Shown in pieces: positions 1 to 64,000 of a DNA stretch of 64,000 nt. Within the stretch, counting starts at the first letter, position 1, and the number at the start of each line of letters is the position of its first letter. The position numbers and the translations under genes were made by a program. The stretch is from contig NZ_ML119088.1 in the NCBI RefSeq assembly GCF_003789055.1, positions 124,001 to 188,000 on the forward strand, in the 5' to 3' direction. The DNA comes from Histidinibacterium lentulum (lineage in GTDB: Bacteria > Pseudomonadota > Alphaproteobacteria > Rhodobacterales > Rhodobacteraceae). The notes beneath the pieces are model-generated. The model did no database searches. It saw only the letters and a program-made list of their open reading frames with translations, and had not been told where the DNA came from.

Positions 1-441
1 GGTGCGGTGGTAGATCCGCGCGAGGGGTCCCAGCACGAGGTCGGGCATGGGCCGCGCGATGCCGAGCGCATCGGCCGCGATCCGGGTCAGGGAGCCCATG
101 ACCGGCGACTGGCCCTGCGCGCCCGGCACGATCGTCGTGGACCCGCGCCAGAGCACGGGCTGAAAGCCTGCGTCCACGGTGCGCACCCGGTCGCCGGGCA
201 GCAGGTCCTCGATCGCCACGGGCCCCGCCTCGGTGGAGAAGAGCGTGCCGCGGGCGAAGGCGGCGAAGGCGGATTCGAAGGCCGGAAGGGCGGGGGCGAC
301 GGTGCTGCGCTCCGCGATGTCGCCCCGAGCGTCCAGCCACATGACCTCGTAGCGCCGCATGAGGGGGCGCGGACGGGCGTCCGGGGCGGAGGGGCGGGCT
401 TTGCGCACGTCGAAACGTGCGCGGGCGGGGGTAATCGTCAT
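1..441 (-). CDS. Hint (hedgehog/intein) domain protein, N-terminal part
   Basis: Only the first 147 codons are inside the window; the C-terminus lies beyond base 1. Reading leftward from the ATG at 441, the protein has a basic N-terminus, a short strand region, and then the typical start of a Rhodobacteraceae Hint domain: FARGTLFSTEAGPVAIEDLL followed by PGDRVRTVDAGFQPVLWRG. This pattern (a small residue in place of the nucleophile, then 'I-DL-PGD-V-T-D-G-Q-V-W-G') is seen in secreted or surface proteins of the group that carry a stand-alone Hint fold. Its molecular role is not known. The call rests on motif recognition; the missing C-terminus could add other domains. Confidence 0.75.
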   Translation of the reverse strand, partial: MTITPARARFDVRKARPSAPDARPRPLMRRYEVMWLDARGDIAERSTVAPALPAFESAFAAFARGTLFSTEAGPVAIEDLLPGDRVRTVDAGFQPVLWRGSTTIVPGAQGQSPVMGSLTRIAADALGIARPMPDLVLGPLARIYHRT

Positions 442-864
442 GCGAACACCTTGCGGCTGGTCACATCGTCCGTCGGCCCCCACCGACGACGTCAGAGGAC
501 GTTTCTGGATGTGGCCTTGTCGCCCCGCGGAGCCCGCCCGGTCAAGCGAGAGGGCCGCGACGTCCGCGAGGCCCGGACAATCGGAGGGAGCCGGAGGGAT
601 CGTTCGGGATGGGTCTACAACCCGCGCCACATTCCGGCGGGGCAGGCACGTCCGGGACGAATCGGACGGAGGACGGGCGGTAGGCCGGGAGCCTCCGGAC
701 CCGCGCCGCCATCGAAAGAGCGGGAGTCGCGGCCGTCGGGGAGCGGGATCGGCACCTGCGCAGCGCCCTTGCCCGTCCCGGCGGCGCGCCGTGGTCCGGG
801 CGGGACGGGGCCGGTCGCGGGGGCTGACGGAGGGCGCGCGGTCCCGCGGCGGCGCCCTGCGCTC
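442..864. other. Gene-free stretch upstream of the Hint gene
   Basis: About 420 bases without a convincing gene. Open frames exist on both strands, but they are Arg/Pro/Gly-rich in the way GC-rich non-coding DNA translates, and none starts behind a clear ribosome binding site. The left edge presumably holds the promoter of the leftward Hint gene. No RNA gene, repeat or strong hairpin was recognised. Confidence 0.5.
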
Positions 865-1068
865 TCAGCGCAGGGCCTGGTCGAGGTCGAAGCGGCGGGC
901 GGCGGCGGCGATGCGGGCGCGGGTCTGCGCGAGGTTCACGATCTCGTCCCGCCGCTGGCGGCGGGCGATCAGGGCGGCGCGCGGCGCGCCGCGTTCGAAG
1001 GGCATCCGCAGCTTCAGGCCTGCGGCCTCGTCCTGGATCCGGTCGATCACCCGTGTGCGGTCCTTCAT
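865..1068 (-). CDS. Small basic hypothetical protein (67 aa)
   Basis: A 67-residue, strongly basic, alanine- and arginine-rich protein predicted to be largely helical, without signal peptide or membrane segment. The ATG at 1068 is preceded by a purine-rich AGGGGGGAT stretch that can serve as ribosome binding site. The composition (alternating charged and Ala residues, MPFERGAPRAALIARRQRRD) looks like a real small soluble protein and not a shadow frame, but I do not recognise a family. It stands alone, with gene-poor DNA on both sides and the pgeF operon ending at 1221. Confidence 0.45.
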   Translation of the reverse strand: MKDRTRVIDRIQDEAAGLKLRMPFERGAPRAALIARRQRRDEIVNLAQTRARIAAAARRFDLDQALR

Positions 1069-1220
1069 GGCATCCCCCCTTGCGGCGCTGGTCCGGCCCT
1101 CGTGCCGGTAACGACCGAGTCACCATGACGGCGCGGCGGAATTTTGACGCCTGAGCGGCAATTATGGGTGAAACCGGCCCGGATTGGCCACGGGAGCGAA
1201 ACGAGTGCCGCGCCCGCGCG

Positions 1221-1976
1221 TCACAGACGGATCGCCGAGATCAGACGGCCGTAATCGGCCTCGCGGGCATGGACGGTGCGGCGGTAGCTGAAGAACCGCT
1301 CGGGGTCGCCATAGGTGCAGTGGCGCGTCCATTGGGCCTCGCCCACGCCCGCCGCGCGCAGCCGGTGCAGCACGAAGCCGGGCAGGTCGAAGTGCATCCG
1401 GTCGCCTTCTCCGTTGGCGAAGAACCGGGCGTTGTCCGCCTCCTCGGCGGTGAAGGTCTCGAAGAACTCGGGTCCCACCTCGTAGGCGCGCTGGCTGATC
1501 GTGGGTCCGATCACCGCGCGGATGCCGGCACGGGTGGCGCCGAGCGCCTCCATCGCCTCGACCGTGGCCTCGAGCACGCCCGAGAGCGCGCCGCGCCAGC
1601 CGGCATGGGCCGCGCCGATCACCCCGGCGCCCGCGTCCGAGAACAGCACCGGGCCGCAATCGGCGGTCAGCACCGAGAGCGCCACGCCAGGCGTCGCGGT
1701 CACCAGCGCATCGGCCTCCTCGCGCGGGGTCTCGGGGGCGGTGACGGTGACGACCCGCGCGGAATGAACCTGGTGCACGCCCACCAGCGCCTCCGCGGGC
1801 AGTCCCAGGGCGAGGGCCGCGCGGGTCCGGTTGATCCGCACGACCTCGTGCTGGTCCGACGAGCCGTAGCCGCAGTTCAGCCCCCGGAACACGCCCGAGG
1901 AGGCGCCGCCGTCCCGGCCGAAGAAGCCGTGCGGCAGCGGGGCCAGCAGGTCGGAGGTGATGATGTCGAGCGTCAT
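1221..1976 (-). CDS. pgeF: Peptidoglycan editing factor / purine nucleoside phosphorylase YfiH family
   Basis: A 251-residue cytosolic zinc enzyme of the YfiH/PgeF (former 'multicopper polyphenol oxidase') family. The diagnostic block is CGPVLFSDAGAGVIGAAHAG followed by WRG, which carries the Cys and His metal ligands; HQVHSARVVTV precedes it and ends the N-terminal sheet. In E. coli PgeF removes wrongly incorporated amino acids from muropeptide precursors; homologues also act on purine nucleosides, so the substrate here is open. The ATG at 1976 overlaps the stop of the upstream methyltransferase gene as ATGA, showing translational coupling in a lgt-midA-pgeF operon. The start giving [11 protein letters not shown] is supported by this overlap. 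Confidence 0.9.
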   Translation of the reverse strand: MTLDIITSDLLAPLPHGFFGRDGGASSGVFRGLNCGYGSSDQHEVVRINRTRAALALGLPAEALVGVHQVHSARVVTVTAPETPREEADALVTATPGVALSVLTADCGPVLFSDAGAGVIGAAHAGWRGALSGVLEATVEAMEALGATRAGIRAVIGPTISQRAYEVGPEFFETFTAEEADNARFFANGEGDRMHFDLPGFVLHRLRAAGVGEAQWTRHCTYGDPERFFSYRRTVHAREADYGRLISAIRL

Positions 1977-3031
1977 GGCTCCAGACCGGGCAAGGGCGGC
2001 GCACCGGGCGGGGTCAGCCCGAGCACCTTGAAGAGGTGGCCCATCTCGGAGGGGTGGGTCAAGCGGCGGTGTGCCGCGAGATGATCCGCGAGGGCCGCCC
2101 CGGCGAGACCCTGCGCCAGCTGCCGCGCGCGGTCTGCGATGCCCAGCCGTTCGAGAAAGACGCCCTGCGGGGTGGGCGCGCTGGCCACGGCGGGGTCGGC
2201 GGCGCGCGCGAGGGCCTCGAAATCCACATGGGCCGTGAGGTCCGCTGTGCCCGGCGCGGCGAAGGGATCGACGGTCTCGTGCCGGGCGAGCGCCTGCAGC
2301 GTGTCCCCGCGCGAGCGCCAGTCGCCGTAGTCGATCACCAGCGCCGCGCCGCCATGGGCGGCGATGCGCCGGCCGATCTCTCCGGCGATGGCCGGCAGGG
2401 CCGGGCAAAGCTCGACCATGTGATCCTCGGGCGTGTCGGCGAGGCGGTCGGCGAGGGCGGCGAGCGGCGCGGGGGGCGTGAGGCCGGTGACGAGGCGCTC
2501 GCCCTCCGCGCCCACCACGCGCTCGGCCCAGCCGTCGCCCCGGCGCAGGAACTGGCGGATCGGCAGGGCGTCGAAGACCTCGTTGGCGATTAGGAGAAGC
2601 GGCGCCTCGGGGAGCGTCTCGACATGGTCGTGCCAGACGGCCCGGCCGATGCGCGCGCGCTGCACGGCGCGCAGGGCGGGCGAGGTCTCGACGAGATGCA
2701 CCTCGGCGCGCTCGGAAAAGCCCGGCACCCGGCGCAGCGCCCGCAGCGCATCCTGCATCGCCGTGCCGCGCCCGGGGCCGAGTTCGGCCAGCGTCACCGG
2801 GCCGGGGGCGCCCTGGTCGAGCCAGGCCTGGCCGAGGGCGAGGCCGACCAGCTCTCCGAACATCTGGCTGATCTCGGGGGCGGTGGTGAAATGCCCGGCC
2901 GCGCCCAGGGGATCGGCGGCGGCATAGACGCCGTGGCGGGGATGCCAGAGGCAGAGCGCCATGTAGTCCGCGATCGTCAGGGGGCCGGTCCGGGCGATCT
3001 GGCGCAGGATGATCTCCTGCAGCGGCGTCAT
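1973..3031 (-). CDS. SAM-dependent methyltransferase, MidA/NDUFAF7 family
   Basis: A 352-residue Rossmann-fold protein-arginine methyltransferase-like protein (COG1565). Visible landmarks are [20 protein letters not shown] near the N-terminus, typical of the family, the SAM-binding glycine loop [19 protein letters not shown], the acidic [14 protein letters not shown] that would bind the ribose, and [16 protein letters not shown]. The mitochondrial homologue NDUFAF7 methylates an Arg of a complex I subunit; a bacterial role in complex I assembly is an inference. Start and stop both overlap the neighbours by four bases (ATGA with lgt upstream and pgeF downstream), so the three genes are almost certainly one transcript. 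Confidence 0.9.
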
Positions 3032-3930
3032 GCGGGACGGGTCGCCGCGCGGCGGGCGTGGGCGATGGCGAGAAGGCCCGCGAGGATCATCGGCAGGGAG
3101 AGGAGCTGGCCCATCGTCAGGCCCCAGGTTCCGAGCTGGAGCGCGTGGCCCACCGGGTTCGTGTCGGTCACGAACTGCGCATCGGGCTGGCGGAACAGCT
3201 CCACGACGAAGCGCGCGGCGCCGTAGCCGAGGAAGAAGACCCCCGCCGTGAGCCAGGGCATCCTCAGCCAGCCGCGCCGGTACGCGCCCCAGAAAAGGAG
3301 CGCGCCGAGCACCAGCCCCTCGAGGAGCGCCTCGTAGAGCTGGGAGGGATGGCGGGCGCAGAGACCCTCGATGCCGGGGCAGTCCTGCGCCAGCTCGCCG
3401 GGGAAGATCACGCCCCAGGGCAGGTCGGTGGGCCGGCCCCAGAGCTCGGCGTTGACGAAATTCGCGGTGCGCCCCAGCAGGAGCGCGGGCGGCGTGGCGA
3501 GCGCCAGCAGGTCCGCCATGGTCCCGAGCGGCGCGCCGTACTTGCGCGCGCAGAGCCAGACCGCGGCGACCACGCCCAGAAAGCCGCCGTGAAAGGCCAT
3601 GCCGCCCTGCCAGACGTAGAGGATCTCCATGGGGTTCGAGAGGTAGTAGCCGGGCTGGTAGAAGAGGACGAATCCGAGCCGCCCGCCGACGATCACGCCG
3701 ACGATGATCCAGGTGACGAGATCCTCCACCTGGGCGCGGGTCATCGGCGGGCTCTCGCCCCGGAACAGCGCGGGGCGCTCCACGGCGGCGACTACGATGC
3801 GCCAGCCGATCAGGATGCCCGCGATATAGGCCAGCGCGTACCAGCGCAGCGCCAGCTCCATGCCGAAGAGCTCGACGGAGAAGAGGACCGGGGAGAGCCA
3901 GTCGGGAAAGGGAATGCCGGTGCCGGACAT
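3028..3930 (-). CDS. lgt: Prolipoprotein diacylglyceryl transferase
   Basis: A 300-residue inner-membrane enzyme that transfers diacylglycerol from phosphatidylglycerol to the lipobox Cys of preprolipoproteins, the first step of lipoprotein maturation. Several hydrophobic segments alternate with the family motifs: HGGFLG at residues 114-119 and the Lgt signature [20 protein letters not shown] starting at residue 153, which includes the essential Arg. A C-terminal [12 protein letters not shown] segment carries the second conserved Arg. Length and motifs are those of a complete enzyme. It is the first gene of the leftward lgt-midA-pgeF operon. A lipoprotein that needs it is encoded at 22206. 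Confidence 0.95.
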
Positions 3931-4033
3931 GGTGCCTCCGGATGGGTTCGGGCCCCGGGATTGTCAAGGCGCCGCCTTGAGCGCGGCGGCCGCGGGGACC
4001 ATATAGGAGTGGAGCATGACCGGAGGCTGACAC

Positions 4034-4273
4034 ATGCAGACACGGGGCAAGGTTTTCGACGATCTGTCGCAACTGATGACCAATGCCATGGGCGTGGCCC
4101 AGGGCGCACGGGAAGAGGCCGAGACGGCGATGAAGGGCTGGGTCGACCGGTTCCTCGCCGACCGCGACCTCGTGACCCGCGAGGAATTCGAGGCGGTGCG
4201 CGCCATGGCCCAGAAGGCGCGCGAGGAGAACGAGGCGCTGAAGGCCCGGATCGCGGCGCTCGAAGGCAAGTGA
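4034..4273 (+). CDS. ubiK: UbiK-family accessory factor (BMFP domain)
   Basis: A 79-residue helical protein: an N-terminal amphipathic part (VFDDLSQLMTNAMGVAQGAR) and a C-terminal coiled coil (FEAVRAMAQKAREENEALKA). This two-part layout is that of the YqiC/UbiK (BMFP, DUF526) family, trimeric membrane-fusogenic proteins that help assemble the ubiquinone biosynthesis complex under aerobic conditions. A GGAGG sequence stands 6-7 bases before the ATG. It is divergent from lgt with about 100 bases between the starts and is followed by strong hairpins. The family call is firm; the Ubi role in this organism is inferred. Confidence 0.88.
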   Translation: MQTRGKVFDDLSQLMTNAMGVAQGAREEAETAMKGWVDRFLADRDLVTREEFEAVRAMAQKAREENEALKARIAALEGK

Positions 4274-4308
4274 TCCCGCGGTGCGCGCCTGCGGCGCGCG
4301 CCGTGTGA

Positions 4309-4383
4309 GCTCCGCCCCGCCGGTGGCGGGACGGAGCGGAAGGGGGGCGCTGCCCCCCACGGCGAAAGCGGGGGGCTTTCGCC
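4309..4383. terminator. Cluster of three hairpins between convergent genes
   Basis: Three inverted repeats follow each other between ubiK (rightward) and the M42 peptidase (leftward): an arm pair GCTCCG (4309-4314) with CGGAGC (4332-4337), GGGGGGC (4342-4348) with GCCCCCC (4352-4358) around a GCT loop, and GGCGAAAGC (4361-4369) with GCTTTCGCC (4375-4383). They could terminate transcription from both sides. None has a long T-tract, so Rho dependence or another role remains possible. Confidence 0.5.
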
Positions 4384-4390
4384 GTCCCCC

Positions 4391-4414
4391 CCGGGATATT
4401 TCCGGCCAGAAAAG
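4391..4414 (+). repeat. Extragenic repeat, copy 1 (GATATTTC-GGCCAGAAAAG motif)
   Basis: This 24-base motif, containing GATATTTCCGGCCAGAAAA, recurs on the other strand at 18433-18456 with 23 of 24 matches. Both copies lie between convergent gene pairs, immediately beside GC-rich hairpins. It is AT-richer than its surroundings. It probably belongs to a dispersed extragenic element of this genome; I saw only two copies here. Confidence 0.6.
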
Positions 4415-4520
4415 AGCAGGGCAGGTGCGCAAGGTCGGGGCCTGCGCACCTGCCCGGGCGGCGCTGCGTTTCGTGCAGTGGCGGAGGGGGCGCGCCGCGT
4501 CCGGGCGGCGCGCGGGAGGG

Positions 4521-5558
4521 TCAGGCGAAGCTGGCGAAATAGGCCGAGAGGATGTCGCGGGCGGCGGCGAGGTCGGTCTTGTCGGCCATCTCGGTCACCG
4601 TGTGGATGTAGCGCGTGCCCACGGTGATGCCGATCGCGCGGGCGCCGGCCGCCGCCTGCTGCGCGGCCGCGCCGTCCTGGCCGCCCGCGCGCAGCATGGT
4701 GCGCTGGCAGGGGATGCCCTTCTCGGCGGCGAGGGCCTCGATCTCGGTCACCAGCCCCTTGTCGGAGATGAAGCTGCCGTCGCGGATGTGGAGGCCGAAG
4801 CCGCGGCCCTGCTCGGTGGTGCGGTCCTGTTCGGGCACGCCGGGCGTGTCGCAGGCGAGGGTCACGTCGATGCCGATGCCGATGTCGGGGCGCACCCTGT
4901 AGGCCGCGGTGCGGGCGCCGCGCAGGCCGACCTCCTCCTGGCTGGTGAAGACGACGTGGAGTTCCGCGCCGCGGCCGGCGTCCTTGTCGAGGGCGCGGAT
5001 GCTCTCGATGCCGAGCCAGCAGGCGATGCGGTTGTCGAGGGCCTTGGAGACGACCTTGTCGCCCATCTCGAGGAAGGGCTCGTCCATCACCACGTAGTCG
5101 CCGATCTTCACCTTCTCCCTTGCCGCGGCGCCGAGGCCGGTGTCGACGAAGAAGTCGGCCACCTCGGGCACCTTCTTGCGGTCCTCGGGGGAGGAGATGT
5201 GGACGGGCTTGCCGCCGGGGTTCATCACCGCCTTCAGATCGCCGTCCTCGGTGCAGACAAGCACCCGGCGCGAGAAGAGGTTGCGCGGATCGAAGCCGCC
5301 CACGGGCTGCAGGTAGAGAAAGCCCTTGTCGGTGATATGGCTGACGAGAAAGCCGATTTCGTCCATGTGGCAGAGCGCCATGACGCGCGGCGCGCCCTCG
5401 GTGCGGGCGTGGCGGACGCAGTGGAGCGAGCCCATCACGTCGGTCTCGACCCGGTCGAAGAGGCCCGCGACCTCGGTCTCGATCAGGGCGCGGACGCGCT
5501 CCTCGTGGCCGGGGACGCCGGGGGTTTCGCACAGGCGCTTCAGGAGGTCAATGTTCAT
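4521..5558 (-). CDS. M42 family metallopeptidase (glutamyl aminopeptidase/endoglucanase-like)
   Basis: A 345-residue cytosolic dinuclear zinc/cobalt aminopeptidase of the M42 (PepA/FrvX/tetrahedral aminopeptidase) family. Family motifs appear in order: ALCHMDEIGFLVSHI with the first His-x-Asp metal ligands, LDNRIACWLGIE with the bridging Asp, FTSQEEVGLRGA with the catalytic Glu pair, GIDVTLACDTPG with the Asp ligand, and IHTVTEMADKTD with the last His. These enzymes form large tetrahedral complexes that trim peptides after proteasome or protease action. Length is typical. The gene stands alone, leftward, convergent with ubiK. Confidence 0.92.
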   Translation of the reverse strand: MNIDLLKRLCETPGVPGHEERVRALIETEVAGLFDRVETDVMGSLHCVRHARTEGAPRVMALCHMDEIGFLVSHITDKGFLYLQPVGGFDPRNLFSRRVLVCTEDGDLKAVMNPGGKPVHISSPEDRKKVPEVADFFVDTGLGAAAREKVKIGDYVVMDEPFLEMGDKVVSKALDNRIACWLGIESIRALDKDAGRGAELHVVFTSQEEVGLRGARTAAYRVRPDIGIGIDVTLACDTPGVPEQDRTTEQGRGFGLHIRDGSFISDKGLVTEIEALAAEKGIPCQRTMLRAGGQDGAAAQQAAAGARAIGITVGTRYIHTVTEMADKTDLAAARDILSAYFASFA

Positions 5559-5692
5559 GGGCAGGCTCTCCGTTCGGGACTGGTCCGAGACCTAGACCGG
5601 GGCGGGGCCATGGGCCAGCGGTGCCGCGGGGGCCAGGGAAAATTCACATCTTGTCCACAAGAAATCGCTTTACAGCGCGACCCGCCCGCGTC

Positions 5693-5706
5693 CACCATAT
5701 ATGGTG
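5693..5706. promoter_or_regulatory. Perfect 14-bp palindrome CACCATATATGGTG
   Basis: A perfect dyad centred in the 240-base divergent interval between the M42 peptidase start (5558) and the YbjN-like gene (5800). Its position about 95 bases upstream of the latter fits a regulator binding site. No known consensus matched from memory. Confidence 0.35.
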
Positions 5707-5799
5707 AGGAGGCAGGCTATGGACCGCCTCCCTTGAGCAGATAACTAGGAGTTGGGCGCTGCCTATAGCCCCCTGCTAGTTTCACAGGAGGCGAGCCGC

Positions 5800-6300
5800 A
5801 TGGCCCTGACCGAGCAGTTTTCCAGCGACGACATCCACCCGATCGACCTCTGCGAGCATATCGCGGAGCACCACGACTGGGAGTTCGACCGCATCGCCGA
5901 GGACCAGATCGCCATGGCGGTCGAGGGCCAGTGGCGGACCTACTCGATCACGCTGGCCTGGTCGGCCTATGACGAGACGCTGCGGCTGATCTGCACCTTC
6001 GAGATGGAGCCGCCCGAGCACCGGGAGGCCGCGCTCTACGAGGTGCTGAACCGCGCCAACGACCTGGTGTGGTCGGGCGCCTTCACCTGGTGGGCCGAGC
6101 AGAAGATGATGGTCTGGCGCTACGGCCTCGTCCTTTCCGGAGAGCAGCTGCCCGGGCCGGAGCAGATCGACACCCTGATCGGCGCGGCGGTCATGGCCTC
6201 GGAACGCTTCTACCCCGCGTTCCAGCTTGTGACCTGGGCCGAGAAGGCGCCCAAGGACGCCATCGAGGTGGCCATCGCCGAGGCCTACGGGACGGCCTGA
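5800..6300 (+). CDS. YbjN domain-containing protein
   Basis: A 166-residue acidic cytosolic protein. The YbjN fold (related to type III secretion chaperones) is suggested by the pattern of an N-terminal helix, a 'W-Fdr--edqia-avegqW--Y-i-l-w' sheet, a Glu-rich loop (EMEPPEHREAALYEVLNRAN) and the WSGAFTWWAEQKMMVWRYGL segment. YbjN-family proteins have been linked to motility and stress phenotypes in E. coli but have no established biochemical activity. The ATG at 5800 is preceded by CAGGAGG at optimal spacing and fixes the start. It lies 63 bases ahead of proC, perhaps in the same transcript. Confidence 0.82.
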   Translation: MALTEQFSSDDIHPIDLCEHIAEHHDWEFDRIAEDQIAMAVEGQWRTYSITLAWSAYDETLRLICTFEMEPPEHREAALYEVLNRANDLVWSGAFTWWAEQKMMVWRYGLVLSGEQLPGPEQIDTLIGAAVMASERFYPAFQLVTWAEKAPKDAIEVAIAEAYGTA

Positions 6301-6363
6301 GTCTCCGCGGGCGCGGGTCGGAGGGGTGTTGCGCTTTGCCGCGCCCTTGGGGATGGTGCGCCC

Positions 6364-7182
6364 ATGACGGGACTTCAGGATATCGCGGATCGCGGCCTCG
6401 TGCTTCTGGGCTGCGGCAAGATGGGATCGGCCATGCTCGCGGGCTGGCTCGACCGGGGCGTGCCGCCGGAGGCGGTGCATGTGATCGAGCCCGCGCCCTC
6501 GGACTGGCTCAGGGGCAGTGGGGTCGGGATCGGCGGCGATCTGCCGGAGCGGCCGGCGGTGCTCCTGGTGGCGGTCAAGCCGCAGATGATGGAGGAGGCC
6601 CTGCCGGGAGCCGCGGGCTTCGGCGGGGGCGGCACGCTGGTGATCTCGGTCGCGGCGGGCACGCCGCTGGCGCGCTTCGAGGCCGCTTTCGGGCCCGGCA
6701 CGCCGGTCGTGCGGGCGATGCCCAACACGCCCGCGGCCGTGGGGCGGGGGATCACCGCCATCGTGGGGAATGCCGCGGCGGGGGCGGGGCATCTCGATCT
6801 TGCCGAGGCGCTCCTGAAGGCGGTGGGGCAGGTGGTCCGGCTCGAGGGCGAGGGGCAGATGGACGCGGTCACCGCCGTTTCGGGCTCGGGGCCGGCCTAT
6901 GTCTTTCACCTGATCGAGACGCTGGCCGCGGCCGGCGAGGCCGAAGGCCTGTCCCCGGAGCTTGCCATGGCGCTGGCGCGGGCCACGGTGGGCGGCGCGG
7001 GCCAGCTCGCCGAGGATGCGGCGGAGGACCCGGGGCAGCTGCGGCGCAACGTGACCTCGCCGAACGGGACGACCCAGGCGGCGCTCGAGGTGCTGATGGA
7101 CGCGGAGAGCGGCTTTCCGGCGCTGTTGCGGCGGGCGGTCCATGCCGCGGCGGAGCGGTCGCGGGAGCTGGGGCGTGGCTGA
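6364..7182 (+). CDS. proC: Pyrroline-5-carboxylate reductase
   Basis: A 272-residue NAD(P)H-dependent enzyme for the last step of proline synthesis. It begins with the dinucleotide loop VLLGCGKMGSAMLAGWL, continues with VLLVAVKPQMMEEALP, MPNTPAAVGRG (substrate loop) and ends with the P5CR signature region around VSGSGPAYVFHLIETLAAAG and LRRNVTSPNGTTQAALEVL. All are canonical, so the enzyme should be active. Its 3' end overlaps the GTG start of the next gene by eight bases, pointing to a proC-csaA-like-dehydrogenase operon. Confidence 0.95.
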   Translation: MTGLQDIADRGLVLLGCGKMGSAMLAGWLDRGVPPEAVHVIEPAPSDWLRGSGVGIGGDLPERPAVLLVAVKPQMMEEALPGAAGFGGGGTLVISVAAGTPLARFEAAFGPGTPVVRAMPNTPAAVGRGITAIVGNAAAGAGHLDLAEALLKAVGQVVRLEGEGQMDAVTAVSGSGPAYVFHLIETLAAAGEAEGLSPELAMALARATVGGAGQLAEDAAEDPGQLRRNVTSPNGTTQAALEVLMDAESGFPALLRRAVHAAAERSRELGRG

Positions 7183-7525
7183 GCGGGCGCCGGAGATCGG
7201 CTTCGACGACTTCCTCAAGGTCGATATCCGGGTGGGCCGGGTGACGCGCGCGGAGCCCTTTCCCGAGGCGAGAAAGCCCGCGATCCGGCTCTGGGTCGAT
7301 TTCGGGCCCGAGATCGGGGAGAAGAAGAGCTCCGCCCAGATCACGGCGCATTACACGCCCGAGGCCCTCGTGGGTCGGCAGGTGCTGGCGGTGGTCAACT
7401 TTCCGCCGCGCCAGATCGGGCCCATGGTGTCGGAGGTTCTGGTGCTGGGCGTGACGGGGGAGGCCGGGGGGATCGTGCTGATCGGCCCCGACAGGGATGT
7501 GCCCGAGGGGGAGAGACTGCATTGA
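7175..7525 (+). CDS. tRNA-binding (CsaA-type EMAP/Trbp111) domain protein
   Basis: A 116-residue stand-alone OB-fold protein of the EMAP-II/Trbp111 type, as in CsaA. Landmarks are FLKVDIRVGRVTRAEPFPEA, LWVDFGPEIGEKKSSAQIT, VNFPPRQIGPMVSEVLVLGV and the closing GPDRDVPEGERLH. CsaA proteins are dimers with tRNA-binding and chaperone-like properties. The GTG at 7175 is chosen because it gives the normal family N-terminus and overlaps the proC stop; an ATG at 7142 would lie deep inside proC. The stop overlaps the next start (TTGA). Confidence 0.88.
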   Translation: MAERAPEIGFDDFLKVDIRVGRVTRAEPFPEARKPAIRLWVDFGPEIGEKKSSAQITAHYTPEALVGRQVLAVVNFPPRQIGPMVSEVLVLGVTGEAGGIVLIGPDRDVPEGERLH

Positions 7526-8472
7526 AGAAGCGCTGCCTGATCACCCGGGAGCAGCTCGAGCCGGTGCTCGACGCCCTGCGCGAGACATTCGACCTGACGG
7601 TGGGGCGCGATCCGCTCGACGAGGCGGCGGCGGCGGCGGCGCTGCGCGACTATGACGCCATCGTGCCGACGCTGGGGGACAGGTTCACCGCCGCGGCCTT
7701 CGAGGCGGCGGGGGAGATCCGCTGCGGCGTGCTGGCGAATGTCGGGGTGGGCTACAACCATATCGACGTGGAGGCCGCGCGCGCCCATGGCGTGGCGGTC
7801 TCGAACACGCCGGACGTGCTGACGGACGCCACGGCCGATATCGGGCTCTTGCTGATGCTGGGCGCGGCGCGGCGGGCGAGCGAGGGCGAGCGGCTGGTGC
7901 GGGCCGGGGAGTGGAAGGGCTTCGGGCCGAAGACGATGCTCGGGACGGACGTGTCGGGCAAGGTGCTGGGGGTCGCGGGCTTCGGCCGGATCGGGCAGGC
8001 GGTGGCGCGGCGCGGTCATCTCGGGTTCGGGATGGAGGTGCTCTACTGGAACCGGTCCGCGAAGGATCCCGGGTTTCCCGCCCGGAAGGTGGAGACGCTG
8101 GAGGAGCTGGCGGCGCGGGTCGATTTCCTTGTCGTGTGCCTGCCGGGCGGCAAGGAGACCGTGGGGGTCGTGGGCGCGGGGGTCTTTGCGGCGATGAAAC
8201 CCGAGTCGATCTTCGTCAACATCGCGCGGGGCGAGATCGTGGACGAGGCGGCGCTGATCGAGGCGCTGGAGAGCGGCGCCATCGCGGGGGCGGGGCTCGA
8301 TGTCTATGCGCAGGAGCCCTTCGTGCCGGAGCGGCTGAGGGCCTGCGAGCGATGCTTCCTGCTGCCGCATCTGGGCTCGGCCACGGTGGAGACGCGGATC
8401 GCCATGGGGATGGTGGCGGTCAGGAACGCGCGGGCCTGGGCCGATGGGAAGGCGCTGCCGCAGGCGGTCTGA
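7522..8472 (+). CDS. D-isomer-specific 2-hydroxyacid dehydrogenase (glyoxylate/hydroxypyruvate reductase-like)
   Basis: A 316-residue NAD(P)-dependent dehydrogenase. The Rossmann loop LGVAGFGRIGQAVARRGHLG, the catalytic Arg in NIARGEIVDEAALIEALESG, the Glu near LDVYAQEPFVPERL and the catalytic His in LPHLGSATVETR are all present. The sequence style (VLTDATADIGLLLMLGAARR) matches D-glycerate dehydrogenase/glyoxylate reductase. The start is TTG at 7522 (giving MKKRCLIT), overlapping the preceding stop; no better ATG exists upstream. It closes the proC operon and converges on ureG with 67 bases between. Confidence 0.9.
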   Translation: MKKRCLITREQLEPVLDALRETFDLTVGRDPLDEAAAAAALRDYDAIVPTLGDRFTAAAFEAAGEIRCGVLANVGVGYNHIDVEAARAHGVAVSNTPDVLTDATADIGLLLMLGAARRASEGERLVRAGEWKGFGPKTMLGTDVSGKVLGVAGFGRIGQAVARRGHLGFGMEVLYWNRSAKDPGFPARKVETLEELAARVDFLVVCLPGGKETVGVVGAGVFAAMKPESIFVNIARGEIVDEAALIEALESGAIAGAGLDVYAQEPFVPERLRACERCFLLPHLGSATVETRIAMGMVAVRNARAWADGKALPQAV

Positions 8473-8539
8473 GGCGTGGCGGCTCTTCCGCCCTTGCGGG
8501 CGGTCTCGCGGGGGCCGGGATGCCGGGCCGAGGCCCTGC

Positions 8540-9187
8540 CTACGGGTGCGTGGGGATCGGTTCGGCGGCGAGGGGCAGGCCGCCGATGCGGGCGAGGTGC
8601 CCGATCACGTCCTCGAGCCCCCGGCCATGGCGCAGGGCGGTGAAGACCGTGGGGCGGTCGCCGCGCATCCGTTTCGCGTCGCGGTCCATCACCTCGAGCG
8701 AGGCGCCCACATGGGGGGCGAGGTCGGTCTTGTTGATCACCAGGAGATCCGAGCGGGTGATGGCGGGGCCGCCCTTGCGGGGGATCTCCTCGCCGGCCGC
8801 CACGTCGATGACATAGAGCGTCACGTCCGCCAGTTCCGGGGAGAAGGTGGCGGAGAGATTGTCGCCGCCCGACTCGATCAGGATCAGGTCGAGATCGGGG
8901 TGCCGCGCGCGCATCCGCTCGACGGCGGCGAGGTTGATCGAGGCGTCCTCGCGGATCGCGGTATGGGGGCAGCCGCCGGTCTCCACGCCCATCACCCGGT
9001 CGGCGGGGAGGATCTGCATGCGCATCAGCGCCTCGGCATCCTCCTGGGTGTAGATGTCGTTGGTGATCACGGCGAGGCTGAGGCGGTCCTTCAGGGCCTG
9101 AGCCAGCCGGGCGGTCAGCGTGGTCTTGCCGGCGCCGACCGGGCCGCCGATGCCGACGCGGAGCGGGCCGTGGGGGGAGAAGGTCAT
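8540..9187 (-). CDS. ureG: Urease accessory GTPase UreG
   Basis: A 215-residue SIMIBI-class GTPase that delivers nickel to apo-urease within the UreDFG complex. It shows the P-loop [11 protein letters not shown] at the N-terminus, the metal-binding Cys-Pro-His block [19 protein letters not shown], the Walker B region [20 protein letters not shown] and the guanine-specifying [14 protein letters not shown]. There is no His-rich N-terminal extension; that role is taken by the UreE tail in this operon. It is the last gene of the leftward urease operon. Confidence 0.97.
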
Positions 9188-9257
9188 GGTCGGGTCTCCT
9201 TGGCGGGCGATGAGTGGGGCCGCTCCACTCCCGGTGAGGGTCGGACGGGAAGGCCGG

Positions 9258-9923
9258 TCAGGAGCGGAAGATCCGCGGTTCGAGCGTCTCGGCCCGCATG
9301 GCGGCGGCGTCGAGGGCGGGGGTGAAGAGGGCGATGTCGTCAGGCGTCAGGGGCAGGGTCGCGGCCACATGGCCGGGGACCAGCGCGGTGAGCCGGGCGA
9401 GAAGCCGCTGGGCCCCCGTCTGTCCGAGCGGCATCAGCCGCTGGGCGGCCTGCAGGAGCGTCGTCAGCATCGTCTGCAGGTAGAGCCGCGCGGCGGGGGC
9501 CAGGGGCTCGCCCGTGAGGGCCGTCGCCCGGCCGACGGCGACGGGCAGGGCCATGTCGGGGATCTCGAGGGTCCAGACCTCGCGCAGGGTGCGGGCGAAG
9601 GCGGCGCCCTGTTCCAGCGTCTCGGCGCGGCGGTCGGCCGAGGGCGCGAGGGCGAGGGCGAGGTCCGCCAGATCGGCGAGGGCTGCGGTGTCGGGCGCGC
9701 GATGGGCGGCGGCGAGGAGGATCGTGTCGGACTGGCCCGCGCCGTGACGCAGGACCGCCTCGGCCCAGTCGGCGAGGCTCTCCGCATCCGACACCGCCCC
9801 GTCGGCGACAGCCTGTTCGAGCCCGTGCGACCAGGCGAAGCCGCCCGTGGGAAAGGCGGGCGAGAGCCATTGCGTCAGGCGGAGGCCCGCGCCGGGCAGG
9901 GTGTCGGGCTCAGGGGCTGTCAT
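9258..9923 (-). CDS. ureF: Urease accessory protein UreF
   Basis: A 221-residue helical protein that bridges UreD and UreG in nickel insertion. The family opening [20 protein letters not shown] and the following [20 protein letters not shown] are clear, as is [17 protein letters not shown]. The start at 9923 gives a normal-length UreF and overlaps the 3' end of ureE by 14 bases; longer in-frame starts would run back into the His-rich end of ureE and are unlikely. Confidence 0.95.
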
Positions 9924-10557
9924 GGGCGTGACGGTGACCCCGGGGGCCGCGGTCCGGATCGTGGTCATGGCCGGGATGACCCGTGTCGCGGCCCTCGGGA
10001 GATTGTCCATGGCCGTGCTCTCCATGATCCCGGTGCGCGGCTCCGTGGTCATGCCCGTGGCCGTGGCTGTGTCCCATGGTGCGGCCCGTGCCGTAGGCCC
10101 CGCCTTCGGGGGCGAAGGGCTCGGAGACCTCGGTCACCTCGGCCCCGAGGCCTTCGAGCATCCGGCGCAGTACCGGGTCGCGGCGGATCAGGATCCGTGC
10201 CGGCAGCTCCGCGCCGGAGGGCGTCACGGCGCCGGGGTCGAACACCGCCGGGGTGTGGCGGTTGCCGATGTGCCAGGCGAGGCGCGGCAGGGCGGCGGCG
10301 GGGGCGGTGACCTGCAGCAGCGCCTCCTCGGCCGCGATCACCTCGATCTGGCGGCCGTCGGCGAGAAGGAACCGGTCGCCCTGGTTCACCGAGGTGGCGT
10401 GCGGCAGGTCGACGAGAAAGCCTTCGTCGTGGACGGTCACGAGGCGCCTGCGGCGCAGCAACCGCGCGTCATAGTCCAGCGTCACGCAATCGTGGCAGGG
10501 CGCGCCCGCGGCCTCGGCCGCCTTCAGCACCCGGCGGGCGGGCGGCAGGTCGGTCAT
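9910..10557 (-). CDS. ureE: Urease accessory nickel metallochaperone UreE with long His-rich tail
   Basis: A 215-residue nickel carrier. The peptide-binding N-terminal domain and the ferredoxin-like metal domain (LAWHIGNRHTPAVFDPG, with the conserved His) are followed by a C-terminal tail, residues 162-213, holding about 15 His in an H-x-H-x-H pattern mixed with Asp and Gly. Such tails store several nickel ions. A CHDC motif at residues 21-24 could also bind metal. The gene overlaps the upstream secreted-protein gene by four bases and ureF by 14. Confidence 0.96.
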   Translation of the reverse strand: MTDLPPARRVLKAAEAAGAPCHDCVTLDYDARLLRRRRLVTVHDEGFLVDLPHATSVNQGDRFLLADGRQIEVIAAEEALLQVTAPAAALPRLAWHIGNRHTPAVFDPGAVTPSGAELPARILIRRDPVLRRMLEGLGAEVTEVSEPFAPEGGAYGTGRTMGHSHGHGHDHGAAHRDHGEHGHGQSPEGRDTGHPGHDHDPDRGPRGHRHAHDSP

Positions 10558-11141
10558 GGCAGGAAGATCCGCACCGGACGATACGCGTCCTGGCCGAATT
10601 CGTCGTCGTAGGCCGTCAGGACGCTGAACGACAGGTCGGTGAGGAGCGTGTAGACCTCCACCTCGTTCACGAGGTCGCCATAGACCACCTCGACGTCGAT
10701 GGCCGCGTAGCTGCAGCCGCCGATGTCGAGGTCATAGGCCGGCCCGAAGCTGTAGGTCTGGGTCTCGGTGAAGATGCCGCCGCTGTCGAGGCCGATGACG
10801 TCGAGCGTCACGGTGCTGTCCGGCTCCGGCGCGGGCATCTCGGCCGCCGGGTCGGCGAAGCTGTAGGTCGCCCGGCTGGAGGGATCGGGCGACCCGTCGT
10901 AGATGTCGAGGTAGACGAGCGTGTAGAGGCCCCGGGCCAGATCGACGATGTAGCCGTCGTCGGCGTCGCCGGGATAGGAGCCTGTCACCCGGATGATGTC
11001 GGGCCCGAGACGGGTCGCGGTCTCGAACGTGCCGTCGTCCATCTCGATCACGATGCCGCGGCCGTCGAGGTCGGCGGCGGTCGGGCAGGCCTCCTGCGCG
11101 GCGGCCTGGGCCGCCGCGGCAAGGGCCAGGATTCCGCTCAG
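10554..11141 (-). CDS. Secreted protein of unknown function within the urease operon
   Basis: About 195 residues: a hydrophobic signal-peptide-like N-terminus (LSGILALAAAAQAAAQEA, likely cut at AQA or AAQ) and a mature acidic, beta-rich domain with two Cys far apart that could form a disulphide in the periplasm. I do not recognise a family. No ATG, GTG or TTG fits; the best candidate is a CTG at 11141 that overlaps the stop of the DUF1127 gene, so the start is uncertain. The stop overlaps the ureE ATG. Its place inside the urease operon suggests co-expression, not necessarily a role in urease maturation. Confidence 0.6.
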   Translation of the reverse strand: MSGILALAAAAQAAAQEACPTAADLDGRGIVIEMDDGTFETATRLGPDIIRVTGSYPGDADDGYIVDLARGLYTLVYLDIYDGSPDPSSRATYSFADPAAEMPAPEPDSTVTLDVIGLDSGGIFTETQTYSFGPAYDLDIGGCSYAAIDVEVVYGDLVNEVEVYTLLTDLSFSVLTAYDDEFGQDAYRPVRIFLP

Positions 11142-11335
11142 AAGGCGGTGCGATCCCGGAAGACGTGGCGCACGATATCCTCGCGCCGCAGGCCCTTGCG
11201 GGCCAGGTCCGCGTCGCTCAGCGCCTGCAGGCGCTCGATCTGGTCGGTGCGCGCGAGACGGTTCATCCAGGTCTCGAACAGGTTGCGGCGCGGCCGCGCG
11301 GCCTGCGCCATGTGGTGCATCGTCGTATCGGCCAT
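11138..11335 (-). CDS. DUF1127 (YjiS-like) small protein
   Basis: A 65-residue basic protein. The C-terminal 40 residues, with LFETWMNRLARTDQIERLQA then LSDADLARKGLRREDI, are the DUF1127 signature ('W---R-tr-eL--LdDr-L-DiGl-R-di'). Small DUF1127 proteins bind RNA in some alphaproteobacteria and have been tied to phosphate, nitrogen and small-RNA regulation; the role next to urease is inferred only as a possible regulatory one. The gene lies 132 bases downstream of ureC and may have its own promoter in that gap. Confidence 0.85.
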   Translation of the reverse strand: MADTTMHHMAQAARPRRNLFETWMNRLARTDQIERLQALSDADLARKGLRREDIVRHVFRDRTAF

Positions 11336-11467
11336 CGGAAACCTCCATCGGTCGGTCGGTCGGTTTCCTCCCCTGGGAAGACAGATAGAACATGGGCGTC
11401 ATGGCGGCACCTCCTGTCGATGCAAGGCCGGGTTGCATGTGGGTGGATACTGGGCGCTCGGGGCGGG

Positions 11468-13177
<1,710 letters not shown>

Positions 13178-13228
13178 GGGCGGGGCTCCTTTCGGGGGCG
13201 GATCAGGGGGCGGGGGGCCGGGGCGGAG

Positions 13229-13525
13229 TCACGCGCGACCCCGTCGCAGCCGGGCGGCGTTGCCGCTGGTATGGGCCTGAAGGCGGGTCATCGCGGCGGT
13301 GGCGATCTGGTCGGGTCGGTGCCCGGCCATGGCGGCGCCCGTGGCGGCCAGCGTCGCCTCGACGAAGGCGCCGGGCTTCTCGGCCATCGCGCGGGCAAGC
13401 TCGGACGGGGGACGCCCGCGCAGGCCCGCGGCGTCGATCAGCCGGTAGGCGATCACGGTCTGGCTCTCGCTGGCGAGCCGCCACCAGAGCGTCGAGAGCC
13501 GGACGTAGTCGGCCGGTCCCATCAT
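13229..13525 (-). CDS. Phasin-like small protein ('antifreeze protein' type of Rhodobacteraceae)
   Basis: A 98-residue helical Ala-rich protein, pattern ESQTVIAYRLIDAAGL, ELARAMAEKPGAFVEATLAA, RPDQIATAAMTRLQAHTSGN. This matches a short family in Rhodobacteraceae often labelled 'antifreeze protein' that resembles a truncated phasin (amphipathic helix that coats polyhydroxyalkanoate granules). The start is ATG-ATG at 13525/13522. It sits between ureB and ureC. Its function is unknown; PHA granule binding is only suggested by the helix pattern. Confidence 0.65.
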   Translation of the reverse strand: MMGPADYVRLSTLWWRLASESQTVIAYRLIDAAGLRGRPPSELARAMAEKPGAFVEATLAATGAAMAGHRPDQIATAAMTRLQAHTSGNAARLRRGRA

Positions 13526-13575
13526 GGCGCGGCGTCCTTTCCGGCCGGAACGGACAGGCGGGCAGGGGTCATGGG

Positions 13576-13980
13576 CTACTGCCCCCGCTTCGTGTCGATG
13601 ACGGCCACGGACGACAGGACATCGGCCGCCGCGGCCTCTGCGCCGGGCGCCGGCAGGAGCAGCGCCAGAACCAGCGCAAGCGGGCCCATGACCCTGCCGT
13701 TGAAGCCGAACACCTTTCGCGCGCCCCGCAGAGGGATCAGCTGCACCTCCCGGCGCTGGCCCGGCTCGAACCGCACGGCGGTGCCCGCCGCGATGTCGAG
13801 CCGCATCCCCCGCGCCGCCTCCCGGTCGAAGTCGAGCGCGGGGTTCGTCTCGTGGAAATGGTAGTGGCTGCCGACCTGCACCGGGCGGTCGCCGGTATTG
13901 GCCACCATCAGCGTGATCGGCTCCAGCCCCTCGTTGAGGGTGATGTCGCCGGGGGCGGTGAGGATTTCGCCGGGGATCAT
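13576..13980 (-). CDS. ureB: Urease beta subunit with C-terminal hydrophobic extension
   Basis: Residues 1-101 are a complete Ure[19 protein letters not shown] at the start, [19 protein letters not shown] in the middle and [13 protein letters not shown] at the usual end. The frame then continues for 33 residues: a strongly hydrophobic run ([10 protein letters not shown]) followed by an AEA cleavage-like site and about 17 polar residues. Ordinary UreB stops near residue 101. Either UreB has gained a tail by stop-codon loss, or a tiny secreted protein starts at the internal Met98 (ATG at 13689), overlapping ureB. The structural role of UreB in the urease trimer should be preserved. Confidence 0.93.
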
Positions 13981-14035
13981 GGTCGTCTCTCCTGCTGGGC
14001 GGGACCGAGGCTGTGTCCACGGTGTCGGGCGGGCG

Positions 14036-14605
14036 TCATGCGTGCGAGCCGATCTTCTGCATCGCCTCGGTGGCGACCGCGTCGAAGGCGGCCTCGAGCC
14101 GGGGCGACACGCCGCGGCAGGCATCGACCACCTCCTCGGCGCCGGCGATGTAGCTTTCGGCCTGGTCGCGCGACCAGGCGCCGGGATCGCGGGCGATGTC
14201 GCCGAGGTTGCTCAGCTGGTCCGCGATCTTGATGCGCCGGGCCTCGGCGGGGGCCTTGGGCATGTGGGCGGCCTGCCGGGCCTTGCGCTCGGGCCGGGGC
14301 AGGTCGGCCCAGTCGGGCGCATCGGTGAGCGCCGCCACCAGCTCCGCGACCTCGTCGCCGTATTCGACCGCGATCTCGCAGGCGGTCAGGTCGCTGTCCT
14401 CGACCGTGTCATGCAGCAGCGCCGCGATCACCGCATCGGCGGTCGCCCCGTCCCTCGCGACCAGATGGGCCACCTCGAGCGGGTGCATGATGTAGGGGAG
14501 CTGGTCGCGTCCCTTGCGCGTCTGACCTGCATGGGCGCGGGCCGCGGTCAGGGCCGCCCGGGTCACCATCTCGATATCCGCGGCGCCGTCAGCGAATGGG
14601 CTCAT
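14036..14605 (-). CDS. HD-domain phosphohydrolase, MESH1/SpoT-hydrolase-like
   Basis: A 189-residue stand-alone HD protein. The HD signature is visible: [11 protein letters not shown]...[13 protein letters not shown] supplies the first His, [15 protein letters not shown] the HD pair, and [20 protein letters not shown] the distal Lys/Asp region. This arrangement is that of the small (p)ppGpp hydrolase or MESH1 group, which in some cases acts on ppGpp and in animals on NADPH; the substrate here is not determined. It overlaps the end of ureA by 17 bases and is followed by ureB, so it is translated as part of the urease operon, an unusual position. Confidence 0.82.
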
Positions 14606-14891
14606 GGACCGTCACCAGTTTCGTTCCATCGGGGAAGGTCGCCTCGACCTGCACCTCCGGGATCATCTCCGCCACGCCCTCCATGACGTCGGCCCGGGTG
14701 AGCACCTGCGCGCCGGCCTGCATCAGGTCGGCCACGGACCGGCCGTCGCGGGCACCCTCGACCACGGCCTCGGTGATCAGGGCGATCGCCTCGGGATGGT
14801 TCAGCGGGACGCCGCGGGCGCGGCGCTTGCGCGCCACCTCTGCGGCCATCGCCACGAGGAGCTTGTCCTTCTCGCGGGGGGTAAGCTGCAT
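14589..14891 (-). CDS. ureA: Urease gamma subunit
   Basis: A 100-residue UreA, complete: [20 protein letters not shown] at the start, [20 protein letters not shown] in the centre and [20 protein letters not shown] at the end. UreA packs against UreC and UreB in the urease core. It lies seven bases after ureD and overlaps the HD-domain gene downstream. Confidence 0.97.
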
Positions 14892-14897
14892 CTTGAC

Positions 14898-15725
14898 TCA
14901 GAGCCTCCAGACTTTGGGAACGGGTGCACGGGTAAGCCGCTCGACGAGCGGAACGAGAGAGGCGCGCAAAAGGTGGCCGTCCTCGGCCAGTAGCCGGACG
15001 ACGAGAAGCCCCTCCGACGGCAGCGCGGCGCCCGAGGGGAAGGGGAGCATGGCGCGGACCTGGCGCAGGCGGGCGGCGGCGTCGGGGGCGGCGTGGACCA
15101 GCGTCGCCATCGCCCCCGCGCCGCGCGCGCCGAAGGGGGAGGCGAGCCGGGCTGCCACGTCGCCCGAGAGCCGCAGCCCGTCGGCAAAGAGCCTCCGCCC
15201 GTCGCGGCGGATGTCCCAGCGGTCGTGGAGCGAGGCGCGGGTCAGCCGCTCGCCCATGGCGCGGCGGCCGAAGACCAGGGTCTCGAGCCCGGTGAACCGC
15301 GCGTCGGGCGCCAGATCGGCCCGGAGCCTGCGGTCGAGGGCGCAGGCCTCGTAGAGGATCGTCTCCTGCGGCAGCCAGTGCAGCACCGCGCCCTCCTCCG
15401 CCGTCAGGCGGGTCTCGACCCGCGCGGGGTCGGGGTCGGACGAGCCATAGGCGCGCTCGGCGGCCTGGGTGGAGAGCACGAGCGCCGCGCCGGGCCCCGC
15501 ATGGGCGGTGAAGCGGAGCCGGTCGCCGCCCGTAAGCCCGCCCGAGGTGTTCAGCGTCACCGCCTCCAGCGCCGGGGCGGGCCGGCCGGGAAAGAGCACC
15601 TTCAGCGAGCCGTCCATGTAGAGATCGGCGAGCCGCGTGTTGGGTCCCGCCCGCCGGACGGTCACGAGACCCGCGCCGCGTGTGCGGGGCGGGCGCCTCA
15701 GGTCGATGGCGGTGGGGGCGTTCAC
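14898..15725 (-). CDS. ureD: Urease accessory protein UreD
   Basis: A 275-residue beta-helical scaffold protein that binds apo-urease and UreFG during nickel insertion. Landmarks: LYMDGSLKVLFPGRPAPALE, LNTSGGLTGGDRLRFTAHAG (the most conserved UreD block), STQAAERAYGSSDPDPARVE, LHWLPQETILYEACALDRRL and ETLVFGRRAMGERLTRASLH. The start codon is GTG at 15725 with a weak ribosome binding site. It is the first gene of the leftward urease operon, so the operon promoter should lie just to its right. Confidence 0.95.
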   Translation of the reverse strand: MNAPTAIDLRRPPRTRGAGLVTVRRAGPNTRLADLYMDGSLKVLFPGRPAPALEAVTLNTSGGLTGGDRLRFTAHAGPGAALVLSTQAAERAYGSSDPDPARVETRLTAEEGAVLHWLPQETILYEACALDRRLRADLAPDARFTGLETLVFGRRAMGERLTRASLHDRWDIRRDGRRLFADGLRLSGDVAARLASPFGARGAGAMATLVHAAPDAAARLRQVRAMLPFPSGAALPSEGLLVVRLLAEDGHLLRASLVPLVERLTRAPVPKVWRL

Positions 15726-15990
15726 GTCTGCAAGGGGCCCGGGTTAGTTCCGGCCCGATCCTGCCCCCGATCCATGCGCGGAATCCAGTCTCATGTTGAC
15801 GCACGGATCAGGTCCTTGGAATTCTGCCCGAAATTTCGGCAATCATGGGTGCGGCGCCGGGCCGGCCCCGCGGTTCGCGCGGGGGGATGGGGACATCTCC
15901 CGTCCTCCCGCCGTGGGCGCTCATCCGGCCGCTCCTGCGGCATACCGACTTTTTCAAGGCACCCGGGACCGAGGCGATGGCCCTCTCAGG

Positions 15991-16016
15991 CCTCACCGAT
16001 TATCCTCACCGATTAT
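15991..16016. repeat. Tandem 13-bp direct repeat CCTCACCGATTAT x2
   Basis: Two perfect adjacent copies (15991-16003, 16004-16016) sit just ahead of the ribosome binding site of the gene at 16026, within the 300-base interval between the divergent ureD and 16026 genes. They could be a tandem regulator site or a recent duplication. Nothing else in the interval was recognised. Confidence 0.5.
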
Positions 16017-16025
16017 GAGGAGATC

Positions 16026-16334
16026 ATGGCCTTCCCGCCCGAACAGGGCGCGAAGGCGCTGATCCTGACCCCGGGGGTGGACGGAGCCATGTATCGAGAG
16101 AGCGCGGGCACCCGGATCGACCTGGTCGGCATCTGCGGCTGCGGCGAGTGTGTCGACGCGGGCGTCGCCACGGGCCCGCATCCGGGCGCGTCTGACGTGG
16201 AGTGCGTCATGCAGGGGCAGGCGGCCTCGGCGCAGAACGCCACGGGCCTCGGCTCGCAGGCGGGCGTGCGGGACCTCGAGGCGACGCGGCGGTTCATGGC
16301 GCAGACGAAGACGCGGGCCCATGTCGCGGCGTGA
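16026..16334 (+). CDS. Small Cys-containing hypothetical protein (102 aa)
   Basis: A 102-residue protein with no recognised family. The ATG at 16026 follows GAGGAG at good spacing. Features: an ICGCGECVD segment (three Cys in five residues) near residue 42 and a further Cys in DVECVMQGQ about 20 residues later, which together could bind a metal or form disulphides. No signal peptide or membrane segment is seen. Its 3' end overlaps the next gene by 14 bases, so the two are probably translated together. Confidence 0.55.
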   Translation: MAFPPEQGAKALILTPGVDGAMYRESAGTRIDLVGICGCGECVDAGVATGPHPGASDVECVMQGQAASAQNATGLGSQAGVRDLEATRRFMAQTKTRAHVAA

Positions 16335-17001
16335 TCCCCAGGGCGCGCTGCCGGGCCATGGCGCCCTGCCGGGGCTCGGCACGCTCGCCATGCCGCTCCG
16401 GGACCTGCTGCGCGGCGTGACCAGCGTCGCCGCGGCCGCCGAGCCCTCGCGCCTGCTGCCCGAGCCGCTGCGCTCGCGCGTGCACCGGGTGTTCGAGAGC
16501 TTCGGCGAGGCGGGCACCCAGTTCGCCCAGCCCCATGCCGACCACGAGGATATCCGCCGCGCCGCGCGCTTCGTGGAGGGGACAGAGACCGAAGCCGCCG
16601 CCGCGCAGGCCTGCGCGCGCGTGCTCGTCTTCGCCCTCGACCGGCTGCGCAAGACCCGGCCCGAAAGCGGGCTGCCGGTGAGCGAGACGCTGACCGCGAT
16701 GCGGCTGCAGCAGGTCTCGCCGGAGGCGCGCAGCGACCGGCCCGGCGCGCAGATGCTGGCCACGCGCCCGCCCCCGGCCTGGTCGGAGATCGCGGGCCAT
16801 GGCGGCGAGGAGGCGGACCTCGCGCTCTTCACCGTCTTCGCCTGGCTGATGGCCGCCCGCGCCGAGAGCCTGCCCGCCGAGGAGCGGCTCCTCGGCCTCG
16901 CCTTCGCCCTGACGCTGGCGCTGCGGGAGGAGGTTCTGGCGGGACCCCTCGACCGGGGGGACCTGTCGGCCAAGCTTCACAACCTCTCGCGCGATCTCTA
17001 G
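16321..17001 (+). CDS. Hypothetical helical protein (226 aa)
   Basis: A 226-residue, Ala/Leu/Glu-rich, mostly helical cytosolic protein. I do not recognise the family. An N-terminal Gly/Pro-rich linker precedes helical segments such as VTSVAAAAEPSRLLPEPL and LALFTVFAWLMAARAESLPA, the latter hydrophobic enough for a buried core but too charged on both sides for a clear membrane span. The start at 16321 overlaps the previous gene. It is followed after nine bases by the gene at 17011. Confidence 0.6.
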   Translation: MSRRDPQGALPGHGALPGLGTLAMPLRDLLRGVTSVAAAAEPSRLLPEPLRSRVHRVFESFGEAGTQFAQPHADHEDIRRAARFVEGTETEAAAAQACARVLVFALDRLRKTRPESGLPVSETLTAMRLQQVSPEARSDRPGAQMLATRPPPAWSEIAGHGGEEADLALFTVFAWLMAARAESLPAEERLLGLAFALTLALREEVLAGPLDRGDLSAKLHNLSRDL

Positions 17002-17010
17002 GCTTTCTCC

Positions 17011-17631
17011 ATGGCGACACAGATGGCCCACCGGGACGACGATCCGCCGCTCCACAAGAGCGCGCAGCGGATGCGCTGGTTCATCGGCGCCTTCGAGGAC
17101 CAGATCGCGCGCACCTCCCGCGAGACCGGAACCCGCTACCGCGTGGACCAGATCTGCCTCGCCGAGGTCTTCGCCGACTGGCTGAAGGCCTTCCGCGCGC
17201 AGAAGCCCGCCAATTCCGCCGACAACCCCTCTTATGTCGGCTTTGCCGCGGGGCTGATGCTGAAGACGCTGATCCGGAAGAAACCCGTGACGGTGGAGGC
17301 CCTGCCCGAGGACGCGGACCGCTCGAACCCCGCCTATTTCTGGCCCGAGGGTTATCTCTACGTGGCCTTCTGCCTCAACGTGCGGGGTCTCGTCATCGCC
17401 ACCGACTACCATGGCGAGCAGCATCCGGGCGCGGAACTGTCGGACCTTCGGACCTGGTGGACCTTCAGGGAGAACACGGAGAGGGACGCGGGCCTCGCCA
17501 TCGCCTTTCTCGATCTCTTCGCCGGCGAGGAACCGGAATGGACCATGCCCGAGATCTTCCGCTCCGGCCGCATGCGGCAGGTGGTAGGCCGGTTCTACAC
17601 GCCGGAGATCGGGGACCCGGACGGGCGATGA
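17011..17631 (+). CDS. Hypothetical protein (206 aa)
   Basis: A 206-residue soluble alpha/beta protein, aromatic-rich (MRWFIGAFEDQIARTSRETG, YFWPEGYLYVAFCLNVRGLV, LSDLRTWWTFRENTERDAGL). Its composition is that of a real conserved protein, but no motif allows a family call. There is no signal peptide. It lies between the preceding unknown gene (nine bases) and ispD (six bases), suggesting a four-gene transcript 16026-18387. Confidence 0.65.
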   Translation: MATQMAHRDDDPPLHKSAQRMRWFIGAFEDQIARTSRETGTRYRVDQICLAEVFADWLKAFRAQKPANSADNPSYVGFAAGLMLKTLIRKKPVTVEALPEDADRSNPAYFWPEGYLYVAFCLNVRGLVIATDYHGEQHPGAELSDLRTWWTFRENTERDAGLAIAFLDLFAGEEPEWTMPEIFRSGRMRQVVGRFYTPEIGDPDGR

Positions 17632-17637
17632 CACGAC

Positions 17638-18387
17638 GTGACTGACGGCATGTCCCAATTGCGCCAGCCGGTGGGGGTGGCCGCGCTGATCGTGGCGGCG
17701 GGACGCGGCACCCGCATGGGCGGCGCGATCCCCAAGCAATACGCCCCGCTCAACGGCGCCTGCGCCCTGCGCCGGTCGGTGGAGGCCTTCCTGCGCATCC
17801 GCAGGATCGACGCGGTGCGCGTGGTGATCCATCCCGCGGACCGCCCGCTTTACGACGAGGCGCTGGCGGGCCTCCGCGATCCGCGGGTCCTGCCACCCCA
17901 GGACGGGGGCAGCAGCCGCGCCCATTCGGTGCATCTGGGGCTTGAATCCCTGGCGCCCGCTCAGCCCGACCGGGTGTTGATCCACGACGCGGCGCGGCCG
18001 TTCGTGCCCGCCGCGGTGATCGACGGGGTGATCGACGCGCTCGACCGCTGCGAGGGCGCCTGCGCCGCGCTGCCGCTCGTGGATGCGCTCTGGCAGACGG
18101 AGAACGGCCACGCGACGACCTCGGTCCCGCGCGAGGGGCTCTGGCGCGCCCAGACGCCCCAGGGTTTCGCCTTTCGGCGCCTGCTCGATGCGCACCGCCG
18201 GGGCGACGGCAGCGCCGCCGACGACGTGGCGGTGGCGCGCGCCGACGGGATGGGCGTGATGCTGGTCGAGGGCGCGGAGTGCAACTACAAGATCACCACC
18301 GCCGCGGACTATGCCCGCGCGCTGGCGGAGACCGCCGCGCAGGGCCGCAGCCCGCTGCGGCTGGTGGAGGAGGGCGGGCGGGGCTGA
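17638..18387 (+). CDS. ispD: 2-C-methyl-D-erythritol 4-phosphate cytidylyltransferase
   Basis: A 249-residue CTP-dependent enzyme of the MEP isoprenoid pathway. It carries the nucleotide-binding loop LIVAAGRGTRMGGAIPKQYA, the substrate region VLIHDAARPFVPAAVIDGVI and the RAQTPQGFAFRRLLDAH motif, then LVEGAECNYKITTAADYARA. Here it is a single-domain protein, not the IspDF fusion common in alphaproteobacteria; a separate ispF must be elsewhere. The GTG at 17638 gives a family-like start; an ATG at 17650 is an equally possible choice. Related cytidylyltransferases serve capsule pathways, but the motifs favour IspD. Confidence 0.85.
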   Translation: MTDGMSQLRQPVGVAALIVAAGRGTRMGGAIPKQYAPLNGACALRRSVEAFLRIRRIDAVRVVIHPADRPLYDEALAGLRDPRVLPPQDGGSSRAHSVHLGLESLAPAQPDRVLIHDAARPFVPAAVIDGVIDALDRCEGACAALPLVDALWQTENGHATTSVPREGLWRAQTPQGFAFRRLLDAHRRGDGSAADDVAVARADGMGVMLVEGAECNYKITTAADYARALAETAAQGRSPLRLVEEGGRG

Positions 18388-18432
18388 GCCATGGTCTCGC
18401 GCCGCCCCGGGGACACCCGCCTGTCGCCCCCA

Positions 18433-18456
18433 CTTTTCTGGCCTGAAATATCCCGG
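18433..18456 (-). repeat. Extragenic repeat, copy 2 (inverted relative to copy 1)
   Basis: The reverse complement contains GATATTTCAGGCCAGAAAA and matches the copy at 4391-4414 in 23 of 24 bases. It too lies between convergent genes (ispD and ribE) next to GC-rich hairpins. Confidence 0.6.
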
Positions 18457-18464
18457 AGGGGTCT

Positions 18465-18515
18465 GGGGAGGCAGAGCCTCCCCGGCGGGTCGGCGCCGAA
18501 GGCGCCGAAACCCGC
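18465..18515. terminator. Two hairpins between convergent ispD and ribE
   Basis: GGGGAGGC (18465-18472) pairs with GCCTCCCC (18476-18483) around an AGA loop. It is followed by a larger stem: GCGGGT (18485-18490) with ACCCGC (18510-18515), enclosing GGCGCC (18492-18497) and GGCGCC (18501-18506). The position suggests bidirectional termination. There is no T-tract. Confidence 0.5.
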
Positions 18516-18529
18516 AGGCGAACCGCCCC

Positions 18530-19126
18530 TCAGCCCGCCTCGGCCAGCCGGGCGACGTAGCGGGCGAGCGTGTCGATCTCCAGGTTGACGCGGTCGCCCG
18601 CCCGGATGCGGCCCCAGGTCGTGACCTCCTTCGTATGGGGAATGAGGTTCACGCCGAAGGTGTCGCCCTCCACCTCGTTCACCGTCAGCGACGTGCCGTC
18701 GAGCGCCACCGATCCCTTCGGCGCGATGAACCGCGCGAGGCCCGCGGGCGCGCGGAAGACGATGCGCGTGCTGTCCCCCTCGTCCGCCACCGAGCGCACC
18801 TCGGCCACGCCGTCCACATGGCCCGACACGATATGCCCGCCCAGCTCGTCGCCCACGCGCAGCGCGCGCTCGAGGTTCACCTGCCGGCCCTCCGTCCAGG
18901 CGTCGAGGGTGCTCTTCGAGACCGTCTCCGCCGAGACGTCGACGTCGAACCACGGGACCGGCTCGGCGCCCTTGGCCACCACCGTCAGGCAGACCCCGTC
19001 GCAGGCGATGGAGGCGCCCACGGCGATGCTCGCCGGATCGTAGCTCGTGGCGATGCGCGCGCGCAGGTCGCCGCGCTTCTCGGTGGCGACGATCTCGCCG
19101 ATGTCGGTGACGATCCCGGTGAACAT
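18530..19126 (-). CDS. ribE: Riboflavin synthase, alpha subunit
   Basis: A 198-residue enzyme that dismutates two 6,7-dimethyl-8-ribityllumazine molecules to riboflavin. The two lumazine-binding repeats are seen: MFTGIVTDIGEIVATEKRGD with SIACDGVCLTVVAKG, and GHIVSGHVDGVAEVRSVADE with VALDGTSLTVNEVEGDTFGV. The GxxxxHVDG and TSLTVN motifs hold the active-site residues. Length is normal. No FMN riboswitch-like sequence was recognised in the 170 bases upstream, shared with the divergent kpsS. Confidence 0.94.
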   Translation of the reverse strand: MFTGIVTDIGEIVATEKRGDLRARIATSYDPASIAVGASIACDGVCLTVVAKGAEPVPWFDVDVSAETVSKSTLDAWTEGRQVNLERALRVGDELGGHIVSGHVDGVAEVRSVADEGDSTRIVFRAPAGLARFIAPKGSVALDGTSLTVNEVEGDTFGVNLIPHTKEVTTWGRIRAGDRVNLEIDTLARYVARLAEAG

Positions 19127-19295
19127 GCCCTTCGCTCCTGTCCTCTGCGGTGCTGACCGTCGCTCTAGCAGGCGGAGAGGGGGCGGGACAGCCCCGGCGG
19201 CCGATGCGCAACGCCCGACAATGAGGCGAAAATGGCCGCAATCTCGCCGCGCACTTCCCTTAGGACTTTTCCACGTTGCGAGAGGCCGCTAGCCC

Positions 19296-20585
19296 ATGAC
19301 GATGCCACAGGCGCGCCGATTTCTGTTCCTGCAGGGTCCGCACGGGCCCTTCTTCTTCCGGCTCGGGGTGATGCTCGAGCGGGCGGGGGCCGAGGTCTGG
19401 CGCGTGGGCTTCAACGGCGGCGACCGCGCCTTCTGGTTCGCCTTTCACAACTACATCCCCTTCCGCGACGACCCCGGGACCTGGCCCGATACCTTCCGCC
19501 GCCTCGTCGCCGAGAAGGGGATCACCGACATCGCCCTCTACGGCGATGTGCGCCCCGTCCATGCCGAGGCCGTGGCCATCGCGCGCGACCTCGGGCTGAC
19601 GGTGCATGTCTTCGAGGAAGGCTACATGCGGCCCTACTGGGTCACCTACGAGAGGGGCGGCTCCAACGGCCATTCGCGGCTGATGGACATGACCATCCGC
19701 GAGATGCGCCATGCGCTCGAGATGTCGGACCTCGACGTGCCGGAACCTCCCGCGCGCTGGGGCGACATGAAGAGCCACATGCTCTACGGCGCGCTCTATC
19801 ACTGGTTCCTGCTGTTCCGCTCTCTGGAATACCGCAACTTCCGCCGCCACCGCGATCTGCCGGTGCTGGCCGAGGCGCTGCTCTATACCCGCCGTCTGAT
19901 CCTGATGCCCTTCGTGGCGCTGGACCGGATGCTGGCGACCGCGCGGATCCGGCTCGGCGGCTTTCCCTATCACCTCGTCCTGATGCAGCTCGAGCATGAC
20001 GCGAGCTTCCGCGCCCATTCGCCCTTCACCCGGATGGAGGAGTTCGTCGCGCTGGTGGTCAAGGGCTTCGCGACAGGCGCGCCGCGGCATCATCACCTCG
20101 TCTTCAAGGCCCATCCGCTGGAAACGGGCCGCGCGCCGCTGCGCCGGATCATCCGCCGCCTTGCGCGGGAGCATGGCGTCACGGGCCGGGTGCATTACGT
20201 GCGCGGCGGCAAGCTCGCGCGGCTGCTGGACCATGCCCGGACCGCCGTGACCGTCAACAGCACCGCGGCACAGCAGGTGCTCTGGCGGGCGATCCCGCTC
20301 AAGGTCTTCGGGCGTGCGGTCTATTCGAAGCCCGAGTTCGTCTCCGCCCAGCCCCTGCCGGAGTTCTTCGCCCAGCCCCTGCGGCCCGATGCGCGGGCCT
20401 ACAAGGACTATCGGCGGTTCCTCCTCGAGACGAGCCAGGTCGCTGGCAGCTTCTATTCCGGCGTCGGCCGGCGGCAGCTCCTGCGGCAGGTCGTGGACAT
20501 GATGCTGGCCGAGGAAGACCCCTACGATGCGCTCAAGGCCGGCAAGGCCGGCCCGCGTCAGCGTCCGCTCAGCGTGGTGCAGTAG
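19296..20585 (+). CDS. kpsS: Capsule polysaccharide biosynthesis protein KpsS (Kdo transferase)
   Basis: A 429-residue cytosolic glycosyltransferase that starts the poly-Kdo linker on phosphatidylglycerol for ABC-exported (group 2) capsules. Recognisable blocks are FLFLQGPHGPFFFRLGVMLE, RVGFNGGDRAFWF, the acidic VFEEGYMRPYWVTYERGGSN, HHHLVFKAHPLETGRAPLRR and the donor-binding AVTVNSTAAQQVLWRAIPLK. These are hallmarks of the KpsS/KpsC (GT107-type) fold. The start codon at 19296 follows a divergent interval shared with ribE. It is separated from the other capsule genes by a leftward M24-fold gene. Confidence 0.92.
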   Translation: MTMPQARRFLFLQGPHGPFFFRLGVMLERAGAEVWRVGFNGGDRAFWFAFHNYIPFRDDPGTWPDTFRRLVAEKGITDIALYGDVRPVHAEAVAIARDLGLTVHVFEEGYMRPYWVTYERGGSNGHSRLMDMTIREMRHALEMSDLDVPEPPARWGDMKSHMLYGALYHWFLLFRSLEYRNFRRHRDLPVLAEALLYTRRLILMPFVALDRMLATARIRLGGFPYHLVLMQLEHDASFRAHSPFTRMEEFVALVVKGFATGAPRHHHLVFKAHPLETGRAPLRRIIRRLAREHGVTGRVHYVRGGKLARLLDHARTAVTVNSTAAQQVLWRAIPLKVFGRAVYSKPEFVSAQPLPEFFAQPLRPDARAYKDYRRFLLETSQVAGSFYSGVGRRQLLRQVVDMMLAEEDPYDALKAGKAGPRQRPLSVVQ

Positions 20586-20588
20586 CGG

Positions 20589-21959
20589 TCAGGCGAGCCG
20601 GGCCAGCCGGCGCGGCGCCAGCAGGAAGGGCGCCACCACGCCGCAGGTATCGGCCAGCGGCAGGAGGGTTTCGGGCAGGTCGAACCCCATCCCGCCCATG
20701 AAGGTGCGCCGCCGCTCGATGCGGGCGGCCACGAGGGGATGCGTCTCCTCCAGCGCCGCGCGCAGGTCCGCGTCGGCGATGACATAGCCGTCCTCCATCC
20801 GGGTCGAGGCGTAGACAGGATGATCCGGGATCACGTCCATCTGCATCGCCATGCCGGACCGGATCGGCAGGTCGGAGCCCGGAAAGATGGGCGAGGAGAC
20901 CCATTCGTCCGTCCCGATCAGGTGCCCCGGGTTCAGCGCGACGCCGAAACCCGGCAGGGCCCGGTCCATGGCCGCCTGCACCTCTCCGCCCGTCACGCCG
21001 GGGCGCATCAGCCCGCACCAGAGGCTCATGGCCTCGAGGTAGGGGCCGACGAAGGCGTCGAGGTAGTCCCGCGCGGCCTCGGGCAGGTCGTCGGGGCCTT
21101 CGGCGAGCCAGCCCGCGCGGCAGATGTTCGATCCCCAGTGGCAGATGTTGAACGAGATGGGCCGCCCGCGTTCCAGAACCGTGCCCGACGGCCCCGAGAG
21201 GCCGAAGGGCCGCGCCCCGGTCGCGAAGGTGGCGTGACAGCCCAAGGGCAGGCCGCCAACGCCCGCCGCCTCGAACGCCGCGAAATCTGTCATCCCCTCG
21301 CGCAGGGCGAAGACCATCCGCCTGAGCGCAGCCGCCGCCATGTGGTTGGCGAATTCGAGCCGGGGGATCTCGTCCAGCGTCACCACGCTGCGCAGGCCCG
21401 TGCCCGGATGCATGAAGAGCGCCGTGGCGTTCACCACTTCGCCTGCCCGCGCACGCAGAAGGTCCGCCAGCACCGAGGGAATCTCGAGCGCGTGCTCGGG
21501 ATCGCCCACTTCCTCCGCGGTCCAGTATTTCCAGCCCGCGGTGCCGATCCGCCCGCCGCGCTCCAGCGCGCGGTCGAGCAGGACCTCGATCCGGTCGCTG
21601 TCCCGGGGCTGGGACAGGAGCGAGTAGGAGGCGCAGAGCACCGCCTCGATATCCCCCGCCGCCACCGCGGGAGAGGCGCCGGTCCAGTCGAGGCTCTCGT
21701 TTCCGGCCATCAGGAGCGGCGCGCCCTCGGGGCGCACCACCATCACCGCCTCCTCGAAGCGCGGATCGAAGCCCGAGGCCCAGAGGAGGTTCGCGGAATG
21801 CTCCCGGTCGCCGTAGATCACCAGCGCGTCGAGCCCGGCCTCCGCCATCGCCGCGCGGATCAGCACCAGACGCGCCGCAAGCTCCGCCCGCGAGACCGGC
21901 GCGGGCACGTCGGGAGCCCCGAAATCGGGCCAGTCCATCTGGGTGAGGGTGACGGTCAT
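20589..21959 (-). CDS. M24-fold (Xaa-Pro aminopeptidase-like) protein with degenerate metal site
   Basis: A 456-residue pita-bread-fold protein with an N-terminal creatinase-like domain (residues about 20-180, LVIYGDREHSANLLWASGF) and a C-terminal M24 domain. A His-containing LNPGHLIGTDEWVSSPIFPG block is present, but the usual Asp-x-Gly...Asp metal motif reads ISFNICHWGSNICRAGW, with both Asp missing, and the distal Glu ligands fall in MQMDVIPDHP and MEDGYVIADADL, where Asp or other residues stand instead. It may be a non-peptidase hydrolase or a metal-free family member, for example creatinase-like, which needs no metal. It is convergent with kpsS (3 bases). Confidence 0.75.
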   Translation of the reverse strand: MTVTLTQMDWPDFGAPDVPAPVSRAELAARLVLIRAAMAEAGLDALVIYGDREHSANLLWASGFDPRFEEAVMVVRPEGAPLLMAGNESLDWTGASPAVAAGDIEAVLCASYSLLSQPRDSDRIEVLLDRALERGGRIGTAGWKYWTAEEVGDPEHALEIPSVLADLLRARAGEVVNATALFMHPGTGLRSVVTLDEIPRLEFANHMAAAALRRMVFALREGMTDFAAFEAAGVGGLPLGCHATFATGARPFGLSGPSGTVLERGRPISFNICHWGSNICRAGWLAEGPDDLPEAARDYLDAFVGPYLEAMSLWCGLMRPGVTGGEVQAAMDRALPGFGVALNPGHLIGTDEWVSSPIFPGSDLPIRSGMAMQMDVIPDHPVYASTRMEDGYVIADADLRAALEETHPLVAARIERRRTFMGGMGFDLPETLLPLADTCGVVAPFLLAPRRLARLA

Positions 21960-22205
21960 GGGCTTTGCTCCTTGCCTGCGCGCCGACCCTAGCCCCGGGC
22001 GGCGCGGGTGTCATCGCCCCTCGCGGACTGCTGCCCCGCCGCCTCATGTGGTCATGCCCGCGCCGATGCCCGCAACATCTTGGTACGCGCGGCAGTCCCG
22101 CAACAGGGCCGATTCGCTCCGGACCTGACCTCTAGGCAGGCTGGGGCCAACCCGCTAATCTCAAAAAAAATACTTGAGGCAGACATAGGTCGAGGAGACC
22201 GCGCA

Positions 22206-23339
22206 GTGACATCCATCGCAAGCCGCATGGCGCGCGCCGCGATCGCCGTGGCCGTCCTATCCCTGGTGGCCGGGTGCAGCCTTCTGCCCCGCTCGGGACC
22301 CACCCGCGGACAGATCTTCGACGGGTCCGTCCTGCGCGAGGGCGACGCCTTCGTTCTCGTGGTCACCGACCGCGTGAACGCCATCGCCTCCGTGGCGCCG
22401 GCGCTGGGCTTCACCTCCGATTTCCTCAACGCGGGCGTGCTCGGCTCCGACGTGATCGCCCCCGGCGACACGCTGGGCCTGACGATCTGGGAGAACGTGG
22501 CGGAGGGTCTTCTCGTGCCGCAGGGCCAGAACGCCACGATCCTCGACGAGGTGCAGGTGGGCGGCGACGGCTTCATCTTCGTGCCCTACGCGGGCCGGGT
22601 CAGGGCCGCGGGCAACACGCCCGAACGGGTGCGCGAGATCATCACCGAGCGTCTCGGCGACCAGACGCCCGACCCGCAGGTGCAGGTGCGGCGGCTTGCG
22701 GGCGACGGCACGACCGTGTCGGTCGTGGGCGCCGTGGGTGCGCCGGGCATCTACGCGATCGAGCGGCCCACGCGGACCCTGAGCCAGATGCTCGCCCGCG
22801 CGGGCGGCACGCCGGTGCCTCCCGACATCGCGCGGGTCACGGTCACCCGGGGCGGCCATACGGGTCAGGTCTGGTTCGAGGATGTCTATGCGCCGCACAA
22901 CGACATCGCCCTGCGCGGCGGCGACAAGATCCTCGTGGAGGCCGACACCCGGTCCTTCACCGCGCTGGGCGCGACGGGCGCGCAGTCGCGCGTGCCCTTC
23001 GAGACCCAGACGATCTCCGCCATCGAGGCCATCGCCCAGGTGGGCGGTCTCAACCCCAACCTCGCGGACCCGACGGGCGTGTTCGTGCTGCGCAACGAGC
23101 CCGAGGACATCGCCGAGGCGCTGGTGGGCGAGGAGCTGACCGGGACCCAGCGGGTCATCTACCTGCTGGACCTGACGCGGCCCAACGGGCTCTTCTTCGC
23201 GCGGGATTTCGCGATCCGCGACGGCGATCTGGTCTATGTGACCGAAGCGCCGATCGTCCAGCTCAACAAGGCGGTCGGCGCGCTCACCGGCACGCTGAAC
23301 TCGGTGGGGGCGGTCACGCAGCTCGGGGCCGGCAACTGA
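22206..23339 (+). CDS. Polysaccharide export outer-membrane lipoprotein (Wza/KpsD-like)
   Basis: A 377-residue lipoprotein: the signal peptide ends in the lipobox LSLVAGC (Cys about 24 residues in), and the mature protein contains a poly-export domain (DVIAPGDTLGLTIWENVAEG, VGGDGFIFVPYAGRVRAAG) and two SLBB-type repeats (VSVVGAVGAPGIYAIERPTR; ALGATGAQSRVPFETQTISA). It would form the outer-membrane channel for capsule export. The GTG at 22206, behind GAGGAG, is chosen; the next in-frame ATG at 22227 would shorten the signal peptide n-region. It ends one base before kpsC starts, so the two are an operon. Confidence 0.9.
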   Translation: MTSIASRMARAAIAVAVLSLVAGCSLLPRSGPTRGQIFDGSVLREGDAFVLVVTDRVNAIASVAPALGFTSDFLNAGVLGSDVIAPGDTLGLTIWENVAEGLLVPQGQNATILDEVQVGGDGFIFVPYAGRVRAAGNTPERVREIITERLGDQTPDPQVQVRRLAGDGTTVSVVGAVGAPGIYAIERPTRTLSQMLARAGGTPVPPDIARVTVTRGGHTGQVWFEDVYAPHNDIALRGGDKILVEADTRSFTALGATGAQSRVPFETQTISAIEAIAQVGGLNPNLADPTGVFVLRNEPEDIAEALVGEELTGTQRVIYLLDLTRPNGLFFARDFAIRDGDLVYVTEAPIVQLNKAVGALTGTLNSVGAVTQLGAGN

Positions 23340-23340
23340 C

Positions 23341-25365
23341 ATGACCCGGGGCCCTGTGCGGCTCTGTGTCTACAACGGCGGTTTTCTGACCCAGTCCCGG
23401 GTGCGGCGCATCCTTTCGCTCTCGGGCTACGAGGTGCGGCTGGGACGGCCGGGTCCGGACGACCTCGTGGGGGTCTGGGGCCGCTCGCCCACCGCCCACC
23501 GGGGCGAGGCCGTGGCCGCCCGCCATGGGGTGCCGATCCTGCGGGTGGAGGACGCCTTCCTGCGCTCGGTCCTGCCGGGCCGCGCCGGCGGCGGGGCGCC
23601 GCTCGGGCTCCATCTCGACCGGAGCGGCGTGCATTTCGACCCCTCCACGCCTTCCGATCTCGAAACCCTGCTCGCCACGGCGCCGCTCGACGACACGGCA
23701 CTCCTCGACCGCGCGCGCGGCGCGATGGCGGAGCTCCGGCGGCTCCACCTGTCGAAATACACGGCCTTCCTGCCCGAGACGCCGGTGCCGGACCCGGGCT
23801 ATACCCTGGTCATCGACCAGACCGCAGGGGACGCGAGCCTCGCGGCGAACGCTGCGGGCCGGAACAGCTTTCTCGAGGCGCTGATGCTGGCGCGGGAGGA
23901 GCATCCCGGCGCGCGGATCGTGGTCAAGAGCCATCCGGAGACCGCCTCGGGCCACCGCCGCGGGCACATCGGGGCAGGGGACCTGCGACCGGGAGAGACG
24001 CTGCTGACCGGGCCGGTCTCGCCCTGGGCGCTGCTCGAGGGGGCGGTGGGCGTCTATACCGTCTCCTCGCATATGGGGTTCGAGGCGATCCTCGCCGGGC
24101 ACCGGCCCGTGGTGCTGGGTCGGCCCTTCTACATGGGCTGGGGGCTGACCGACGACCGCGCGCCGCTGGACCGGCGCCAGCGCAGGCTCACCCGGGCGCA
24201 GCTCTTCGCCGGGGCGATGATCCTCTATCCGCGCTGGTACGACCCCTGCCGCGACCGGCTGTGTTCGCTGGAAGAGGCCGTCGCCACCCTCGCCGCCGAG
24301 ACCCGCGCCTGGCGCGAGGATCACCGCGGCTGGGTCGCGACCGGCATGCGCCTGTGGAAGCGCAAGCCCCTGTCGGATGTGTTCGGCCGCCGGCGCGGTG
24401 CGCCGGGCCTCGAGTTCGTCTCCGACCCCGCCCGGGCCGCGGACCGGGCCCGCAGGAGCGGGCGGCGGCTGATGGTCTGGGCGGGGAAGACCACCCCGGA
24501 GCTCGAGGCCGCGGGGGCGGTGCGGGTGGAGGACGGGTTCCTGCGCTCCCGGGGGCTCGGGGCCGATCTGGTGCCGCCGCTCAGTCTGGTGCTCGACGAT
24601 CTCGGCATCTACTACGACCCCGGCCGCGACAGCCGTCTGGAGCGGCTGATCGCCGCGGCCGCCGGTCTGCCGCCCTCCGCGCGGCTGCGGGCAGAGCGGC
24701 TGGTGCGGCAGCTCGTCGAGGCGGGCTTGTCGAAATACAACCTCGATGCCGCCGGATTGCCCGCGGATCTGCCCCAGGGTTTCACGATCCTGATACCGGG
24801 CCAGGTGGAGGACGATGCCTCGATCCGCCTCGGCGCGGGCGAGGTCCGCACCAACCGCGCCCTGATCGAGGCCGCCCGCGCCGCCCATCCCGAGGCGGTC
24901 CTGCTCTACAAGCCGCATCCCGACGTGGAGAGCGGCCTGCGCCCCGGTGCCGTCCCGGACGCCGGGACGCTGGCCGATGCCGTCCTCGCCCAGACCGATC
25001 CCGTGGCGGCGCTGGCGGCCGCGGATGCGGTCTGGACCATGACCTCCACGCTGGGGTTCGAGGCGCTCCTGCGCGGCACGCCCGTCACCTGCCTCGGCGC
25101 GCCGTTCTATGCGGGCTGGGGGCTGACCACCGATCTGGGCCCGGCCCTGCCGCGGCGGACCGCGCGGCCCGACCTGGCGGCGCTCGCCCATGCCTGCCTG
25201 ATCGACTACCCGCGCTACCACGACCCGCTGACCGGCCGCCCTTGTCCGCCGGAGGTGGCGGCCGAGCGGCTCGCCAGCGGGCGCATTCCCCGCCCGTCGC
25301 CCGCGAACCGCCTGCTGGCCAAGGCCCAGGGCGCGCTCTCGGGCCATGCCTGGCTCTGGCGCTGA
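23341..25365 (+). CDS. kpsC: Capsule polysaccharide biosynthesis protein KpsC (dual Kdo transferase)
   Basis: A 674-residue protein of two homologous halves, as in KpsC, which extends the poly-Kdo linker with alternating linkages. The duplicated elements are clear: VEDAFLRSVLPGRAGGGAPL and VEDGFLRSRGLGADLVPPLS; LDRSGVHFDPSTPS and LDDLGIYYDPGRDS; SSHMGFEAILAGHRPVVLGR and TSTLGFEALLRGTPVTCLGA; and AFYMGWGLT-like PFYMGWGLTDDRA with PFYAGWGLTTDLG. It follows the export lipoprotein by one base. No ABC transporter (kpsM/kpsT) or kpsE-like gene is next to it. Confidence 0.94.
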   Translation: MTRGPVRLCVYNGGFLTQSRVRRILSLSGYEVRLGRPGPDDLVGVWGRSPTAHRGEAVAARHGVPILRVEDAFLRSVLPGRAGGGAPLGLHLDRSGVHFDPSTPSDLETLLATAPLDDTALLDRARGAMAELRRLHLSKYTAFLPETPVPDPGYTLVIDQTAGDASLAANAAGRNSFLEALMLAREEHPGARIVVKSHPETASGHRRGHIGAGDLRPGETLLTGPVSPWALLEGAVGVYTVSSHMGFEAILAGHRPVVLGRPFYMGWGLTDDRAPLDRRQRRLTRAQLFAGAMILYPRWYDPCRDRLCSLEEAVATLAAETRAWREDHRGWVATGMRLWKRKPLSDVFGRRRGAPGLEFVSDPARAADRARRSGRRLMVWAGKTTPELEAAGAVRVEDGFLRSRGLGADLVPPLSLVLDDLGIYYDPGRDSRLERLIAAAAGLPPSARLRAERLVRQLVEAGLSKYNLDAAGLPADLPQGFTILIPGQVEDDASIRLGAGEVRTNRALIEAARAAHPEAVLLYKPHPDVESGLRPGAVPDAGTLADAVLAQTDPVAALAAADAVWTMTSTLGFEALLRGTPVTCLGAPFYAGWGLTTDLGPALPRRTARPDLAALAHACLIDYPRYHDPLTGRPCPPEVAAERLASGRIPRPSPANRLLAKAQGALSGHAWLWR

Positions 25366-25451
25366 GCTGGCGGGGCGGTGCCCGGTAACCGGCGCGGCGC
25401 GCGGCCCGTGGCAGTCATTCGCGGCGATCGGGCATCGTCACTAGTTGTCTT

Positions 25452-25493
25452 TGGACGTCCAGCCTTCTAAGGCCCCGTCCGACCCGGTATGAT
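25452..25493 (+). promoter_or_regulatory. Candidate gntR promoter and palindrome TGGACGTCCA
   Basis: A perfect 10-bp palindrome (25452-25461) precedes a possible promoter TTCTAA (25465-25470), 17 bases, TATGAT (25488-25493), about 95 bases before the gntR start. The region between kpsC and gntR (222 bases) holds no gene. The palindrome may be an autoregulatory site; this is inference from position and symmetry. Confidence 0.35.
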
Positions 25494-25587
25494 CGCGCTG
25501 GGTCCGGTGACGCCTCGCGAGGCGCGCGGACGCCGGTCCGCATCCGTGGCCCGGCGCCCCGGGCGCGAGACGACGAAAGGATGACGA

Positions 25588-26475
25588 GTGCTAGACCTGC
25601 CCCAGTTGCGCGAGGGCGCGCCGACCCCCCTCTGGCTTCAGCTCAAACACGCGCTGCGCGACCACATCACCTTCCATCTCTCGCCCGGCGCGCGCATACC
25701 GTCCGAGACGGAGCTCTGCCGTCACTACGGGCTGGCGCGGATGACGGTGCGCCAGGCGATCACGGCGCTGGTCAACGAGGGCCTCGTGGGCCGGCAGCAG
25801 GGGCGCGGCAGCTTCGTGCTTCCGACCCGGCTCGCGATTCCGCCGAGCACGGGCGCGCATTTCCTCGACGACGGCTTCGAGGCGGGCGACGACCTGAAGG
25901 TGCAGGTTGTCGATACCGCCCTCGCGGTGCCCCCGCGCTGGATCAGCACGCGGCTGGGCCTCGCCGAGGAGGAGCGCGCCCACAAGGTCCGCGTGACCCT
26001 GTCGCGGCAGGCGGACGTGCTGGCCTCGCGGACGCTCTACGTCCCCGAACACGTCGCGCCGAGCCTGCAGGAGGCCGAACTGACCGAGCCGATCCATCGC
26101 ATCCTGGAGGATCGCTTCGGGCTCGAGCTGGCCACGGCCGAGGAGACGATGCGGATGATCCATGCCGACCAGCTCCGGGCGACGACGCTCCGGATCGCGC
26201 CGGAAACGCCGCTGATCCTGCTTGAGCGGATGGTCTTCGTCGAGACCGGCGAGCCGGTGGAATACGCGCGGACCTATTACCGGGCCGAGCATTACCGCTT
26301 CGAGCACAAGCTGGCCCGACCGGCCGGCGACGATGCCGCGGAGGTCGCCGCCAACGGGCGCCGGCACCATGTGGGCGCTCCCGATGCCGCCGGCGGAGCG
26401 GACCCTGACCCCGAGCTGTCGGGGGAGGCGGGAGACGGGACGCACGGGGCCGCGTCGGCGCGCCGGAGGGCCTGA
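25588..26475 (+). CDS. GntR-family (HutC subfamily) transcriptional regulator
   Basis: A 295-residue regulator. Residues 10-77 are a winged helix (PLWLQLKHALRDHITFHLSP, then IPSETELCRHYGLARMTVRQ, ALVNEGLVGRQQGRGSFVLP), typical of GntR. Residues about 95-245 form a UTRA ligand-binding domain of the HutC subfamily (LASRTLYVPEHVAPSLQEAE; ILLERMVFVETGEPVEYART). A low-complexity Ala/Gly/Asp tail of about 40 residues follows. The GTG at 25588 is chosen because AAAGGA precedes it at good spacing. It lies convergent to the cupin gene and probably controls the neighbouring uptake/catabolic cluster in response to a pathway metabolite. Confidence 0.9.
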   Translation: MLDLPQLREGAPTPLWLQLKHALRDHITFHLSPGARIPSETELCRHYGLARMTVRQAITALVNEGLVGRQQGRGSFVLPTRLAIPPSTGAHFLDDGFEAGDDLKVQVVDTALAVPPRWISTRLGLAEEERAHKVRVTLSRQADVLASRTLYVPEHVAPSLQEAELTEPIHRILEDRFGLELATAEETMRMIHADQLRATTLRIAPETPLILLERMVFVETGEPVEYARTYYRAEHYRFEHKLARPAGDDAAEVAANGRRHHVGAPDAAGGADPDPELSGEAGDGTHGAASARRRA

Positions 26476-26498
26476 GGCGGCCCGCCGGCGCCGGCAGG

Positions 26499-26906
26499 TC
26501 AGAGCCGTTTCGCCGTCGCGTGCTCCTCGTCGATGCTCTGCTCGACGCCGGTCTCCACCATGGTGCGCGTGGCGTTCACATCGGCGTAGATCCAGAAGAT
26601 CCGCATCGGACCGTCGCTCTCGTTCAGGAAGCGGTGGGGCACGTTCTTCGGAATCCAGGTGGTGTCGCCCGCCTTCAGCGCGTGGCGCACGCCGTCGATC
26701 TCGGCGATGGCCTCGCCCTCGAGGATCATCACGCTTTCCTCGCAATTGTGGAAATGCACGCCGATCTTCGCGCCGGGGTCGAAGGCGGTGATGCCGTTGA
26801 TCACGCTGGTCGAGCCGCATTTGCGCGTCACCAGCGGGATGGTGCGGGCGCCGTTGCCGCGGTCGTTCACGGGCAGTTCGTCCGGTCTCAGGATGGCTGG
26901 TTCCAT
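26499..26906 (-). CDS. Cupin-domain protein
   Basis: A 135-residue single cupin. The first motif GVHFHNCEESVMILEGEAIA supplies His51, His53 and Glu57, and the second, WIPKNVPHRFLNES, supplies His91: the usual 3-His-1-Glu metal set. The closing segment IFWIYADVNATRTM resembles cupins fused to or found beside sugar and aromatic catabolic genes. It may be an isomerase, dioxygenase or ligand-binding protein; the exact reaction cannot be read. It is transcribed leftward with the ALDH gene (nine bases upstream). Confidence 0.85.
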   Translation of the reverse strand: MEPAILRPDELPVNDRGNGARTIPLVTRKCGSTSVINGITAFDPGAKIGVHFHNCEESVMILEGEAIAEIDGVRHALKAGDTTWIPKNVPHRFLNESDGPMRIFWIYADVNATRTMVETGVEQSIDEEHATAKRL

Positions 26907-26915
26907 AGGTCCTCC

Positions 26916-28289
26916 TCAGGCCCGCGCGGGGCCGATCCAGATGGTCTTGATATTGGTGAATTCGCGGATGCCGTACGAGCCGAGTTCGCGCCCGTAGCCG
27001 GATTTCTTGATCCCGCCGAAGGGCAGGCGCGGGTCCGAGGCGACCATGCCGTTGATGAAGACGGCTCCGGCCTCGATCCGGCGCGCCAGCGCCCGCGCCC
27101 GGCCGATGTCCGCGGTCCAGATCGCGCAGCCGAGCCCGAAGTCGGAGTCGTTGGCCAGCGCGACGGCGTGCTCCGCGTCCCGGGCGCGGATGATCGAGGC
27201 CACCGGCCCGAAGAGCTCCTCCCGGAAGGCGACATGCCCCGGCTCTACCCCGTCGAGCAGCGTGGGCGCATAGTAGCAGCCCGGTCCCTCGAGCGGCGCG
27301 GCCCCGGTCACCGCGCGGGCGCCGCCCTCGATCGAGCGCCGCACCTGGTCGTGCAGATCGTCGCGCAGGTTCGCCCGCGCCATCGGGCCGATCTGCGTGT
27401 CGGGGTCCATCGGATCGCCGATCCTCAGCGCCGCGATGCCCTCGCGGAACAGCGCCGCGAAACGGTCCGCGACGCTCTCCTCCACGATGAACCGCTTGGC
27501 GTTGACGCAGGACTGGCCCACGTTGATGAAGCGCGCCCGGACCGCCGTCTCCGCGGCGGCCTCGAGGTCGGCGTCGGCGAGGACGATGAAGGCGTCGGAC
27601 CCGCCCAGTTCCAGCACCTGCTTCTTGAGTGCGGCGCCGGCCTGGCTCGCGACGATGGCGCCCACCTCGGTCGATCCGGTCAGGGTCACCGCGGCGATCC
27701 GGTCGTCCGCGATGAGCGCGCCCACGTCGCCGCCCCGGATGTAGAGATTGCGCAGAAGCCCGGCGCGCGCGCCCGCCCGCGCGACGAGGGCCTCGATCTC
27801 GGCGGCGCAGCCCGGGACGTTGGAGGCGTGTTTCAGGATGATCCCGTTGCCGGCGGCCAGCGCCGGCGCGGCGAAGCGGAAGACCTGCCAGAACGGATAG
27901 TTCCAGGGCATCACCGCGAGCACCACGCCCAGCGGGTCGAACACGACGCCCGATTCGGTCGCGTTCGACCCGATGCTCTCGTCGGCGAGAAAGCGCGGCG
28001 CGGCCTCGGCGTAGAAATCGCAGGTGACGGCGCATTTCTCGATCTCGCCCGCGGCCTCGGCGACAGGTTTGCCCATCTCCTCGGTGATCAGCCGGGCGAA
28101 GCGGTCGCGGCCCGCGCGAAGTTCGGCGGCCACGGCCCGCAGGAGCGCCATGCGATCGCCTATCGGAACCCGGGCCCAGTCCGCCTGCGCGGCCGCCGCC
28201 CCTGCCAGCGCGGCTTCGATCTCCTCGGGGCCGTGCAGGGCATACTCGGCGATCACCGTCCCCGTCGCCGGGTTCATGGATCGGATCAC
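26916..28289 (-). CDS. NAD(P)-dependent aldehyde dehydrogenase (succinate-semialdehyde dehydrogenase-like)
   Basis: A 457-residue ALDH. The N-terminus MIRSMNPATGTVIAEYALHG, the oxyanion region VMPWNYPFWQVFRFAAPALA, the cofactor loop VTLTGSTEVGAIVASQAGAA, the catalytic Glu in LELGGSDAFIVLADADLE and the catalytic Cys in NVGQSCVNAKRFIVEESVAD are all present; the C-terminus GGIKKSGYGRELGSYGIREF is that of the YneI/Sad subgroup, which oxidises succinate semialdehyde and related aldehydes. It is divergent from the ABC transporter genes across a 204-base control region, so it is likely co-induced with uptake. Confidence 0.92.
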   Translation of the reverse strand: MIRSMNPATGTVIAEYALHGPEEIEAALAGAAAAQADWARVPIGDRMALLRAVAAELRAGRDRFARLITEEMGKPVAEAAGEIEKCAVTCDFYAEAAPRFLADESIGSNATESGVVFDPLGVVLAVMPWNYPFWQVFRFAAPALAAGNGIILKHASNVPGCAAEIEALVARAGARAGLLRNLYIRGGDVGALIADDRIAAVTLTGSTEVGAIVASQAGAALKKQVLELGGSDAFIVLADADLEAAAETAVRARFINVGQSCVNAKRFIVEESVADRFAALFREGIAALRIGDPMDPDTQIGPMARANLRDDLHDQVRRSIEGGARAVTGAAPLEGPGCYYAPTLLDGVEPGHVAFREELFGPVASIIRARDAEHAVALANDSDFGLGCAIWTADIGRARALARRIEAGAVFINGMVASDPRLPFGGIKKSGYGRELGSYGIREFTNIKTIWIGPARA

Positions 28290-28392
28290 GGTCTCTCTCC
28301 CTCGCCTGCGCGGGCCCGCTGACCTGGGTCGCCGAATCGCGGGGATGCCCGCGATCTGACCACTTCCGGCAGGTCATGCCCACATTTGTGGC

Positions 28393-28429
28393 TTGCTTTG
28401 TATCGGGCAACATTTAAGATGTCTATAGA
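28393..28429 (+). promoter_or_regulatory. Candidate promoter with TCTATAGA dyad ahead of the ABC transporter operon
   Basis: TTGCTT (28393-28398), 16 bases, TAAGAT (28415-28420) forms a plausible sigma-70 promoter. Directly downstream lies ATGTCTATAGATGTATAG, containing the 8-bp palindrome TCTATAGA (28422-28429) and a GT-x-TA-x-A core resembling HutC-type GntR operators (GT-n-TA-n-AC). A repressor bound here would block initiation. It is the natural target of the GntR regulator encoded at 25588. Confidence 0.45.
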
Positions 28430-28493
28430 TGTATAGGTGCTTGGAGGAGGCCTCTACGTCGCGGAAAAGCTTTTGTTTTCAGGGAGGAAAACG

Positions 28494-29837
28494 ATGCTGT
28501 CTCAGATACCGATGACTGATTCAGGGGTCGGCCGCCGGTCTGGCCGCTTGCGGGCGCGGACCGCCCTGCCGCTCGTCGCCGCGCTGTCCGCGACGACCTT
28601 CGCGGCCGCCCCCGCGATGGCGCAGGAGGACCAGGACGTGACCGAACTGTCGGTCTGGTTCGCCCGCGAATACACCGTCCCGTCGCGCGCGCAGCTCGAG
28701 GCCTTCGAGGCCGAGACCGGCATCACCCTCACCGTCGACGTGCAGCCGAACGACAACCTCTTCTCGCAGCTGATCCGGATGCGGGACGCGGGTCTCCAGC
28801 TTCCCGACGTGGTGCATCTCGACGGCTTCCTCGGCCCGGTGGTGGCCACCGCCGGAGTTGTCGTGCCGATCCAGGACATCGTCGACGCCTGGGCGGCCGA
28901 CGATCCCGAGGGCTTCGCCGAGATCTACGACTCGACCTGGTCCGACGGGACCTGGGAGGGCGAACTCTACGGAATGGCCAACACCGCCTCCATGGAAGAG
29001 GTCTATTTCCGCTCCGACTGGCTGGCGGAGGTCGGTGTCACCGGCGCGCCCGCGACCTGGGACGAGGTGCTCGACTTCGCCCGCGCCACCAAGGAAGCGC
29101 GCCCCGACGCGGTGGCCTTCGGCTGGTGGGCGCAGCGCGGCAACGGCGCCAATGCCATGTACTCGATGATGGCGGCGATGGGCGTGCCCTTCGACGGATC
29201 GGTGCCGGACCTGCAGAGCGAGGCCGGTCTCTACATGATCGACTTCCTGCAGACCCTCGCGCGTGAAGAGCTGGTCAGCTCGGACGTCACCGCCTGGAAC
29301 GACGACAACATGCGCGGGGGCTATGTCGCCTCGAACATCGGGATGATGCTCGATTCGGCGCCCACCTCGGGCGATCTTGCCGATGCCGGGCTCGTGGCCG
29401 GCGAGAACTTCCGCATCGTGCCCATGCCCACCAGCCGGACAGGAGAGTCCGAGGACGGGGTTCTCGTGTCGCCCGCGCGGACCTTCTTCGTGACCGCGGG
29501 CGCGGTCGAGCGCGGTGCCAAGGACGAGGCGGGGCTCGTGCTGCGCTTCCTGATGGACCCGGAGGTCGCTCTCGAGGTGATGCTGGCGGGGACCGACCCG
29601 CACCGGACCGACGCCGTGCTGGGCGATCCCGAGGCCGTGGCGCAGTGGATGCCGGTCTGGGAAGAGGCCAATATCGAGGCCTTCCGCAACCAGGGCAGCT
29701 TCCCGGTGGACCTCGATTTCCCCTCCGCCGAGGACGTCGTCGAACGGTTCAACGAGTTCGTCATGTCGAACCCGGAGATGGACCCCGCGGCCATCGCCGA
29801 GGAGTGGCAGGCCAATTTCGAGGCCATCCGCGACTGA
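28494..29837 (+). CDS. ABC transporter extracellular solute-binding protein (family 1, CUT1-type)
   Basis: A 447-residue periplasmic binding protein. The N-terminal signal peptide is long (about 43 residues, basic n-region, LPLVAALSATTFAAAPAMA before the cut). The mature domain has the MalE/UgpB-type pattern: LSVWFAREYTVPSRAQLEAF, QLPDVVHLDGFLGPVVATAG, WEGELYGMANTASMEEVYFR. The start at 28494 is fixed by AGGGAGGAAA. Family-1 proteins bind sugars, oligosaccharides or glycerol phosphodiesters; the ligand here is unknown and may be a sugar-aromatic conjugate given the neighbours. First gene of a rightward operon with two permeases and an ATPase. Confidence 0.92.
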   Translation: MLSQIPMTDSGVGRRSGRLRARTALPLVAALSATTFAAAPAMAQEDQDVTELSVWFAREYTVPSRAQLEAFEAETGITLTVDVQPNDNLFSQLIRMRDAGLQLPDVVHLDGFLGPVVATAGVVVPIQDIVDAWAADDPEGFAEIYDSTWSDGTWEGELYGMANTASMEEVYFRSDWLAEVGVTGAPATWDEVLDFARATKEARPDAVAFGWWAQRGNGANAMYSMMAAMGVPFDGSVPDLQSEAGLYMIDFLQTLAREELVSSDVTAWNDDNMRGGYVASNIGMMLDSAPTSGDLADAGLVAGENFRIVPMPTSRTGESEDGVLVSPARTFFVTAGAVERGAKDEAGLVLRFLMDPEVALEVMLAGTDPHRTDAVLGDPEAVAQWMPVWEEANIEAFRNQGSFPVDLDFPSAEDVVERFNEFVMSNPEMDPAAIAEEWQANFEAIRD

Positions 29838-29977
29838 CGCCCCCCGCCCGAGCGCGATTGCCTCCTGCGGGGGGGCAATCGACGGGCCGCGCCGCGCCCG
29901 GCGTCCTGCCGCGCGGCGTGGTCCCCGCGACCCTCGCGGCGCCCCCCAGGACATGACGACAGGAAGGACAAGGACAG

Positions 29978-30895
29978 ATGGCGGAGGGCAATCCGACCCC
30001 CGATGCGGCCACGGCGACACGGATCGTCGGCTGGCAGCATCCGCTGATCGCCTACATCAGCTCGGCTCCGGCGATGATCATCGTCGCCGTGTTCCTCGCA
30101 TTCCCGGTGCTTTACGCGGCCTGGCAGAGCCTCTTCGCGATCACGCCCCTGTCGCGCGAGACGCCCTTCGTGGGCTTCGGCAACTACATCGCGGTGTTCA
30201 ACGACCCGGCCTTCTGGTCGTCGCTCGGACGGACGGCGATCTTCGTGGCCGGGACCATCGCGCTGGGCCTCACGCTCAGCATCATCTTCGCCTTCGCGCT
30301 CAACCGGATCGTGTCGGGTTTGCGGTTCATCCGCGGCCTTGCGATCCTGCCCTACATCGTCTCGAGCGTCGCCGCCGCGCTGATGTTCCGGACGCTGTTC
30401 AACAGCGATTTCGGCTTTCCCAACCAGGTGCTGGAGTTCCTCGGCTTCGAGGGCATCGCCTGGCTGTCGAACGGGTTCTACGCGATGATCGTGGTGATCC
30501 TCGCGCAGGTCTGGACCGATCTGCCGCTGGCGCTGCTCTTCATCCTCGGCGGCCTTCAGACCATCGACAAGCAGCTCACCGAGGCCGCGCTGGTCGATGG
30601 CGCCACCGGCCTGCGGAGCGCGATCCACATTTCCCTGCCGCTGATCGTGCCGCAGATCACGCTGGCGACCGTCTGGTTCAGCTTCAAGGCCGTGACCTCC
30701 CTCGGGACGGTGCTGGCGCTGACCGGCGGCGGACCGGGCGACTCGACCCAGCTTCTGACCCTCGAGATGGTCCGGCTGGGGTTCGACGAATACGACACGG
30801 GCACGGCGATGGCGCTGGTGATCATCATCTTCCTGCTCAACGCGGGCCTGACCCTCTTCTACCTGTCGCTCCAGCGCAAGTTCGGGATGAAATGA
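29978..30895 (+). CDS. ABC sugar transporter permease, MalF/UgpA type
   Basis: A 305-residue inner-membrane permease with about six hydrophobic segments (for example APAMIIVAVFLAFPVLYAAW and AIFVAGTIALGLTLSIIFAF). The cytoplasmic EAA loop that docks to the ATPase reads LTEAALVDGATGLRSAIHIS followed by LPL. Its ATG at 29978 follows AAGGACAAGGAC. The last four bases (ATGA) overlap the start of the second permease gene, as is usual for paired CUT1 permeases. Confidence 0.93.
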   Translation: MAEGNPTPDAATATRIVGWQHPLIAYISSAPAMIIVAVFLAFPVLYAAWQSLFAITPLSRETPFVGFGNYIAVFNDPAFWSSLGRTAIFVAGTIALGLTLSIIFAFALNRIVSGLRFIRGLAILPYIVSSVAAALMFRTLFNSDFGFPNQVLEFLGFEGIAWLSNGFYAMIVVILAQVWTDLPLALLFILGGLQTIDKQLTEAALVDGATGLRSAIHISLPLIVPQITLATVWFSFKAVTSLGTVLALTGGGPGDSTQLLTLEMVRLGFDEYDTGTAMALVIIIFLLNAGLTLFYLSLQRKFGMK

Positions 30896-31803
30896 CCATG
30901 GCCGTCACCCAGGATCACGGGCCCGCCGCCGCCGCCGCGCGCCCCGCCATGCCCCGCACGCGCCGCCGCCGGTCGCTTCTGGGAGGGCCGCTGCGCCGGG
31001 CCGCGATCTGGCTGCCGCTGGCCGCCCTCGTCGTCTGGACCCTCGGGCCGTTCCTCATCTCCGTGTCGGTCTCGTTCAAGGCGCCGGCCCAGGTCTTCGC
31101 GGACCCCGGCCTCATTCCCGACGAGCCGACCCTCGACGCCTACAAGCGGGTGATCGACCGGCCCGGCTTCCGGTCCGCGCTCTGGAACAGCGTGGTGATC
31201 GGTTTCGGCAGCCTGATCCTGACCCTGCTGATCGGCGTGCCCGCGGCCTATGCCTTTGCCCGGTTCCGGTTCCGCGGCCGGCACCTGATGCTCCTCTTCG
31301 CGCTTCTGCCGATGCTGGTGCCGAAGGTGGGGCTGATGTTTCCGCTGTTCCTCGTGGCGGTCGAGCTGAAGGCCTTCGATTCGCGCCTCTTCCTGATCCT
31401 CGTCTTCACCGGGATGCTGCTGCCGCTGGCGGTCTGGCTGCTGATCGGCTTCTTCCAGGCGATCCCGCGGGAGCTCGAGGAGGCGGCGGCCGTGGACGGG
31501 GCCTCGCAGCTCAGGATGCTCTTCCATGTGGTCCTGCCGCTGTCGATCCCGGCGCTGCTGACGGTGGCCGTCCTCGCGTTCCGGGAGGCGTGGAACGAGT
31601 TCGAGCTGGTGCTGGCGCTGACCCAGACCTCCGCCTCGCGGACGCTGCCCTACGAGCTCTACCTCATGCAGAGCGCCACGGGCATCGCCGACTACCCGCT
31701 GCAGAACGCCTTCGCGCTCCTGACCATCCTCCCGCTGATCCTCGTGTACCTGCGCATCGAGCGGTACGTCGCCGAGGGCCTCCTGAGCGGCGCGGTGAAA
31801 TAG
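30892..31803 (+). CDS. ABC sugar transporter permease, MalG/UgpE type
   Basis: A 303-residue permease with a longer basic cytoplasmic N-terminus (MPRTRRRRSLLGGPLRRAA) and six hydrophobic segments. The EAA loop is LEEAAAVDGASQLRMLFHVV followed by LPLSIPALL. The C-terminal IERYVAEGLLSGAVK is the classic MalG-type end ('-G---GavKg'). It forms the heterodimeric channel with the product of 29978. The ATG at 30892 overlaps the stop of the first permease. Confidence 0.94.
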   Translation: MTMAVTQDHGPAAAAARPAMPRTRRRRSLLGGPLRRAAIWLPLAALVVWTLGPFLISVSVSFKAPAQVFADPGLIPDEPTLDAYKRVIDRPGFRSALWNSVVIGFGSLILTLLIGVPAAYAFARFRFRGRHLMLLFALLPMLVPKVGLMFPLFLVAVELKAFDSRLFLILVFTGMLLPLAVWLLIGFFQAIPRELEEAAAVDGASQLRMLFHVVLPLSIPALLTVAVLAFREAWNEFELVLALTQTSASRTLPYELYLMQSATGIADYPLQNAFALLTILPLILVYLRIERYVAEGLLSGAVK

Positions 31804-31906
31804 GCCGCGCCGATGATCCCCCACATCAAACAGACATCCGCCCGGAGTGCACCGATGCAAGTCCCCAGCCACAGCCGCCCGAATGCCCGGAAGCCCGGAG
31901 TGCGTC

Positions 31907-33088
31907 ATGGGTGAAGTGACCTTCCACAACGTGATGAAGACCTACGGCGCGGGCACCGTCGCGGTGAACAACCTCAACCTGAAGATCGAGGAAGGCGAGT
32001 TCATCGTCCTCGTCGGCCCCTCGGGCTGCGGCAAGTCCACCTCCCTGCGCATGGTGGCGGGCCTCGAGGAGATCTCCTCCGGCGAGATCGCGATCAACGG
32101 CGAGGTGGTCAACGACCTCTCCCCGCGGGAGCGGGACATCGCCATGGTGTTCCAGTCCTATGCGCTCTATCCGCACATGACGGTGGAGCAGAACATGGGC
32201 TTTCCGCTCCGCATGGCGAAGCTGCCCGCGTCGGAGAAGAGCCAGCGCGTCAGCCGCGCCGCCGACATTCTCGACATCACCAACCTTCTCGGCCGCTATC
32301 CGCGCGAGCTGTCGGGCGGCCAGCGCCAGCGCGTCGCCATGGGCCGCGCCATCGTGCGCTCGCCCCGGGTCTTCCTGATGGACGAGCCGCTCTCGAACCT
32401 CGACGCCAAGCTCCGGGTGCAGATGCGCGGCGAGATCGCCCATCTTCAGCGGGAGCTGAAGACGACGACGATCTACGTCACCCACGACCAGGTCGAGGCG
32501 ATGACCCTCGGCGATCGCGTCGCGGTCATGTACGACGGCGTCCTGCAGCAGCTCGCGGCCCCCACCGACCTCTACGCCTCGCCCGAGACCGTCTTCGTCG
32601 CGGGCTTCATCGGCTCGCCGCCGATGAACCTCTGCGAGGCGCGGATCGAGCAGGGGGCCCACGGTCTCGAGGTGCGTTTCGGGGACATGAGCCTGACCAT
32701 CGACCCGGCCTGCCTGCGGAAGTATCCGGGGGTGGAGCAGAGCGTGGGGAAGGACGTGGTGCTCGGCACGCGGCCGGAATGCTTCTTCCCGGCCGATGCC
32801 GAGACGCCCGAGGGCCAGCGCATCCGCGCGAAGGTCGATCTGGTGGAACTCCTCGGCGCGGAGGTCCTCGTCTACCTCGAATCCGACGCGAAGACGGTCA
32901 CCGCGAAATCCATCGCCAATCCCGCGGCAGGGGACCCGCAGATCCGGTCCCGCAACGGGCGGTCGACCTCCACCGTGGCACGGATCACGCCGCGCAGCCC
33001 GCCGCGGCCCGGCGAGGTGGTGGACCTGCGCTACGAGACCGACTCCCTGCATTTCTTCGACCTCAGGACCGGCCACGCCCTGCGCTGA
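31907..33088 (+). CDS. ABC transporter ATP-binding protein, MsmK/UgpC/MalK type
   Basis: A 393-residue ATPase. Walker A LVGPSGCGKSTSLRMVAGLE (about residues 36-55), Q-loop MVFQSYALYPHMTV, signature LSGGQRQRVAMGRAIV, Walker B VFLMDEPLSNLDAKLRVQ and the switch His in IYVTHDQVEAMTL are canonical. A C-terminal TOBE-type regulatory domain follows. The ATG at 31907 (MGEVTFHNVMKTYG) gives the normal start; in-frame upstream codons add only a non-family stretch. It energises the importer made of the three preceding products. Confidence 0.95.
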   Translation: MGEVTFHNVMKTYGAGTVAVNNLNLKIEEGEFIVLVGPSGCGKSTSLRMVAGLEEISSGEIAINGEVVNDLSPRERDIAMVFQSYALYPHMTVEQNMGFPLRMAKLPASEKSQRVSRAADILDITNLLGRYPRELSGGQRQRVAMGRAIVRSPRVFLMDEPLSNLDAKLRVQMRGEIAHLQRELKTTTIYVTHDQVEAMTLGDRVAVMYDGVLQQLAAPTDLYASPETVFVAGFIGSPPMNLCEARIEQGAHGLEVRFGDMSLTIDPACLRKYPGVEQSVGKDVVLGTRPECFFPADAETPEGQRIRAKVDLVELLGAEVLVYLESDAKTVTAKSIANPAAGDPQIRSRNGRSTSTVARITPRSPPRPGEVVDLRYETDSLHFFDLRTGHALR

Positions 33089-33188
33089 CGGACCAGGAGG
33101 GGCCGCCCCGCGCGACGGCCGCGCCCCTCCCGCGATCACGGGCGGCCCCGCGCCGGGACCGCCGCAACCCAAGGAAGGAGGACAGATC

Positions 33189-33662
33189 ATGTCCAGACGT
33201 GAAGAAGTACTCGACATGGCCGTCCACGCCCTCACGGCGCTGATGAACCGCGACAGGCAGGCCGAGGCGACGGATCTCTTCGACGAGGCCGTGACGATCG
33301 GCGAGAAGCTCGTCGACAAGGTCGAGGAGACCGTGGCCGCGGGCGGCACGCCGCCGCGCGACGAGATGGTGGACATGGGCATCCATGCCCTCTCGGCGCT
33401 TCTCAACGGCCGCCAGCCCGCGAACGTGGATGCGGTGCTCGACGAGAGCATGGCGGCGGCGAAGGCCATCGTCGCGCGGGTGGATGCCGAACTGGGCGAG
33501 GGGGCGGACGACGACGCGCGCGAGGAGCTGCTCGACGTGGCCGTCCATGTGCAGACCGCGCTGCTGAACGCCCGCCCGCAGATGCCCGCCGAGGAGCTGA
33601 GCGACCGCTGCGTGAGCGTCGCCAAGGCCTTGCTGGCGCGGATCGACGCCGGCCCGGCCTGA
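33189..33662 (+). CDS. Three-repeat helical protein, family not recognised
   Basis: A 157-residue acidic cytosolic protein made of three copies of a roughly 50-residue unit (residues 5-47, 58-101, 111-154). Each unit opens with a helix of the pattern E-(V/M/L)-(L/V)-D-(M/V)-(A/G)-(V/I)-H, then T/S-AL(M/L)N (His13, His66, His120; ALMN, ALLN, ALLN) and closes with a second amphipathic helix rich in Ala, Lys and Val (EAVTIGEKLVDKVEE; ESMAAAKAIVARVDAE; RCVSVAKALLARIDA). The ATG is preceded by AAGGAAGGAGG. It lies between the ATPase and decarboxylase genes. It might be an adaptor or a scaffold; no function is claimed. Confidence 0.8.
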   Translation: MSRREEVLDMAVHALTALMNRDRQAEATDLFDEAVTIGEKLVDKVEETVAAGGTPPRDEMVDMGIHALSALLNGRQPANVDAVLDESMAAAKAIVARVDAELGEGADDDAREELLDVAVHVQTALLNARPQMPAEELSDRCVSVAKALLARIDAGPA

Positions 33663-33709
33663 CCCGGGACGCGGTCGGGAGAGGCACAGGACACCAGCGA
33701 GGGAGCGCC

Positions 33710-34657
33710 ATGAGGATCATCGCGATCGAGGAGCATTTCTGGAGCCGCGACTTCGCGGAGGCCTTCGCGGGCCCCCGCGCCGAACGCTCGCCCGAGCTGA
33801 TGCGCCGGCTCGAGGACGTGGCGGAGCTGCGGCTCGGCGACATGGACGCGGCGGGCATCGACCTGCAGGTGATCTCCCACGCGCCGCCGGGTGGCCAGCG
33901 GCTGAAGCCCGAGACAGCCGTCTCCGCCTGCCGTTCCGTGAACGACGCGCTCGCCGCCATCGTGACCACGGCGCCCGACCGCTTCGCCGGCTTCGCCACG
34001 CTGCCGCAGATCCGGCCCGAGCAGGCCGCGGACGAGTTGCAGCGCTGCGTGGAGGAGCTGGGGTTCTGCGGCGGGATGGTCTTCGGCATCACCGACGGGC
34101 GGTTTCTCGACGAGCCGGTCTTCTGGCCGATCCACGAGCGGGCGGCCCGGCTCGGCGTGCCGCTCTACCTGCATCCGTCGATGCCGCATCCCCAGGTGCG
34201 CGATCTCTACTACGGCACCTATGCCGAGTCCCATCCCGCCCTGACGGGAGCGGCCTGGGGCTTCGGCGTCGAGACGGGGACGCTGGGCATCCGCATGGTC
34301 CTGAGCGGGGTCTTCGAGGCCTATCCGGACCTTCAGGTGATCCTCGGCCATCTGGGCGAAGGCATCACCTTCCAGCTTGCGCGGATCGACGAGGCGCTGT
34401 CCCGGCCCGGAAACCGGCCCTCGGATTTCGCCGCCACCTTTCGCCGCAACGTGCACCTGACGACGAGCGGCTTCTTCTCCGACTCCGCCCTGAGGCTCTG
34501 CCTCGATGAGATGGGCGCCGACCGCATCCTCTTCGCCGTCGACTGGCCCTTCGTCTCCAACACCGAGGGGACGGACTGGATCCGCGCCTTTCCGACCGAT
34601 CCGGACACACGGGCGAGGATCCTGTCGGGCAATGCCGAACGCCTTCTGGGGCTCTGA
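33710..34657 (+). CDS. Amidohydrolase-family decarboxylase (ACMSD / gamma-resorcylate decarboxylase-like)
   Basis: A 315-residue TIM-barrel metal enzyme. The metal ligands of the ACMSD group are visible: IAIEEHF at the N-terminus (Glu7 and His9), His155 in LYLHPSMPHP, His214 in VILGHLGEG and Asp278 in LFAVDWPF. The EEHF start and the closing FAVDWPFVSNTEGTDWIRAF are typical of gamma-resorcylate and dihydroxybenzoate decarboxylases, which act on hydroxylated aromatic acids without cofactors. Relatives are hydrolases, so decarboxylation is likely, not certain. It lies in the GntR-linked operon. Confidence 0.85.
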   Translation: MRIIAIEEHFWSRDFAEAFAGPRAERSPELMRRLEDVAELRLGDMDAAGIDLQVISHAPPGGQRLKPETAVSACRSVNDALAAIVTTAPDRFAGFATLPQIRPEQAADELQRCVEELGFCGGMVFGITDGRFLDEPVFWPIHERAARLGVPLYLHPSMPHPQVRDLYYGTYAESHPALTGAAWGFGVETGTLGIRMVLSGVFEAYPDLQVILGHLGEGITFQLARIDEALSRPGNRPSDFAATFRRNVHLTTSGFFSDSALRLCLDEMGADRILFAVDWPFVSNTEGTDWIRAFPTDPDTRARILSGNAERLLGL

Positions 34658-34681
34658 CACCGACCGGGAGAGGGATGCGAC

Positions 34682-34720
34682 ATGACTTTGACACTTCCGA
34701 TGATGGGACCGACACGATGA
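34682..34720 (+). CDS. Possible 12-codon leader peptide ahead of the TIM-barrel gene
   Basis: A short frame of 12 sense codons (ATG at 34682, encoding MTLTLPMMGPTR) lies behind the strong GGGAGAGGG ribosome binding site and ends in a TGA (34718-34720) that overlaps the ATG at 34717 as ATGA. The main gene itself has only a weak site. Coupled re-initiation is a natural reading. The same region allows a longer in-frame start for the main gene at 34675. Confidence 0.3.
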   Translation: MTLTLPMMGPTR

Positions 34721-35556
34721 CCGAGAGATTTGGGCGGCTCGCGCTGCACACCTGGACGATCGACACCACGCCGCTCGGCGAGGCGCTCGAGGCGATCAAG
34801 TCGGCCGGCTACGACGCGGCGGAGCTGCGCCGGACCGATTTCAAGCGCTGCTACGAGGCCGGCCTGTCGAACGACGAGGTGCTCGAGATGATCCGGGCCA
34901 GCGGGGTCAGGGTCGCCGTGCTCGGGGTCGAATACGGCTTCCTCTTCGCCACCGGCGCCGAGAGCAAGCGCATCTTCGAGGATCTTCACGTCTCCTGCCG
35001 GAATGCCGTGGCGCTGGGCTGCCCGCAGCTGATGTCCGCCCCCGGCCCCTTTACCGGCTCGCTGAAGGATGCCGTGGGCCACCTGCGGACGGCAGCGGAC
35101 ATCGTGGCGGACTACGGGCTGAAGCTGTCGATCGAGTTCAATTCCCAGCACGCCAACCTCAACTCGGTGGAGACCCAGCGCGAGCTCGTGACCGCGGCCG
35201 GAAAGCCGAACGTGGGCCTGCTGCTCGACGCCTATCACCTCGCCCGGAGCGGCCGGCCGGGGCGGACCTTCGAGGATGTCCCGGGCGAGGACATCATGCA
35301 TTTCCAGTATTCCGATCTCTCTCCGAATCCCGTGACCGGGGTCAAGCGGCCCACCGACCGGCTCATGCCCGGCAAGGGCGTGATCCTGTGGACGGAGGTT
35401 TTCCAGCTCCTGCGCGAGAAGGGCTATACCGGCCATCTCAGCTTCGAGGCGCCGAACCCCGCGCAATGGGAGCGTCCCCCCGCAGAGGTCTGCCGCGAGG
35501 GCGTGGAGCTGACCGAAGACCTGCTGCGCGCCGCCGTCCCCGATCCCGCGTCCTGA
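34717..35556 (+). CDS. Sugar phosphate isomerase/epimerase (xylose-isomerase-like TIM barrel)
   Basis: A 279-residue TIM barrel of the AP-endonuclease-2 fold. Landmarks: EALEAIKSAGYDAAELRRTD, KLSIEFNSQHANLNSVE (a Glu metal ligand), VGLLLDAYHLARSGRPG (Asp and His ligands), FQYSDLSPNPVTGVKR and YTGHLSFEAPNPAQW (final Glu). Such enzymes isomerise or epimerise keto/hydroxy acids and sugars (hydroxypyruvate isomerase, IolE/IolI, 3-dehydroshikimate dehydratase). The dehydroshikimate dehydratase option is attractive beside aromatic-type genes but cannot be settled. The start at 34717 is preferred for its overlap with the small leader frame; 34675 is the alternative. Confidence 0.85.
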   Translation: MTERFGRLALHTWTIDTTPLGEALEAIKSAGYDAAELRRTDFKRCYEAGLSNDEVLEMIRASGVRVAVLGVEYGFLFATGAESKRIFEDLHVSCRNAVALGCPQLMSAPGPFTGSLKDAVGHLRTAADIVADYGLKLSIEFNSQHANLNSVETQRELVTAAGKPNVGLLLDAYHLARSGRPGRTFEDVPGEDIMHFQYSDLSPNPVTGVKRPTDRLMPGKGVILWTEVFQLLREKGYTGHLSFEAPNPAQWERPPAEVCREGVELTEDLLRAAVPDPAS

Positions 35557-35605
35557 CCGGCGCGGGTGCCAACCCGATCCATTCCAGAAAGGAAGGCCAG
35601 ACACC

Positions 35606-36619
35606 ATGACCGCACCCCTCTTCCAGGGCCTCTTCGACAAGAGCATCACCGACATCCCCGCCGCCGCCGACAAGCAGCGCTACATGACCAGCGTGGCCCC
35701 CGCGGCGAAGAACCAGGGCCGCTGGATCGAACAGCCGCGCCTGCCGCATCCGGTGGGCGAGATGGGCGTGACCGAATGCCAGGGCCGCATCCACGTCTTC
35801 GGCGGCTATTCGAACCGCCGCGTCGACGGGAACTACCACCAGGTCTTCGATCCCGCCTCCGGCGAATGGAGCCTGAAGGCGGAGTTCCCGCACCGCTGCA
35901 ACCACAATTCCGCCGCCGCCATCGGCGGGCGGATCTACAGCTTCGGCGGCTTCGTCGAGCAGAACCGCTGCCCGCATTCGAAATGCTTCGTCTACGACAC
36001 GGCCAGCGACACCTGGGAGTCCATCGCGCCGATCTCCCGACCGCGCGGCGCGATCTTCGCCATCGTCCTGAACGACAGGATCCACCTCCTCGGCGGCCGC
36101 GACGTGCGGTCCGTCGAATGGCACGAGGTCTACGACCCCGAGACCGACAGCTACACCGATCTCGGCCCGATGATGGGCTCGACCAAGACCCAGCCCTACG
36201 CGGGCCAGCGCGACCACATGGGCGTCGTCGTGGTGGACGGGAAGATCCACGCCATCGGCGGGCGGATGGACAGCTACGACTTCAACACCGGCCTGCACGG
36301 CGTCTATGACCCGCAATCCGACAGCTGGTCCTTCCGCGCGCCCCTGCCGGTGCCCCGCAGCGGGCCGTCGGCCGCCTATGTCAACGGCCGGATCGTTGTG
36401 TTCGGCGGCGAGGCCACCGGCAAGGTCTTCGGCACCAACGAGGCCTACGACCCCGAGACGGACAGCTGGGAGGCGCTGGCGCCCATGCCCGTGCCGCGCC
36501 ACGGCCTGCACGGCGCCACCGTCGCGGTGATCGGCGACATGGTCCACGTCCCCGGCGGCGGTCCCGTCCCCGGCGGCAGCGTCCAGGGCGCCTATCACGA
36601 CGCCTTCACCCTGGCCTGA
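35606..36619 (+). CDS. Kelch-repeat beta-propeller protein
   Basis: A 337-residue protein without signal peptide, containing about six kelch blades recognised by the Gly-Gly ends: RIHVFGGY, RIYSFGGF, RIHLLGGR, KIHAIGGR, RIVVFGGE and MVHVPGGG, each followed by 'YDP-TDSW' type strands (VYDTASDTWESIA; VYDPQSDSWSFRA; AYDPETDSWEALA). Cytoplasmic kelch proteins in bacteria include epimerases, oxidases and binding modules; no catalytic signature is visible. The 70-residue N-terminal region before the first blade is unusual and may add a cap. Gene spacing places it in the catabolic operon. Confidence 0.88.
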   Translation: MTAPLFQGLFDKSITDIPAAADKQRYMTSVAPAAKNQGRWIEQPRLPHPVGEMGVTECQGRIHVFGGYSNRRVDGNYHQVFDPASGEWSLKAEFPHRCNHNSAAAIGGRIYSFGGFVEQNRCPHSKCFVYDTASDTWESIAPISRPRGAIFAIVLNDRIHLLGGRDVRSVEWHEVYDPETDSYTDLGPMMGSTKTQPYAGQRDHMGVVVVDGKIHAIGGRMDSYDFNTGLHGVYDPQSDSWSFRAPLPVPRSGPSAAYVNGRIVVFGGEATGKVFGTNEAYDPETDSWEALAPMPVPRHGLHGATVAVIGDMVHVPGGGPVPGGSVQGAYHDAFTLA

Positions 36620-36680
36620 CCTGCCGGCCCGGCGCACCGCGCCGGGCCGCGCGCCCCTCCCGCCCCCAAAGGAGACCGCC

Positions 36681-37478
36681 ATGACCACGACCCGTGTCGC
36701 GCTGCCGGACGGCGTGTCGCTCGCCACCCGCCTCGACGGGCCCGAGGACGCGCCCGTCATCATCCTGTCGAACTCGCTCGGCGCGAACCTCGCCATGTGG
36801 GACGGCCAGATCGACCTCCTGACCCGCAAGTACCGCGTCCTGCGCTACGACCAGCGCGGCCACGGCGGCAGCGACGCGCCGCCCGGCGCCTACGGCTTCG
36901 ACATGCTCGTGGCCGACGTGGTGGCGCTGATGGATCACCACGGCATCGAGCGGGCCGATTTCATGGGCCTCTCCATGGGCGCCATGACCGGCATGGGCCT
37001 CGCCCTCGCCCATCCGGACCGGTTCGGCCGCATGGTGCTTGCCGACGCGAAATCCGTGGCCACCGACGCCTACAAGGCGATGTGGGACGGCCGGATCGAG
37101 ACGATCCGCACCGAGGGCATCGGCAAGGTCGCGGAGGCCTCGCTCGGCCTGTGGTTCACCGAGGACTTCCGCGCCGCCCATCCCGATGCCACAGAGGCGG
37201 CCCGCCGGATGATCGCCGCCACCGATCCCGATGGCTACATCTCGAGCTGCCACGCCCTGCGGGAGCTCGACTATCTGAAGGATCTCCCCCGGATCGCCCT
37301 GCCGGTGCTCTATCTCTGCGGCGGCGAGGACAAGGGCGCGCCGCCCGACGAGATGCGGCACATGGCCGAGGTCACGCCGGGCGCGCGCTATGTGGAGATC
37401 CCCGCAGCGGGCCATGTCTCGAACATCAACCGGCCCGAGGCCTTCAACGCGGCGGTGGCGGAGTTCCTGGGCCTCTGA
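36681..37478 (+). CDS. Alpha/beta hydrolase, 3-oxoadipate enol-lactonase-like
   Basis: A 265-residue hydrolase with PcaD-like features: the opening VIILSNSLGANLAMWDGQID, YDQRGHGGSDAPPGAYGFDM, the nucleophile elbow MGLSMGAMTG (Ser98), an acidic residue in LCGGEDKGAPPDEM and the catalytic His in IPAAGHVSNINRPEAF. PcaD hydrolyses 3-oxoadipate enol-lactone to 3-oxoadipate in the beta-ketoadipate route; no pcaB/pcaC partners are adjacent, so a related lactone or ester may be the true substrate. It is the last gene of the rightward cluster and converges on the outer-membrane protein gene (60 bases). Confidence 0.88.
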   Translation: MTTTRVALPDGVSLATRLDGPEDAPVIILSNSLGANLAMWDGQIDLLTRKYRVLRYDQRGHGGSDAPPGAYGFDMLVADVVALMDHHGIERADFMGLSMGAMTGMGLALAHPDRFGRMVLADAKSVATDAYKAMWDGRIETIRTEGIGKVAEASLGLWFTEDFRAAHPDATEAARRMIAATDPDGYISSCHALRELDYLKDLPRIALPVLYLCGGEDKGAPPDEMRHMAEVTPGARYVEIPAAGHVSNINRPEAFNAAVAEFLGL

Positions 37479-37538
37479 CCGGCTTTGCAGCGCCCAGCCG
37501 CCCGGCCTGCAAGAAGTGCCCGACCCCCGGACCTCGGC

Positions 37539-38306
37539 TCAGAACCGCCAGGTCGCGCCGATGAGGGGGCCGCTCAGGTAGCCCTCGAACCGGGTCCCGC
37601 CGTCGCGGTAGTCGAGATAGAGATGCCGCCAGCCCGCGGAGAGATAGAGGTTGTCGGTGGCCTGGTAGTTCGCGGTGACGACGCCTTGCCAGGTGCTCTC
37701 CGATCCGACGCCGAAGCCGCCGACATCGGCATAGCCGATCAGCGACCAGCGCGGGGCGACCTCGGTGTTGACGCGCAGCGCGAGGATCGGGTCGGTGAAG
37801 GTCACCTCGCGCTCGGCGCGGACACCGGCCAGCGGCACCTCCACGAGACCGTTCAGCCGCCAGTGACGGAACCCGCCCAGCAGATCGACCGTGGTTCCGG
37901 CGGCGGGCCGGAAGCGCTGGCCGGCGGCCAGCGTGACGGAGGTGATGTCCACCTCCCCCGCTGCCGGAACCCCGGGCGGCACCAGCCCGTCCCGCGAGGA
38001 GGCGCTGTAGGTGAAATCTCCCACCACCACGAAATCGCCCCGGCGCACGAGGCCGGTGGCGAAGAAGGCGCCGTCGAGATCCTCGAGAACCTCGCTCAGG
38101 GACTTGTCGAAGGAGAGGGTGGGCGCCCCGGTGAAGGGCGTGAGATCGCCGCCGACGCCTGCGCCCCAGCCATAGAGGGTGACCTGTCCGGACCAGTCGG
38201 ACGCGCCGGTCTGGGCCTCGGCGGTCGCGGGCAGGCCGACCGTCCCGAAGGCGAGCAGCGCCACGGCGGCAAGGGACCGGGCGGGGGCGGGCAGGGTCAT
38301 CGGCAT
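37539..38306 (-). CDS. Outer-membrane beta-barrel protein (MipA/OmpW-like porin)
   Basis: A 255-residue protein with a clear signal peptide (about 31 residues, SLAAVALLAFGTVGLPATAEA) and a mature part of alternating hydrophobic/hydrophilic strands ending in an aromatic residue (GATWRF), the C-terminal signature of outer-membrane barrels. Strands such as LYLSAGWRHLYLDYRDGGT fit. It resembles the small outer-membrane proteins found in Rhodobacteraceae; no substrate is known. The ATG overlaps the stop of the amidohydrolase gene (TGATG), so the two are co-translated and may work together at the cell envelope. Confidence 0.82.
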   Translation of the reverse strand: MPMTLPAPARSLAAVALLAFGTVGLPATAEAQTGASDWSGQVTLYGWGAGVGGDLTPFTGAPTLSFDKSLSEVLEDLDGAFFATGLVRRGDFVVVGDFTYSASSRDGLVPPGVPAAGEVDITSVTLAAGQRFRPAAGTTVDLLGGFRHWRLNGLVEVPLAGVRAEREVTFTDPILALRVNTEVAPRWSLIGYADVGGFGVGSESTWQGVVTANYQATDNLYLSAGWRHLYLDYRDGGTRFEGYLSGPLIGATWRF

Positions 38307-39766
38307 CAGAGGGTCTCCTTGAAGACGCGCCCGTCCTTCATGACGAGCCTGAGGGTGGAGTCGGGATCGCCGAGGAAGGCGAGATCGGTTTCCGGATCGC
38401 CGTCCCAGACGAGGAGGTCGGCCAGGGCGCCTTCGGCGATCACCCCCAGCCGCCCGTCATAGGGCGCGCGGGGCCCCGAGAGCGCCAGCAGGTCGCCCGC
38501 GGCCCCGGTGGCCATGCGCAGCGCCTCCAGCGGCGACATGAAGCGCGCAAGTTTCGCAAGCTGGCGGCCCTGGCTGGACGACCCGCCGGGGTTCATCAGG
38601 ATGTCGGTCCCGAAGGCCATGTTCACGCCCTCGGCCCGGCCTTCCTCGAAGGCGCGCACGGTGCCCTCGGCCACTTCGAGCTGCTTCGCGCGCTGGATCG
38701 GGTCGGTGCGGGGGTTGGCGTCCTCGTCGGCGAGGAAGGGCTGGATCGACCACCAGGCGCCTTCCTCGCGCATCATGCGGATCGTCTCGGTATCGGCGAG
38801 CTGGCCGTGCTCGATGGATTTGACGCCCGCGCGCAGCGACCGCCGGATGCCCTCGGGGGTGTAGACATGGGCGCAGACATAGGTGCCCCAGTCGGCGGCT
38901 GCGCGCACGGCGGCCTCCATCTCCTCCTCGAGGAACTGCGCCGTGTCGAGCGGATCGTAGAGCGACGACACCCCGCCGCCGGCCATGATCTTGATCTGAC
39001 TCGCGCCCCTCATCAGCTGCTCGCGGGTGCGGCGCAGCACCTCGTCGCGCCCGTCCGCGATGGCGGCGACGCCGGTGCGCTCGGTGTAATCCGCGGGATC
39101 GGCGTCCATCCGGGGCAGGCTGCTCAGCAGCCGGAAGTCGCCGTGACCCGAGGTCTGGGAGATCATCGCGCCCGAAGGGAAGATGCGCGGACCGGCCACC
39201 ACGCCGCGGTCCACGGCCATCTTGAGGCCGAACACGGGACCACCGGTGTCGCGCACGGTGGTGAAGCCGCGCATCAGCGTGGCGCCCGCCTCCTGGCCGG
39301 AGACCAGGTGGACGAAGGCGATGTCCTGGGTCAGCGCCACGATCTGGCTCACGCTCACGAGGGTCGCGTGCCAGTGGCAGTCGATCAGGCCCGGCGTGAC
39401 CGCCCGGCCGCCGCAGTCGATCACCTCGGCCTCAGCCGGCCCGGTGCCCGCCGCGGGCAGGGCGGTGATGCGGCTGCCCTCGATCAGGATATCGCGCCCG
39501 GTCTGCATCGCGAGCGTCGTGCCGTCGAAATAGCGCAGGTTGGTCAGAAGCTTCGGCCGCCCCGGCGTCTGTGCCCGAAGCTCGGTCGGCGCAAGGCCGA
39601 AGCCCGCGAAAAGGCCCACGACAGCGGCGCTGCCGCCGAGGAACTCCCGCCGGGAGATATCCGCCTCGATCCGGGCCATGGCCCTCCGTGTCTCCGGTGC
39701 GCCGCAGAGACAGGGGTTGATGGCGTCGGCGCCGCTCTCGGCGCTCTGGCAGCAGGTGTAACACAT
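38306..39766 (-). CDS. Tat-exported amidohydrolase with Cys-rich leader
   Basis: A 486-residue metal-dependent amidohydrolase (imidazolonepropionase/dipeptidase-like). A twin-arginine signal (SRREFLGGSAAVVGLFAGFG, residues 38-57) precedes the catalytic domain with VTPGLIDCHWHATLVSVSQI (first His pair), SQIKIMAGGGVSS (Lys), CAHVYTPEGIRR (His), GVKSIEHGQL (His) and MAFGTDILMNPGG (Asp). Before the Tat motif lie 37 residues with Cys at 2, 5, 6, 19 and 21. A second start at Met30 (39679) also has a GGAGGG site and would give a conventional Tat leader. The enzyme is expected in the periplasm, with the downstream barrel protein as neighbour. Confidence 0.87.
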   Translation of the reverse strand: MCYTCCQSAESGADAINPCLCGAPETRRAMARIEADISRREFLGGSAAVVGLFAGFGLAPTELRAQTPGRPKLLTNLRYFDGTTLAMQTGRDILIEGSRITALPAAGTGPAEAEVIDCGGRAVTPGLIDCHWHATLVSVSQIVALTQDIAFVHLVSGQEAGATLMRGFTTVRDTGGPVFGLKMAVDRGVVAGPRIFPSGAMISQTSGHGDFRLLSSLPRMDADPADYTERTGVAAIADGRDEVLRRTREQLMRGASQIKIMAGGGVSSLYDPLDTAQFLEEEMEAAVRAAADWGTYVCAHVYTPEGIRRSLRAGVKSIEHGQLADTETIRMMREEGAWWSIQPFLADEDANPRTDPIQRAKQLEVAEGTVRAFEEGRAEGVNMAFGTDILMNPGGSSSQGRQLAKLARFMSPLEALRMATGAAGDLLALSGPRAPYDGRLGVIAEGALADLLVWDGDPETDLAFLGDPDSTLRLVMKDGRVFKETL

Positions 39767-39948
39767 CGTCTCGCCCCTCGAAGACCGACGCTGCGCGAAC
39801 GACGGTATCACCTCCACTTGACAAAGAGGCTACGGCCCAGCCGACGTGGGGTCAATTCACGAAGCGCGACCCCCGAAGAGCGGGAAGGCAGCGGACGAAA
39901 TCTCTGGGAAGTCAGGATATTTCCATGATATCAATATCTTGAAGGGGC

Positions 39949-39963
39949 GTTTCATCGTGAAAC
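39949..39963. terminator. Hairpin GTTTCA-tcg-TGAAAC after the DUF6476 gene
   Basis: A perfect 6-bp stem with a three-base loop lies two bases beyond the stop of the leftward gene at 39965. It may end that transcript or act in the 198-base region upstream of the amidohydrolase gene. The sequence around it is markedly AT-richer than the neighbourhood (ATTTCCATGATATCAATATC). Confidence 0.4.
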
Positions 39964-39964
39964 G

Positions 39965-40294
39965 TTACTCTGCGTCGATCTCGACGGTCTGGATCAGCGC
40001 CCCCGAGGCGCGCGAGAAGACGAAGATCCGGTCGTCCGACCCCACCACGGCGATCCAGTCCGCTCCTTGCGTGAAGGCCCGCGCCTCCACCCCCTCGGGC
40101 AGCGAAATCCGCTCTGGCAAGGGCAGCGGGTCCGCGCTAAGTCGCAGGACGAGGGCGGCGATCAGGATCGTGAAGCCCGCGATCATCACGACCGTCAGCA
40201 CCGTGACGAGCCTCATCAGGAGGCGCAGGTGCGGCGGCAGCCTGGGATCGCCCTCTGCCTCGCGATCTTCGTCCGGAGAGTTCCCCGCCGCCAA
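39965..40294 (-). CDS. DUF6476 family membrane protein
   Basis: A 109-residue protein with a polar N-terminus, one membrane segment (about residues 30-52, VTVLTVVMIAGFTILIAALV) and a periplasmic beta domain (LPEGVEARAFTQGADWIAVV, RIFVFSRASGALIQTVEID). This matches a small conserved family of Rhodobacteraceae (DUF6476). Function unknown. Its start shares one base with the divergent pseudouridine synthase gene, as seen for this pair in related genomes (from memory). Confidence 0.8.
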   Translation of the reverse strand: MAAGNSPDEDREAEGDPRLPPHLRLLMRLVTVLTVVMIAGFTILIAALVLRLSADPLPLPERISLPEGVEARAFTQGADWIAVVGSDDRIFVFSRASGALIQTVEIDAE

Positions 40295-41322
40295 TGCCGC
40301 CCTCCGTCGTCACCTTCCGGATCGCCCCCGATCCCCCGCCGCGCCTTGATAAGGCGCTGGCCCGCGATGTGCCAGAGGAGGCCGCCCTCAGCCGCTCGCG
40401 CCTCGCCCGGATCATCCCCGAGGGCGCGGTGCGCGTGAACGGCGTGGTGGTGACCTCTCCCAAGGCCCGCGTGGGCGTCGGCGACGCCGTCGAGATCGCC
40501 CTCGATCTCGAGCAGGACAGCCACATGGGCGCCGAGGCGATCCCGCTCGACATCCGCTACGAGGACGACGAGATCATCGTGGTGATGAAACCCCCCGGCC
40601 TCGTCGTCCACCCCGCGCCCGGCACCCCCGACGGGACGCTGGTGAACGCCCTGATCCATCACTGCGGCACGAGCCTGTCCGGCGTCGGCGGAGAGCGGCG
40701 GCCCGGGATCGTGCACCGGCTCGACAAGGACACGTCGGGGCTGATGGTCGCCGCCAAGACCGACCGCGCCCACCACGCGCTGCAGGTCCAGTTCGAGGCC
40801 CGCGAGGTGGAGAGGCTCTACCGCGCGGTCTGCTTCGGCGTGCCGGACGCCGCCGATCCGCGTCTCGCCGGCATCCGCGGCACGAGCTTCGAGGCGGGCG
40901 GCGTGCTGAAGATCGACGCGCCGCTCGCCCGCCACCGCACCGACCGCCAGCGCCAGGCGGTGACCTGGTCCGGCGGCCGCCATGCCGTGACGCGGGTCCG
41001 CGTGATCGAGACCTTCGGCCACCCCGCCGCCGCCGCGCTCGTCGAATGCCGGCTGGAGACCGGGCGCACGCACCAGATCCGCGTCCACATGGCCCATGTC
41101 GGCCACGGCCTGATCGGCGATCCCGTCTACGGCGGCCGCCGACGCCTGTCCGCCCGGTCCGTGCCGGCGGAGGGCCGCGCGGCGGCGGAAGGCTTTCCCC
41201 GCCAGGCCCTCCATGCGGCCACGCTGGGGTTCCGGCACCCCGCCTCGGGCAAGTTCCTGCGCTTCTCCGCTGACCTGCCGCCCGATCTCCGGGCGCTTGT
41301 CGAGGCCCTGCGACCGGCGTGA
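40294..41322 (+). CDS. RluA-family (RluD-like) pseudouridine synthase
   Basis: A 342-residue enzyme that isomerises uridines in 23S rRNA. An N-terminal S4 domain (RLARIIPEGAVRVNGVVVTS) precedes the catalytic domain with MKPPGLVVHPAPGTPDGTLV and the motif PGIVHRLDKDTSGLMVAAK, whose Asp is the nucleophile. The pattern TGRTHQIRVHMAHVGHGLIG follows. The combination S4 plus RluA domain is that of RluD, which modifies helix 69; RluC would be similar in length, so the exact target is not certain. Confidence 0.92.
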   Translation: MPPSVVTFRIAPDPPPRLDKALARDVPEEAALSRSRLARIIPEGAVRVNGVVVTSPKARVGVGDAVEIALDLEQDSHMGAEAIPLDIRYEDDEIIVVMKPPGLVVHPAPGTPDGTLVNALIHHCGTSLSGVGGERRPGIVHRLDKDTSGLMVAAKTDRAHHALQVQFEAREVERLYRAVCFGVPDAADPRLAGIRGTSFEAGGVLKIDAPLARHRTDRQRQAVTWSGGRHAVTRVRVIETFGHPAAAALVECRLETGRTHQIRVHMAHVGHGLIGDPVYGGRRRLSARSVPAEGRAAAEGFPRQALHAATLGFRHPASGKFLRFSADLPPDLRALVEALRPA

Positions 41323-41436
41323 TACGCGCAGACGGAGTTGAAACGCCCCTCACATGTGCGAGAACGCACGGCAATCGGGTTGGAACTATTGCCTTGTTGA
41401 GGTCATCTTTTCTTAGGAGATGGCCGTTACGCAGGG

Positions 41437-41465
41437 TTGACCGCCGCTGTTACCGCCACCATATC
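41437..41465 (+). promoter_or_regulatory. Candidate promoter of rpoH
   Basis: TTGACC (41437-41442), 17 bases, CATATC (41460-41465) would start transcription roughly 30 bases ahead of the rpoH ATG at 41500, itself behind GGGAGGGG. The remaining 177-base interval after the pseudouridine synthase gene shows no other clear signal. Assigned by consensus similarity only. Confidence 0.35.
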
Positions 41466-41499
41466 CATGTTAAGCCCATATACATTGGGAGGGGCAGAC

Positions 41500-42396
41500 A
41501 TGTCGACTTACGCAAATCTTCCGGCGCCCTCGCCGGAGCAGGGCCTGAACCGGTACCTGCAGGAAATCCGACGGTTCCCGATGCTGGAGCCCGAAGAGGA
41601 ATACATGCTGGCGAAACGCTGGGTGGAGGCCGAGGATACCGAGGCCGCCCACAAGCTGGTGACCAGCCACCTGCGGCTCGCCGCGAAGATCGCCATGGGC
41701 TATCGCGGCTACGGCCTGCCGCAGGCGGAGGTCATCTCCGAGGCGAACGTGGGCCTGATGCAGGCGGTGAAGCGGTTCGACCCGGAAAAGGGTTTCCGCC
41801 TCGCGACCTACGCCATGTGGTGGATCCGCGCCTCGATCCAGGAATACATCCTGCGGTCCTGGAGCCTGGTGAAGCTGGGGACCACCTCGGCGCAGAAGAA
41901 ACTGTTCTTCAACCTGCGCAAGGCCAAGGCCCGGATCGGCGCGCTGGAAGAGGGCGACCTGCGGCCCGAGAACGTCGCGCGGATCGCCCATGACCTCGGC
42001 GTGACGGAGCAGGAGGTCGTGTCGATGAACCGGCGCCTGTCCGGCGGCGACGCCTCGCTCAACGCCCAGGTGGGCCGCGAGGACGACGGGACCGCCCAGT
42101 GGCAGGACTGGCTCGAGGACGAGGACGCGGACCAGGCCACCGCCTACGAGGAGCGCGACGAGCTCGAATCCCGGCGAGAGTTGCTGGCGGCGGCGATGGA
42201 TGTGCTGAACGACCGCGAGCGGGATATCCTCGTCCAGCGCCGCCTCAAGGACGAGGTGGTGACACTGGAGGAGCTGTCGGCCCAGTACGACGTGAGCCGC
42301 GAGCGGATCCGCCAGATCGAGGTGCGGGCCTTCGAGAAGCTGCAGAAGCGGATGCAGGAACTGGCGCGCGAGAAGGGCATGCTGACCCCCGCCTGA
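41500..42396 (+). CDS. rpoH: RNA polymerase sigma-32 factor
   Basis: A 298-residue heat-shock sigma factor. Region 1.2/2.1 LNRYLQEIRRFPMLEPEEEY, region 2 SHLRLAAKIAMGYRGYGLPQ then GLMQAVKRFDPEKGFRLATY and AMWWIRASIQEYILRSWSLV, the RpoH box QKKLFFNLRKAKARI, region 3 VARIAHDLGVTEQEVVSMNR and region 4 LNDRERDILVQRRL with TLEELSAQYDVSRERIRQIE are complete. The start at 41500 (MSTYANLPAPSPEQGLN) follows GGGAGGGG. Some Rhodobacterales carry two rpoH paralogues; which one this is cannot be told. Confidence 0.95.
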   Translation: MSTYANLPAPSPEQGLNRYLQEIRRFPMLEPEEEYMLAKRWVEAEDTEAAHKLVTSHLRLAAKIAMGYRGYGLPQAEVISEANVGLMQAVKRFDPEKGFRLATYAMWWIRASIQEYILRSWSLVKLGTTSAQKKLFFNLRKAKARIGALEEGDLRPENVARIAHDLGVTEQEVVSMNRRLSGGDASLNAQVGREDDGTAQWQDWLEDEDADQATAYEERDELESRRELLAAAMDVLNDRERDILVQRRLKDEVVTLEELSAQYDVSRERIRQIEVRAFEKLQKRMQELAREKGMLTPA

Positions 42397-42424
42397 CGCG
42401 GTCGAGGTCGGTGACTTCGGGCCT

Positions 42425-42448
42425 CCGGCGGCGACATCATGCCGCCGG
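42425..42448 (+). terminator. Hairpin downstream of rpoH
   Basis: CCGGCGGC (42425-42432) pairs perfectly with GCCGCCGG (42441-42448) around an eight-base loop, 29 bases after the rpoH stop. It is a likely terminator in the 183-base gap before the oxidoreductase gene; it has no T-tract. Confidence 0.5.
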
Positions 42449-42579
42449 GGCGCAGCCGTCGGTGCCGATGGCGTGACGGACGGGCATCCCCGGCGGGATC
42501 AATGGATCGCAACCGACATGGAGAGGCCTTGCCATCCCGGCATGGGTCCGGTCTGGTGCCGCGCGGGAGGACCAGAGAC

Positions 42580-43551
42580 ATGACCGATCCGATCCGTTGG
42601 GGCGTCCTCGGCGCCGCGAATTTCGCGCGGAACCACATGGCGCCGGCGATCCACGCGGCGCGCGGTGCCGAGTTGTCCGCGCTCGCCACCTCGTCGGAGG
42701 ACAAGGCGGCGCCGTTCCGGGAGTTCGCACCGGGCCTGAAGGTTCATGGCAGCTACGAGGCGCTTCTTGCGGATCCGGAGATCGACGCGGTCTATGTGCC
42801 GCTGCCGAACCATCTGCATTGCGAATGGGCGCTGAAGGCGCTGGAGGCGGGCAAGCATGTCCTCGTCGAGAAGCCGATGGGCCTGAAGGCCACGGACTTC
42901 GATCCGGTGATCGCGGCGCGGGACCGGACGGGCCTTCTGGCGGCCGAGGCCTTCATGATCGTGCACCACCCGCAGTTCCGGCGCGCGCGCGAGCTGGTGC
43001 AGGGCGGGGCGATCGGGCCGCTGGTGCAGGTCGACTGCGTGTTTTCCTTCATGAACCGCGACGGCGAGAACATCCGCAACCGGCCCGAAACGGGCGGCGG
43101 CGCCATGGGCGATATCGGCGTCTATGCGCTGGGCTCGGCGCGGTTCGTCACCGGCGCGGAGCCCGACGCGGTGGACCATGCCGATATCGTGCGCGAGAAC
43201 GGGGTCGACGTGACAGCGCGGATCGCAGCGCGGTTCCCGGGCTTCATTTACTCGGGAACGGTGTCGATGCGGGCCTTTCCTCGGCAATACATCGCGTTTC
43301 ACGGGGAGGACGGCGTGCTGACGCTCACCTGTCCGTTCAACGCGGGCGTCTTCGACCAGGCGGAGCTGCGGCTTGAGCGCGGGGCCGGGCGGGTCGAGGT
43401 CGAGAGATGGCCCGGCGTGAACCAGTATGTGCTGCAGGTGGAGGCATGCGGCCATTCCGTGCGCGACGGGGCGGCCTATCCCTGCCCGCTGGAGTTCAGC
43501 CGCGGCACCCAGACGATGATCGACATGGTCTTTGCCGCTGCCGAAGGGTAA
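42580..43551 (+). CDS. Gfo/Idh/MocA-family oxidoreductase
   Basis: A 323-residue NAD(P)-dependent sugar or polyol oxidoreductase. The N-terminal Rossmann loop WGVLGAANFARNHMAPAI, the YVPLPNHLHCEWALKALEAG stretch and the EKPMGLKATDF motif (catalytic Lys) are typical, followed by the C-terminal substrate domain with GGGAMGDIGVYALGSARFVT (conserved Asp/Tyr region). The ATG at 42580 follows GGGAGG. The substrate cannot be read from sequence. The next gene starts ten bases after its stop. Confidence 0.9.
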   Translation: MTDPIRWGVLGAANFARNHMAPAIHAARGAELSALATSSEDKAAPFREFAPGLKVHGSYEALLADPEIDAVYVPLPNHLHCEWALKALEAGKHVLVEKPMGLKATDFDPVIAARDRTGLLAAEAFMIVHHPQFRRARELVQGGAIGPLVQVDCVFSFMNRDGENIRNRPETGGGAMGDIGVYALGSARFVTGAEPDAVDHADIVRENGVDVTARIAARFPGFIYSGTVSMRAFPRQYIAFHGEDGVLTLTCPFNAGVFDQAELRLERGAGRVEVERWPGVNQYVLQVEACGHSVRDGAAYPCPLEFSRGTQTMIDMVFAAAEG

Positions 43552-43561
43552 ATTGCCACCG

Positions 43562-43870
43562 ATGGACAGGGACGACGATCAGAAGACCATGGGCCGGATC
43601 ACCGGCGAGCAGGTCGAGCCGGAGGGGCGTGAGGGGCTGCTGATGCGGCTCGTCCACATGATCCTGATCGGGATCATGCTGTCCTTTGCCGGCACCGCGC
43701 TGACGATCATGGCTGTCATCCAGTTCGTGATCATGCTGATCAACCGCGGCGAGCCGAACGAGCGGCTTGCCGAGCTGGGCACGGATCTGGGGATCTGGAT
43801 GGCCAAGGCCGCCCGCTACCAGACGGCGGCGAGCGACGTGAAGCCCTGGCCCTGGACGGAGCTCGACTGA
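43562..43870 (+). CDS. DUF4389 domain membrane protein
   Basis: A 102-residue inner-membrane protein. A basic/acidic N-terminus leads to one long or two short hydrophobic helices (MILIGIMLSFAGTALTIMAV, IQFVIMLI), then RGEPNERLAELGTDLGIWMA and a C-terminal WPWTEL, matching DUF4389 ('GE-NERL--fg--la-Y--q---Y-t--se-KPfPF'). Function unknown. It ends four bases before the convergent pepF gene and likely is co-transcribed with the oxidoreductase. Confidence 0.82.
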   Translation: MDRDDDQKTMGRITGEQVEPEGREGLLMRLVHMILIGIMLSFAGTALTIMAVIQFVIMLINRGEPNERLAELGTDLGIWMAKAARYQTAASDVKPWPWTELD

Positions 43871-43873
43871 GGC

Positions 43874-45691
43874 TCAGTCCTCCATCCGCTCCAGCTCGTC
43901 GATGAAGCCCTCGATCATGCCGAGGCCCTTGTCCCAGAACGCCGGATCGGCGGCATCAAGGCCGAAGGGGGCGAGAAGCTCCTTGTGGTGCATGGACCCG
44001 CCGGCGCGCAGCATGGCGAAATACTTGTCGTGGAAACCCTCGGGCGCATCGCGGTAGACCGCGTAGAGCGCGTTCACCAGCCCGTCGCCGAAGGCATAGG
44101 CATAGACGTAGAAGGGCGAGTGGACGAAGTGCGGGATATAGGACCAGAAGCTCTCGTAGCCCGGCGCGAAGTCGAAGACGGGGCCGAGGCTTTCGGCCTG
44201 AACGGACATCCAGAGGGCGTCTATGTCGTCGGGTGTCAGTTCGCCGGCGCGGCGGGCGTCGTGGAGCTTGCACTCGAAATCGTAGAAGGCGATCTGCCGG
44301 ACCACGGTGTTGATCATGTCCTCCACCTTGCCGGCGAGGAGAACCTTGCGTTCCGTGGCCGAGGGGGCCTCCGACAGCAGTTTCTGGAAGGTCAGCATCT
44401 CGCCGAAGACCGAGGCAGTTTCCGCGAGCGTCAGGGGGGTCGAGGCGAGAAGCTCTCCCTGGCCGGCGGCGAGGACCTGGTGGACGCCGTGGCCAAGTTC
44501 ATGGGCGAGGGTCATCACGTCGCGCGGTTTGCCGAGGTAGTTCAGCAGGACGTAAGGATGCGCCTCGGTCACCGTGGGATGGGCAAAGGCGCCGGGGGCC
44601 TTGCCCGGCTTCACCGCGGCGTCGATCCAGCCTTTCGAGAAGAAGGGCTCGGCGAGGTCGGCCATGCGGGGGTCGAAGGCCGAATAGGCGGTCATCACCG
44701 TGTCGCGTGCCTCGGGCCAGGCGATTGTGCGGTCGCTGTCCATGGGCAGGGGCGCGTTGCGGTCCCAGACCTGGAGTCGGTCGAGGCCGAGCCAGCGGGC
44801 CTTGAGCGCGTAATAGCGGTGGGAGAGGCGGGGGTAGGCGGCCACCACGGCGTTGCGCAGCGCCTCGACCACTTCGGGCTCGACGTGGTTGGCGAGGTGG
44901 CGGCCGGTCTGGGGCGTGGGCATTCCGCGCCAGCGGTCCTCGATCTCCTTTTCCTTGGCGAGCGTGTTGTGGACGCGGGCGAAGGTGCGCAGGTTGTCCT
45001 TGAAGACGCTTGAGAGGGCGTGGAAGCCTGCCTCGCGGCGGCTGCGGTCGGTATCCTGCAGGAGGTTGAGCGTGGCCTCGATGCCGAGATCCTCGCCGTC
45101 CACGGGGAAGGTGAGCCCGGCGATGGTCTCGTCGAAGAGCTTGTTCCAGGCGGAGGCGCCGACGGTGGACTGGTCGTGGAGGAACTTCTCCAGTTCGTCG
45201 GACAGCTGGTAGGGGCGTATGGCGCGCATCCGGTCGAAGACCGGCCGGTATCGGGCAAGATCCGCGTTCGCGGACCAGAGCGCCTCCACATGCTCGTCCG
45301 AGAGGCGGTTGAATTCGAGCGACCAGAACACGAGCGGCGTCGTGAAGGTGGTGATGCGGTCCTGGCAGTCGGAGAGGAACTTCGCCCGGTGCGCATCGGT
45401 CGTCTGCTGGTAGTAGCGCAGGCCCGCGTAGGACATCAGGCGGCCGGCCACCACGTCGATCTTCTCGTAGCGCAGCACGGCCTCGAGCATGGCGGCGGCG
45501 TCGAGCCCGGCGAGCTTGCCCTCGTAGTCGCGGGCGAAATCGGCGCAGGACGCCTCAAGCCAGTCGAGATCGCGTTTCACCTCGGGCGCGTCGGGCGCGG
45601 TGTAGAGATCGGTCAGGTCCCACTCGGGCAGGTCGCCGAGGTCGGGACCCTTCTGGTGGTTCTCGGTGTCGAAGACGGGCGTCGGAAACAT
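43874..45691 (-). CDS. pepF: M3 family oligoendopeptidase F
   Basis: A 605-residue cytosolic zinc endopeptidase that degrades short peptides. The M3 zinc site VMTLAHELGHGVHQVLAAGQ (HExxH) and the third ligand region LTLAETASVFGEMLTFQKLL are present; other family blocks include LPEWDLTDLYTAPDAPEVKR at the N-terminus and FVHSPFYVYAYAFGDGLVNA near the C-terminus. The start at 45691 follows TGAGGTGACC. The SDR gene ends eight bases upstream, giving a leftward NUDIX-DUF1178-SDR-pepF group. Confidence 0.94.
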   Translation of the reverse strand: MFPTPVFDTENHQKGPDLGDLPEWDLTDLYTAPDAPEVKRDLDWLEASCADFARDYEGKLAGLDAAAMLEAVLRYEKIDVVAGRLMSYAGLRYYQQTTDAHRAKFLSDCQDRITTFTTPLVFWSLEFNRLSDEHVEALWSANADLARYRPVFDRMRAIRPYQLSDELEKFLHDQSTVGASAWNKLFDETIAGLTFPVDGEDLGIEATLNLLQDTDRSRREAGFHALSSVFKDNLRTFARVHNTLAKEKEIEDRWRGMPTPQTGRHLANHVEPEVVEALRNAVVAAYPRLSHRYYALKARWLGLDRLQVWDRNAPLPMDSDRTIAWPEARDTVMTAYSAFDPRMADLAEPFFSKGWIDAAVKPGKAPGAFAHPTVTEAHPYVLLNYLGKPRDVMTLAHELGHGVHQVLAAGQGELLASTPLTLAETASVFGEMLTFQKLLSEAPSATERKVLLAGKVEDMINTVVRQIAFYDFECKLHDARRAGELTPDDIDALWMSVQAESLGPVFDFAPGYESFWSYIPHFVHSPFYVYAYAFGDGLVNALYAVYRDAPEGFHDKYFAMLRAGGSMHHKELLAPFGLDAADPAFWDKGLGMIEGFIDELERMED

Positions 45692-45698
45692 GGTCACC

Positions 45699-46340
45699 TC
45701 AATAGGGGATGTCACGGCCGTCCCAGGTCTGGAAACAGCCGGTGGTCTGAAGGGTCAGCGCGTCGATGCGGTCGAGAAGGCCGCGCGCCGCCTCTTCGGG
45801 CGAGATGTCGGCGCCGGGTCCGCCCATTTCGGTACGGACCCAGCCCGGGTGATAGGCACCGACCGCGATCCCGCGGGGAGCGAGGTCGATGGCGAGGTTG
45901 TGCGCGAGATTTGCACTTGCGGCCTTCGAGGCGCGGTAGGCGTAGCTGCCGCCCGAACCCGACCGGGAGGAGCCCATGCGGGAGGACAGGATCGCCACCT
46001 TGCCACCTGCCGCCTCGAGCCGGGGGAGGGCGGCGGCGATGCAGAGGAACGTGCCGGTCACGTTGACGGCAAGGGTCTCCGCCCAGTCCTCTGCGGTGTA
46101 ATCCTCGATGTCGTGACGCCTGTCGACGAAGACGCCCGCATTGCACACCAGCAGGTCGAGGGGCGCGTCGGTTGCGGTCAGGGTGGTCCGGACGGCTTCG
46201 GGATCGCGCAGGTCGAGGGGCAGCAGGCCGTCCCCGCCCGACGTGGAAGTCCCCGCCACCTCGATCCCGCGCGCCGCGAGGGCATGACGAAGCGCCGCGC
46301 CGATGCCACGGCTCGCGCCGGTGACCAGCGCGCGGGTCAC
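45699..46340 (-). CDS. Short-chain dehydrogenase/reductase
   Basis: A 213-residue SDR. The cofactor motif ALVTGASRGIGAALRHALAA, the NNAG-equivalent LLVCNAGVFVDRR, the catalytic Ser in VAILSSRMGSSRSG and the YAYRASKAASANLAHNLAID block (Tyr-x-x-x-Lys) are present. The C-terminus PGWVRTEMGGPGADISPEEA is typical of the C-factor-like subgroup. Substrate unknown. It overlaps the DUF1178 gene by four bases. Confidence 0.9.
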   Translation of the reverse strand: MTRALVTGASRGIGAALRHALAARGIEVAGTSTSGGDGLLPLDLRDPEAVRTTLTATDAPLDLLVCNAGVFVDRRHDIEDYTAEDWAETLAVNVTGTFLCIAAALPRLEAAGGKVAILSSRMGSSRSGSGGSYAYRASKAASANLAHNLAIDLAPRGIAVGAYHPGWVRTEMGGPGADISPEEAARGLLDRIDALTLQTTGCFQTWDGRDIPY

Positions 46341-46759
46341 TGGGTCGACCGGCGGGACAGGAAGGGCAGGGGGAGGACCGGGATGCCGTCCTCGAGAAGC
46401 TTCTTCGCCTCGCCCAGCCTTGCCTCGCCATGGATCTGGCGTCTGGGCAGTTCGCCTTCGTGCATCCGGCGGGCTTCGTCGGCGAAGCGGTCGCCGACGT
46501 AGGTGCTGTCCGTCTCGATCTTGCGCCGGAGTTCCGCCAGCGCCTGTTCCGCCGGGTTCGTCGGCTGGCTGAGGGGTCGGGCGGGCGTCCTGGCTTCGGG
46601 AGAGACGCTGGGGCTCATCAGGTCCTTCGCCACCTCGCCTCCGCCGCAGACCGAGCAGGCGACATGCCCCGCATCCGCGAGCCGGTCATAGGCCGAGGCG
46701 GACTGGAACCAGCTTTCGAAGCGGTGGCCTCGGGCGCATTTCAGGGCGTATCGGATCAT
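46337..46759 (-). CDS. DUF1178 family protein
   Basis: A 140-residue soluble protein. It starts with the DUF1178 signature MIRYALKCARGHRFESWFQS and a Cys pair in VACSVCGGGEVAKDLMSPSV, which with Cys8 makes a rubredoxin-like zinc-ribbon arrangement. The C-terminal part (ADEARRMHEGELPRRQIHGE) matches the conserved helix of the family. The function is unknown. It is part of the leftward group ending in pepF. Confidence 0.9.
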   Translation of the reverse strand: MIRYALKCARGHRFESWFQSASAYDRLADAGHVACSVCGGGEVAKDLMSPSVSPEARTPARPLSQPTNPAEQALAELRRKIETDSTYVGDRFADEARRMHEGELPRRQIHGEARLGEAKKLLEDGIPVLPLPFLSRRSTQ

Positions 46760-46828
46760 CGGGGCCAGCGGTTTCGACTGTGGTCCGCCATAGTTAGCCG
46801 CTGATCCGCGGGATGCAACGGGCGCGGC

Positions 46829-47299
46829 TCAGCGTGGCAGGCTGCGCGGGTCGAAACGCCGGACGATGTGGGCGAGTTCGGGTTCGTCGAGCCGGGCGGC
46901 GGCCTTCTTCGGCGACAGCCACTTGCGCTTGCGCTCGGCCCGTTCGGGAAAGCTCGAGGCGCTGGCGGCGACCTGCATGCCGTAGAGGATGGCGATGACC
47001 GGGAATTCGGTCTCTTCGAACCGCTTGCGCGTCGCGTAGATCCCGATGGGTCTGGGCGAGACGCGGCCCTTGAGGCCCGCCTCTTCCCAGGCTTCGACCG
47101 CGGCAGCCTCTGCCGGGCTCATGTCGTCCATGGGCCAGCCCTTCGGGATGATCCACCGGCCGGTTCCGCGGGATGTGACGAGGCACACGCGCAGCTTGCC
47201 CTTGTCGACCCGCCACGGCAGCACCGCGAACTGCGTCCGCGCCTCCGTCTTGTCGGCGCGCAGCCTCAGGGGGCGGGACAGGCTGCTGTGCAGGGACAT
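46829..47299 (-). CDS. NUDIX hydrolase
   Basis: A 156-residue hydrolase. The NUDIX box region reads GWPMDDMSPAEAAAVEAWEE followed by AGL: the Gly, Glu and Glu-Glu residues are kept, but the position of the usual box Arg is Val. The fold start FAVLPWRVDKGKLRVCLVTS and RWIIPKGWPMDD resemble diphosphoinositol-polyphosphate phosphohydrolases (DIPP/Aps1-like). The substrate is not fixed. The ATG at 47299 follows AAGGAGA. Confidence 0.88.
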   Translation of the reverse strand: MSLHSSLSRPLRLRADKTEARTQFAVLPWRVDKGKLRVCLVTSRGTGRWIIPKGWPMDDMSPAEAAAVEAWEEAGLKGRVSPRPIGIYATRKRFEETEFPVIAILYGMQVAASASSFPERAERKRKWLSPKKAAARLDEPELAHIVRRFDPRSLPR

Positions 47300-47459
47300 C
47301 GGTCTCCTTGTCTGTCGGCGGGTCCGCGATAGGTCGCTCCATTGTAATGCTCTAGGATGGGGTAACAATTGGTTTCTCGCCCTTTCGGGACAATACTTTG
47401 TGGTCCGGTGGCCGCGCCCCCACGTTATGCGCGGCGTCTTGCCCCCTCGGAGACCCGGC

Positions 47460-48593
47460 TTGACCGCTGAGACGGCGGGGCCGCTCTATATCGGGTCCGA
47501 GATCTACCGCCATTCGTCCTACGGGGCGTGGCACCCGCTTCGCATTCCGCGGGTGTCGACGGTCACCGATCTCGCCCGCGCTCTCGGCTGGCTGCCGGCG
47601 GAGCGGTTCGTGCAGTCGCCGCGGGCGAAGCCTTCGGCGCTCCATGCCTTTCACCGGCCGGACTACGTCGCGGCCCTGCTGGAGGCGGAGCGGACCCAGA
47701 GCGTGACGGCGGAGGTGCGGGACACCTATGCGCTCGGCACGACGGCGAACCCGGTCTACCCGGAGATGTACCGCAGGCCCGCGACGGCGGTAGGGGGCTC
47801 GATCCTGGCGGGCGAGCTCGTGGCGGCGGGAGGGATCGTCTACAACCCGGCGGGCGGGACGCACCACGGGATGCCCGCCCGCGCCAACGGGTTCTGCTAT
47901 CTCAACGATCCCGTGTTCGCGATCCTGTCGCTGCGGCGGAACGGAGCGAAGCGTGTCGTCTACGTGGATATCGACGCGCATCATTGCGACGGGGTGGAGG
48001 CGGCCTTCGGGAGCGAGCCGGAGGTCGCTCTGGTCTCGGTGCACGAGGAGAACCGCTGGCCGAGGACCGGCGCGCTGGAGGACCGGGGCAGGGGGCAGGT
48101 CTGGAACCTGCCGGTGCCGCGCGGCATGGGCGACGGCGAGATGGCGCTGATCCGCGACCGGCTGATCCTGCCGGTCATCGCCGCGCACCGGCCCGACGCG
48201 ATCGTGCTGCAATGCGCGGCGGATGCGGTGCTGGAGGATCCGCAATCACGGCTCGAGCTGTCGAACAACGCGCATTTCGCGGTCGTGCGGGCGGTGATGG
48301 GGATGGCGCCGCGGCTGATCGTGCTGGGCGGCGGCGGTTACAATCCCTGGACGGTGGGCCGGCTGTGGTGCGGGGTCTGGGGCGTGCTGACCGGGCAGGA
48401 TCTGCCCGAGCGATTGCCGGAGGCGGCGCAGGGGGTCCTGCGGGCTCTGCGCTGGCAGGGGCCGCGGCGGGAGATCCTGCCGGAGGCCCATTGGCTCGAG
48501 ACGCTGCGGGATCAGCCCCGGCCCGGGACGGTTCGGGATGTCGTGCGCCAGCGGGTTGAGGCCTTGGAGGGACGGCTCAGCGCCTGGGTCTGA
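47460..48593 (+). CDS. Histone-deacetylase-family (acetylpolyamine amidohydrolase/AcuC-like) protein
   Basis: A 377-residue zinc deacetylase of the HDAC superfamily. The His-His motif in AGGTHHGMPARANGFCYLND, the Asp-x-Asp-x-His-His of VYVDIDAHHCDGVEAAFG and the QCAADAVLEDPQSRLELSNN block carrying the later Asp are present, as is LGGGGYNPWTVGRLW. Typical members have DAHHGDG and CGAD; here Cys and Ala replace two Gly. The TTG at 47460 is chosen for a good GGAG site and a family-like start; an ATG at 47427 is possible. Bacterial members deacetylate acetylpolyamines, acetoin-related CoA synthetases or small amides. The 3' end overlaps waaA by 17 bases. Confidence 0.88.
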   Translation: MTAETAGPLYIGSEIYRHSSYGAWHPLRIPRVSTVTDLARALGWLPAERFVQSPRAKPSALHAFHRPDYVAALLEAERTQSVTAEVRDTYALGTTANPVYPEMYRRPATAVGGSILAGELVAAGGIVYNPAGGTHHGMPARANGFCYLNDPVFAILSLRRNGAKRVVYVDIDAHHCDGVEAAFGSEPEVALVSVHEENRWPRTGALEDRGRGQVWNLPVPRGMGDGEMALIRDRLILPVIAAHRPDAIVLQCAADAVLEDPQSRLELSNNAHFAVVRAVMGMAPRLIVLGGGGYNPWTVGRLWCGVWGVLTGQDLPERLPEAAQGVLRALRWQGPRREILPEAHWLETLRDQPRPGTVRDVVRQRVEALEGRLSAWV

Positions 48594-49797
48594 GGGCCCT
48601 GTCGATCGCGTCGAGCACCTCGCCCGCGTCCTCGGGATGCAGGACCGCGCGCGCGCGGTCCGGGAGGGGCGATCCCGCCACATGCGCGAGCCATTCCCGG
48701 GCGAGGCTCTCCGCATCGGTGACCCGGGCGGCTCCGTCGTGGCCGAGGCGCTCATAGGCGTCGGCGAAGTTGGCGGTATCGGGGCCGTGAAGGATCGCGC
48801 AACCGTGGGCGGCGGGCTCATAGGGCGTATGGCCGCCGTGACCGGATAGCGACCCGCCGACGAAGGCCGCACCGGCGAGGCGGTACCAGGTCGCCATCTC
48901 GCCCATCGTGTCGGCGAGGTAGACCGGACGGTCGGGCGGATCGCCCGCCGAACGCCGTGCCACGGGGAGGCCGCGGGCACCGGCGAGGGCGAGGATCTCC
49001 CCGGCGCGGCGGGGATGGCGCGGGGCGATGATGAGCCTGAGATCGGACCGCCGGGCGCGGGCGAGAAGGAAGGCGTCGAGGGCGGTCTCCTCTTCGGGCG
49101 CGTGGGTCGAGGCGGCAAGGAGCGTGCTGTCCTTCGGAAAGGCGGCGGCGAGGACCGGGTCGGGGGGCGTGATGTGCGGGCGATAGAGGGACTTCAGCTG
49201 GACCGGCGGCAACAGGCGGTCATGCGCCAGGCCGAGATCGTGGAACCGTTCGGCGCTGAGCGCATCCTGCGGCGCGACGAGGGTGAGGCGGTCCATCATG
49301 GCACGGGCGAGCGGCAGGCGCCTCTGCCAGCGGGCGTGGCTGCGCTCCGACAGGCGCGCGCCCGCGAGGATCACCGGCAGGCCGCGCGCCGCTGCACCGG
49401 CGATCCGGTTCGGCCAGAGCTCGCTTTCCACGAGGATCAGCGCGGAGACGTGCCGCAACGGCCGGACGAGAGAAAGACGCAGGTCGAAAGGGGCGATGCG
49501 CGCGCGGATGCGGGGATCGGACCAGCCGCGGGCCGCCTCGCGCCCCGTGAGCGTGTTGGCGGTCACGAGGAACTGGCGGCGGGGGTCGGCCTCCATGAGG
49601 CGGTCAAGCAGCGCGCGCGCCGAGGCCAGTTCCCCGTTCGAGGCGCCATGGAGCCAGATCGCGCCGGGGGCCGCGGGCGGGCCGGTTAGCCGGTCGGAGA
49701 GCGCCTCGAGATCCTCGCGCCCAGTGACCGCACGGTAGAGCGCGGCCCCGGCCAGCGCCGGGGCGAGGGCGGTCAGGAGGGCGCGGTAGACGAACAT
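48577..49797 (-). CDS. waaA: 3-deoxy-D-manno-octulosonic acid transferase
   Basis: A 406-residue Kdo transferase that adds Kdo to lipid A precursor on the inner membrane. A short N-terminal hydrophobic anchor (ALLTALAPALAGAALYR) is followed by AIWLHGASNGELASARALLD (catalytic Glu region), ALILVESELWPNRIAGAAAR and the C-terminal GSLSGHGGHTPYEPAAHGCA (Kdo donor site). These are canonical GT30 motifs. The start at 49797 is the first ATG of the family-like part. Confidence 0.92.
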   Translation of the reverse strand: MFVYRALLTALAPALAGAALYRAVTGREDLEALSDRLTGPPAAPGAIWLHGASNGELASARALLDRLMEADPRRQFLVTANTLTGREAARGWSDPRIRARIAPFDLRLSLVRPLRHVSALILVESELWPNRIAGAAARGLPVILAGARLSERSHARWQRRLPLARAMMDRLTLVAPQDALSAERFHDLGLAHDRLLPPVQLKSLYRPHITPPDPVLAAAFPKDSTLLAASTHAPEEETALDAFLLARARRSDLRLIIAPRHPRRAGEILALAGARGLPVARRSAGDPPDRPVYLADTMGEMATWYRLAGAAFVGGSLSGHGGHTPYEPAAHGCAILHGPDTANFADAYERLGHDGAARVTDAESLAREWLAHVAGSPLPDRARAVLHPEDAGEVLDAIDRALRPRR

Positions 49798-49882
49798 GGC
49801 CTTGTCCCGCGTCGAAGGGGTGTTGCGTGAGAGCCCCTGTCGGTGTCGGGCGCGCGGGTCCGTGGGTCCGGCAGGGCGCGCG

Positions 49883-51196
49883 TCAGTCGAAATCCTGGCT
49901 CGACAGGATGCGGTGGATTTCGCGGCGGACGAGCTTGCGGACATTGCGCGTGATCCGCTCGCCGAGGACACCCTGCAGTTCTTCCCGGACGATCTGGCCG
50001 ACGAGGTCGCGCAGAGCCTCCTCGTCGATCACGCTTTCATCCTCGAGATAGGCGGCGAGGTCGGCGTCGTCGTCGAGATCGGGCCGGGCGGCGATGTGCG
50101 AGTCCTGCGGGGCGGGCTGCGGTTCGGTGTCACGCGGCGGCGCGGAGCCAGGATAGACGCGGAAGCGCGGGACGTGGTTCGGTTGCGGAGGCGGGTCCGC
50201 GGTCTGCGGATCCGCGGCGCGATGGTCCCGGGGTGGGTCGGGTTCCGATGCGGGCGGGGCCTCTGGCCGGTCGGATTCGTCGGGATCGAGATCACCGGTG
50301 ACGACGAGATGAAGCCGCCCCGAGCCGTGGGAGGCGATGCCGGTGTCGGGCTCGTCCGCCTCGAAATCCTGGGCGGAGAATGTCACGGCAGCCTCGAGTT
50401 CGGCGATGGTGGCTTCAAGGCTGGACCGGCGGGCGGCGTCGTCCCTCGGTTCGGAGGGCCGGGCTGTGACGCGATCCTGGGGGTCCGTCGCGGGTTCGGA
50501 AGGATCGGCGGCGGCCGAGCGGGAGGAGTGCCACAGGGCTGTCGCTTCCGCAGGTTCGTCCGACACCGCGTCGGAGGGATCGGATTCGGCGCTGTCCCTG
50601 ACCTCGTCCTCCGCCGCATGGTCGTCACCGTCCGCGACGTCCGGGTGCCATTCGGCGGCGCCCGACGGGTCTTCCTCGACATCCTCCCAGTCGAGCGCCC
50701 GGTCGGGGTGTCCTTCTTCCTCGGACTCCGAGCCGTGGGCGTCGTCGGCGGCGCGCGGGGAGAGGGGAAGTGTGGTGGCCATGGCCTTTTCGAGGAGGCG
50801 ATCGAGATCCACCTCTTCGCCGATCGGGGCCGTCTCGTCATGGGGCGTGTCCGGGACTTCGCCGTGTGTCGCCGCGATCTCCCCTGCATCGGGTGTGGCC
50901 GCTTCGGGCTCGGGCTCCGGCTGAGCCGCCTCTTCGGTTGCCGCCTCCGGCGTCTCAACGGCATCGGGCGCGTCAGGCTCGAGGCGGGCCGACTCGTCCT
51001 CGCACGGCTCGGGGTCCCTGGCGTCGGCGCTGTCGAGCGGGGAGTCGACCCGGAAGGCCGGGGTGAGCACCAGCCGGTCCTGCCGATTCTGCGAACGACG
51101 AGCGGAGACGGGCGCCACCGGATCCTCCGCCGCGATCAGCAGGCGGATGGATTCGAGGACGTCCTCGATCTCGACGTTCGTCACCGGATCAGACAT
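49883..51196 (-). CDS. PopZ-like (DUF2497) polar organising protein
   Basis: A 437-residue acidic protein with three parts: an N-terminal helix (MSDPVTNVEIEDVLESIRLL) similar to the PopZ start, a long disordered Glu/Asp/Pro/Ala-rich centre (about residues 40-380, EPCEDESARLEPDAPDAVET), and a C-terminal helix region (DEEALRDLVGQIVREELQGV, then RKLVRREIHRIL) like the DUF2497/PopZ multimerisation domain. PopZ assembles at the cell pole and captures ParB and other factors through its disordered region. The order pcm-tolC-this gene matches the popZ neighbourhood known from other alphaproteobacteria (from memory). Identity as a functional PopZ is inferred. Confidence 0.7.
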   Translation of the reverse strand: MSDPVTNVEIEDVLESIRLLIAAEDPVAPVSARRSQNRQDRLVLTPAFRVDSPLDSADARDPEPCEDESARLEPDAPDAVETPEAATEEAAQPEPEPEAATPDAGEIAATHGEVPDTPHDETAPIGEEVDLDRLLEKAMATTLPLSPRAADDAHGSESEEEGHPDRALDWEDVEEDPSGAAEWHPDVADGDDHAAEDEVRDSAESDPSDAVSDEPAEATALWHSSRSAAADPSEPATDPQDRVTARPSEPRDDAARRSSLEATIAELEAAVTFSAQDFEADEPDTGIASHGSGRLHLVVTGDLDPDESDRPEAPPASEPDPPRDHRAADPQTADPPPQPNHVPRFRVYPGSAPPRDTEPQPAPQDSHIAARPDLDDDADLAAYLEDESVIDEEALRDLVGQIVREELQGVLGERITRNVRKLVRREIHRILSSQDFD

Positions 51197-51313
51197 GCGA
51201 TTCCTGCTTTTGCCTCGAAAGTCAGCGTAGACGCACCTCTGTCCGCGGGCAACAGATACAGCGAATCCGGCAGATTTCGCGACGGGTTGCGGCACCGGGG
51301 CCGCGGGTCGGAG

Positions 51314-52687
51314 CTAGTCTCCGATTGCCCGCAGAACCCGGTCGAGCGCCCGTCCCCGGTCGGACAGGCCCAGCGGCGCATCCTCCACGAGGGTGTAGTA
51401 GGCGGCGGGATCGTAGACCTGAACGCCGAGGTTGAGGGAGCCCACCGTGAGCAGCCCCATGGAGGCGAGGACCCGGTAGCTCGCCAGCGCCTCGTCGATC
51501 TGGGACGAAATGCGGTTGGCGCGGGCGTCGAGGAGATCCTGTTCCGCATCCAGCACCTCGAGCGTGGTGCGCGCGCCGAGCCGGGCTTCCTCGCGGACCC
51601 CGTCGAAGGCGACGGAGGCCGCGCGGACCTCGCGTTCGGAGGCATCGAGGCTCGCGCGGGCCACGGCGAGCAGGGCATAGGCGTTGCCCACCTGCTGCTC
51701 GATCTGGAGGCCGGTGATGTGGAGACCCGCCCGCGCGGCGTCCCGCTGGGCCATGGCCCGGCGGATGGTGGCGGCAAGCCGCCCGCCCTGGGAGATCGGG
51801 CCGGAGATGCCGAGCGTCACGCTCTGGCTGCTCTCGAAATCGTCGTCGAAGGCGACGCGCCCCGAGAGGTTCACCGTGGGTTTCAGGGCGGCCTCCGCCC
51901 GGCGGATGCCGAGTTCGGCCGCGGTCACGTTGTGGCGCGCGGCGATGACCGAAGGATGGTTGCGGACCGCGAAGTCCTTCGCGGCCTCGACGCCGAGGTC
52001 GAGCGGGGCGGGGGCGACCTCCACCAGGTTGCCGGGGGCCATGCCGACGGCGGCGCGGTATTCCTCGACGGCTTGGGCGAGATCGCCCTGGGCGGAGGCG
52101 AGGGCGGAGCGCGCCGAGGCGAGACGGGCCTCGGCGAGGCTGACGTCGGTGCGCGTGACCTCGCCCACCTCGAAGCGGTCCTGCGCCGCGCGCAGTTCCT
52201 GGGTGATCAGCCGCACGTTGTTCTCGCGCAGCTGGATGAAGGCGAAGGCCCGGCGGATCGCAAGATGCGCCTCGACGGCGCGCAGCAGCACATCCTGCTC
52301 GATCGACAGCAGCTCCTGTCGGGTCGACAGGACGGTTTCCTTCTGCGCCTCGATGGCAAGATCGGTGGCGCCGAAATCGTAGATCAGAAGCTCCGCAGAG
52401 AGCTGCAGGTTGGTCACGATCAGATCGGTCTGCCGGGGATTGGACTGATCCGGGGGCCGGGGATCGGAGATCGTGGCTCCCGCCGACCATGTCAGGATCG
52501 GCGCGAGCGCCGCCGTGGCGATGGCGACATCCTCGTCCGCGGCCCGCAGAAGCGCGCGGTTCTGTTCGAGCAGGCCCGAGTTCTCGTAAGCCGAGACGAG
52601 CGTATCGGCGAGGGTCGTCGCCCCGGCCGGGGCGGCGAGACAGGCGCCGGCGAACAGGGCCGCGAGTGTCCGTCTGATCGTTCTCAT
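51314..52687 (-). CDS. TolC-family outer-membrane channel protein
   Basis: A 457-residue TolC-type protein. The signal peptide is MRTIRRTLAALFAGACLAAP...AGA (about 23 residues). The mature part has two homologous halves with coiled-coil-forming helices (DEDVAIATAALAPILTWSAG; ELGIRRAEAALKPTVNLSGR) and the turn motifs GVREEARLGARTTLEVLDAE and QDRFEVGEVTRTDVSLAEAR, the latter two being diagnostic repeats. It should form the trimeric exit duct for type I secretion or efflux. It lies 34 bases after pcm and 117 bases before the PopZ-like gene, in one leftward cluster. Confidence 0.92.
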   Translation of the reverse strand: MRTIRRTLAALFAGACLAAPAGATTLADTLVSAYENSGLLEQNRALLRAADEDVAIATAALAPILTWSAGATISDPRPPDQSNPRQTDLIVTNLQLSAELLIYDFGATDLAIEAQKETVLSTRQELLSIEQDVLLRAVEAHLAIRRAFAFIQLRENNVRLITQELRAAQDRFEVGEVTRTDVSLAEARLASARSALASAQGDLAQAVEEYRAAVGMAPGNLVEVAPAPLDLGVEAAKDFAVRNHPSVIAARHNVTAAELGIRRAEAALKPTVNLSGRVAFDDDFESSQSVTLGISGPISQGGRLAATIRRAMAQRDAARAGLHITGLQIEQQVGNAYALLAVARASLDASEREVRAASVAFDGVREEARLGARTTLEVLDAEQDLLDARANRISSQIDEALASYRVLASMGLLTVGSLNLGVQVYDPAAYYTLVEDAPLGLSDRGRALDRVLRAIGD

Positions 52688-52721
52688 CGCGTCACTCCCG
52701 GAGCCAGTCCACATCACGATT

Positions 52722-53384
52722 TCAGAAAGCAAACGTCTCTTGCCGTTCGAACCCGGCGAGCACCGGAGCCGCGGCGTTGAAGGCATAGCGCCAGGTCACC
52801 GAGCCGTCGATGTTGTAGCCGATGCGCACGGTTCCGAGCCCGCCTTCCATGAAGACGGCGGCGATGCGTCCGCCCTCCTTCAGCTGGTCGGTGAGCGTGG
52901 CGGGGACGGTTTCCGCGCCGCCCTCGAGCAGGATCACATCGTAGGGCGCGCTGTCGCGCCAGCCCTCGGCGAGCGGGCCCTCGACGATGCCGGCGTTGTC
53001 GATTCCGCGCTCGGATAGCAGGCCCTGGGCCTCGGCGGCGCGATCGGCGTCGTCCTCGACACCCACGACGAAGTCGGCAAGCCGCGACAGGACCGCGGTG
53101 GAATAGCCGTAGCCGCAGCCGACATCGAGCACGAGGTCGGATGGGCCGACGTCGAGCCCGTCGAGCATCTTGGCGAAGGTCCGCGGCTCGAGCAGCACGC
53201 GCCCGCCGCCGAGGTCGAGGTTCTCCCCGACATAGGCCGCCTCGCGCAGGTCGTCGGGCACGAAAAGCTCCCTCGGTACGGTCAGCATGGCCTGAATGAT
53301 GGGGAATTTCGTGACATCGGACGGTCGGACCTGGGTGTCGACCATGGCGGTCCGGCGTTTGTCATAATCGGCCACGACGGTCAC
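52722..53384 (-). CDS. pcm: Protein-L-isoaspartate O-methyltransferase
   Basis: A 220-residue SAM-dependent repair methyltransferase. The family start MVDTQVRPSDVTKFPIIQAM, VPRELFVPDDLREAAYVGEN, LLEPRTFAKMLDGLD, the SAM loop VLDVGCGYGYSTAVLSRLAD, and VILLEGGAETVPATLTDQL are clear. The GTG at 53384 (with an upstream GGAG) gives the family-like 14-residue lead MTVVADYDKRRTAM; a GTG at 53375 or the ATG at 53345 are other options. It is first of the leftward pcm-tolC-popZ-like group. Confidence 0.9.
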   Translation of the reverse strand: MTVVADYDKRRTAMVDTQVRPSDVTKFPIIQAMLTVPRELFVPDDLREAAYVGENLDLGGGRVLLEPRTFAKMLDGLDVGPSDLVLDVGCGYGYSTAVLSRLADFVVGVEDDADRAAEAQGLLSERGIDNAGIVEGPLAEGWRDSAPYDVILLEGGAETVPATLTDQLKEGGRIAAVFMEGGLGTVRIGYNIDGSVTWRYAFNAAAPVLAGFERQETFAF

Positions 53385-53469
53385 GTCTCCGGCTGGTTGC
53401 AGGACTGGTGGTCCGGTGATGCCATAGCGGCCCGGACCGGGCAACTGACGATTGCCCGATCCCGCGGCC

Positions 53470-53498
53470 TTGCGGCGGATGCGGCACTCGGCTATGCG
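53470..53498 (+). promoter_or_regulatory. Host promoter of the original tRNA-Cys gene
   Basis: TTGCGG (53470-53475), 17 bases, TATGCG (53493-53498), ending 11 bases before the first base of the truncated tRNA copy at 53510, is a good fit for a tRNA promoter. After integration it no longer drives an intact tRNA but faces into the mobile element. A 7-bp inverted repeat CGGGCAA/TTGCCCG (53438-53444, 53452-53458) lies just upstream. Confidence 0.45.
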
Positions 53499-53503
53499 AT
53501 ATT

Positions 53504-53549
53504 GGCTCTGGCGAGTTGGCGGAGTGGTTACGCAGCGGATTGCAAATCC
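53504..53549 (+). repeat. Left attachment site (truncated tRNA-Cys 5' part)
   Basis: Identical over 46 bases to 63658-63703. It contains six bases upstream of the tRNA plus the tRNA's 5' acceptor strand, D arm, and anticodon stem-loop up to the 3' side of the stem (53510-53549). From 53550 the sequence diverges, so this copy lacks the variable arm, T arm and acceptor 3' strand and cannot make a tRNA. Confidence 0.9.
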
Positions 53550-53693
53550 CGTTGTTTTTCCACCGAAAACAGGGCGCAAGACGGAAATCGTTATCAGGAC
53601 AGACCGGGAACGGTCAGTGAACATGATAACCGATCTTCGGGCCACAAATCGCGCCCCGCACTCGCCCGCCATATCCGGCCAGATCACAAGCGC

Positions 53694-54044
53694 ATGTCCC
53701 GGGTTCTGGGCTACTCGTTGACGCTGGGGACGGCCGACGCATGGGCAGACTTCGCCACTCTGGCGGCCGTGCGGCTGTCCGAGCGCGAGCTGGCAGGGAT
53801 TGCTTGGGCCGCGATGTGCGCATTGCCCCGCCGCCTTTCCGAAGAGGTGGCACGTCTGGCGCTTCGCGGCGCTGGTGCGCCCTTGCCCCCGTTCCTGGGC
53901 GGCATGGCGGACGCCCGCTTCTGGGCATCGAGGGCAAGCCCTGCTGAGCGCAAGGCATACGCCCTCGCCGCCTACGAGGCGATGAGCCCTTCCGACCAAG
54001 CCGCCCTTTTTCGACACATCAGCGAATTGAAGGTGCCGGGATGA
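53694..54044 (+). CDS. Small phage-associated protein, family seen in Rhodobacterales prophages
   Basis: A 116-residue helical cytosolic protein. The pattern GAPLPPFLGGMADARFWASR followed by ASPAERKAYALAAYEAM and a terminal ALFRHI segment resembles a short protein often encoded near the left end of Rhodobacterales prophages; no function is assigned. It starts about 145 bases inside the left att site, first in a run of overlapping genes. Its 3' end overlaps the next gene (ATGA). Low-complexity sequence from 53550 to 53693 holds no other gene. Confidence 0.6.
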   Translation: MSRVLGYSLTLGTADAWADFATLAAVRLSERELAGIAWAAMCALPRRLSEEVARLALRGAGAPLPPFLGGMADARFWASRASPAERKAYALAAYEAMSPSDQAALFRHISELKVPG

Positions 54045-54271
54045 ACGAACATGAGCTTGACGAGCTGCTTACCTTTCACTGGCCGCGCGTGGTGCGGCGC
54101 GTGATGGGCGGGGATGCGGACGACTGGTGCAAGGGGTTTGTCCGCTCCATCGCCCACCAAGGCAAGCGGCGGAACTGGACCCCGAGCGCAAAGCAGGCGG
54201 CTTTGATGCGCCGCCTCGTGGCTGAGCTGGGCAGGGATGAGACGACGAACGGCGAGGTGGTGGAGGGATAA
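54041..54271 (+). CDS. Small phage-associated protein (76 aa)
   Basis: A 76-residue helical protein, pattern LTFHWPRVVRRVMGGDADDW and GKRRNWTPSAKQAALMRRLV, which is a common small prophage gene arrangement in this group but of unknown role; the second half resembles short DNA-binding or holin-associated families only weakly. The ATG overlaps the stop of the previous gene as ATGA, so both are translated together. A hairpin follows. Confidence 0.6.
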   Translation: MNEHELDELLTFHWPRVVRRVMGGDADDWCKGFVRSIAHQGKRRNWTPSAKQAALMRRLVAELGRDETTNGEVVEG

Positions 54272-54277
54272 AAAGTA

Positions 54278-54303
54278 AAGCCCGCCGGTGAGGCGGCGGG
54301 CTT
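54278..54303 (+). terminator. Hairpin after the first two element genes
   Basis: AAGCCCGCC (54278-54286) pairs with GGCGGGCTT (54295-54303), an eight-base loop between. It follows the stop at 54271 and could attenuate read-through from the captured host tRNA promoter. The rest of 54304-54663 has no gene I can support; it holds one further inverted repeat, GCGGGTT (54544-54550) with AACCCGC (54568-54574). Confidence 0.5.
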
Positions 54304-54663
54304 AGGCGGCGTTCGGCTTTCACGGGTTAGCCGGGGACGACGCCTCAACGTGCTACCGGGAAACGGGCCACAGCACAAGGGCAGCTATTCCGCGCAAGCG
54401 GTCTCCCCACGCCCTAAGGCCCCGCTGCCACCCTCAAGGCGGCGAACATGGGGGAGCGGACCGAGCCGAGGGAAAGGCAGGTCTGGCCTAAGCGGCGGCC
54501 CGGCTCCGGTGAGCAGGCAAGATCGCGGCGGTCAGGGCGGGAGGCGGGTTTTCAACCCCGCTACAGTAACCCGCTTTCTGACCGTCACAACGACCCTCAC
54601 CAATGAGCAGGGACAGAGAAGAGCAACGACTGAGCCGAGAGATACGCGCGAGAGGAATTTGAG

Positions 54664-54882
54664 ATGCGACCGAACACACGAACACACGAGCACGGCGCGA
54701 GGCGAGAGCCGCCAGCACGCGGCCTGCGTGATCGCCTGGACGACCTCGCCCGCCGCGTCTCGTCTCTCTCGCCCTGTCGTCACGATCCGGAACGCTACCA
54801 CGCGGAGAAGAGCGAGATTGCCTTCGAGCTGCGCAGCCTCGCCCGCCATGCCCACGCCACACCCGAAAGGATGCCGCGATGA
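54664..54882 (+). CDS. Small hypothetical element protein (72 aa)
   Basis: A 72-residue basic protein, His/Arg-rich, helical in its C-terminal half (LRDRLDDLARRVSSLS, YHAEKSEIAFELRSLARHA). The ATG at 54664 is preceded by GAGAGGAA. Immediately upstream, a 19-codon frame (54603-54662) ends one base before this ATG and might be a leader. No family was recognised. It overlaps the next gene by four bases, which supports both being real. Confidence 0.5.
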   Translation: MRPNTRTHEHGARREPPARGLRDRLDDLARRVSSLSPCRHDPERYHAEKSEIAFELRSLARHAHATPERMPR

Positions 54883-55121
54883 CCACGAAGGCCGAACTGT
54901 CCGAGCACGCCGCCGAAGCCGTTGGCGCCATGCTTCTCAGGTTTCAATCGCGCAGCGGGATGCCGCTCGATGTGCTGCTGGCCGGTGCCCATGCCCAGAT
55001 TGTCTCGATGATGCTGACCACGCACGGGGCGGAGACTGCCGCCGAGTGCTGCGAGCAGGTCGCCGCCCGCCTTCGTTCCCTTCCCAGCTTGGCCGACGCG
55101 GAGGTAGCCGGCCGCTGCTGA
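54879..55121 (+). CDS. Small hypothetical element protein (80 aa)
   Basis: An 80-residue helical protein (EAVGAMLLRFQSRSGMPLDV, GAHAQIVSMMLTTHGAETAA) with two Cys near the C-terminus (AECCEQVAAR). No family recognised. The start overlaps the stop of the upstream gene (ATGA). It ends about 80 bases before the terminase small subunit gene. Confidence 0.5.
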   Translation: MTTKAELSEHAAEAVGAMLLRFQSRSGMPLDVLLAGAHAQIVSMMLTTHGAETAAECCEQVAARLRSLPSLADAEVAGRC

Positions 55122-55141
55122 CGCGGGTCCTTCCTGACGCG

Positions 55142-55176
55142 CCGTATACGGGGGCGCTAGGCCCGACGTGTCGGGC
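55142..55176 (+). promoter_or_regulatory. Two palindromes ahead of the packaging genes
   Basis: CCGTATACGG (55142-55151) is a perfect 10-bp dyad; GCCCGAC (55161-55167) and GTCGGGC (55170-55176) form a 7-bp inverted repeat with a two-base centre. Both lie 30-60 bases upstream of the terminase small subunit start, where an operator for the packaging/capsid operon would be expected. No protein is assigned to them. Confidence 0.4.
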
Positions 55177-55204
55177 GGTGCAAAAAATCACGTAAGGGTA
55201 AAAG

Positions 55205-55705
55205 ATGATGAGGATTTTTTCCGAACTGCCCATGGAAGGCACCGCCGTGCACCGGATCGGCGGGAAAGACCTCTGCGACCTTCTCAACCTGACCTCCGGG
55301 GCGCTGACCGACCTGAAGAAGCGCGAGATCGCCGTCCACCTTGGCCGCGACTCTTATGACCTCGAAGAGACCGTCCGCCGCTATGTCACCCACCTTCGCA
55401 GCACCGCCGCGCGCTGGGGCGATCCCGAGCAGGTTCCCCAGCTGACGGCGGAGAAGGCGAGGCTTGCCAAGGAACAGGCCGACGCCCAGGCGCTGAAGAA
55501 TGCCAAGATGCGCGGCGAGCTGGTGGAGGCATCCGAGGTGGAGAACACGTGGGCGGACGTTCTGCGCCAGCTGCGCGCCCGGCTGCTGGCGATCCCGTCA
55601 CGCCTCCGGGCCGATCTTCCCGGCCTCGATGCCGCGACCGTGGCCGCGATTGACCGGGCCTTGCGGGACACCCTCTCGGAGATCGCCGCCGATGACCACG
55701 CTTGA
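55205..55705 (+). CDS. Terminase small subunit (Nu1-like)
   Basis: A 166-residue DNA-packaging protein. The N-terminal winged-helix-like part (VHRIGGKDLCDLLNLTSGAL, LTDLKKREIAVHLGRDSYDL) recognises the packaging site, and the central coiled coil LTAEKARLAKEQADAQALKN followed by RGELVEASEVENTWADVLRQ is typical of Nu1-type small terminases. The stop overlaps the large-subunit start by 14 bases. Presence of a matching small subunit suggests that the element directs packaging to its own DNA. Confidence 0.85.
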   Translation: MMRIFSELPMEGTAVHRIGGKDLCDLLNLTSGALTDLKKREIAVHLGRDSYDLEETVRRYVTHLRSTAARWGDPEQVPQLTAEKARLAKEQADAQALKNAKMRGELVEASEVENTWADVLRQLRARLLAIPSRLRADLPGLDAATVAAIDRALRDTLSEIAADDHA

Positions 55706-57470
55706 AGCCGTCCGGGTCCGGGCGCTGCGCGCGCTGATCCCGCCGCCCAGGCTGCGCCTGTCGGAGTGGATCGAGTCCAGCGTGATCCTTCCCGAGGGCG
55801 TGAGCGCGCAGCCCGGCCCTGTCCGCCTCTGGCCCTTCCAGCGTGAGATTGCCGACGCCATCGGAGACCCCACCATCGAGCGTGTTACCCTGGTCAAGCC
55901 GGTGCGCGTCGGCTTCACCACGCTGTTGACCTCCGCCGTCGCATCCTTCGTGGCAAACGAGCCCGCGCCGATCCTCTGCCTTCTACCGGCGGAGGCGGAC
56001 TGCCGTGACTACATCGTGAGCGACGTGGAGCCGATCTTCTCCGCCTCGCCCGCCGTGGCCGATGCCCTGGGCGACGACCGCGAAGAGGGGGGGCGAAACA
56101 CGCTGCTTTCCCGGCGCTTCCCTGGAGGATCGCTGAAGGTGGTGGCGGCCCGCGCGCCCCGGAACCTGCGAAGGCACAACGTCCGCGTCCTTTTCATCGA
56201 CGAGGCGGACGGCATGGAAGCCACGGCGGAGGGAAGCCCGATCCTGCTGGCCGAACGCCGCACCCTGTCTTTCCCGGACAGGAAGATCGTCCTGGGAAGC
56301 ACCCCCGTCCACGAGGACACGAGCCACGTCTTGCGGGCCTATGCGCAGTCCGACGCGCGCATCTTCGAGGTGCCTTGCCCCGAGTGCGGCGCCTTCTCGG
56401 AGATCCTTTGGGAAGCCATCGTCTGGGATGATCGGCGCCCCGAGACGGCGCGATGGGCCTGTCCACATTGCCGGGCGGAGATCGAAGAGCGCCACAAGCC
56501 CGGCATCGTGGCAAGGGGTGCGTGGCGCGCGACCCGTCCAGAGGTGCAGGGGCACGCGGGCTTCCGGCTGAATGCCCTGGTTAGCCTGCACACGAACGCG
56601 AGCTGGGCGAAGCTGGCCGCCGAATTCATCGCCGCAAAGGACGACACAAGCACCCTTCAGACCTTCGTCAACACGATTCTCGGACAAGCCTGGAAGGGCG
56701 GCGGCGAGGAACTGGACGAAAGCGCGCTTGCCGCTCGTGGCGAGGACTGGGGCCTGAATGCGGTGCCGCAAGAGGTGCTGGCCCTGACCGCCGGGTGCGA
56801 CGTGCAACACGACCGGATCGAGGCCACGCTGATCGGCTGGGGCGAGGACGGCACCGCCTTCATTCTGGGGCATCGCATCGTCTGGGGTGCCTGGGATGAC
56901 GAGGGCACCTGGACGGAACTCGACGCCCTGCTGAAACAGACATACCCGCACACCCTGGGCGGGCGGATCGGCCTCGATGCCGTGGCCATCGACGCGGGCG
57001 ACGGCACGACCATGCACGCGGTCACGGCTTTTGCGATGCCGCGCGCCCGTCGCAAGGTGGTGGCGATCAAGGGCGCTCCCGGCAACCGGCCACTGATCGA
57101 GCGCGCGGGCTCGAAGACGAAGACCGGGGCGCGCCTCTGGATCGTGGGGGCGGACACCGGCAAGGCCCTGATCTATGGCCGCCTGTCCCGCGGCGCATCC
57201 GTCCGCCTCTCCGCCGATCTTCCGCCGGTATGGCTGGAACAGCTGGCAAGCGAACGGGTGGTGCTGCGCTACCGGCGCGGGCAGCCCGTGCGAAGCTTCG
57301 AGCGCATCCCCGGCCGCCGGGCGGAGGCCCTGGACTGCGCCGTCTATGGCTTCGCCGCGCGCAACATCGTGAACCCCGACTGGGAACGCCGCCGGGCCGA
57401 GCTGTCGCTGAAGCACGCCCCAGACACCCGACTGGCGCCGAAACTGGCCTCCGACTGGATGAAGCGATGA
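55692..57470 (+). CDS. Terminase large subunit (GpA family)
   Basis: A 592-residue packaging motor and nuclease. The deviant Walker A of the GpA family, KPVRVGFTT, is at residues 69-77; Walker B reads LFIDEADGM (about 167-175); a zinc ribbon is formed by CPEC (229-232) and CPHC (257-260). The C-terminal nuclease domain includes LTAGCDVQHDRIEATLIGWG and LDAVAIDAGDGTT, with the Asp residues expected for metal binding. All core parts are there, so the motor looks functional. The ATG at 55692 overlaps the small subunit. About 1.5 kb of unrelated cassette separates it from the portal gene. Confidence 0.93.
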   Translation: MTTLEAVRVRALRALIPPPRLRLSEWIESSVILPEGVSAQPGPVRLWPFQREIADAIGDPTIERVTLVKPVRVGFTTLLTSAVASFVANEPAPILCLLPAEADCRDYIVSDVEPIFSASPAVADALGDDREEGGRNTLLSRRFPGGSLKVVAARAPRNLRRHNVRVLFIDEADGMEATAEGSPILLAERRTLSFPDRKIVLGSTPVHEDTSHVLRAYAQSDARIFEVPCPECGAFSEILWEAIVWDDRRPETARWACPHCRAEIEERHKPGIVARGAWRATRPEVQGHAGFRLNALVSLHTNASWAKLAAEFIAAKDDTSTLQTFVNTILGQAWKGGGEELDESALAARGEDWGLNAVPQEVLALTAGCDVQHDRIEATLIGWGEDGTAFILGHRIVWGAWDDEGTWTELDALLKQTYPHTLGGRIGLDAVAIDAGDGTTMHAVTAFAMPRARRKVVAIKGAPGNRPLIERAGSKTKTGARLWIVGADTGKALIYGRLSRGASVRLSADLPPVWLEQLASERVVLRYRRGQPVRSFERIPGRRAEALDCAVYGFAARNIVNPDWERRRAELSLKHAPDTRLAPKLASDWMKR

Positions 57471-57577
57471 CGAAAGGGCAGGGCCGCGCCCGTCTCTCCG
57501 ACGAAGCGGCCCCCGTTACTCGGAGAGTGGGCAAACCCCGAGACCGCGCGGCTCCACTTGGCGGGGCGCGGCGCGGA

Positions 57578-57778
57578 TCAATTCCAGCTAAGGACCGCCT
57601 GCGCCAATCCCTCGCAAATTGGCCCCGCCATGCGCGGTTCACAGGTATAGACCCCGCCCGGCCCGGGCGGCCCGACTTGCTCCTCGAACCACTGCACCGC
57701 GGCTTCGCTGATCGGGTGCAGCATCACAATTGTCCCATGGTCCGCGACCTCGACGTGATCGCTGAGGGTTTCCGTCAT
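57578..57778 (-). CDS. Small hypothetical protein with the Xre gene
   Basis: A 66-residue acidic protein (VADHGTIVMLHPISEAAVQW, FEEQVGPPGPGGVYTCEPRM) with no recognised family. It overlaps the stop of the leftward Xre gene as ATGA, which supports its being real and co-expressed. Small acidic proteins beside Xre regulators may be antirepressors or partners; this is an inference from position alone. Confidence 0.5.
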   Translation of the reverse strand: MTETLSDHVEVADHGTIVMLHPISEAAVQWFEEQVGPPGPGGVYTCEPRMAGPICEGLAQAVLSWN

Positions 57779-58023
57779 GTCCGGTCCCGCAACCGCACCC
57801 CAGGCCCGCCGCCGTTCGGCTCGATGAACTGAACCCCGGCGGCTTCGAGGGCGGCGCGGATTGCTGAAAGTGCCGCAGGAGACGGCGACGGCGAGCCCGA
57901 ACCCTCAGCCCGCTTCACGGTCATAGAGGAGACCGTGGCAGCTTCCGCCAGCTTGGACTGCGACCATCCGAGCAACGCGCGGGCGGCCCTAAGCTGACTT
58001 TCCGAAATTGGCTCTTGTTCCAA
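57775..58023 (-). CDS. Xre-family helix-turn-helix regulator
   Basis: An 82-residue DNA-binding protein. Residues 8-42, ESQLRAARALLGWSQSKLAE followed by AATVSSMTVKRAEG, form the Xre HTH; a short C-terminal part (AALSAIRAALEAAGVQFIEP) is common to phage repressor-like and 'IPTLxRxLExaGvxf' regulators. The start is TTG at 58023, chosen because it directly adjoins the operator and yields a normal HTH protein; no ATG fits. It is divergent from the 84-aa gene at 58080 across a 56-base interval with an inverted repeat, so autoregulation is likely. Confidence 0.85.
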   Translation of the reverse strand: MEQEPISESQLRAARALLGWSQSKLAEAATVSSMTVKRAEGSGSPSPSPAALSAIRAALEAAGVQFIEPNGGGPGVRLRDRT

Positions 58024-58027
58024 AATA

Positions 58028-58044
58028 GAACATTCCCTATGTTC
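58028..58044. promoter_or_regulatory. Operator candidate GAACAT-N5-ATGTTC
   Basis: A perfect 6-bp inverted repeat with a 5-base centre in the interval between the divergent Xre gene and the gene at 58080. A third half-site GTTC lies at 58017-58020, seven bases from the first GAAC. Most likely the Xre binding site. GTTC-N7 spacing also recalls alphaproteobacterial LexA boxes, though those are direct repeats. Confidence 0.5.
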
Positions 58045-58079
58045 CCTTTTAGACCATACCACAACCGGAGATCGCGACA

Positions 58080-58334
58080 ATGGCCAAGCTTCCACCCCTT
58101 GAGGTGCCCCAGATGGAAGGCATCAATTATCCCGATCCGATCTTCGACACGGCGATCCGGGGCGATTCCGACCACGCCCTTTTCCAGATTCTTCGTCTCG
58201 CCCGGATCGGGACGGCTGCCTCGATGACAGAGGCGAATATCAAGCTGACGCCTGACGACTTCGGCGCGCTCTGCGACGCAATGGGCCGCATTGCCGCGAA
58301 CGGTCTTCTGCACTGGGGAGGCACAAGGCAATGA
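58080..58334 (+). CDS. Hypothetical protein divergent from Xre (84 aa)
   Basis: An 84-residue acidic soluble protein (MAKLPPLEVPQMEGINYPDP, LFQILRLARIGTAASMTEAN, MGRIAANGLLHWGGTRQ). A GGAG precedes the ATG. No family was recognised. Divergence from a repressor-type gene across an operator suggests that it is the first gene controlled by Xre in this cassette. Its stop overlaps a 38-codon frame (ATGA). Confidence 0.5.
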   Translation: MAKLPPLEVPQMEGINYPDPIFDTAIRGDSDHALFQILRLARIGTAASMTEANIKLTPDDFGALCDAMGRIAANGLLHWGGTRQ

Positions 58335-58447
58335 GCGCAGCCCTGACTGCCCGTCGCGCCAAGCTGTTCTGCGTGAACCTCAACAGGCGCTGCGCCCCGC
58401 GCCTCTCGTGGCGCGGCCGTAAGCCGATCCGGTTTCGGGCTAACTGA
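58331..58447 (+). CDS. Possible 38-aa basic peptide
   Basis: A short frame starting in the stop of the preceding gene (ATGA) and encoding a highly basic peptide with Arg/Lys and three aromatic residues (RRAKLFCVNLNRRCAPRLSW). The overlap is the only support; it may be fortuitous. Confidence 0.25.
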   Translation: MSAALTARRAKLFCVNLNRRCAPRLSWRGRKPIRFRAN

Positions 58448-58459
58448 GGGGATTCACTT

Positions 58460-58490
58460 GACACCCCGCATTCGTGCGGTGCAGGGTGTC
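58460..58490 (+). promoter_or_regulatory. Stem-loop with TTCG tetraloop overlapping a TTGACA box
   Basis: GACACC (58460-58465) and GGTGTC (58485-58490) enclose CCGCA (58466-58470) and TGCGG (58475-58479) around the tetraloop TTCG. The 5' arm contains TTGACA (58458-58463) at its edge, with no good -10 17 bases on. It lies 25 bases ahead of the 174-aa gene. It may be an operator for a promoter there, or an RNA hairpin acting on translation or termination. Confidence 0.4.
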
Positions 58491-58514
58491 GGATGATACC
58501 CAAGGGGGCCAGTC

Positions 58515-59039
58515 ATGCGTCGATCCCACCTTCTGCTTTGTGCCGATATTGAACTCGCAAGGTTCAAGGTTCTGCGGACACGGGGGCAGCTGCCCCTCAT
58601 GAGTGGCTGCGTCGATGATGCGGATTCGCGTGGAGCAACCTACAGTCTCGATGACGCCTTTCGGCTTCGCTTGCTTCTCGACGTCATTGGGCAGGATGAC
58701 GACCTGCCGGCCGTCCCCCCCGCGAAAGCCGCTGGTCTAATCGACAATGCGCTGACGTGGATCGTTGGCAATGGCTTGCCGCACCCGCTGGAAGCGCGGG
58801 AAGGGCCGGACCTTTGGGTCGGGGTGGCCGTGATCGAAAGCGGGCAGTCGGATGCTCGCTACCGCTTCAGCAATTGGTTTGCGGGCAGCCTCACAGAACT
58901 CCCTGTTTTCATCGAGCGCGCCGAGTCCGAGGCGTTCGGGGATGCGGCTGTTCGGATCGTGATCGTCAATGCATCGCGCGCGGCGCGCCTTGTGCGCAAG
59001 CGGGCGCTCCGCCTCGGACTGCCTGAGGCCGAAGAATGA
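58515..59039 (+). CDS. Hypothetical protein upstream of portal (174 aa)
   Basis: A 174-residue protein. The first 70 residues (LARFKVLRTRGQLPLMSGCV, YSLDDAFRLRLLLDVIGQ) look like a MerR-type winged helix of phage-associated proteins; the remaining part is an alpha/beta domain (GPDLWVGVAVIESGQSDARY, AAVRIVIVNASRAARLVRKR). I do not recognise the family. It overlaps the portal start (ATGA), so it is co-translated with the head genes. It may be an accessory gene with a role in packaging control, or a cargo gene. Confidence 0.6.
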   Translation: MRRSHLLLCADIELARFKVLRTRGQLPLMSGCVDDADSRGATYSLDDAFRLRLLLDVIGQDDDLPAVPPAKAAGLIDNALTWIVGNGLPHPLEAREGPDLWVGVAVIESGQSDARYRFSNWFAGSLTELPVFIERAESEAFGDAAVRIVIVNASRAARLVRKRALRLGLPEAEE

Positions 59040-60367
59040 GCTGGCCCTTCGCCCCGTTCCAGCGCCTCGCCCGGAGGATCGCCCGCCCCACCGGCAAGCG
59101 ATCCGGCATCGAGGCCGGAGCCCCCGGTCGGCGGTGGACCGGGGCTTCCACTGTCACCGACCCCCGGAATTCCACCCTCGTCGCCCGTGGCCCAGCTGCG
59201 GCCCGTGCGACTGCGGCGGTTCTGAACTCGCCCCAGGGCGCGCGCATCGAGGAAGCCTGGGCATCGGCCCTCGTGGGCAAGGGCTGGCAGGCCCGATCCC
59301 GGCATCCTGACGCGGACACCGCGCGCACCCTCTCCGCCGCCTTCGAGCTGGTGGTCGCGCAGCACCTCGTCACCCTCGCCCGCGCCGTGGTCAGAGACGG
59401 CGAGGCTTTCGCCCGCCTGCGGATCGGCCCGGACGACCGAATGCGGCTTCAGCTGATCCCGGCGGAACAGGTGGACCCCACCTTGACCCGTGACCTGGGC
59501 AACGGCGCGCGCATCGTGTCGGGCATCGAATTCGACGCGGACGGCGAGGTTGTCGCCTATCATGTCCTTCCCGAGGCCCCGGGCACGCCTTTCACCGCCT
59601 ATCTCGCCGCCGTGCGGGTGCCCGCCCGCGACATGCTCCACGTCTTCGATCCGCTGTTTCCGGGGCAGGTGAGGGGCCTGTCGTGGCTTGCGCCGGTCCT
59701 GCTGAAGATGCGCGACCGTGACGGCGCCTCCGACGCCCTGCTGATGCAGCTGAAGACCGCAAGCCTGCTTACCGGCTTTATCCGCGACCCGGACGGCACC
59801 TTCGCCGGCTTCGAAGGCGAGGCCCAGGGGAACGCGCTCAACGTGGCGCTGGAACCGGGCGCCATGCGCATCCTACCGCAAGGCGCGGACGTGACCTTCT
59901 CGACGCCCGGCTCCGGCCTCGCCCAGGCGGTGGAATTCATGCGCGCGCAGGACCGCGAGATCGCAGCGGGCGCCGGGCTGACCTATGAGCAGCTGACCGG
60001 CGACCTCTCCGAGGCGAACTATTCGAGTGCCCGCGTCGGGCTTCTCGAATTCCGCCGCCGGGCCGAGATGCTCCAGAAGACGCTGATCGAGGGGCAATTC
60101 CTCGCCCCGCTCTGGCGCCGGTGGATCGAGGTGGAGGCGCTGGCCGGACGGATCGAGGCAACGGGCGCCGCCCGTGACGATTTCATGGCCGTCCGCTTCG
60201 TCGCCCCAGGCTGGCAATGGGTAGACCCCGCGAAAGAGGTGGCCGCTGACGTGGCCGCCATCGAGGCCGGACTGAAGAGCCGGGAAGAGGTGGTCGCGGG
60301 ACGTGGCCGGGACATTGACGAGCTGGACGCGGAACGCGCCCGCGATGCAGGAGGCGAAGCGGCATGA
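59036..60367 (+). CDS. Phage portal protein (lambda GpB family)
   Basis: A 443-residue portal, the ring through which DNA enters the capsid. Landmarks of the GpB group are LNSPQGARIEEAWASALVGK, VVRDGEAFARLRIGPDDRMR, LIPAEQVDPTLTRDLGNGAR, PARDMLHVFDPLFPGQVRGL and the tail end LTYEQLTGDLSEANYSSARV. Length is at the lower end of the family. The start overlaps the preceding gene, and its end overlaps the protease-capsid gene by four bases, so the head genes form one translational unit. Confidence 0.92.
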   Translation: MSWPFAPFQRLARRIARPTGKRSGIEAGAPGRRWTGASTVTDPRNSTLVARGPAAARATAAVLNSPQGARIEEAWASALVGKGWQARSRHPDADTARTLSAAFELVVAQHLVTLARAVVRDGEAFARLRIGPDDRMRLQLIPAEQVDPTLTRDLGNGARIVSGIEFDADGEVVAYHVLPEAPGTPFTAYLAAVRVPARDMLHVFDPLFPGQVRGLSWLAPVLLKMRDRDGASDALLMQLKTASLLTGFIRDPDGTFAGFEGEAQGNALNVALEPGAMRILPQGADVTFSTPGSGLAQAVEFMRAQDREIAAGAGLTYEQLTGDLSEANYSSARVGLLEFRRRAEMLQKTLIEGQFLAPLWRRWIEVEALAGRIEATGAARDDFMAVRFVAPGWQWVDPAKEVAADVAAIEAGLKSREEVVAGRGRDIDELDAERARDAGGEAA

Positions 60368-62133
60368 CGGTGCATCTTCGGGCGCTGACGACGACGCCCT
60401 CGACAGTGAACATGGAAGCCCGGACGGTGGAAGCCATCGTCTCGACCGGCGCAGACGTGGTGCGTCCCGGCTATATCGAGCGCCTCGACCCTGCGGCGGC
60501 CGAGCTGGGGCGGATGATCGGCGCCCCCGTGCTCGACGCCCACCGCACCGCCTCGACCCGAGATCAACTGGGAGTGATCGAAGCGGCCGAGCTGCGCCCC
60601 GAGGGTATCTGGGTGCGCATCCGCTTTCGCAGCAACGAAGCCGCAGGCGCCGTGCTGGCCGACATCGCGGAGGGGACGCTTCGCGGCCTGTCCATCGGCT
60701 ACTCGGTGGCCGAGTGGAAAGAGCAGACCGAGAGCGGGCAGCGCGTCCGCATCGCCAAACGGTGGACGCCGCTTGAGGTGTCTGTCGTCCCTGTCCCGGC
60801 CGATCCGGGCGCACACTTCCGAGCAGGAGAAACGAGCATGGAAGCCGAAACGCAGACGGCGGGAACGACCGCCGCCACCCCCGGCGCGACCCGCGCCCAG
60901 ATCAACGTTGAAATCCGCCAGCTGGCCGAGACCGCCGGCCTGACGCGCGACTGGGCGGACGAGCAGATCGACGCGGACGCCACGGTCGAAGCCGCCCGCG
61001 CTGCGGCCTTCGAGGCCATGCGGCAGCGCAGCGCCGCCCCCACCCGCACCACGCGGACGCAGATCACGGTGGATCACACCGACCCGGCGGTGATCGCCCA
61101 GCGGGCAGGGGAGGCACTCTACGCGCGGTCCCACCCGGAACACCAGCTGTCCGAGCCCGCGCGGCCCTTTGCGCACATGTCCACGCGCGACCTCGCCCAG
61201 GACTGCCTCCGCCGCGCCGGCATCCCGACCACCGGGCTTGCCTCCGATACGATCATCACGCGGGCGCTGCACACCACGTCCGACTTCTCCCTGATCCTGG
61301 GCGATGCTGTCGGCCGCGAGCTGCGCCGCGCCTATGACGCGGCCCCCGCCGAAATCATGCGGGTCGCCCGCGAGACGACGCACCGGGACTTCCGGCCTAA
61401 GCGGGCGCTGCAATTCGGAGAAGGCACCGGCTTCGAGGAGGTTCCCGAGGGCGGCGAATTCAAGCACGGCACCTTCGGGGAGTCGGAGGAAAGCTTTGCG
61501 CTGAAGAGCTACGGGAAGATCTTCAGCATCACGCGGCAGGCCCTCGTCAACGACGACCTGAGCGCCTTTTCCCAGGTGCCCGCGAAGCTGGGTGACGAGG
61601 CGCGGCGCTTCATGGCCGGGGCGATTGCCGCCAAGCTCGAAGCCAACCCCGCCATGGCGGACGGCGATGCTGTCTTCCACGCCAATCACGGCAACCTCGC
61701 CGGCACCGGCGCCACCCTGTCGCTGACTTCCCTGTCCGGCGCCCGCCTCGCCATGCGGCGCCAGACTGGCATCGACGGCGAGCTGATCGGCGTCACGCCC
61801 CGTTTCGTCGTGGTCTCGCCCGAACTCGAGACGACCGCAGAACAGGTTCTGGCCGAGCTGGCCGCCACCACATCCGAGAACGTGAACCCCTTCAGCTTCC
61901 TCGAGCTGGTGGTGGAGCCGCGCCTGACCGACCCCGACGCCTGGTATGTCGCCGCCGACCCCGCCCGTATCGACGGGCTGGAATACGCCTACCTCGAAGG
62001 CGCCCCCGGCCCGCAGATCGAAACCCGGCAGGGCTTCGAGGTGGACGGGGTGCAGATGAAGGCGCGCCTCGACTTCGGGTGCGGCTGGGTGGAGCACCGC
62101 GGCTGGTTCAAGAACGAAGGCCCGGCTGAGTAA
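60364..62133 (+). CDS. Fused prohead protease and major capsid protein
   Basis: A 589-residue polyprotein. Residues 1-156 are an HK97-type (U35) prohead protease, with His60 in PVLDAHRTAS and Ser110 in LRGLSIGYSV as catalytic pair. Residues 157-270, Ala/Thr/Glu-rich and helical (EAARAAAFEAMRQRSAAPTR), look like a scaffold segment. Residues about 270-589 are a major capsid domain (RALQFGEGTGFEEVPEGGEF, KIFSITRQALVNDDLSAFSQ, NPFSFLELVVEPRLTDPDAW). Self-cleavage would release the parts. Such fusions are known among Mu- and HK97-like phages. The stop overlaps the gpW-like gene by one base. Confidence 0.9.
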   Translation: MTVHLRALTTTPSTVNMEARTVEAIVSTGADVVRPGYIERLDPAAAELGRMIGAPVLDAHRTASTRDQLGVIEAAELRPEGIWVRIRFRSNEAAGAVLADIAEGTLRGLSIGYSVAEWKEQTESGQRVRIAKRWTPLEVSVVPVPADPGAHFRAGETSMEAETQTAGTTAATPGATRAQINVEIRQLAETAGLTRDWADEQIDADATVEAARAAAFEAMRQRSAAPTRTTRTQITVDHTDPAVIAQRAGEALYARSHPEHQLSEPARPFAHMSTRDLAQDCLRRAGIPTTGLASDTIITRALHTTSDFSLILGDAVGRELRRAYDAAPAEIMRVARETTHRDFRPKRALQFGEGTGFEEVPEGGEFKHGTFGESEESFALKSYGKIFSITRQALVNDDLSAFSQVPAKLGDEARRFMAGAIAAKLEANPAMADGDAVFHANHGNLAGTGATLSLTSLSGARLAMRRQTGIDGELIGVTPRFVVVSPELETTAEQVLAELAATTSENVNPFSFLELVVEPRLTDPDAWYVAADPARIDGLEYAYLEGAPGPQIETRQGFEVDGVQMKARLDFGCGWVEHRGWFKNEGPAE

Positions 62134-62348
62134 TGGCCCTCGACCTTTCCGAGCTGGAGACCCTGCGCGATGCCCTCCTGAGGGCGCGCGCCAAGGGCGT
62201 GCGAACCGTCGGCATCGGGGACAAGCGCGTCGAATACAGCACGGACGCGGAAATGGCCGCCGCGATCGCAGACCTGGAGGCGCGCATCCGTCGCGCCTCC
62301 GCCACCCGCCCCAGCCGGATCAACTTCACCACGAGCAAGGGCTTCTGA
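62133..62348 (+). CDS. Head-tail joining protein (gpW-like)
   Basis: A 71-residue protein: an N-terminal helix (LSELETLRDALLRARAKGVR), a short beta hairpin (TVGIGDKRVEYST), and a second helix (AEMAAAIADLEARIRRAS), ending in a basic tail RINFTTSKGF. The layout matches gpW-type connectors that let phage DNA leave the capsid and dock the tail. In lambda-like phages gpW sits between terminase and portal; here it lies after the capsid and next to xis/int. It is the last virion gene; no tail gene follows. Confidence 0.75.
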   Translation: MALDLSELETLRDALLRARAKGVRTVGIGDKRVEYSTDAEMAAAIADLEARIRRASATRPSRINFTTSKGF

Positions 62349-62349
62349 C

Positions 62350-62553
62350 ATGCCTTCGCCTGCCCCTCTCTTCGCAGACGACAAGACCGCCGCGCAGCTC
62401 TTCTGCATGAAGCCGAAGGACTTTCGCCGCCTTGTCGAAGAGGGCCATCTTCCCGGCCCGCGCGACCTTGGGGGGCTTGAGCGTTGGGACGTGGAGGAGC
62501 TGCGCCGGATCGCAAGCGGCGAGGCGATGGACAACCGGGGGATGGACTGGTGA
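62350..62553 (+). CDS. AlpA/excisionase-like MerR-type DNA-binding protein
   Basis: A 67-residue winged-helix protein (KTAAQLFCMKPKDFRRLVEE, GHLPGPRDLGGLERWDVEEL), typical of AlpA/Xis proteins, which bend DNA at the att site and may also activate int. It overlaps the integrase start (GTGA), a normal xis-int arrangement. AlpA-like regulators are a hallmark of phage-inducible islands in Gram-negative bacteria. Confidence 0.85.
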   Translation: MPSPAPLFADDKTAAQLFCMKPKDFRRLVEEGHLPGPRDLGGLERWDVEELRRIASGEAMDNRGMDW

Positions 62554-63575
62554 GCAAGTGGGGCGGAAAGCGCTACTTGATCGAGACGAAGCCCGGTTTC
62601 GTCTACGTCCGGAAGGCCGGGAAATACCTGGGCCGCATCGAGGCGCCTTATCCCAGCGCCGAATTCGACCGCCAGTATTGGGACGTCCTGACCGGCCGCG
62701 CTGGCGAAGCCTCGACCTCATGGCGGGCGCTGATCGTGTCATATCGCAAGTCTGATCGGTGGACCCGCCTCAAGCCGCGCACCCGGCAGGATTACGAGAA
62801 GGCGCTTCTCTACATCGAGGAGAAGAATGGCGCCCGCGACATGACCCGGCTGCAACGCCGGGACGTCCTCGCCATGATGGAGAAGAACACCCACCGGACC
62901 CGGTTCGCGAACTACGTGGCACAAGTCATGTCGGTTCTCTGCGAGCACGCTATCGACCTGGGGTGGATCAAAGCGAACCCGGTCAAGGGTGTTCGGCTCA
63001 AGAAGACCCCGACCGAGCGTGAGCAGCCGCATGTTCCCTGGACGAACGCGGCGGTGGAGCGGTGGCGGGCCGAAGCCGCCCCGCTGCCCCGACTGATCTT
63101 CGAGATCGGCGTCGGCAGCGTCCAGCGCCCAGGAGATTGGCCGGGCTTCACCTGGGGCGACTATGACGGCGAGTCCCTGAGGCTGACCCAGGGCAAGACC
63201 GGCAAGGCCCTTGCGCTTCCCTGCACCCCTGAGCTGCGCACCGCCCTTGAGGCCGCCAAGCGGGAGCTGGGCGCAGCGCCACACCCCTCGCGCCATATCC
63301 TCGCCCGGAAGGACGGGACGGCGATGCTCTATCGGGACGTGTCCCGGGTGATGCTGAAGGAGCGCAAGCGGCTGCACCTGACCGGCTTCGACCTGCATGC
63401 GCTTCGCTACCGTGGCGTGATGGAGCTGGCCTGGGCGGGCTGCGATGATGACGAGATCGCCAGCTTCAGCGGGCATTCCAGCAAGGACATGATCCGAAAG
63501 TATGCGGGCATCGCCCGGCAGATCATGCGCGCCAGCACGGCAGCCGAGAAGCGCAAGCTATGGGCATCGCTATGA
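62550..63575 (+). CDS. Tyrosine recombinase/integrase
   Basis: A 341-residue site-specific recombinase. An N-terminal Arm-binding part (about 1-55) and a core-binding SAM-like domain (about 56-150, WRALIVSYRKSDRWTRLKPR) precede the catalytic domain with Arg193 (GSVQRPGD), Lys219 (QGKTGKA), His283-x-x-Arg286 (LHALRYRG), His309 (SGHSS) and Tyr318 (RKYAG). All catalytic residues are there. The GTG at 62550 overlaps the xis stop. It lies 90 bases from the tRNA-Cys attachment site it must have used. Confidence 0.93.
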   Translation: MSKWGGKRYLIETKPGFVYVRKAGKYLGRIEAPYPSAEFDRQYWDVLTGRAGEASTSWRALIVSYRKSDRWTRLKPRTRQDYEKALLYIEEKNGARDMTRLQRRDVLAMMEKNTHRTRFANYVAQVMSVLCEHAIDLGWIKANPVKGVRLKKTPTEREQPHVPWTNAAVERWRAEAAPLPRLIFEIGVGSVQRPGDWPGFTWGDYDGESLRLTQGKTGKALALPCTPELRTALEAAKRELGAAPHPSRHILARKDGTAMLYRDVSRVMLKERKRLHLTGFDLHALRYRGVMELAWAGCDDDEIASFSGHSSKDMIRKYAGIARQIMRASTAAEKRKLWASL

Positions 63576-63622
63576 ACAGAACAAGCACAGAACAAGAACC
63601 TGATAACCGGACTGATAACCCC

Positions 63623-63651
63623 TTGCAGCCCTCCGCCCGGTTCTCTAAGGA
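63623..63651 (+). promoter_or_regulatory. Element-borne promoter candidate for the intact tRNA-Cys
   Basis: TTGCAG (63623-63628), 17 bases, TAAGGA (63646-63651), about 13 bases before the tRNA. This weak box lies inside the element; it, or read-through from int, must supply transcription of the intact tRNA-Cys since the host promoter is now 10 kb away. Assigned from spacing only. Confidence 0.35.
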
Positions 63652-63657
63652 AACAAG

Positions 63658-63703
63658 GGCTCTGGCGAGTTGGCGGAGTGGTTACGCAGCGGATTGCAAA
63701 TCC
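63658..63703 (+). repeat. Right attachment site (5' part of the intact tRNA-Cys)
   Basis: Identical to 53504-53549. It covers six bases before and the first 40 bases of the intact tRNA-Cys. The element side of the junction is to the left, so the 5' half of the tRNA now present here was delivered by the element, and only bases from 63704 on are the host original. Confidence 0.9.
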
Positions 63704-63737
63704 GTGTACACCGGTTCGATTCCGGTACTCGCCTCCA
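63664..63737 (+). tRNA. tRNA-Cys (GCA)
   Basis: A 74-base tRNA. The acceptor strands GGCGAGT (63664-63670) and ACTCGCC (63727-63733) pair fully, the anticodon loop TTGCAAA contains GCA at 63696-63698, the T loop reads GGTTCGATTCC, and the terminal CCA is encoded (63735-63737). It is the attachment site of the phage-like element; its 5' 40 bases are duplicated at 53510-53549. Confidence 0.95.
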
Positions 63738-63880
63738 ATATTTTGAATGGGTTGCGTGACCTTTGGCGCGTGGCCCTATAGGTGTTCACAGACGCGTTTG
63801 CCTGGTTCGATCCTTTCGGTCCCTGCCCCGGAGGATGACGATTTTCGCGGATTGGCGCTTTCGAGGCGTCCCGCGCCTTG

Positions 63881-64000
63881 ATGACGGAAGGTCCCTTGGC
63901 CGTACCTCGGATCGTCATGGTTCTGCTCGTCCGGGACGAGGCAGACGTCATCGCGGACAACCTGCGCTGGCATCTGGGGCAGGGCGTGGACCATGTGATC
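63881..64000 (+). CDS. Family-2 glycosyltransferase, N-terminal part
   Basis: Forty codons up to the window edge. The sequence VPRIVMVLLVRDEADVIADN followed by LRWHLGQGVDHVI is the opening of the Glyco_tranf_2_4 group ('R-NEa-ii-e-l-hHl-lGfdhi--yDn'). Its acceptor is unknown; polysaccharide or protein glycosylation fits the capsule genes elsewhere in the window. The ATG at 63881 is the likely start, but the family-like part begins about ten codons later. It lies outside the mobile element. Confidence 0.7.
   Translation, partial: MTEGPLAVPRIVMVLLVRDEADVIADNLRWHLGQGVDHVI

Follow-up and report, generated by a model that had tools for sequence, protein, structure and literature searches.

A 10.15-kb island integrated at a tRNA-Cys gene of Histidinibacterium lentulum is, with high probability, an integrating phage satellite that forms capsids and operates in the manner of the capsid-forming phage-inducible islands (cfPICIs). 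Because dozens of relatives built on the same plan adjoin many different tRNA genes, we consider it likely to be a functional parasite that takes its tails from other phages. The satellite reading, put forward in a preliminary description of this DNA, gains support from the recurrence of the plan at many tRNA genes, from the tail-free contexts of relatives, and from purifying selection on the head and packaging genes.

The island and its integration site

The window, that is, the whole stretch of DNA analyzed, comprises 64,000 nucleotides (positions 124,001 to 188,000 of contig NZ_ML119088.1). The island within it is bounded by two 46-bp repeats at tRNA-Cys that are 100% identical and spaced 10,154 bp apart, so the repeats first noted at this tRNA gene hold up. 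ARAGORN places tRNA-Cys (gca) at 63664-63737, the sole tRNA in the window, and a single full copy of this gene was found genome-wide. The features of the island are as follows.

53504-53549, plus strand: attL, 46-bp repeat comprising the 5′ half of tRNA-Cys and 6 bp upstream
53694-54044, plus strand: o1, 116 aa, no assigned function; other elements have relatives at their left end
54041-54271, plus strand: o2, 76 aa, no assigned function
54664-54882, plus strand: small ORF, 72 aa; relatives have comparable ones 5′ of terS
54879-55121, plus strand: o3, 80 aa, no assigned function, 5′ of cos and terS; cluster of 6
55125-55165, plus strand: putative cos site, with cosQ-like GGGTCCT at 55125-55131 and a predicted cosN region at about 55148-55163
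55205-55705, plus strand: terS, small terminase, 166 aa; Phage_Nu1/phrog_57
55692-57470, plus strand: terL, large terminase, 592 aa; GpA_ATPase and GpA_nuclease
57578-57778, minus strand: o6, 66 aa, no assigned function, adjoining the xre gene
57775-58095, minus strand: xre-type HTH repressor candidate; HTH_31, E 7e-6, just under Pfam's cut-off
58080-58334, plus strand: o8, 84 aa, no assigned function; first gene rightward from the candidate switch
58515-59039, plus strand: o9, 174 aa, variable, overlapping the portal start
59036-60367, plus strand: portal, 443 aa; Phage_portal_2
60364-62133, plus strand: S78 protease and major capsid fusion, 589 aa; Peptidase_S78 and Phage_capsid_4, phrog_4523 at E 9.7e-184
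62133-62348, plus strand: gpW-like head-tail adaptor, 71 aa; phrog_2545, head-tail adaptor Ad1
62350-62553, plus strand: AlpA/Xis-like DNA-binding protein, 67 aa; weak phrog_66 excisionase match, E 0.014
62550-63575, plus strand: tyrosine integrase, 341 aa; Phage_integrase
63623-63650, plus strand: promoter-like TTGCAG, 16 nt, CTAAGG, read by eye; element-borne, directly 5′ of tRNA-Cys
63658-63703, plus strand: attR, 46-bp repeat running into tRNA-Cys

The repeat spans the 5′ half of the tRNA gene, which integration would restore, and the native tRNA-Cys promoter, displaced by the insertion, has probably been replaced by the promoter-like sequence that the element carries. The site is empty in all four of the other congeners examined. 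The same element is already present in IMG/VR as an 11-kb contig.

Gene content

Domain matches identify each of the genes named in the preliminary description, namely terS, terL, portal, the protease-capsid fusion, and the gpW-like, AlpA-like, and integrase genes. Their frames are open and tightly packed, and the overlapping starts it described are found in five gene pairs (terS/terL, o9/portal, portal/capsid, capsid/gpW, and alpA/int). The element also contains o1, o2, o3, o6, o8, and o9, which were missing from that first list. Neither domain scans nor a dedicated tail-gene search detected tail genes among the ORFs of the element, and the intervals between them are too short for a tail module, in keeping with the tail absence originally claimed. 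Domain scans of the same ORFs recognized no lysis or replication gene, the latter also as first described, and no HNH endonuclease was matched among the scanned ORFs.

The small genes at the left end have counterparts elsewhere. The o1 cluster comprises 10 ORFs among 36 elements, and that of the 72-aa ORF likewise holds 10, three of these from duplicate loci. In elements with a primase/helicase-like gene, that gene sits in the o2 region in the stead of o2; such genes occur in many relatives, among the families listed.

One original claim, that the island lacks a lytic-switch gene, proved wrong, as the xre-type candidate lies between terL and portal, divergent from the o8, o9, portal, and capsid genes. 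It has relatives at the equivalent place (68% in locus L005), where the elements carry either xre or Arc-like genes. An ORF of at least 80 aa ending at most 420 bp 5′ of portal, the place that o9 occupies, is present in 33 of 36 elements. The N-terminus of o9 appears by eye to be MerR-like and to resemble a DNA-binding domain; searching PDB and BFVD with an AlphaFold2 model of the protein (mean pLDDT 84) gave no fold match at E≤0.001.

A lambda-like cos motif lies 5′ of terS in 37 of 39 elements, as GGGTCCT, a cosQ-like sequence, in 29 and as GGGTCCC in 8 further ones; GGGTCCY occurs in 4.2% of random windows. Motif and position, together with comparison with the lambda end, suggest that this element has a lambda-like cosQ-cosN arrangement 5′ of terS.

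Relatives sharing the head-only plan

The preliminary description had proposed looking for the same head-only set in other genomes and for tail genes adjacent to it in relatives. The set was found, with its order kept, in the family of the window and in other Alphaproteobacteria, and gene order is identical in the 36 elements analyzed. In 31 of these, ARAGORN locates a tRNA or tmRNA gene (14 different kinds) no more than about 2 kb past the head genes, and at 20 loci one copy of an exact repeat of 17-51 bp falls on a tRNA sequence. A profile recognized the integrase in 30 of 36 elements, with no match in the other six (L005, L008, L140, L142, L143, and L144). At E≤1e-100, TerL was detected in 26 of 394 family genomes at 27 places (48-100% identity). 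Contig ends truncate two of these places; in the 25 readable contexts, tail genes of tailed phages had no match inside the elements or in the fetched flanking ORFs.

When the 490 ORFs of the 36 elements were searched, head genes had matches in up to 38 ORFs, whereas tail-side genes matched two, both in L007; all four tailed relatives used as positive controls (L148, L149, L150, and L011) gave tail matches. The two L007 genes are related to those for a head-tail attachment protein and a minor tail protein, that is, neck or tail-junction genes (one Phage_attach and one DUF6441 match among the Pfam families listed), and L078 has a match to phrog_1924, "minor tail protein." The cut between head and tail is therefore not absolute. 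PADLOC analysis of 150 representative non-core ORFs returned single-member matches, with SspE-, HEC-06-, and DrmD-type names among the 25 of 48 listed.

No exact terminal repeat of 15-400 bp was present in the 25 IMG/VR loci (L045-L069), 23 of which are fair tests because L068 and L069 are mere parts of their contigs, and these loci therefore offer no evidence of circularization or packaging. Phage records searched at near identity with the DNA of the whole element gave no match.

Phylogeny and selection

In the TerL tree, the elements split from tailed phages (42 versus 13 rows) with an SH-aLRT of 100, and the closest TerL among the listed matches in 50,697 phage records is 36.6% identical. 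The dN/dS values are 0.055-0.17 for TerL, 0.09-0.27 for portal, and 0.085-0.29 for capsid. TerL, portal, and capsid are thus under purifying selection while integration sites vary. The gpW-like adaptor, although presumed to be the docking part, is less constrained (0.19-0.51).

Proposed life cycle and candidate helpers

From its gene content, we propose that a helper phage product would relieve the switch between terL and portal, whereupon the integrase and the AlpA/Xis-like protein would excise the element. Replication would fall to helper or host enzymes here and to their own primase in many relatives. The element's own TerS and TerL would then cleave concatemeric DNA at the element's cos site and load it into heads built from its own portal and capsid proteins, so that the packaged DNA would be its own 10.15-kb genome in its own heads. 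The gpW-like adaptor would dock the filled head to a helper neck and tail, and helper lysis would release the particles. Both the particles and mobilization are inferred from sequence.

Possible helpers are the tailed prophages resident on contigs C15 and C1 of the same genome. The first has genes for a tail and an endolysin; in the second, gpW shows only 39% identity. GGGTCCY is absent 5′ of terS in both, and neither yielded an exact repeat of more than 17 bp in the ranges tried.

Alternative explanations

Among the alternatives, the one that survives best, though unlikely, is a satellite whose capsid genes mainly redirect or block helper assembly while its DNA travels in helper heads. A PICI with a capsid-protein homolog that makes small heads is described in the part of the literature consulted (PMC6092414), but the full set conserved here (TerS, TerL, portal, protease, capsid, adaptor, and cos) exceeds what remodeling would need.

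Less probable still, and rejected, is a decayed prophage, the remnant of a tailed lambdoid phage from which the tail, lysis, and replication genes were deleted. The head genes do have homologs, arranged almost identically, in tailed Rhodobacter phages, RcKemmy among them, and several relatives are damaged: L145 has a stop in TerL, L137 a large insert in portal (IS21-type families are among those listed), L059 a broken terL, and L058 and L141 split capsid frames. Decay is nonetheless disfavored because the frames here are open and purifying selection (dN/dS 0.05-0.3 for TerL, portal, and capsid) acts across different integration sites. The head-only plan also recurs beside many tRNA genes, its TerL lineage is separate from the sampled tailed phages, and the 25 readable family contexts hold no tail module.

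We also rejected, as slightly more improbable again, a self-sufficient phage whose tail, encoded by o8 and o9, is very small or went unrecognized. The o9 gene is variable, overlaps portal, and has no assigned function, but the gap between terL and portal is just 1.6 kb, the N-terminal part of o9 looks DNA-binding by eye, lysis and replication genes were not recognized in the element scans, and the gpW adaptor is retained. Least probable, and likewise rejected, is a host-kept capsid or GTA-like system packaging host DNA: relatives of these bacteria make GTAs and hosts could retain tail-free heads, but the integrase, att sites, patchy presence, shifting tRNA sites, and cos-like site 5′ of terS argue against it.

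Implications

If the element works as the proposed satellite, it would extend tail piracy by head-building satellites to Alphaproteobacteria, with a lambda-type head module. Such satellites would not be rare, given the occurrence of the TerL lineage in 26 of the 394 family genomes sampled. Head-tail compatibility between unrelated phages would become testable in another host group, and satellites of this kind could account for many 10-13 kb "incomplete prophages" and viral contigs.

A broader proposal has, in our estimate, an even chance of being correct. It holds that the elements form an independent and long-lived lineage of head-only satellites in Alphaproteobacteria, with an origin apart from the known cfPICIs. 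Their own heads would receive single 10-kb genomes running from cos to cos, a rapidly changing gene next to portal would sense the helper or serve as an adaptor, and integration would give back to an essential tRNA its 5′ half as well as its promoter; contig C7 of the same genome would hold a second, separately derived head-only lineage.

Comparison with known systems

Canonical cfPICIs are HK97-type. In the portions of the reports consulted, the cfPICI feature set comprises capsid, protease, portal, connector, TerS, TerL, and an HNH endonuclease (PMC10690885), and cfPICIs carry their own head and packaging genes without a tail, helper tails being expected (PMC10690885, PMC11389934). Like cfPICIs of the EcCIEDL933 type as described there, the element is an integrated island that encodes head and packaging proteins of its own, with capsid, protease, portal, connector, TerS, and TerL all present; the shared lack of a tail is a likeness in gene absence only. 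In contrast to cfPICIs, it has no primase, no HNH endonuclease was found among its scanned ORFs, its integrase lies directly behind the head genes, and its GpA/Nu1 terminase, protease-capsid fusion, and gpW adaptor form a lambda-type head module. Because no HNH gene was found and the head module is lambda-type, the element is not a strict cfPICI member, as set against those partial descriptions. No description of this satellite family was found in the titles and abstract openings of the literature searched.

The Streptomyces satellites MulchRoom and MiniFlayer likewise have packaging and capsid genes and no recognized tail genes but, compared through the portion of their description consulted, differ in hosts, in their virulent helpers, and in having terminal repeats (PMC10690885). 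Classical Gram-negative PICIs, to the extent of the sections consulted, share the small island, att site, AlpA, and a cosQ/cosN-like site (PMC6092414, PMC9026076). They lack phage structural genes and use helper particles (PMC6092414), whereas this element carries a full head gene set. From a complete prophage it differs in having no tail module detected by a search that was positive in all controls. Finally, the tailed Rhodobacter phage RcKemmy and its kin share the order TerS, TerL, portal, and protease/capsid fusion and a gpW-like gene, and the RcKemmy capsid is 39% identical to that of the element over 83%. Unlike the element, however, RcKemmy goes on with genes for head-tail attachment, tube, tape measure, and tip, and it carries the gpW-like gene between terL and portal rather than after capsid.

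A bounded insertion at the tRNA-Cys gene

The candidate head-only satellite at 53504–63703 is a bounded insertion, delimited by a perfect 46-bp repeat whose copies lie 10,154 bp apart. The right copy enters a tRNA-Cys(gca) gene, and a search of the 4.35-Mb genome gave no other complete copy of this tRNA. In all four other congeners compared (sampled genomes G065, G774, G775, and G776), a protein-isoaspartate methyltransferase gene adjoins this tRNA without the island, with a somewhat longer spacer in G776. Because the repeat spans the 5′ half of the tRNA, integration cuts the tRNA gene off from its native promoter. On visual inspection, a TTGC-type −35 box precedes the tRNA at the empty sites, and a promoter-like sequence is carried by the element immediately before attR; the element seemingly supplies its own promoter, which would restore tRNA-Cys expression. 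The positions concerned are as follows.

53504–53549, left copy of the 46-bp repeat
55125, GGGTCCT motif
58515–59039, o9, the variable gene before the portal gene
63600–63737, region where the element enters the 5′ half of the single-copy tRNA gene and seems to bring its own promoter
63623–63650, TTGCAG-16 nt-CTAAGG
63658–63703, right copy of the 46-bp repeat
63664–63737, tRNA-Cys(gca)

ORF and domain analysis of the element bore out the gene list of the preliminary description. From the left, o1, o2, a small ORF, o3, terS, and terL are followed by o6 and an xre-type gene on the minus strand, and then by o8, o9, and genes for the portal, a protease-capsid fusion, a gpW-like adaptor, an AlpA-like protein, and an integrase. 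TerL is a GpA-type terminase, and the portal protein is assigned to Phage_portal_2; Peptidase_S78 and Phage_capsid_4 domains are joined in the capsid gene. The accompanying statement that no switch gene is present was mistaken: the xre gene points away from the block running from o8 to the integrase, and relatives have an xre or Arc-like gene at this position.

Relatives and their architecture

To collect relatives, we searched public genomes, IMG/VR, and sampled whole genomes for capsid and TerL matches (L numbers denote their loci). Within the family, TerL matched at E ≤ 1e-100 in 26 of 394 genomes, at 27 places with 48–100% identity; two places are cut by contig ends (G114 and G121), and 25 are readable with head genes. 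Across the class sample, seven of 385 genomes reached this threshold, this genome and G075 among them. Outside the family, the class sample yielded G673 and G458, with TerL 59–61% identical, and three further class-sample matches, at 36–40%, lie in contexts with tail genes. We analyzed 36 elements, including the 25 readable family places and leaving out copies of the same place (L045, the window itself; L006 and L051, copies of L071; L047, of L007; L060, of L008). L050, L057, and L059 are cut at one end by the contig, and L064, L073, and L135 lie at or near an end. A further copy resides on Paracoccus versutus plasmid pBEN (L159, 6550–17139; TerL 74%, 17-bp repeats at tRNA-Glu), a 2.2-Mb plasmid typed as conjugative for which the plasmid table holds no annotated genes. 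Genome G285 hosts two family elements, L140 and L088, at different tRNAs. At the tRNA-Cys locus of L071, another integrase gene immediately precedes the element (505–1515, oriented), perhaps as a tandem remnant.

The general plan of the elements is constant. ARAGORN placed a tRNA or tmRNA 1.3–2.0 kb behind the last tblastn-marked head gene in 31 of the 36 elements; in L140, the tRNA sits at the opposite end. The targets comprise 13 tRNA kinds (Cys, Arg, two Glu, two Ser, Phe, Gln, Lys, Met, Tyr, Gly, and Leu) and tmRNA. Exact repeats of 17–51 bp, with one copy at tRNA sequence, occur at 20 loci, L077 has a 36-bp repeat that does not lie at a tRNA, and others have a match of just 13–15 bp. Repeats lie 9.85–15.0 kb apart, the longest distance being that of L137, with a large insert. 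An integrase was recognized in 30 of 36 elements by a profile built from 21 of their own integrases; its place is taken in L005, L008, L142, and L144 by a minus-strand ORF of 332–425 aa without assignment, an ORF of L140 clusters with the recognized integrases, and in L143 none was called.

Upstream of terS, the o1 and o2 genes of the window element alternate with an o1-like plus helicase-like gene, an HTH protein, or a 657–796 aa ORF, and representatives match primase or helicase families. The terL-portal interval holds the switch and, in several elements, variable cargo; the matches listed for 150 representatives include one each to the GmrSD (Pfam) and SspE/HEC-06 (PADLOC) models. An ORF of at least 80 aa, very variable in sequence, ends within 420 bp before the portal in 33 of 36 elements; its N terminus looks MerR-like by eye, and fold searches with o9 gave no support for this likeness. 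L061 and L147 have a permuted order, with portal-capsid-gpW ahead of terL.

Tail genes

The 490 ORFs called in the 36 elements were compared with three sets of queries: 16 proteins from RcKemmy, a tailed Rhodobacter phage with homologous head genes; phiAP1 and Pyei1 head and tail proteins; and ORFs from two other contigs of this genome (C15, 10001–50000; C1, 30001–50000). RcKemmy head queries matched widely (TerL, 37 ORFs; portal, 36; capsid, 38; cement, 25; gpW, 20), and the tail terminator, tube, chaperone, tape measure, sheath, baseplate, and tip queries gave no match at E ≤ 0.001 in these ORFs. Tail-side matches were limited to two ORFs of L007, a Mameliella element, related to the RcKemmy head-tail attachment and next minor tail proteins. 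These ORFs (3143–3757 and 4328–4648) flank terS; perhaps they serve a different helper. The test is able to detect tails, since the RcKemmy, phiAP1, and Pyei1 queries found tail genes in L148, L149, L150, and L011. Among 256 ORFs outside the element bounds at the same loci, these queries matched none; own-genome queries matched three, all through two ORFs that lack a functional assignment.

A set of 150 representative non-core ORFs was also scanned with PHROGs and Pfam: among the PHROGs matches listed (25 of 122 families), there is no tail family besides head-tail adaptor, and among the Pfam matches listed (25 of 38), one Phage_attach and one DUF6441 are consistent with the two L007 ORFs. Against the tail-less reading counts a 236-aa phrog_1924 "minor tail protein" from the PHROGs scan in L078, whose TerL is of a different type.

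A separate TerL lineage under selection

A quick TerL tree of 55 rows, built after three short rows were dropped, parted 42 family rows from 13 others (nine tailed, three of the C7 type described below, and L078) at SH-aLRT 100, with a small sample of tailed phages and several long end branches. Among the 42 rows, L008 and L060 represent one place, and the contigs of L130, L131, and L054 are too short to show a following tail. The closest phage TerL among the matches listed is 36.6% identical. Pairwise dN/dS was 0.055–0.17 for TerL, 0.09–0.27 for portal, 0.085–0.29 for capsid, 0.05–0.36 for terS, and 0.19–0.51 for gpW, rough values because several pairs are near dS 1. The TerL, portal, and capsid ranges take in pairs at different tRNAs, among them the window element and L007 (Cys and Glu), L134 and L135 (Phe and Ser), and L088 and L140 (Ser and Arg). 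On these sequence comparisons, the TerL family appears to be a separate lineage with genes under selection. Decay of a prophage, the main alternative in the preliminary description, would not keep TerL, portal, and capsid genes at such dN/dS, although damaged relatives do occur (a stop in TerL of L145, an insert in the L137 portal, terL of L059, and the capsid frames of L058 and L141).

A predicted packaging site

GGGTCCT, which we take to be cosQ, occurs once in the element, 80 bases upstream of terS; the lambda right end is ACGGGTCCTTTCCGGTGATCCGACAGGTTACG. A G-rich stretch lies ~20 nt beyond the motif, just as cosN comes after cosQ in lambda. Lambda-like phages are described as sharing a highly conserved 7-bp cosQ (PMC4669245). 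Across the 39 distinct elements in which terS is named (L054, L064, and L132 were left out), GGGTCCT lies near terS in 29 and GGGTCCC in eight more, mostly 80–145 bases upstream (37 of 39 in total; L061 and L136 have neither there), compared with 2.6% (328/12,800) for GGGTCCT and 4.2% (539/12,800) for GGGTCCY in random windows of about equal length. GGGTCCY is absent from all nine yardsticks with other terminases (RcKemmy, Pyei1, AcaML1, the C7 element, the C15 and C1 prophages, L085, L086, and L148), and phiAP1 has GGGTCCT. The element has its own predicted packaging site.

Resident prophages and a second head-only element

C15 holds a tailed prophage in which ORFs match terminator, tape measure, tip, and endolysin genes, and C1 holds a related prophage with shared clusters; both are possible helpers. 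A third contig, C7 (L079 and L080), carries an 18.1-kb head-only element (2889–21049) with 47-bp repeats at 2889 and 21003 and tRNA-Met. It encodes a left-end integrase, Prim-Pol primase, a different TerL, 5mC methylase, an HNH gene, portal, capsid (50% identical), gpW-like, and cement proteins, and RcKemmy, phiAP1, and Pyei1 tail queries matched no called ORF in the stretch to 40 kb. Because its TerL groups in the tree with L078 and AcaML1, apart from the family of the window element, there may have been more than one origin of head-only elements in the setting of this genome.

Relation to capsid-forming satellites

The element is best read as a satellite that would build its own heads, package itself into them, and rely on a helper phage for tail and lysis alone; from this reading we infer particle formation, induction, and helper dependence. 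cfPICIs are described as making their own heads and packaging themselves, with tail and lysis from a helper (PMC10690885, PMC11389934). Functional likeness to cfPICIs is one question and membership in them another. The window element lacks the HNH gene that is named for cfPICIs. Their terminase and capsid types also differ from those of the element. Set apart by description in these respects, the element would therefore be a variant of the cfPICI-like kind, not a strict member.
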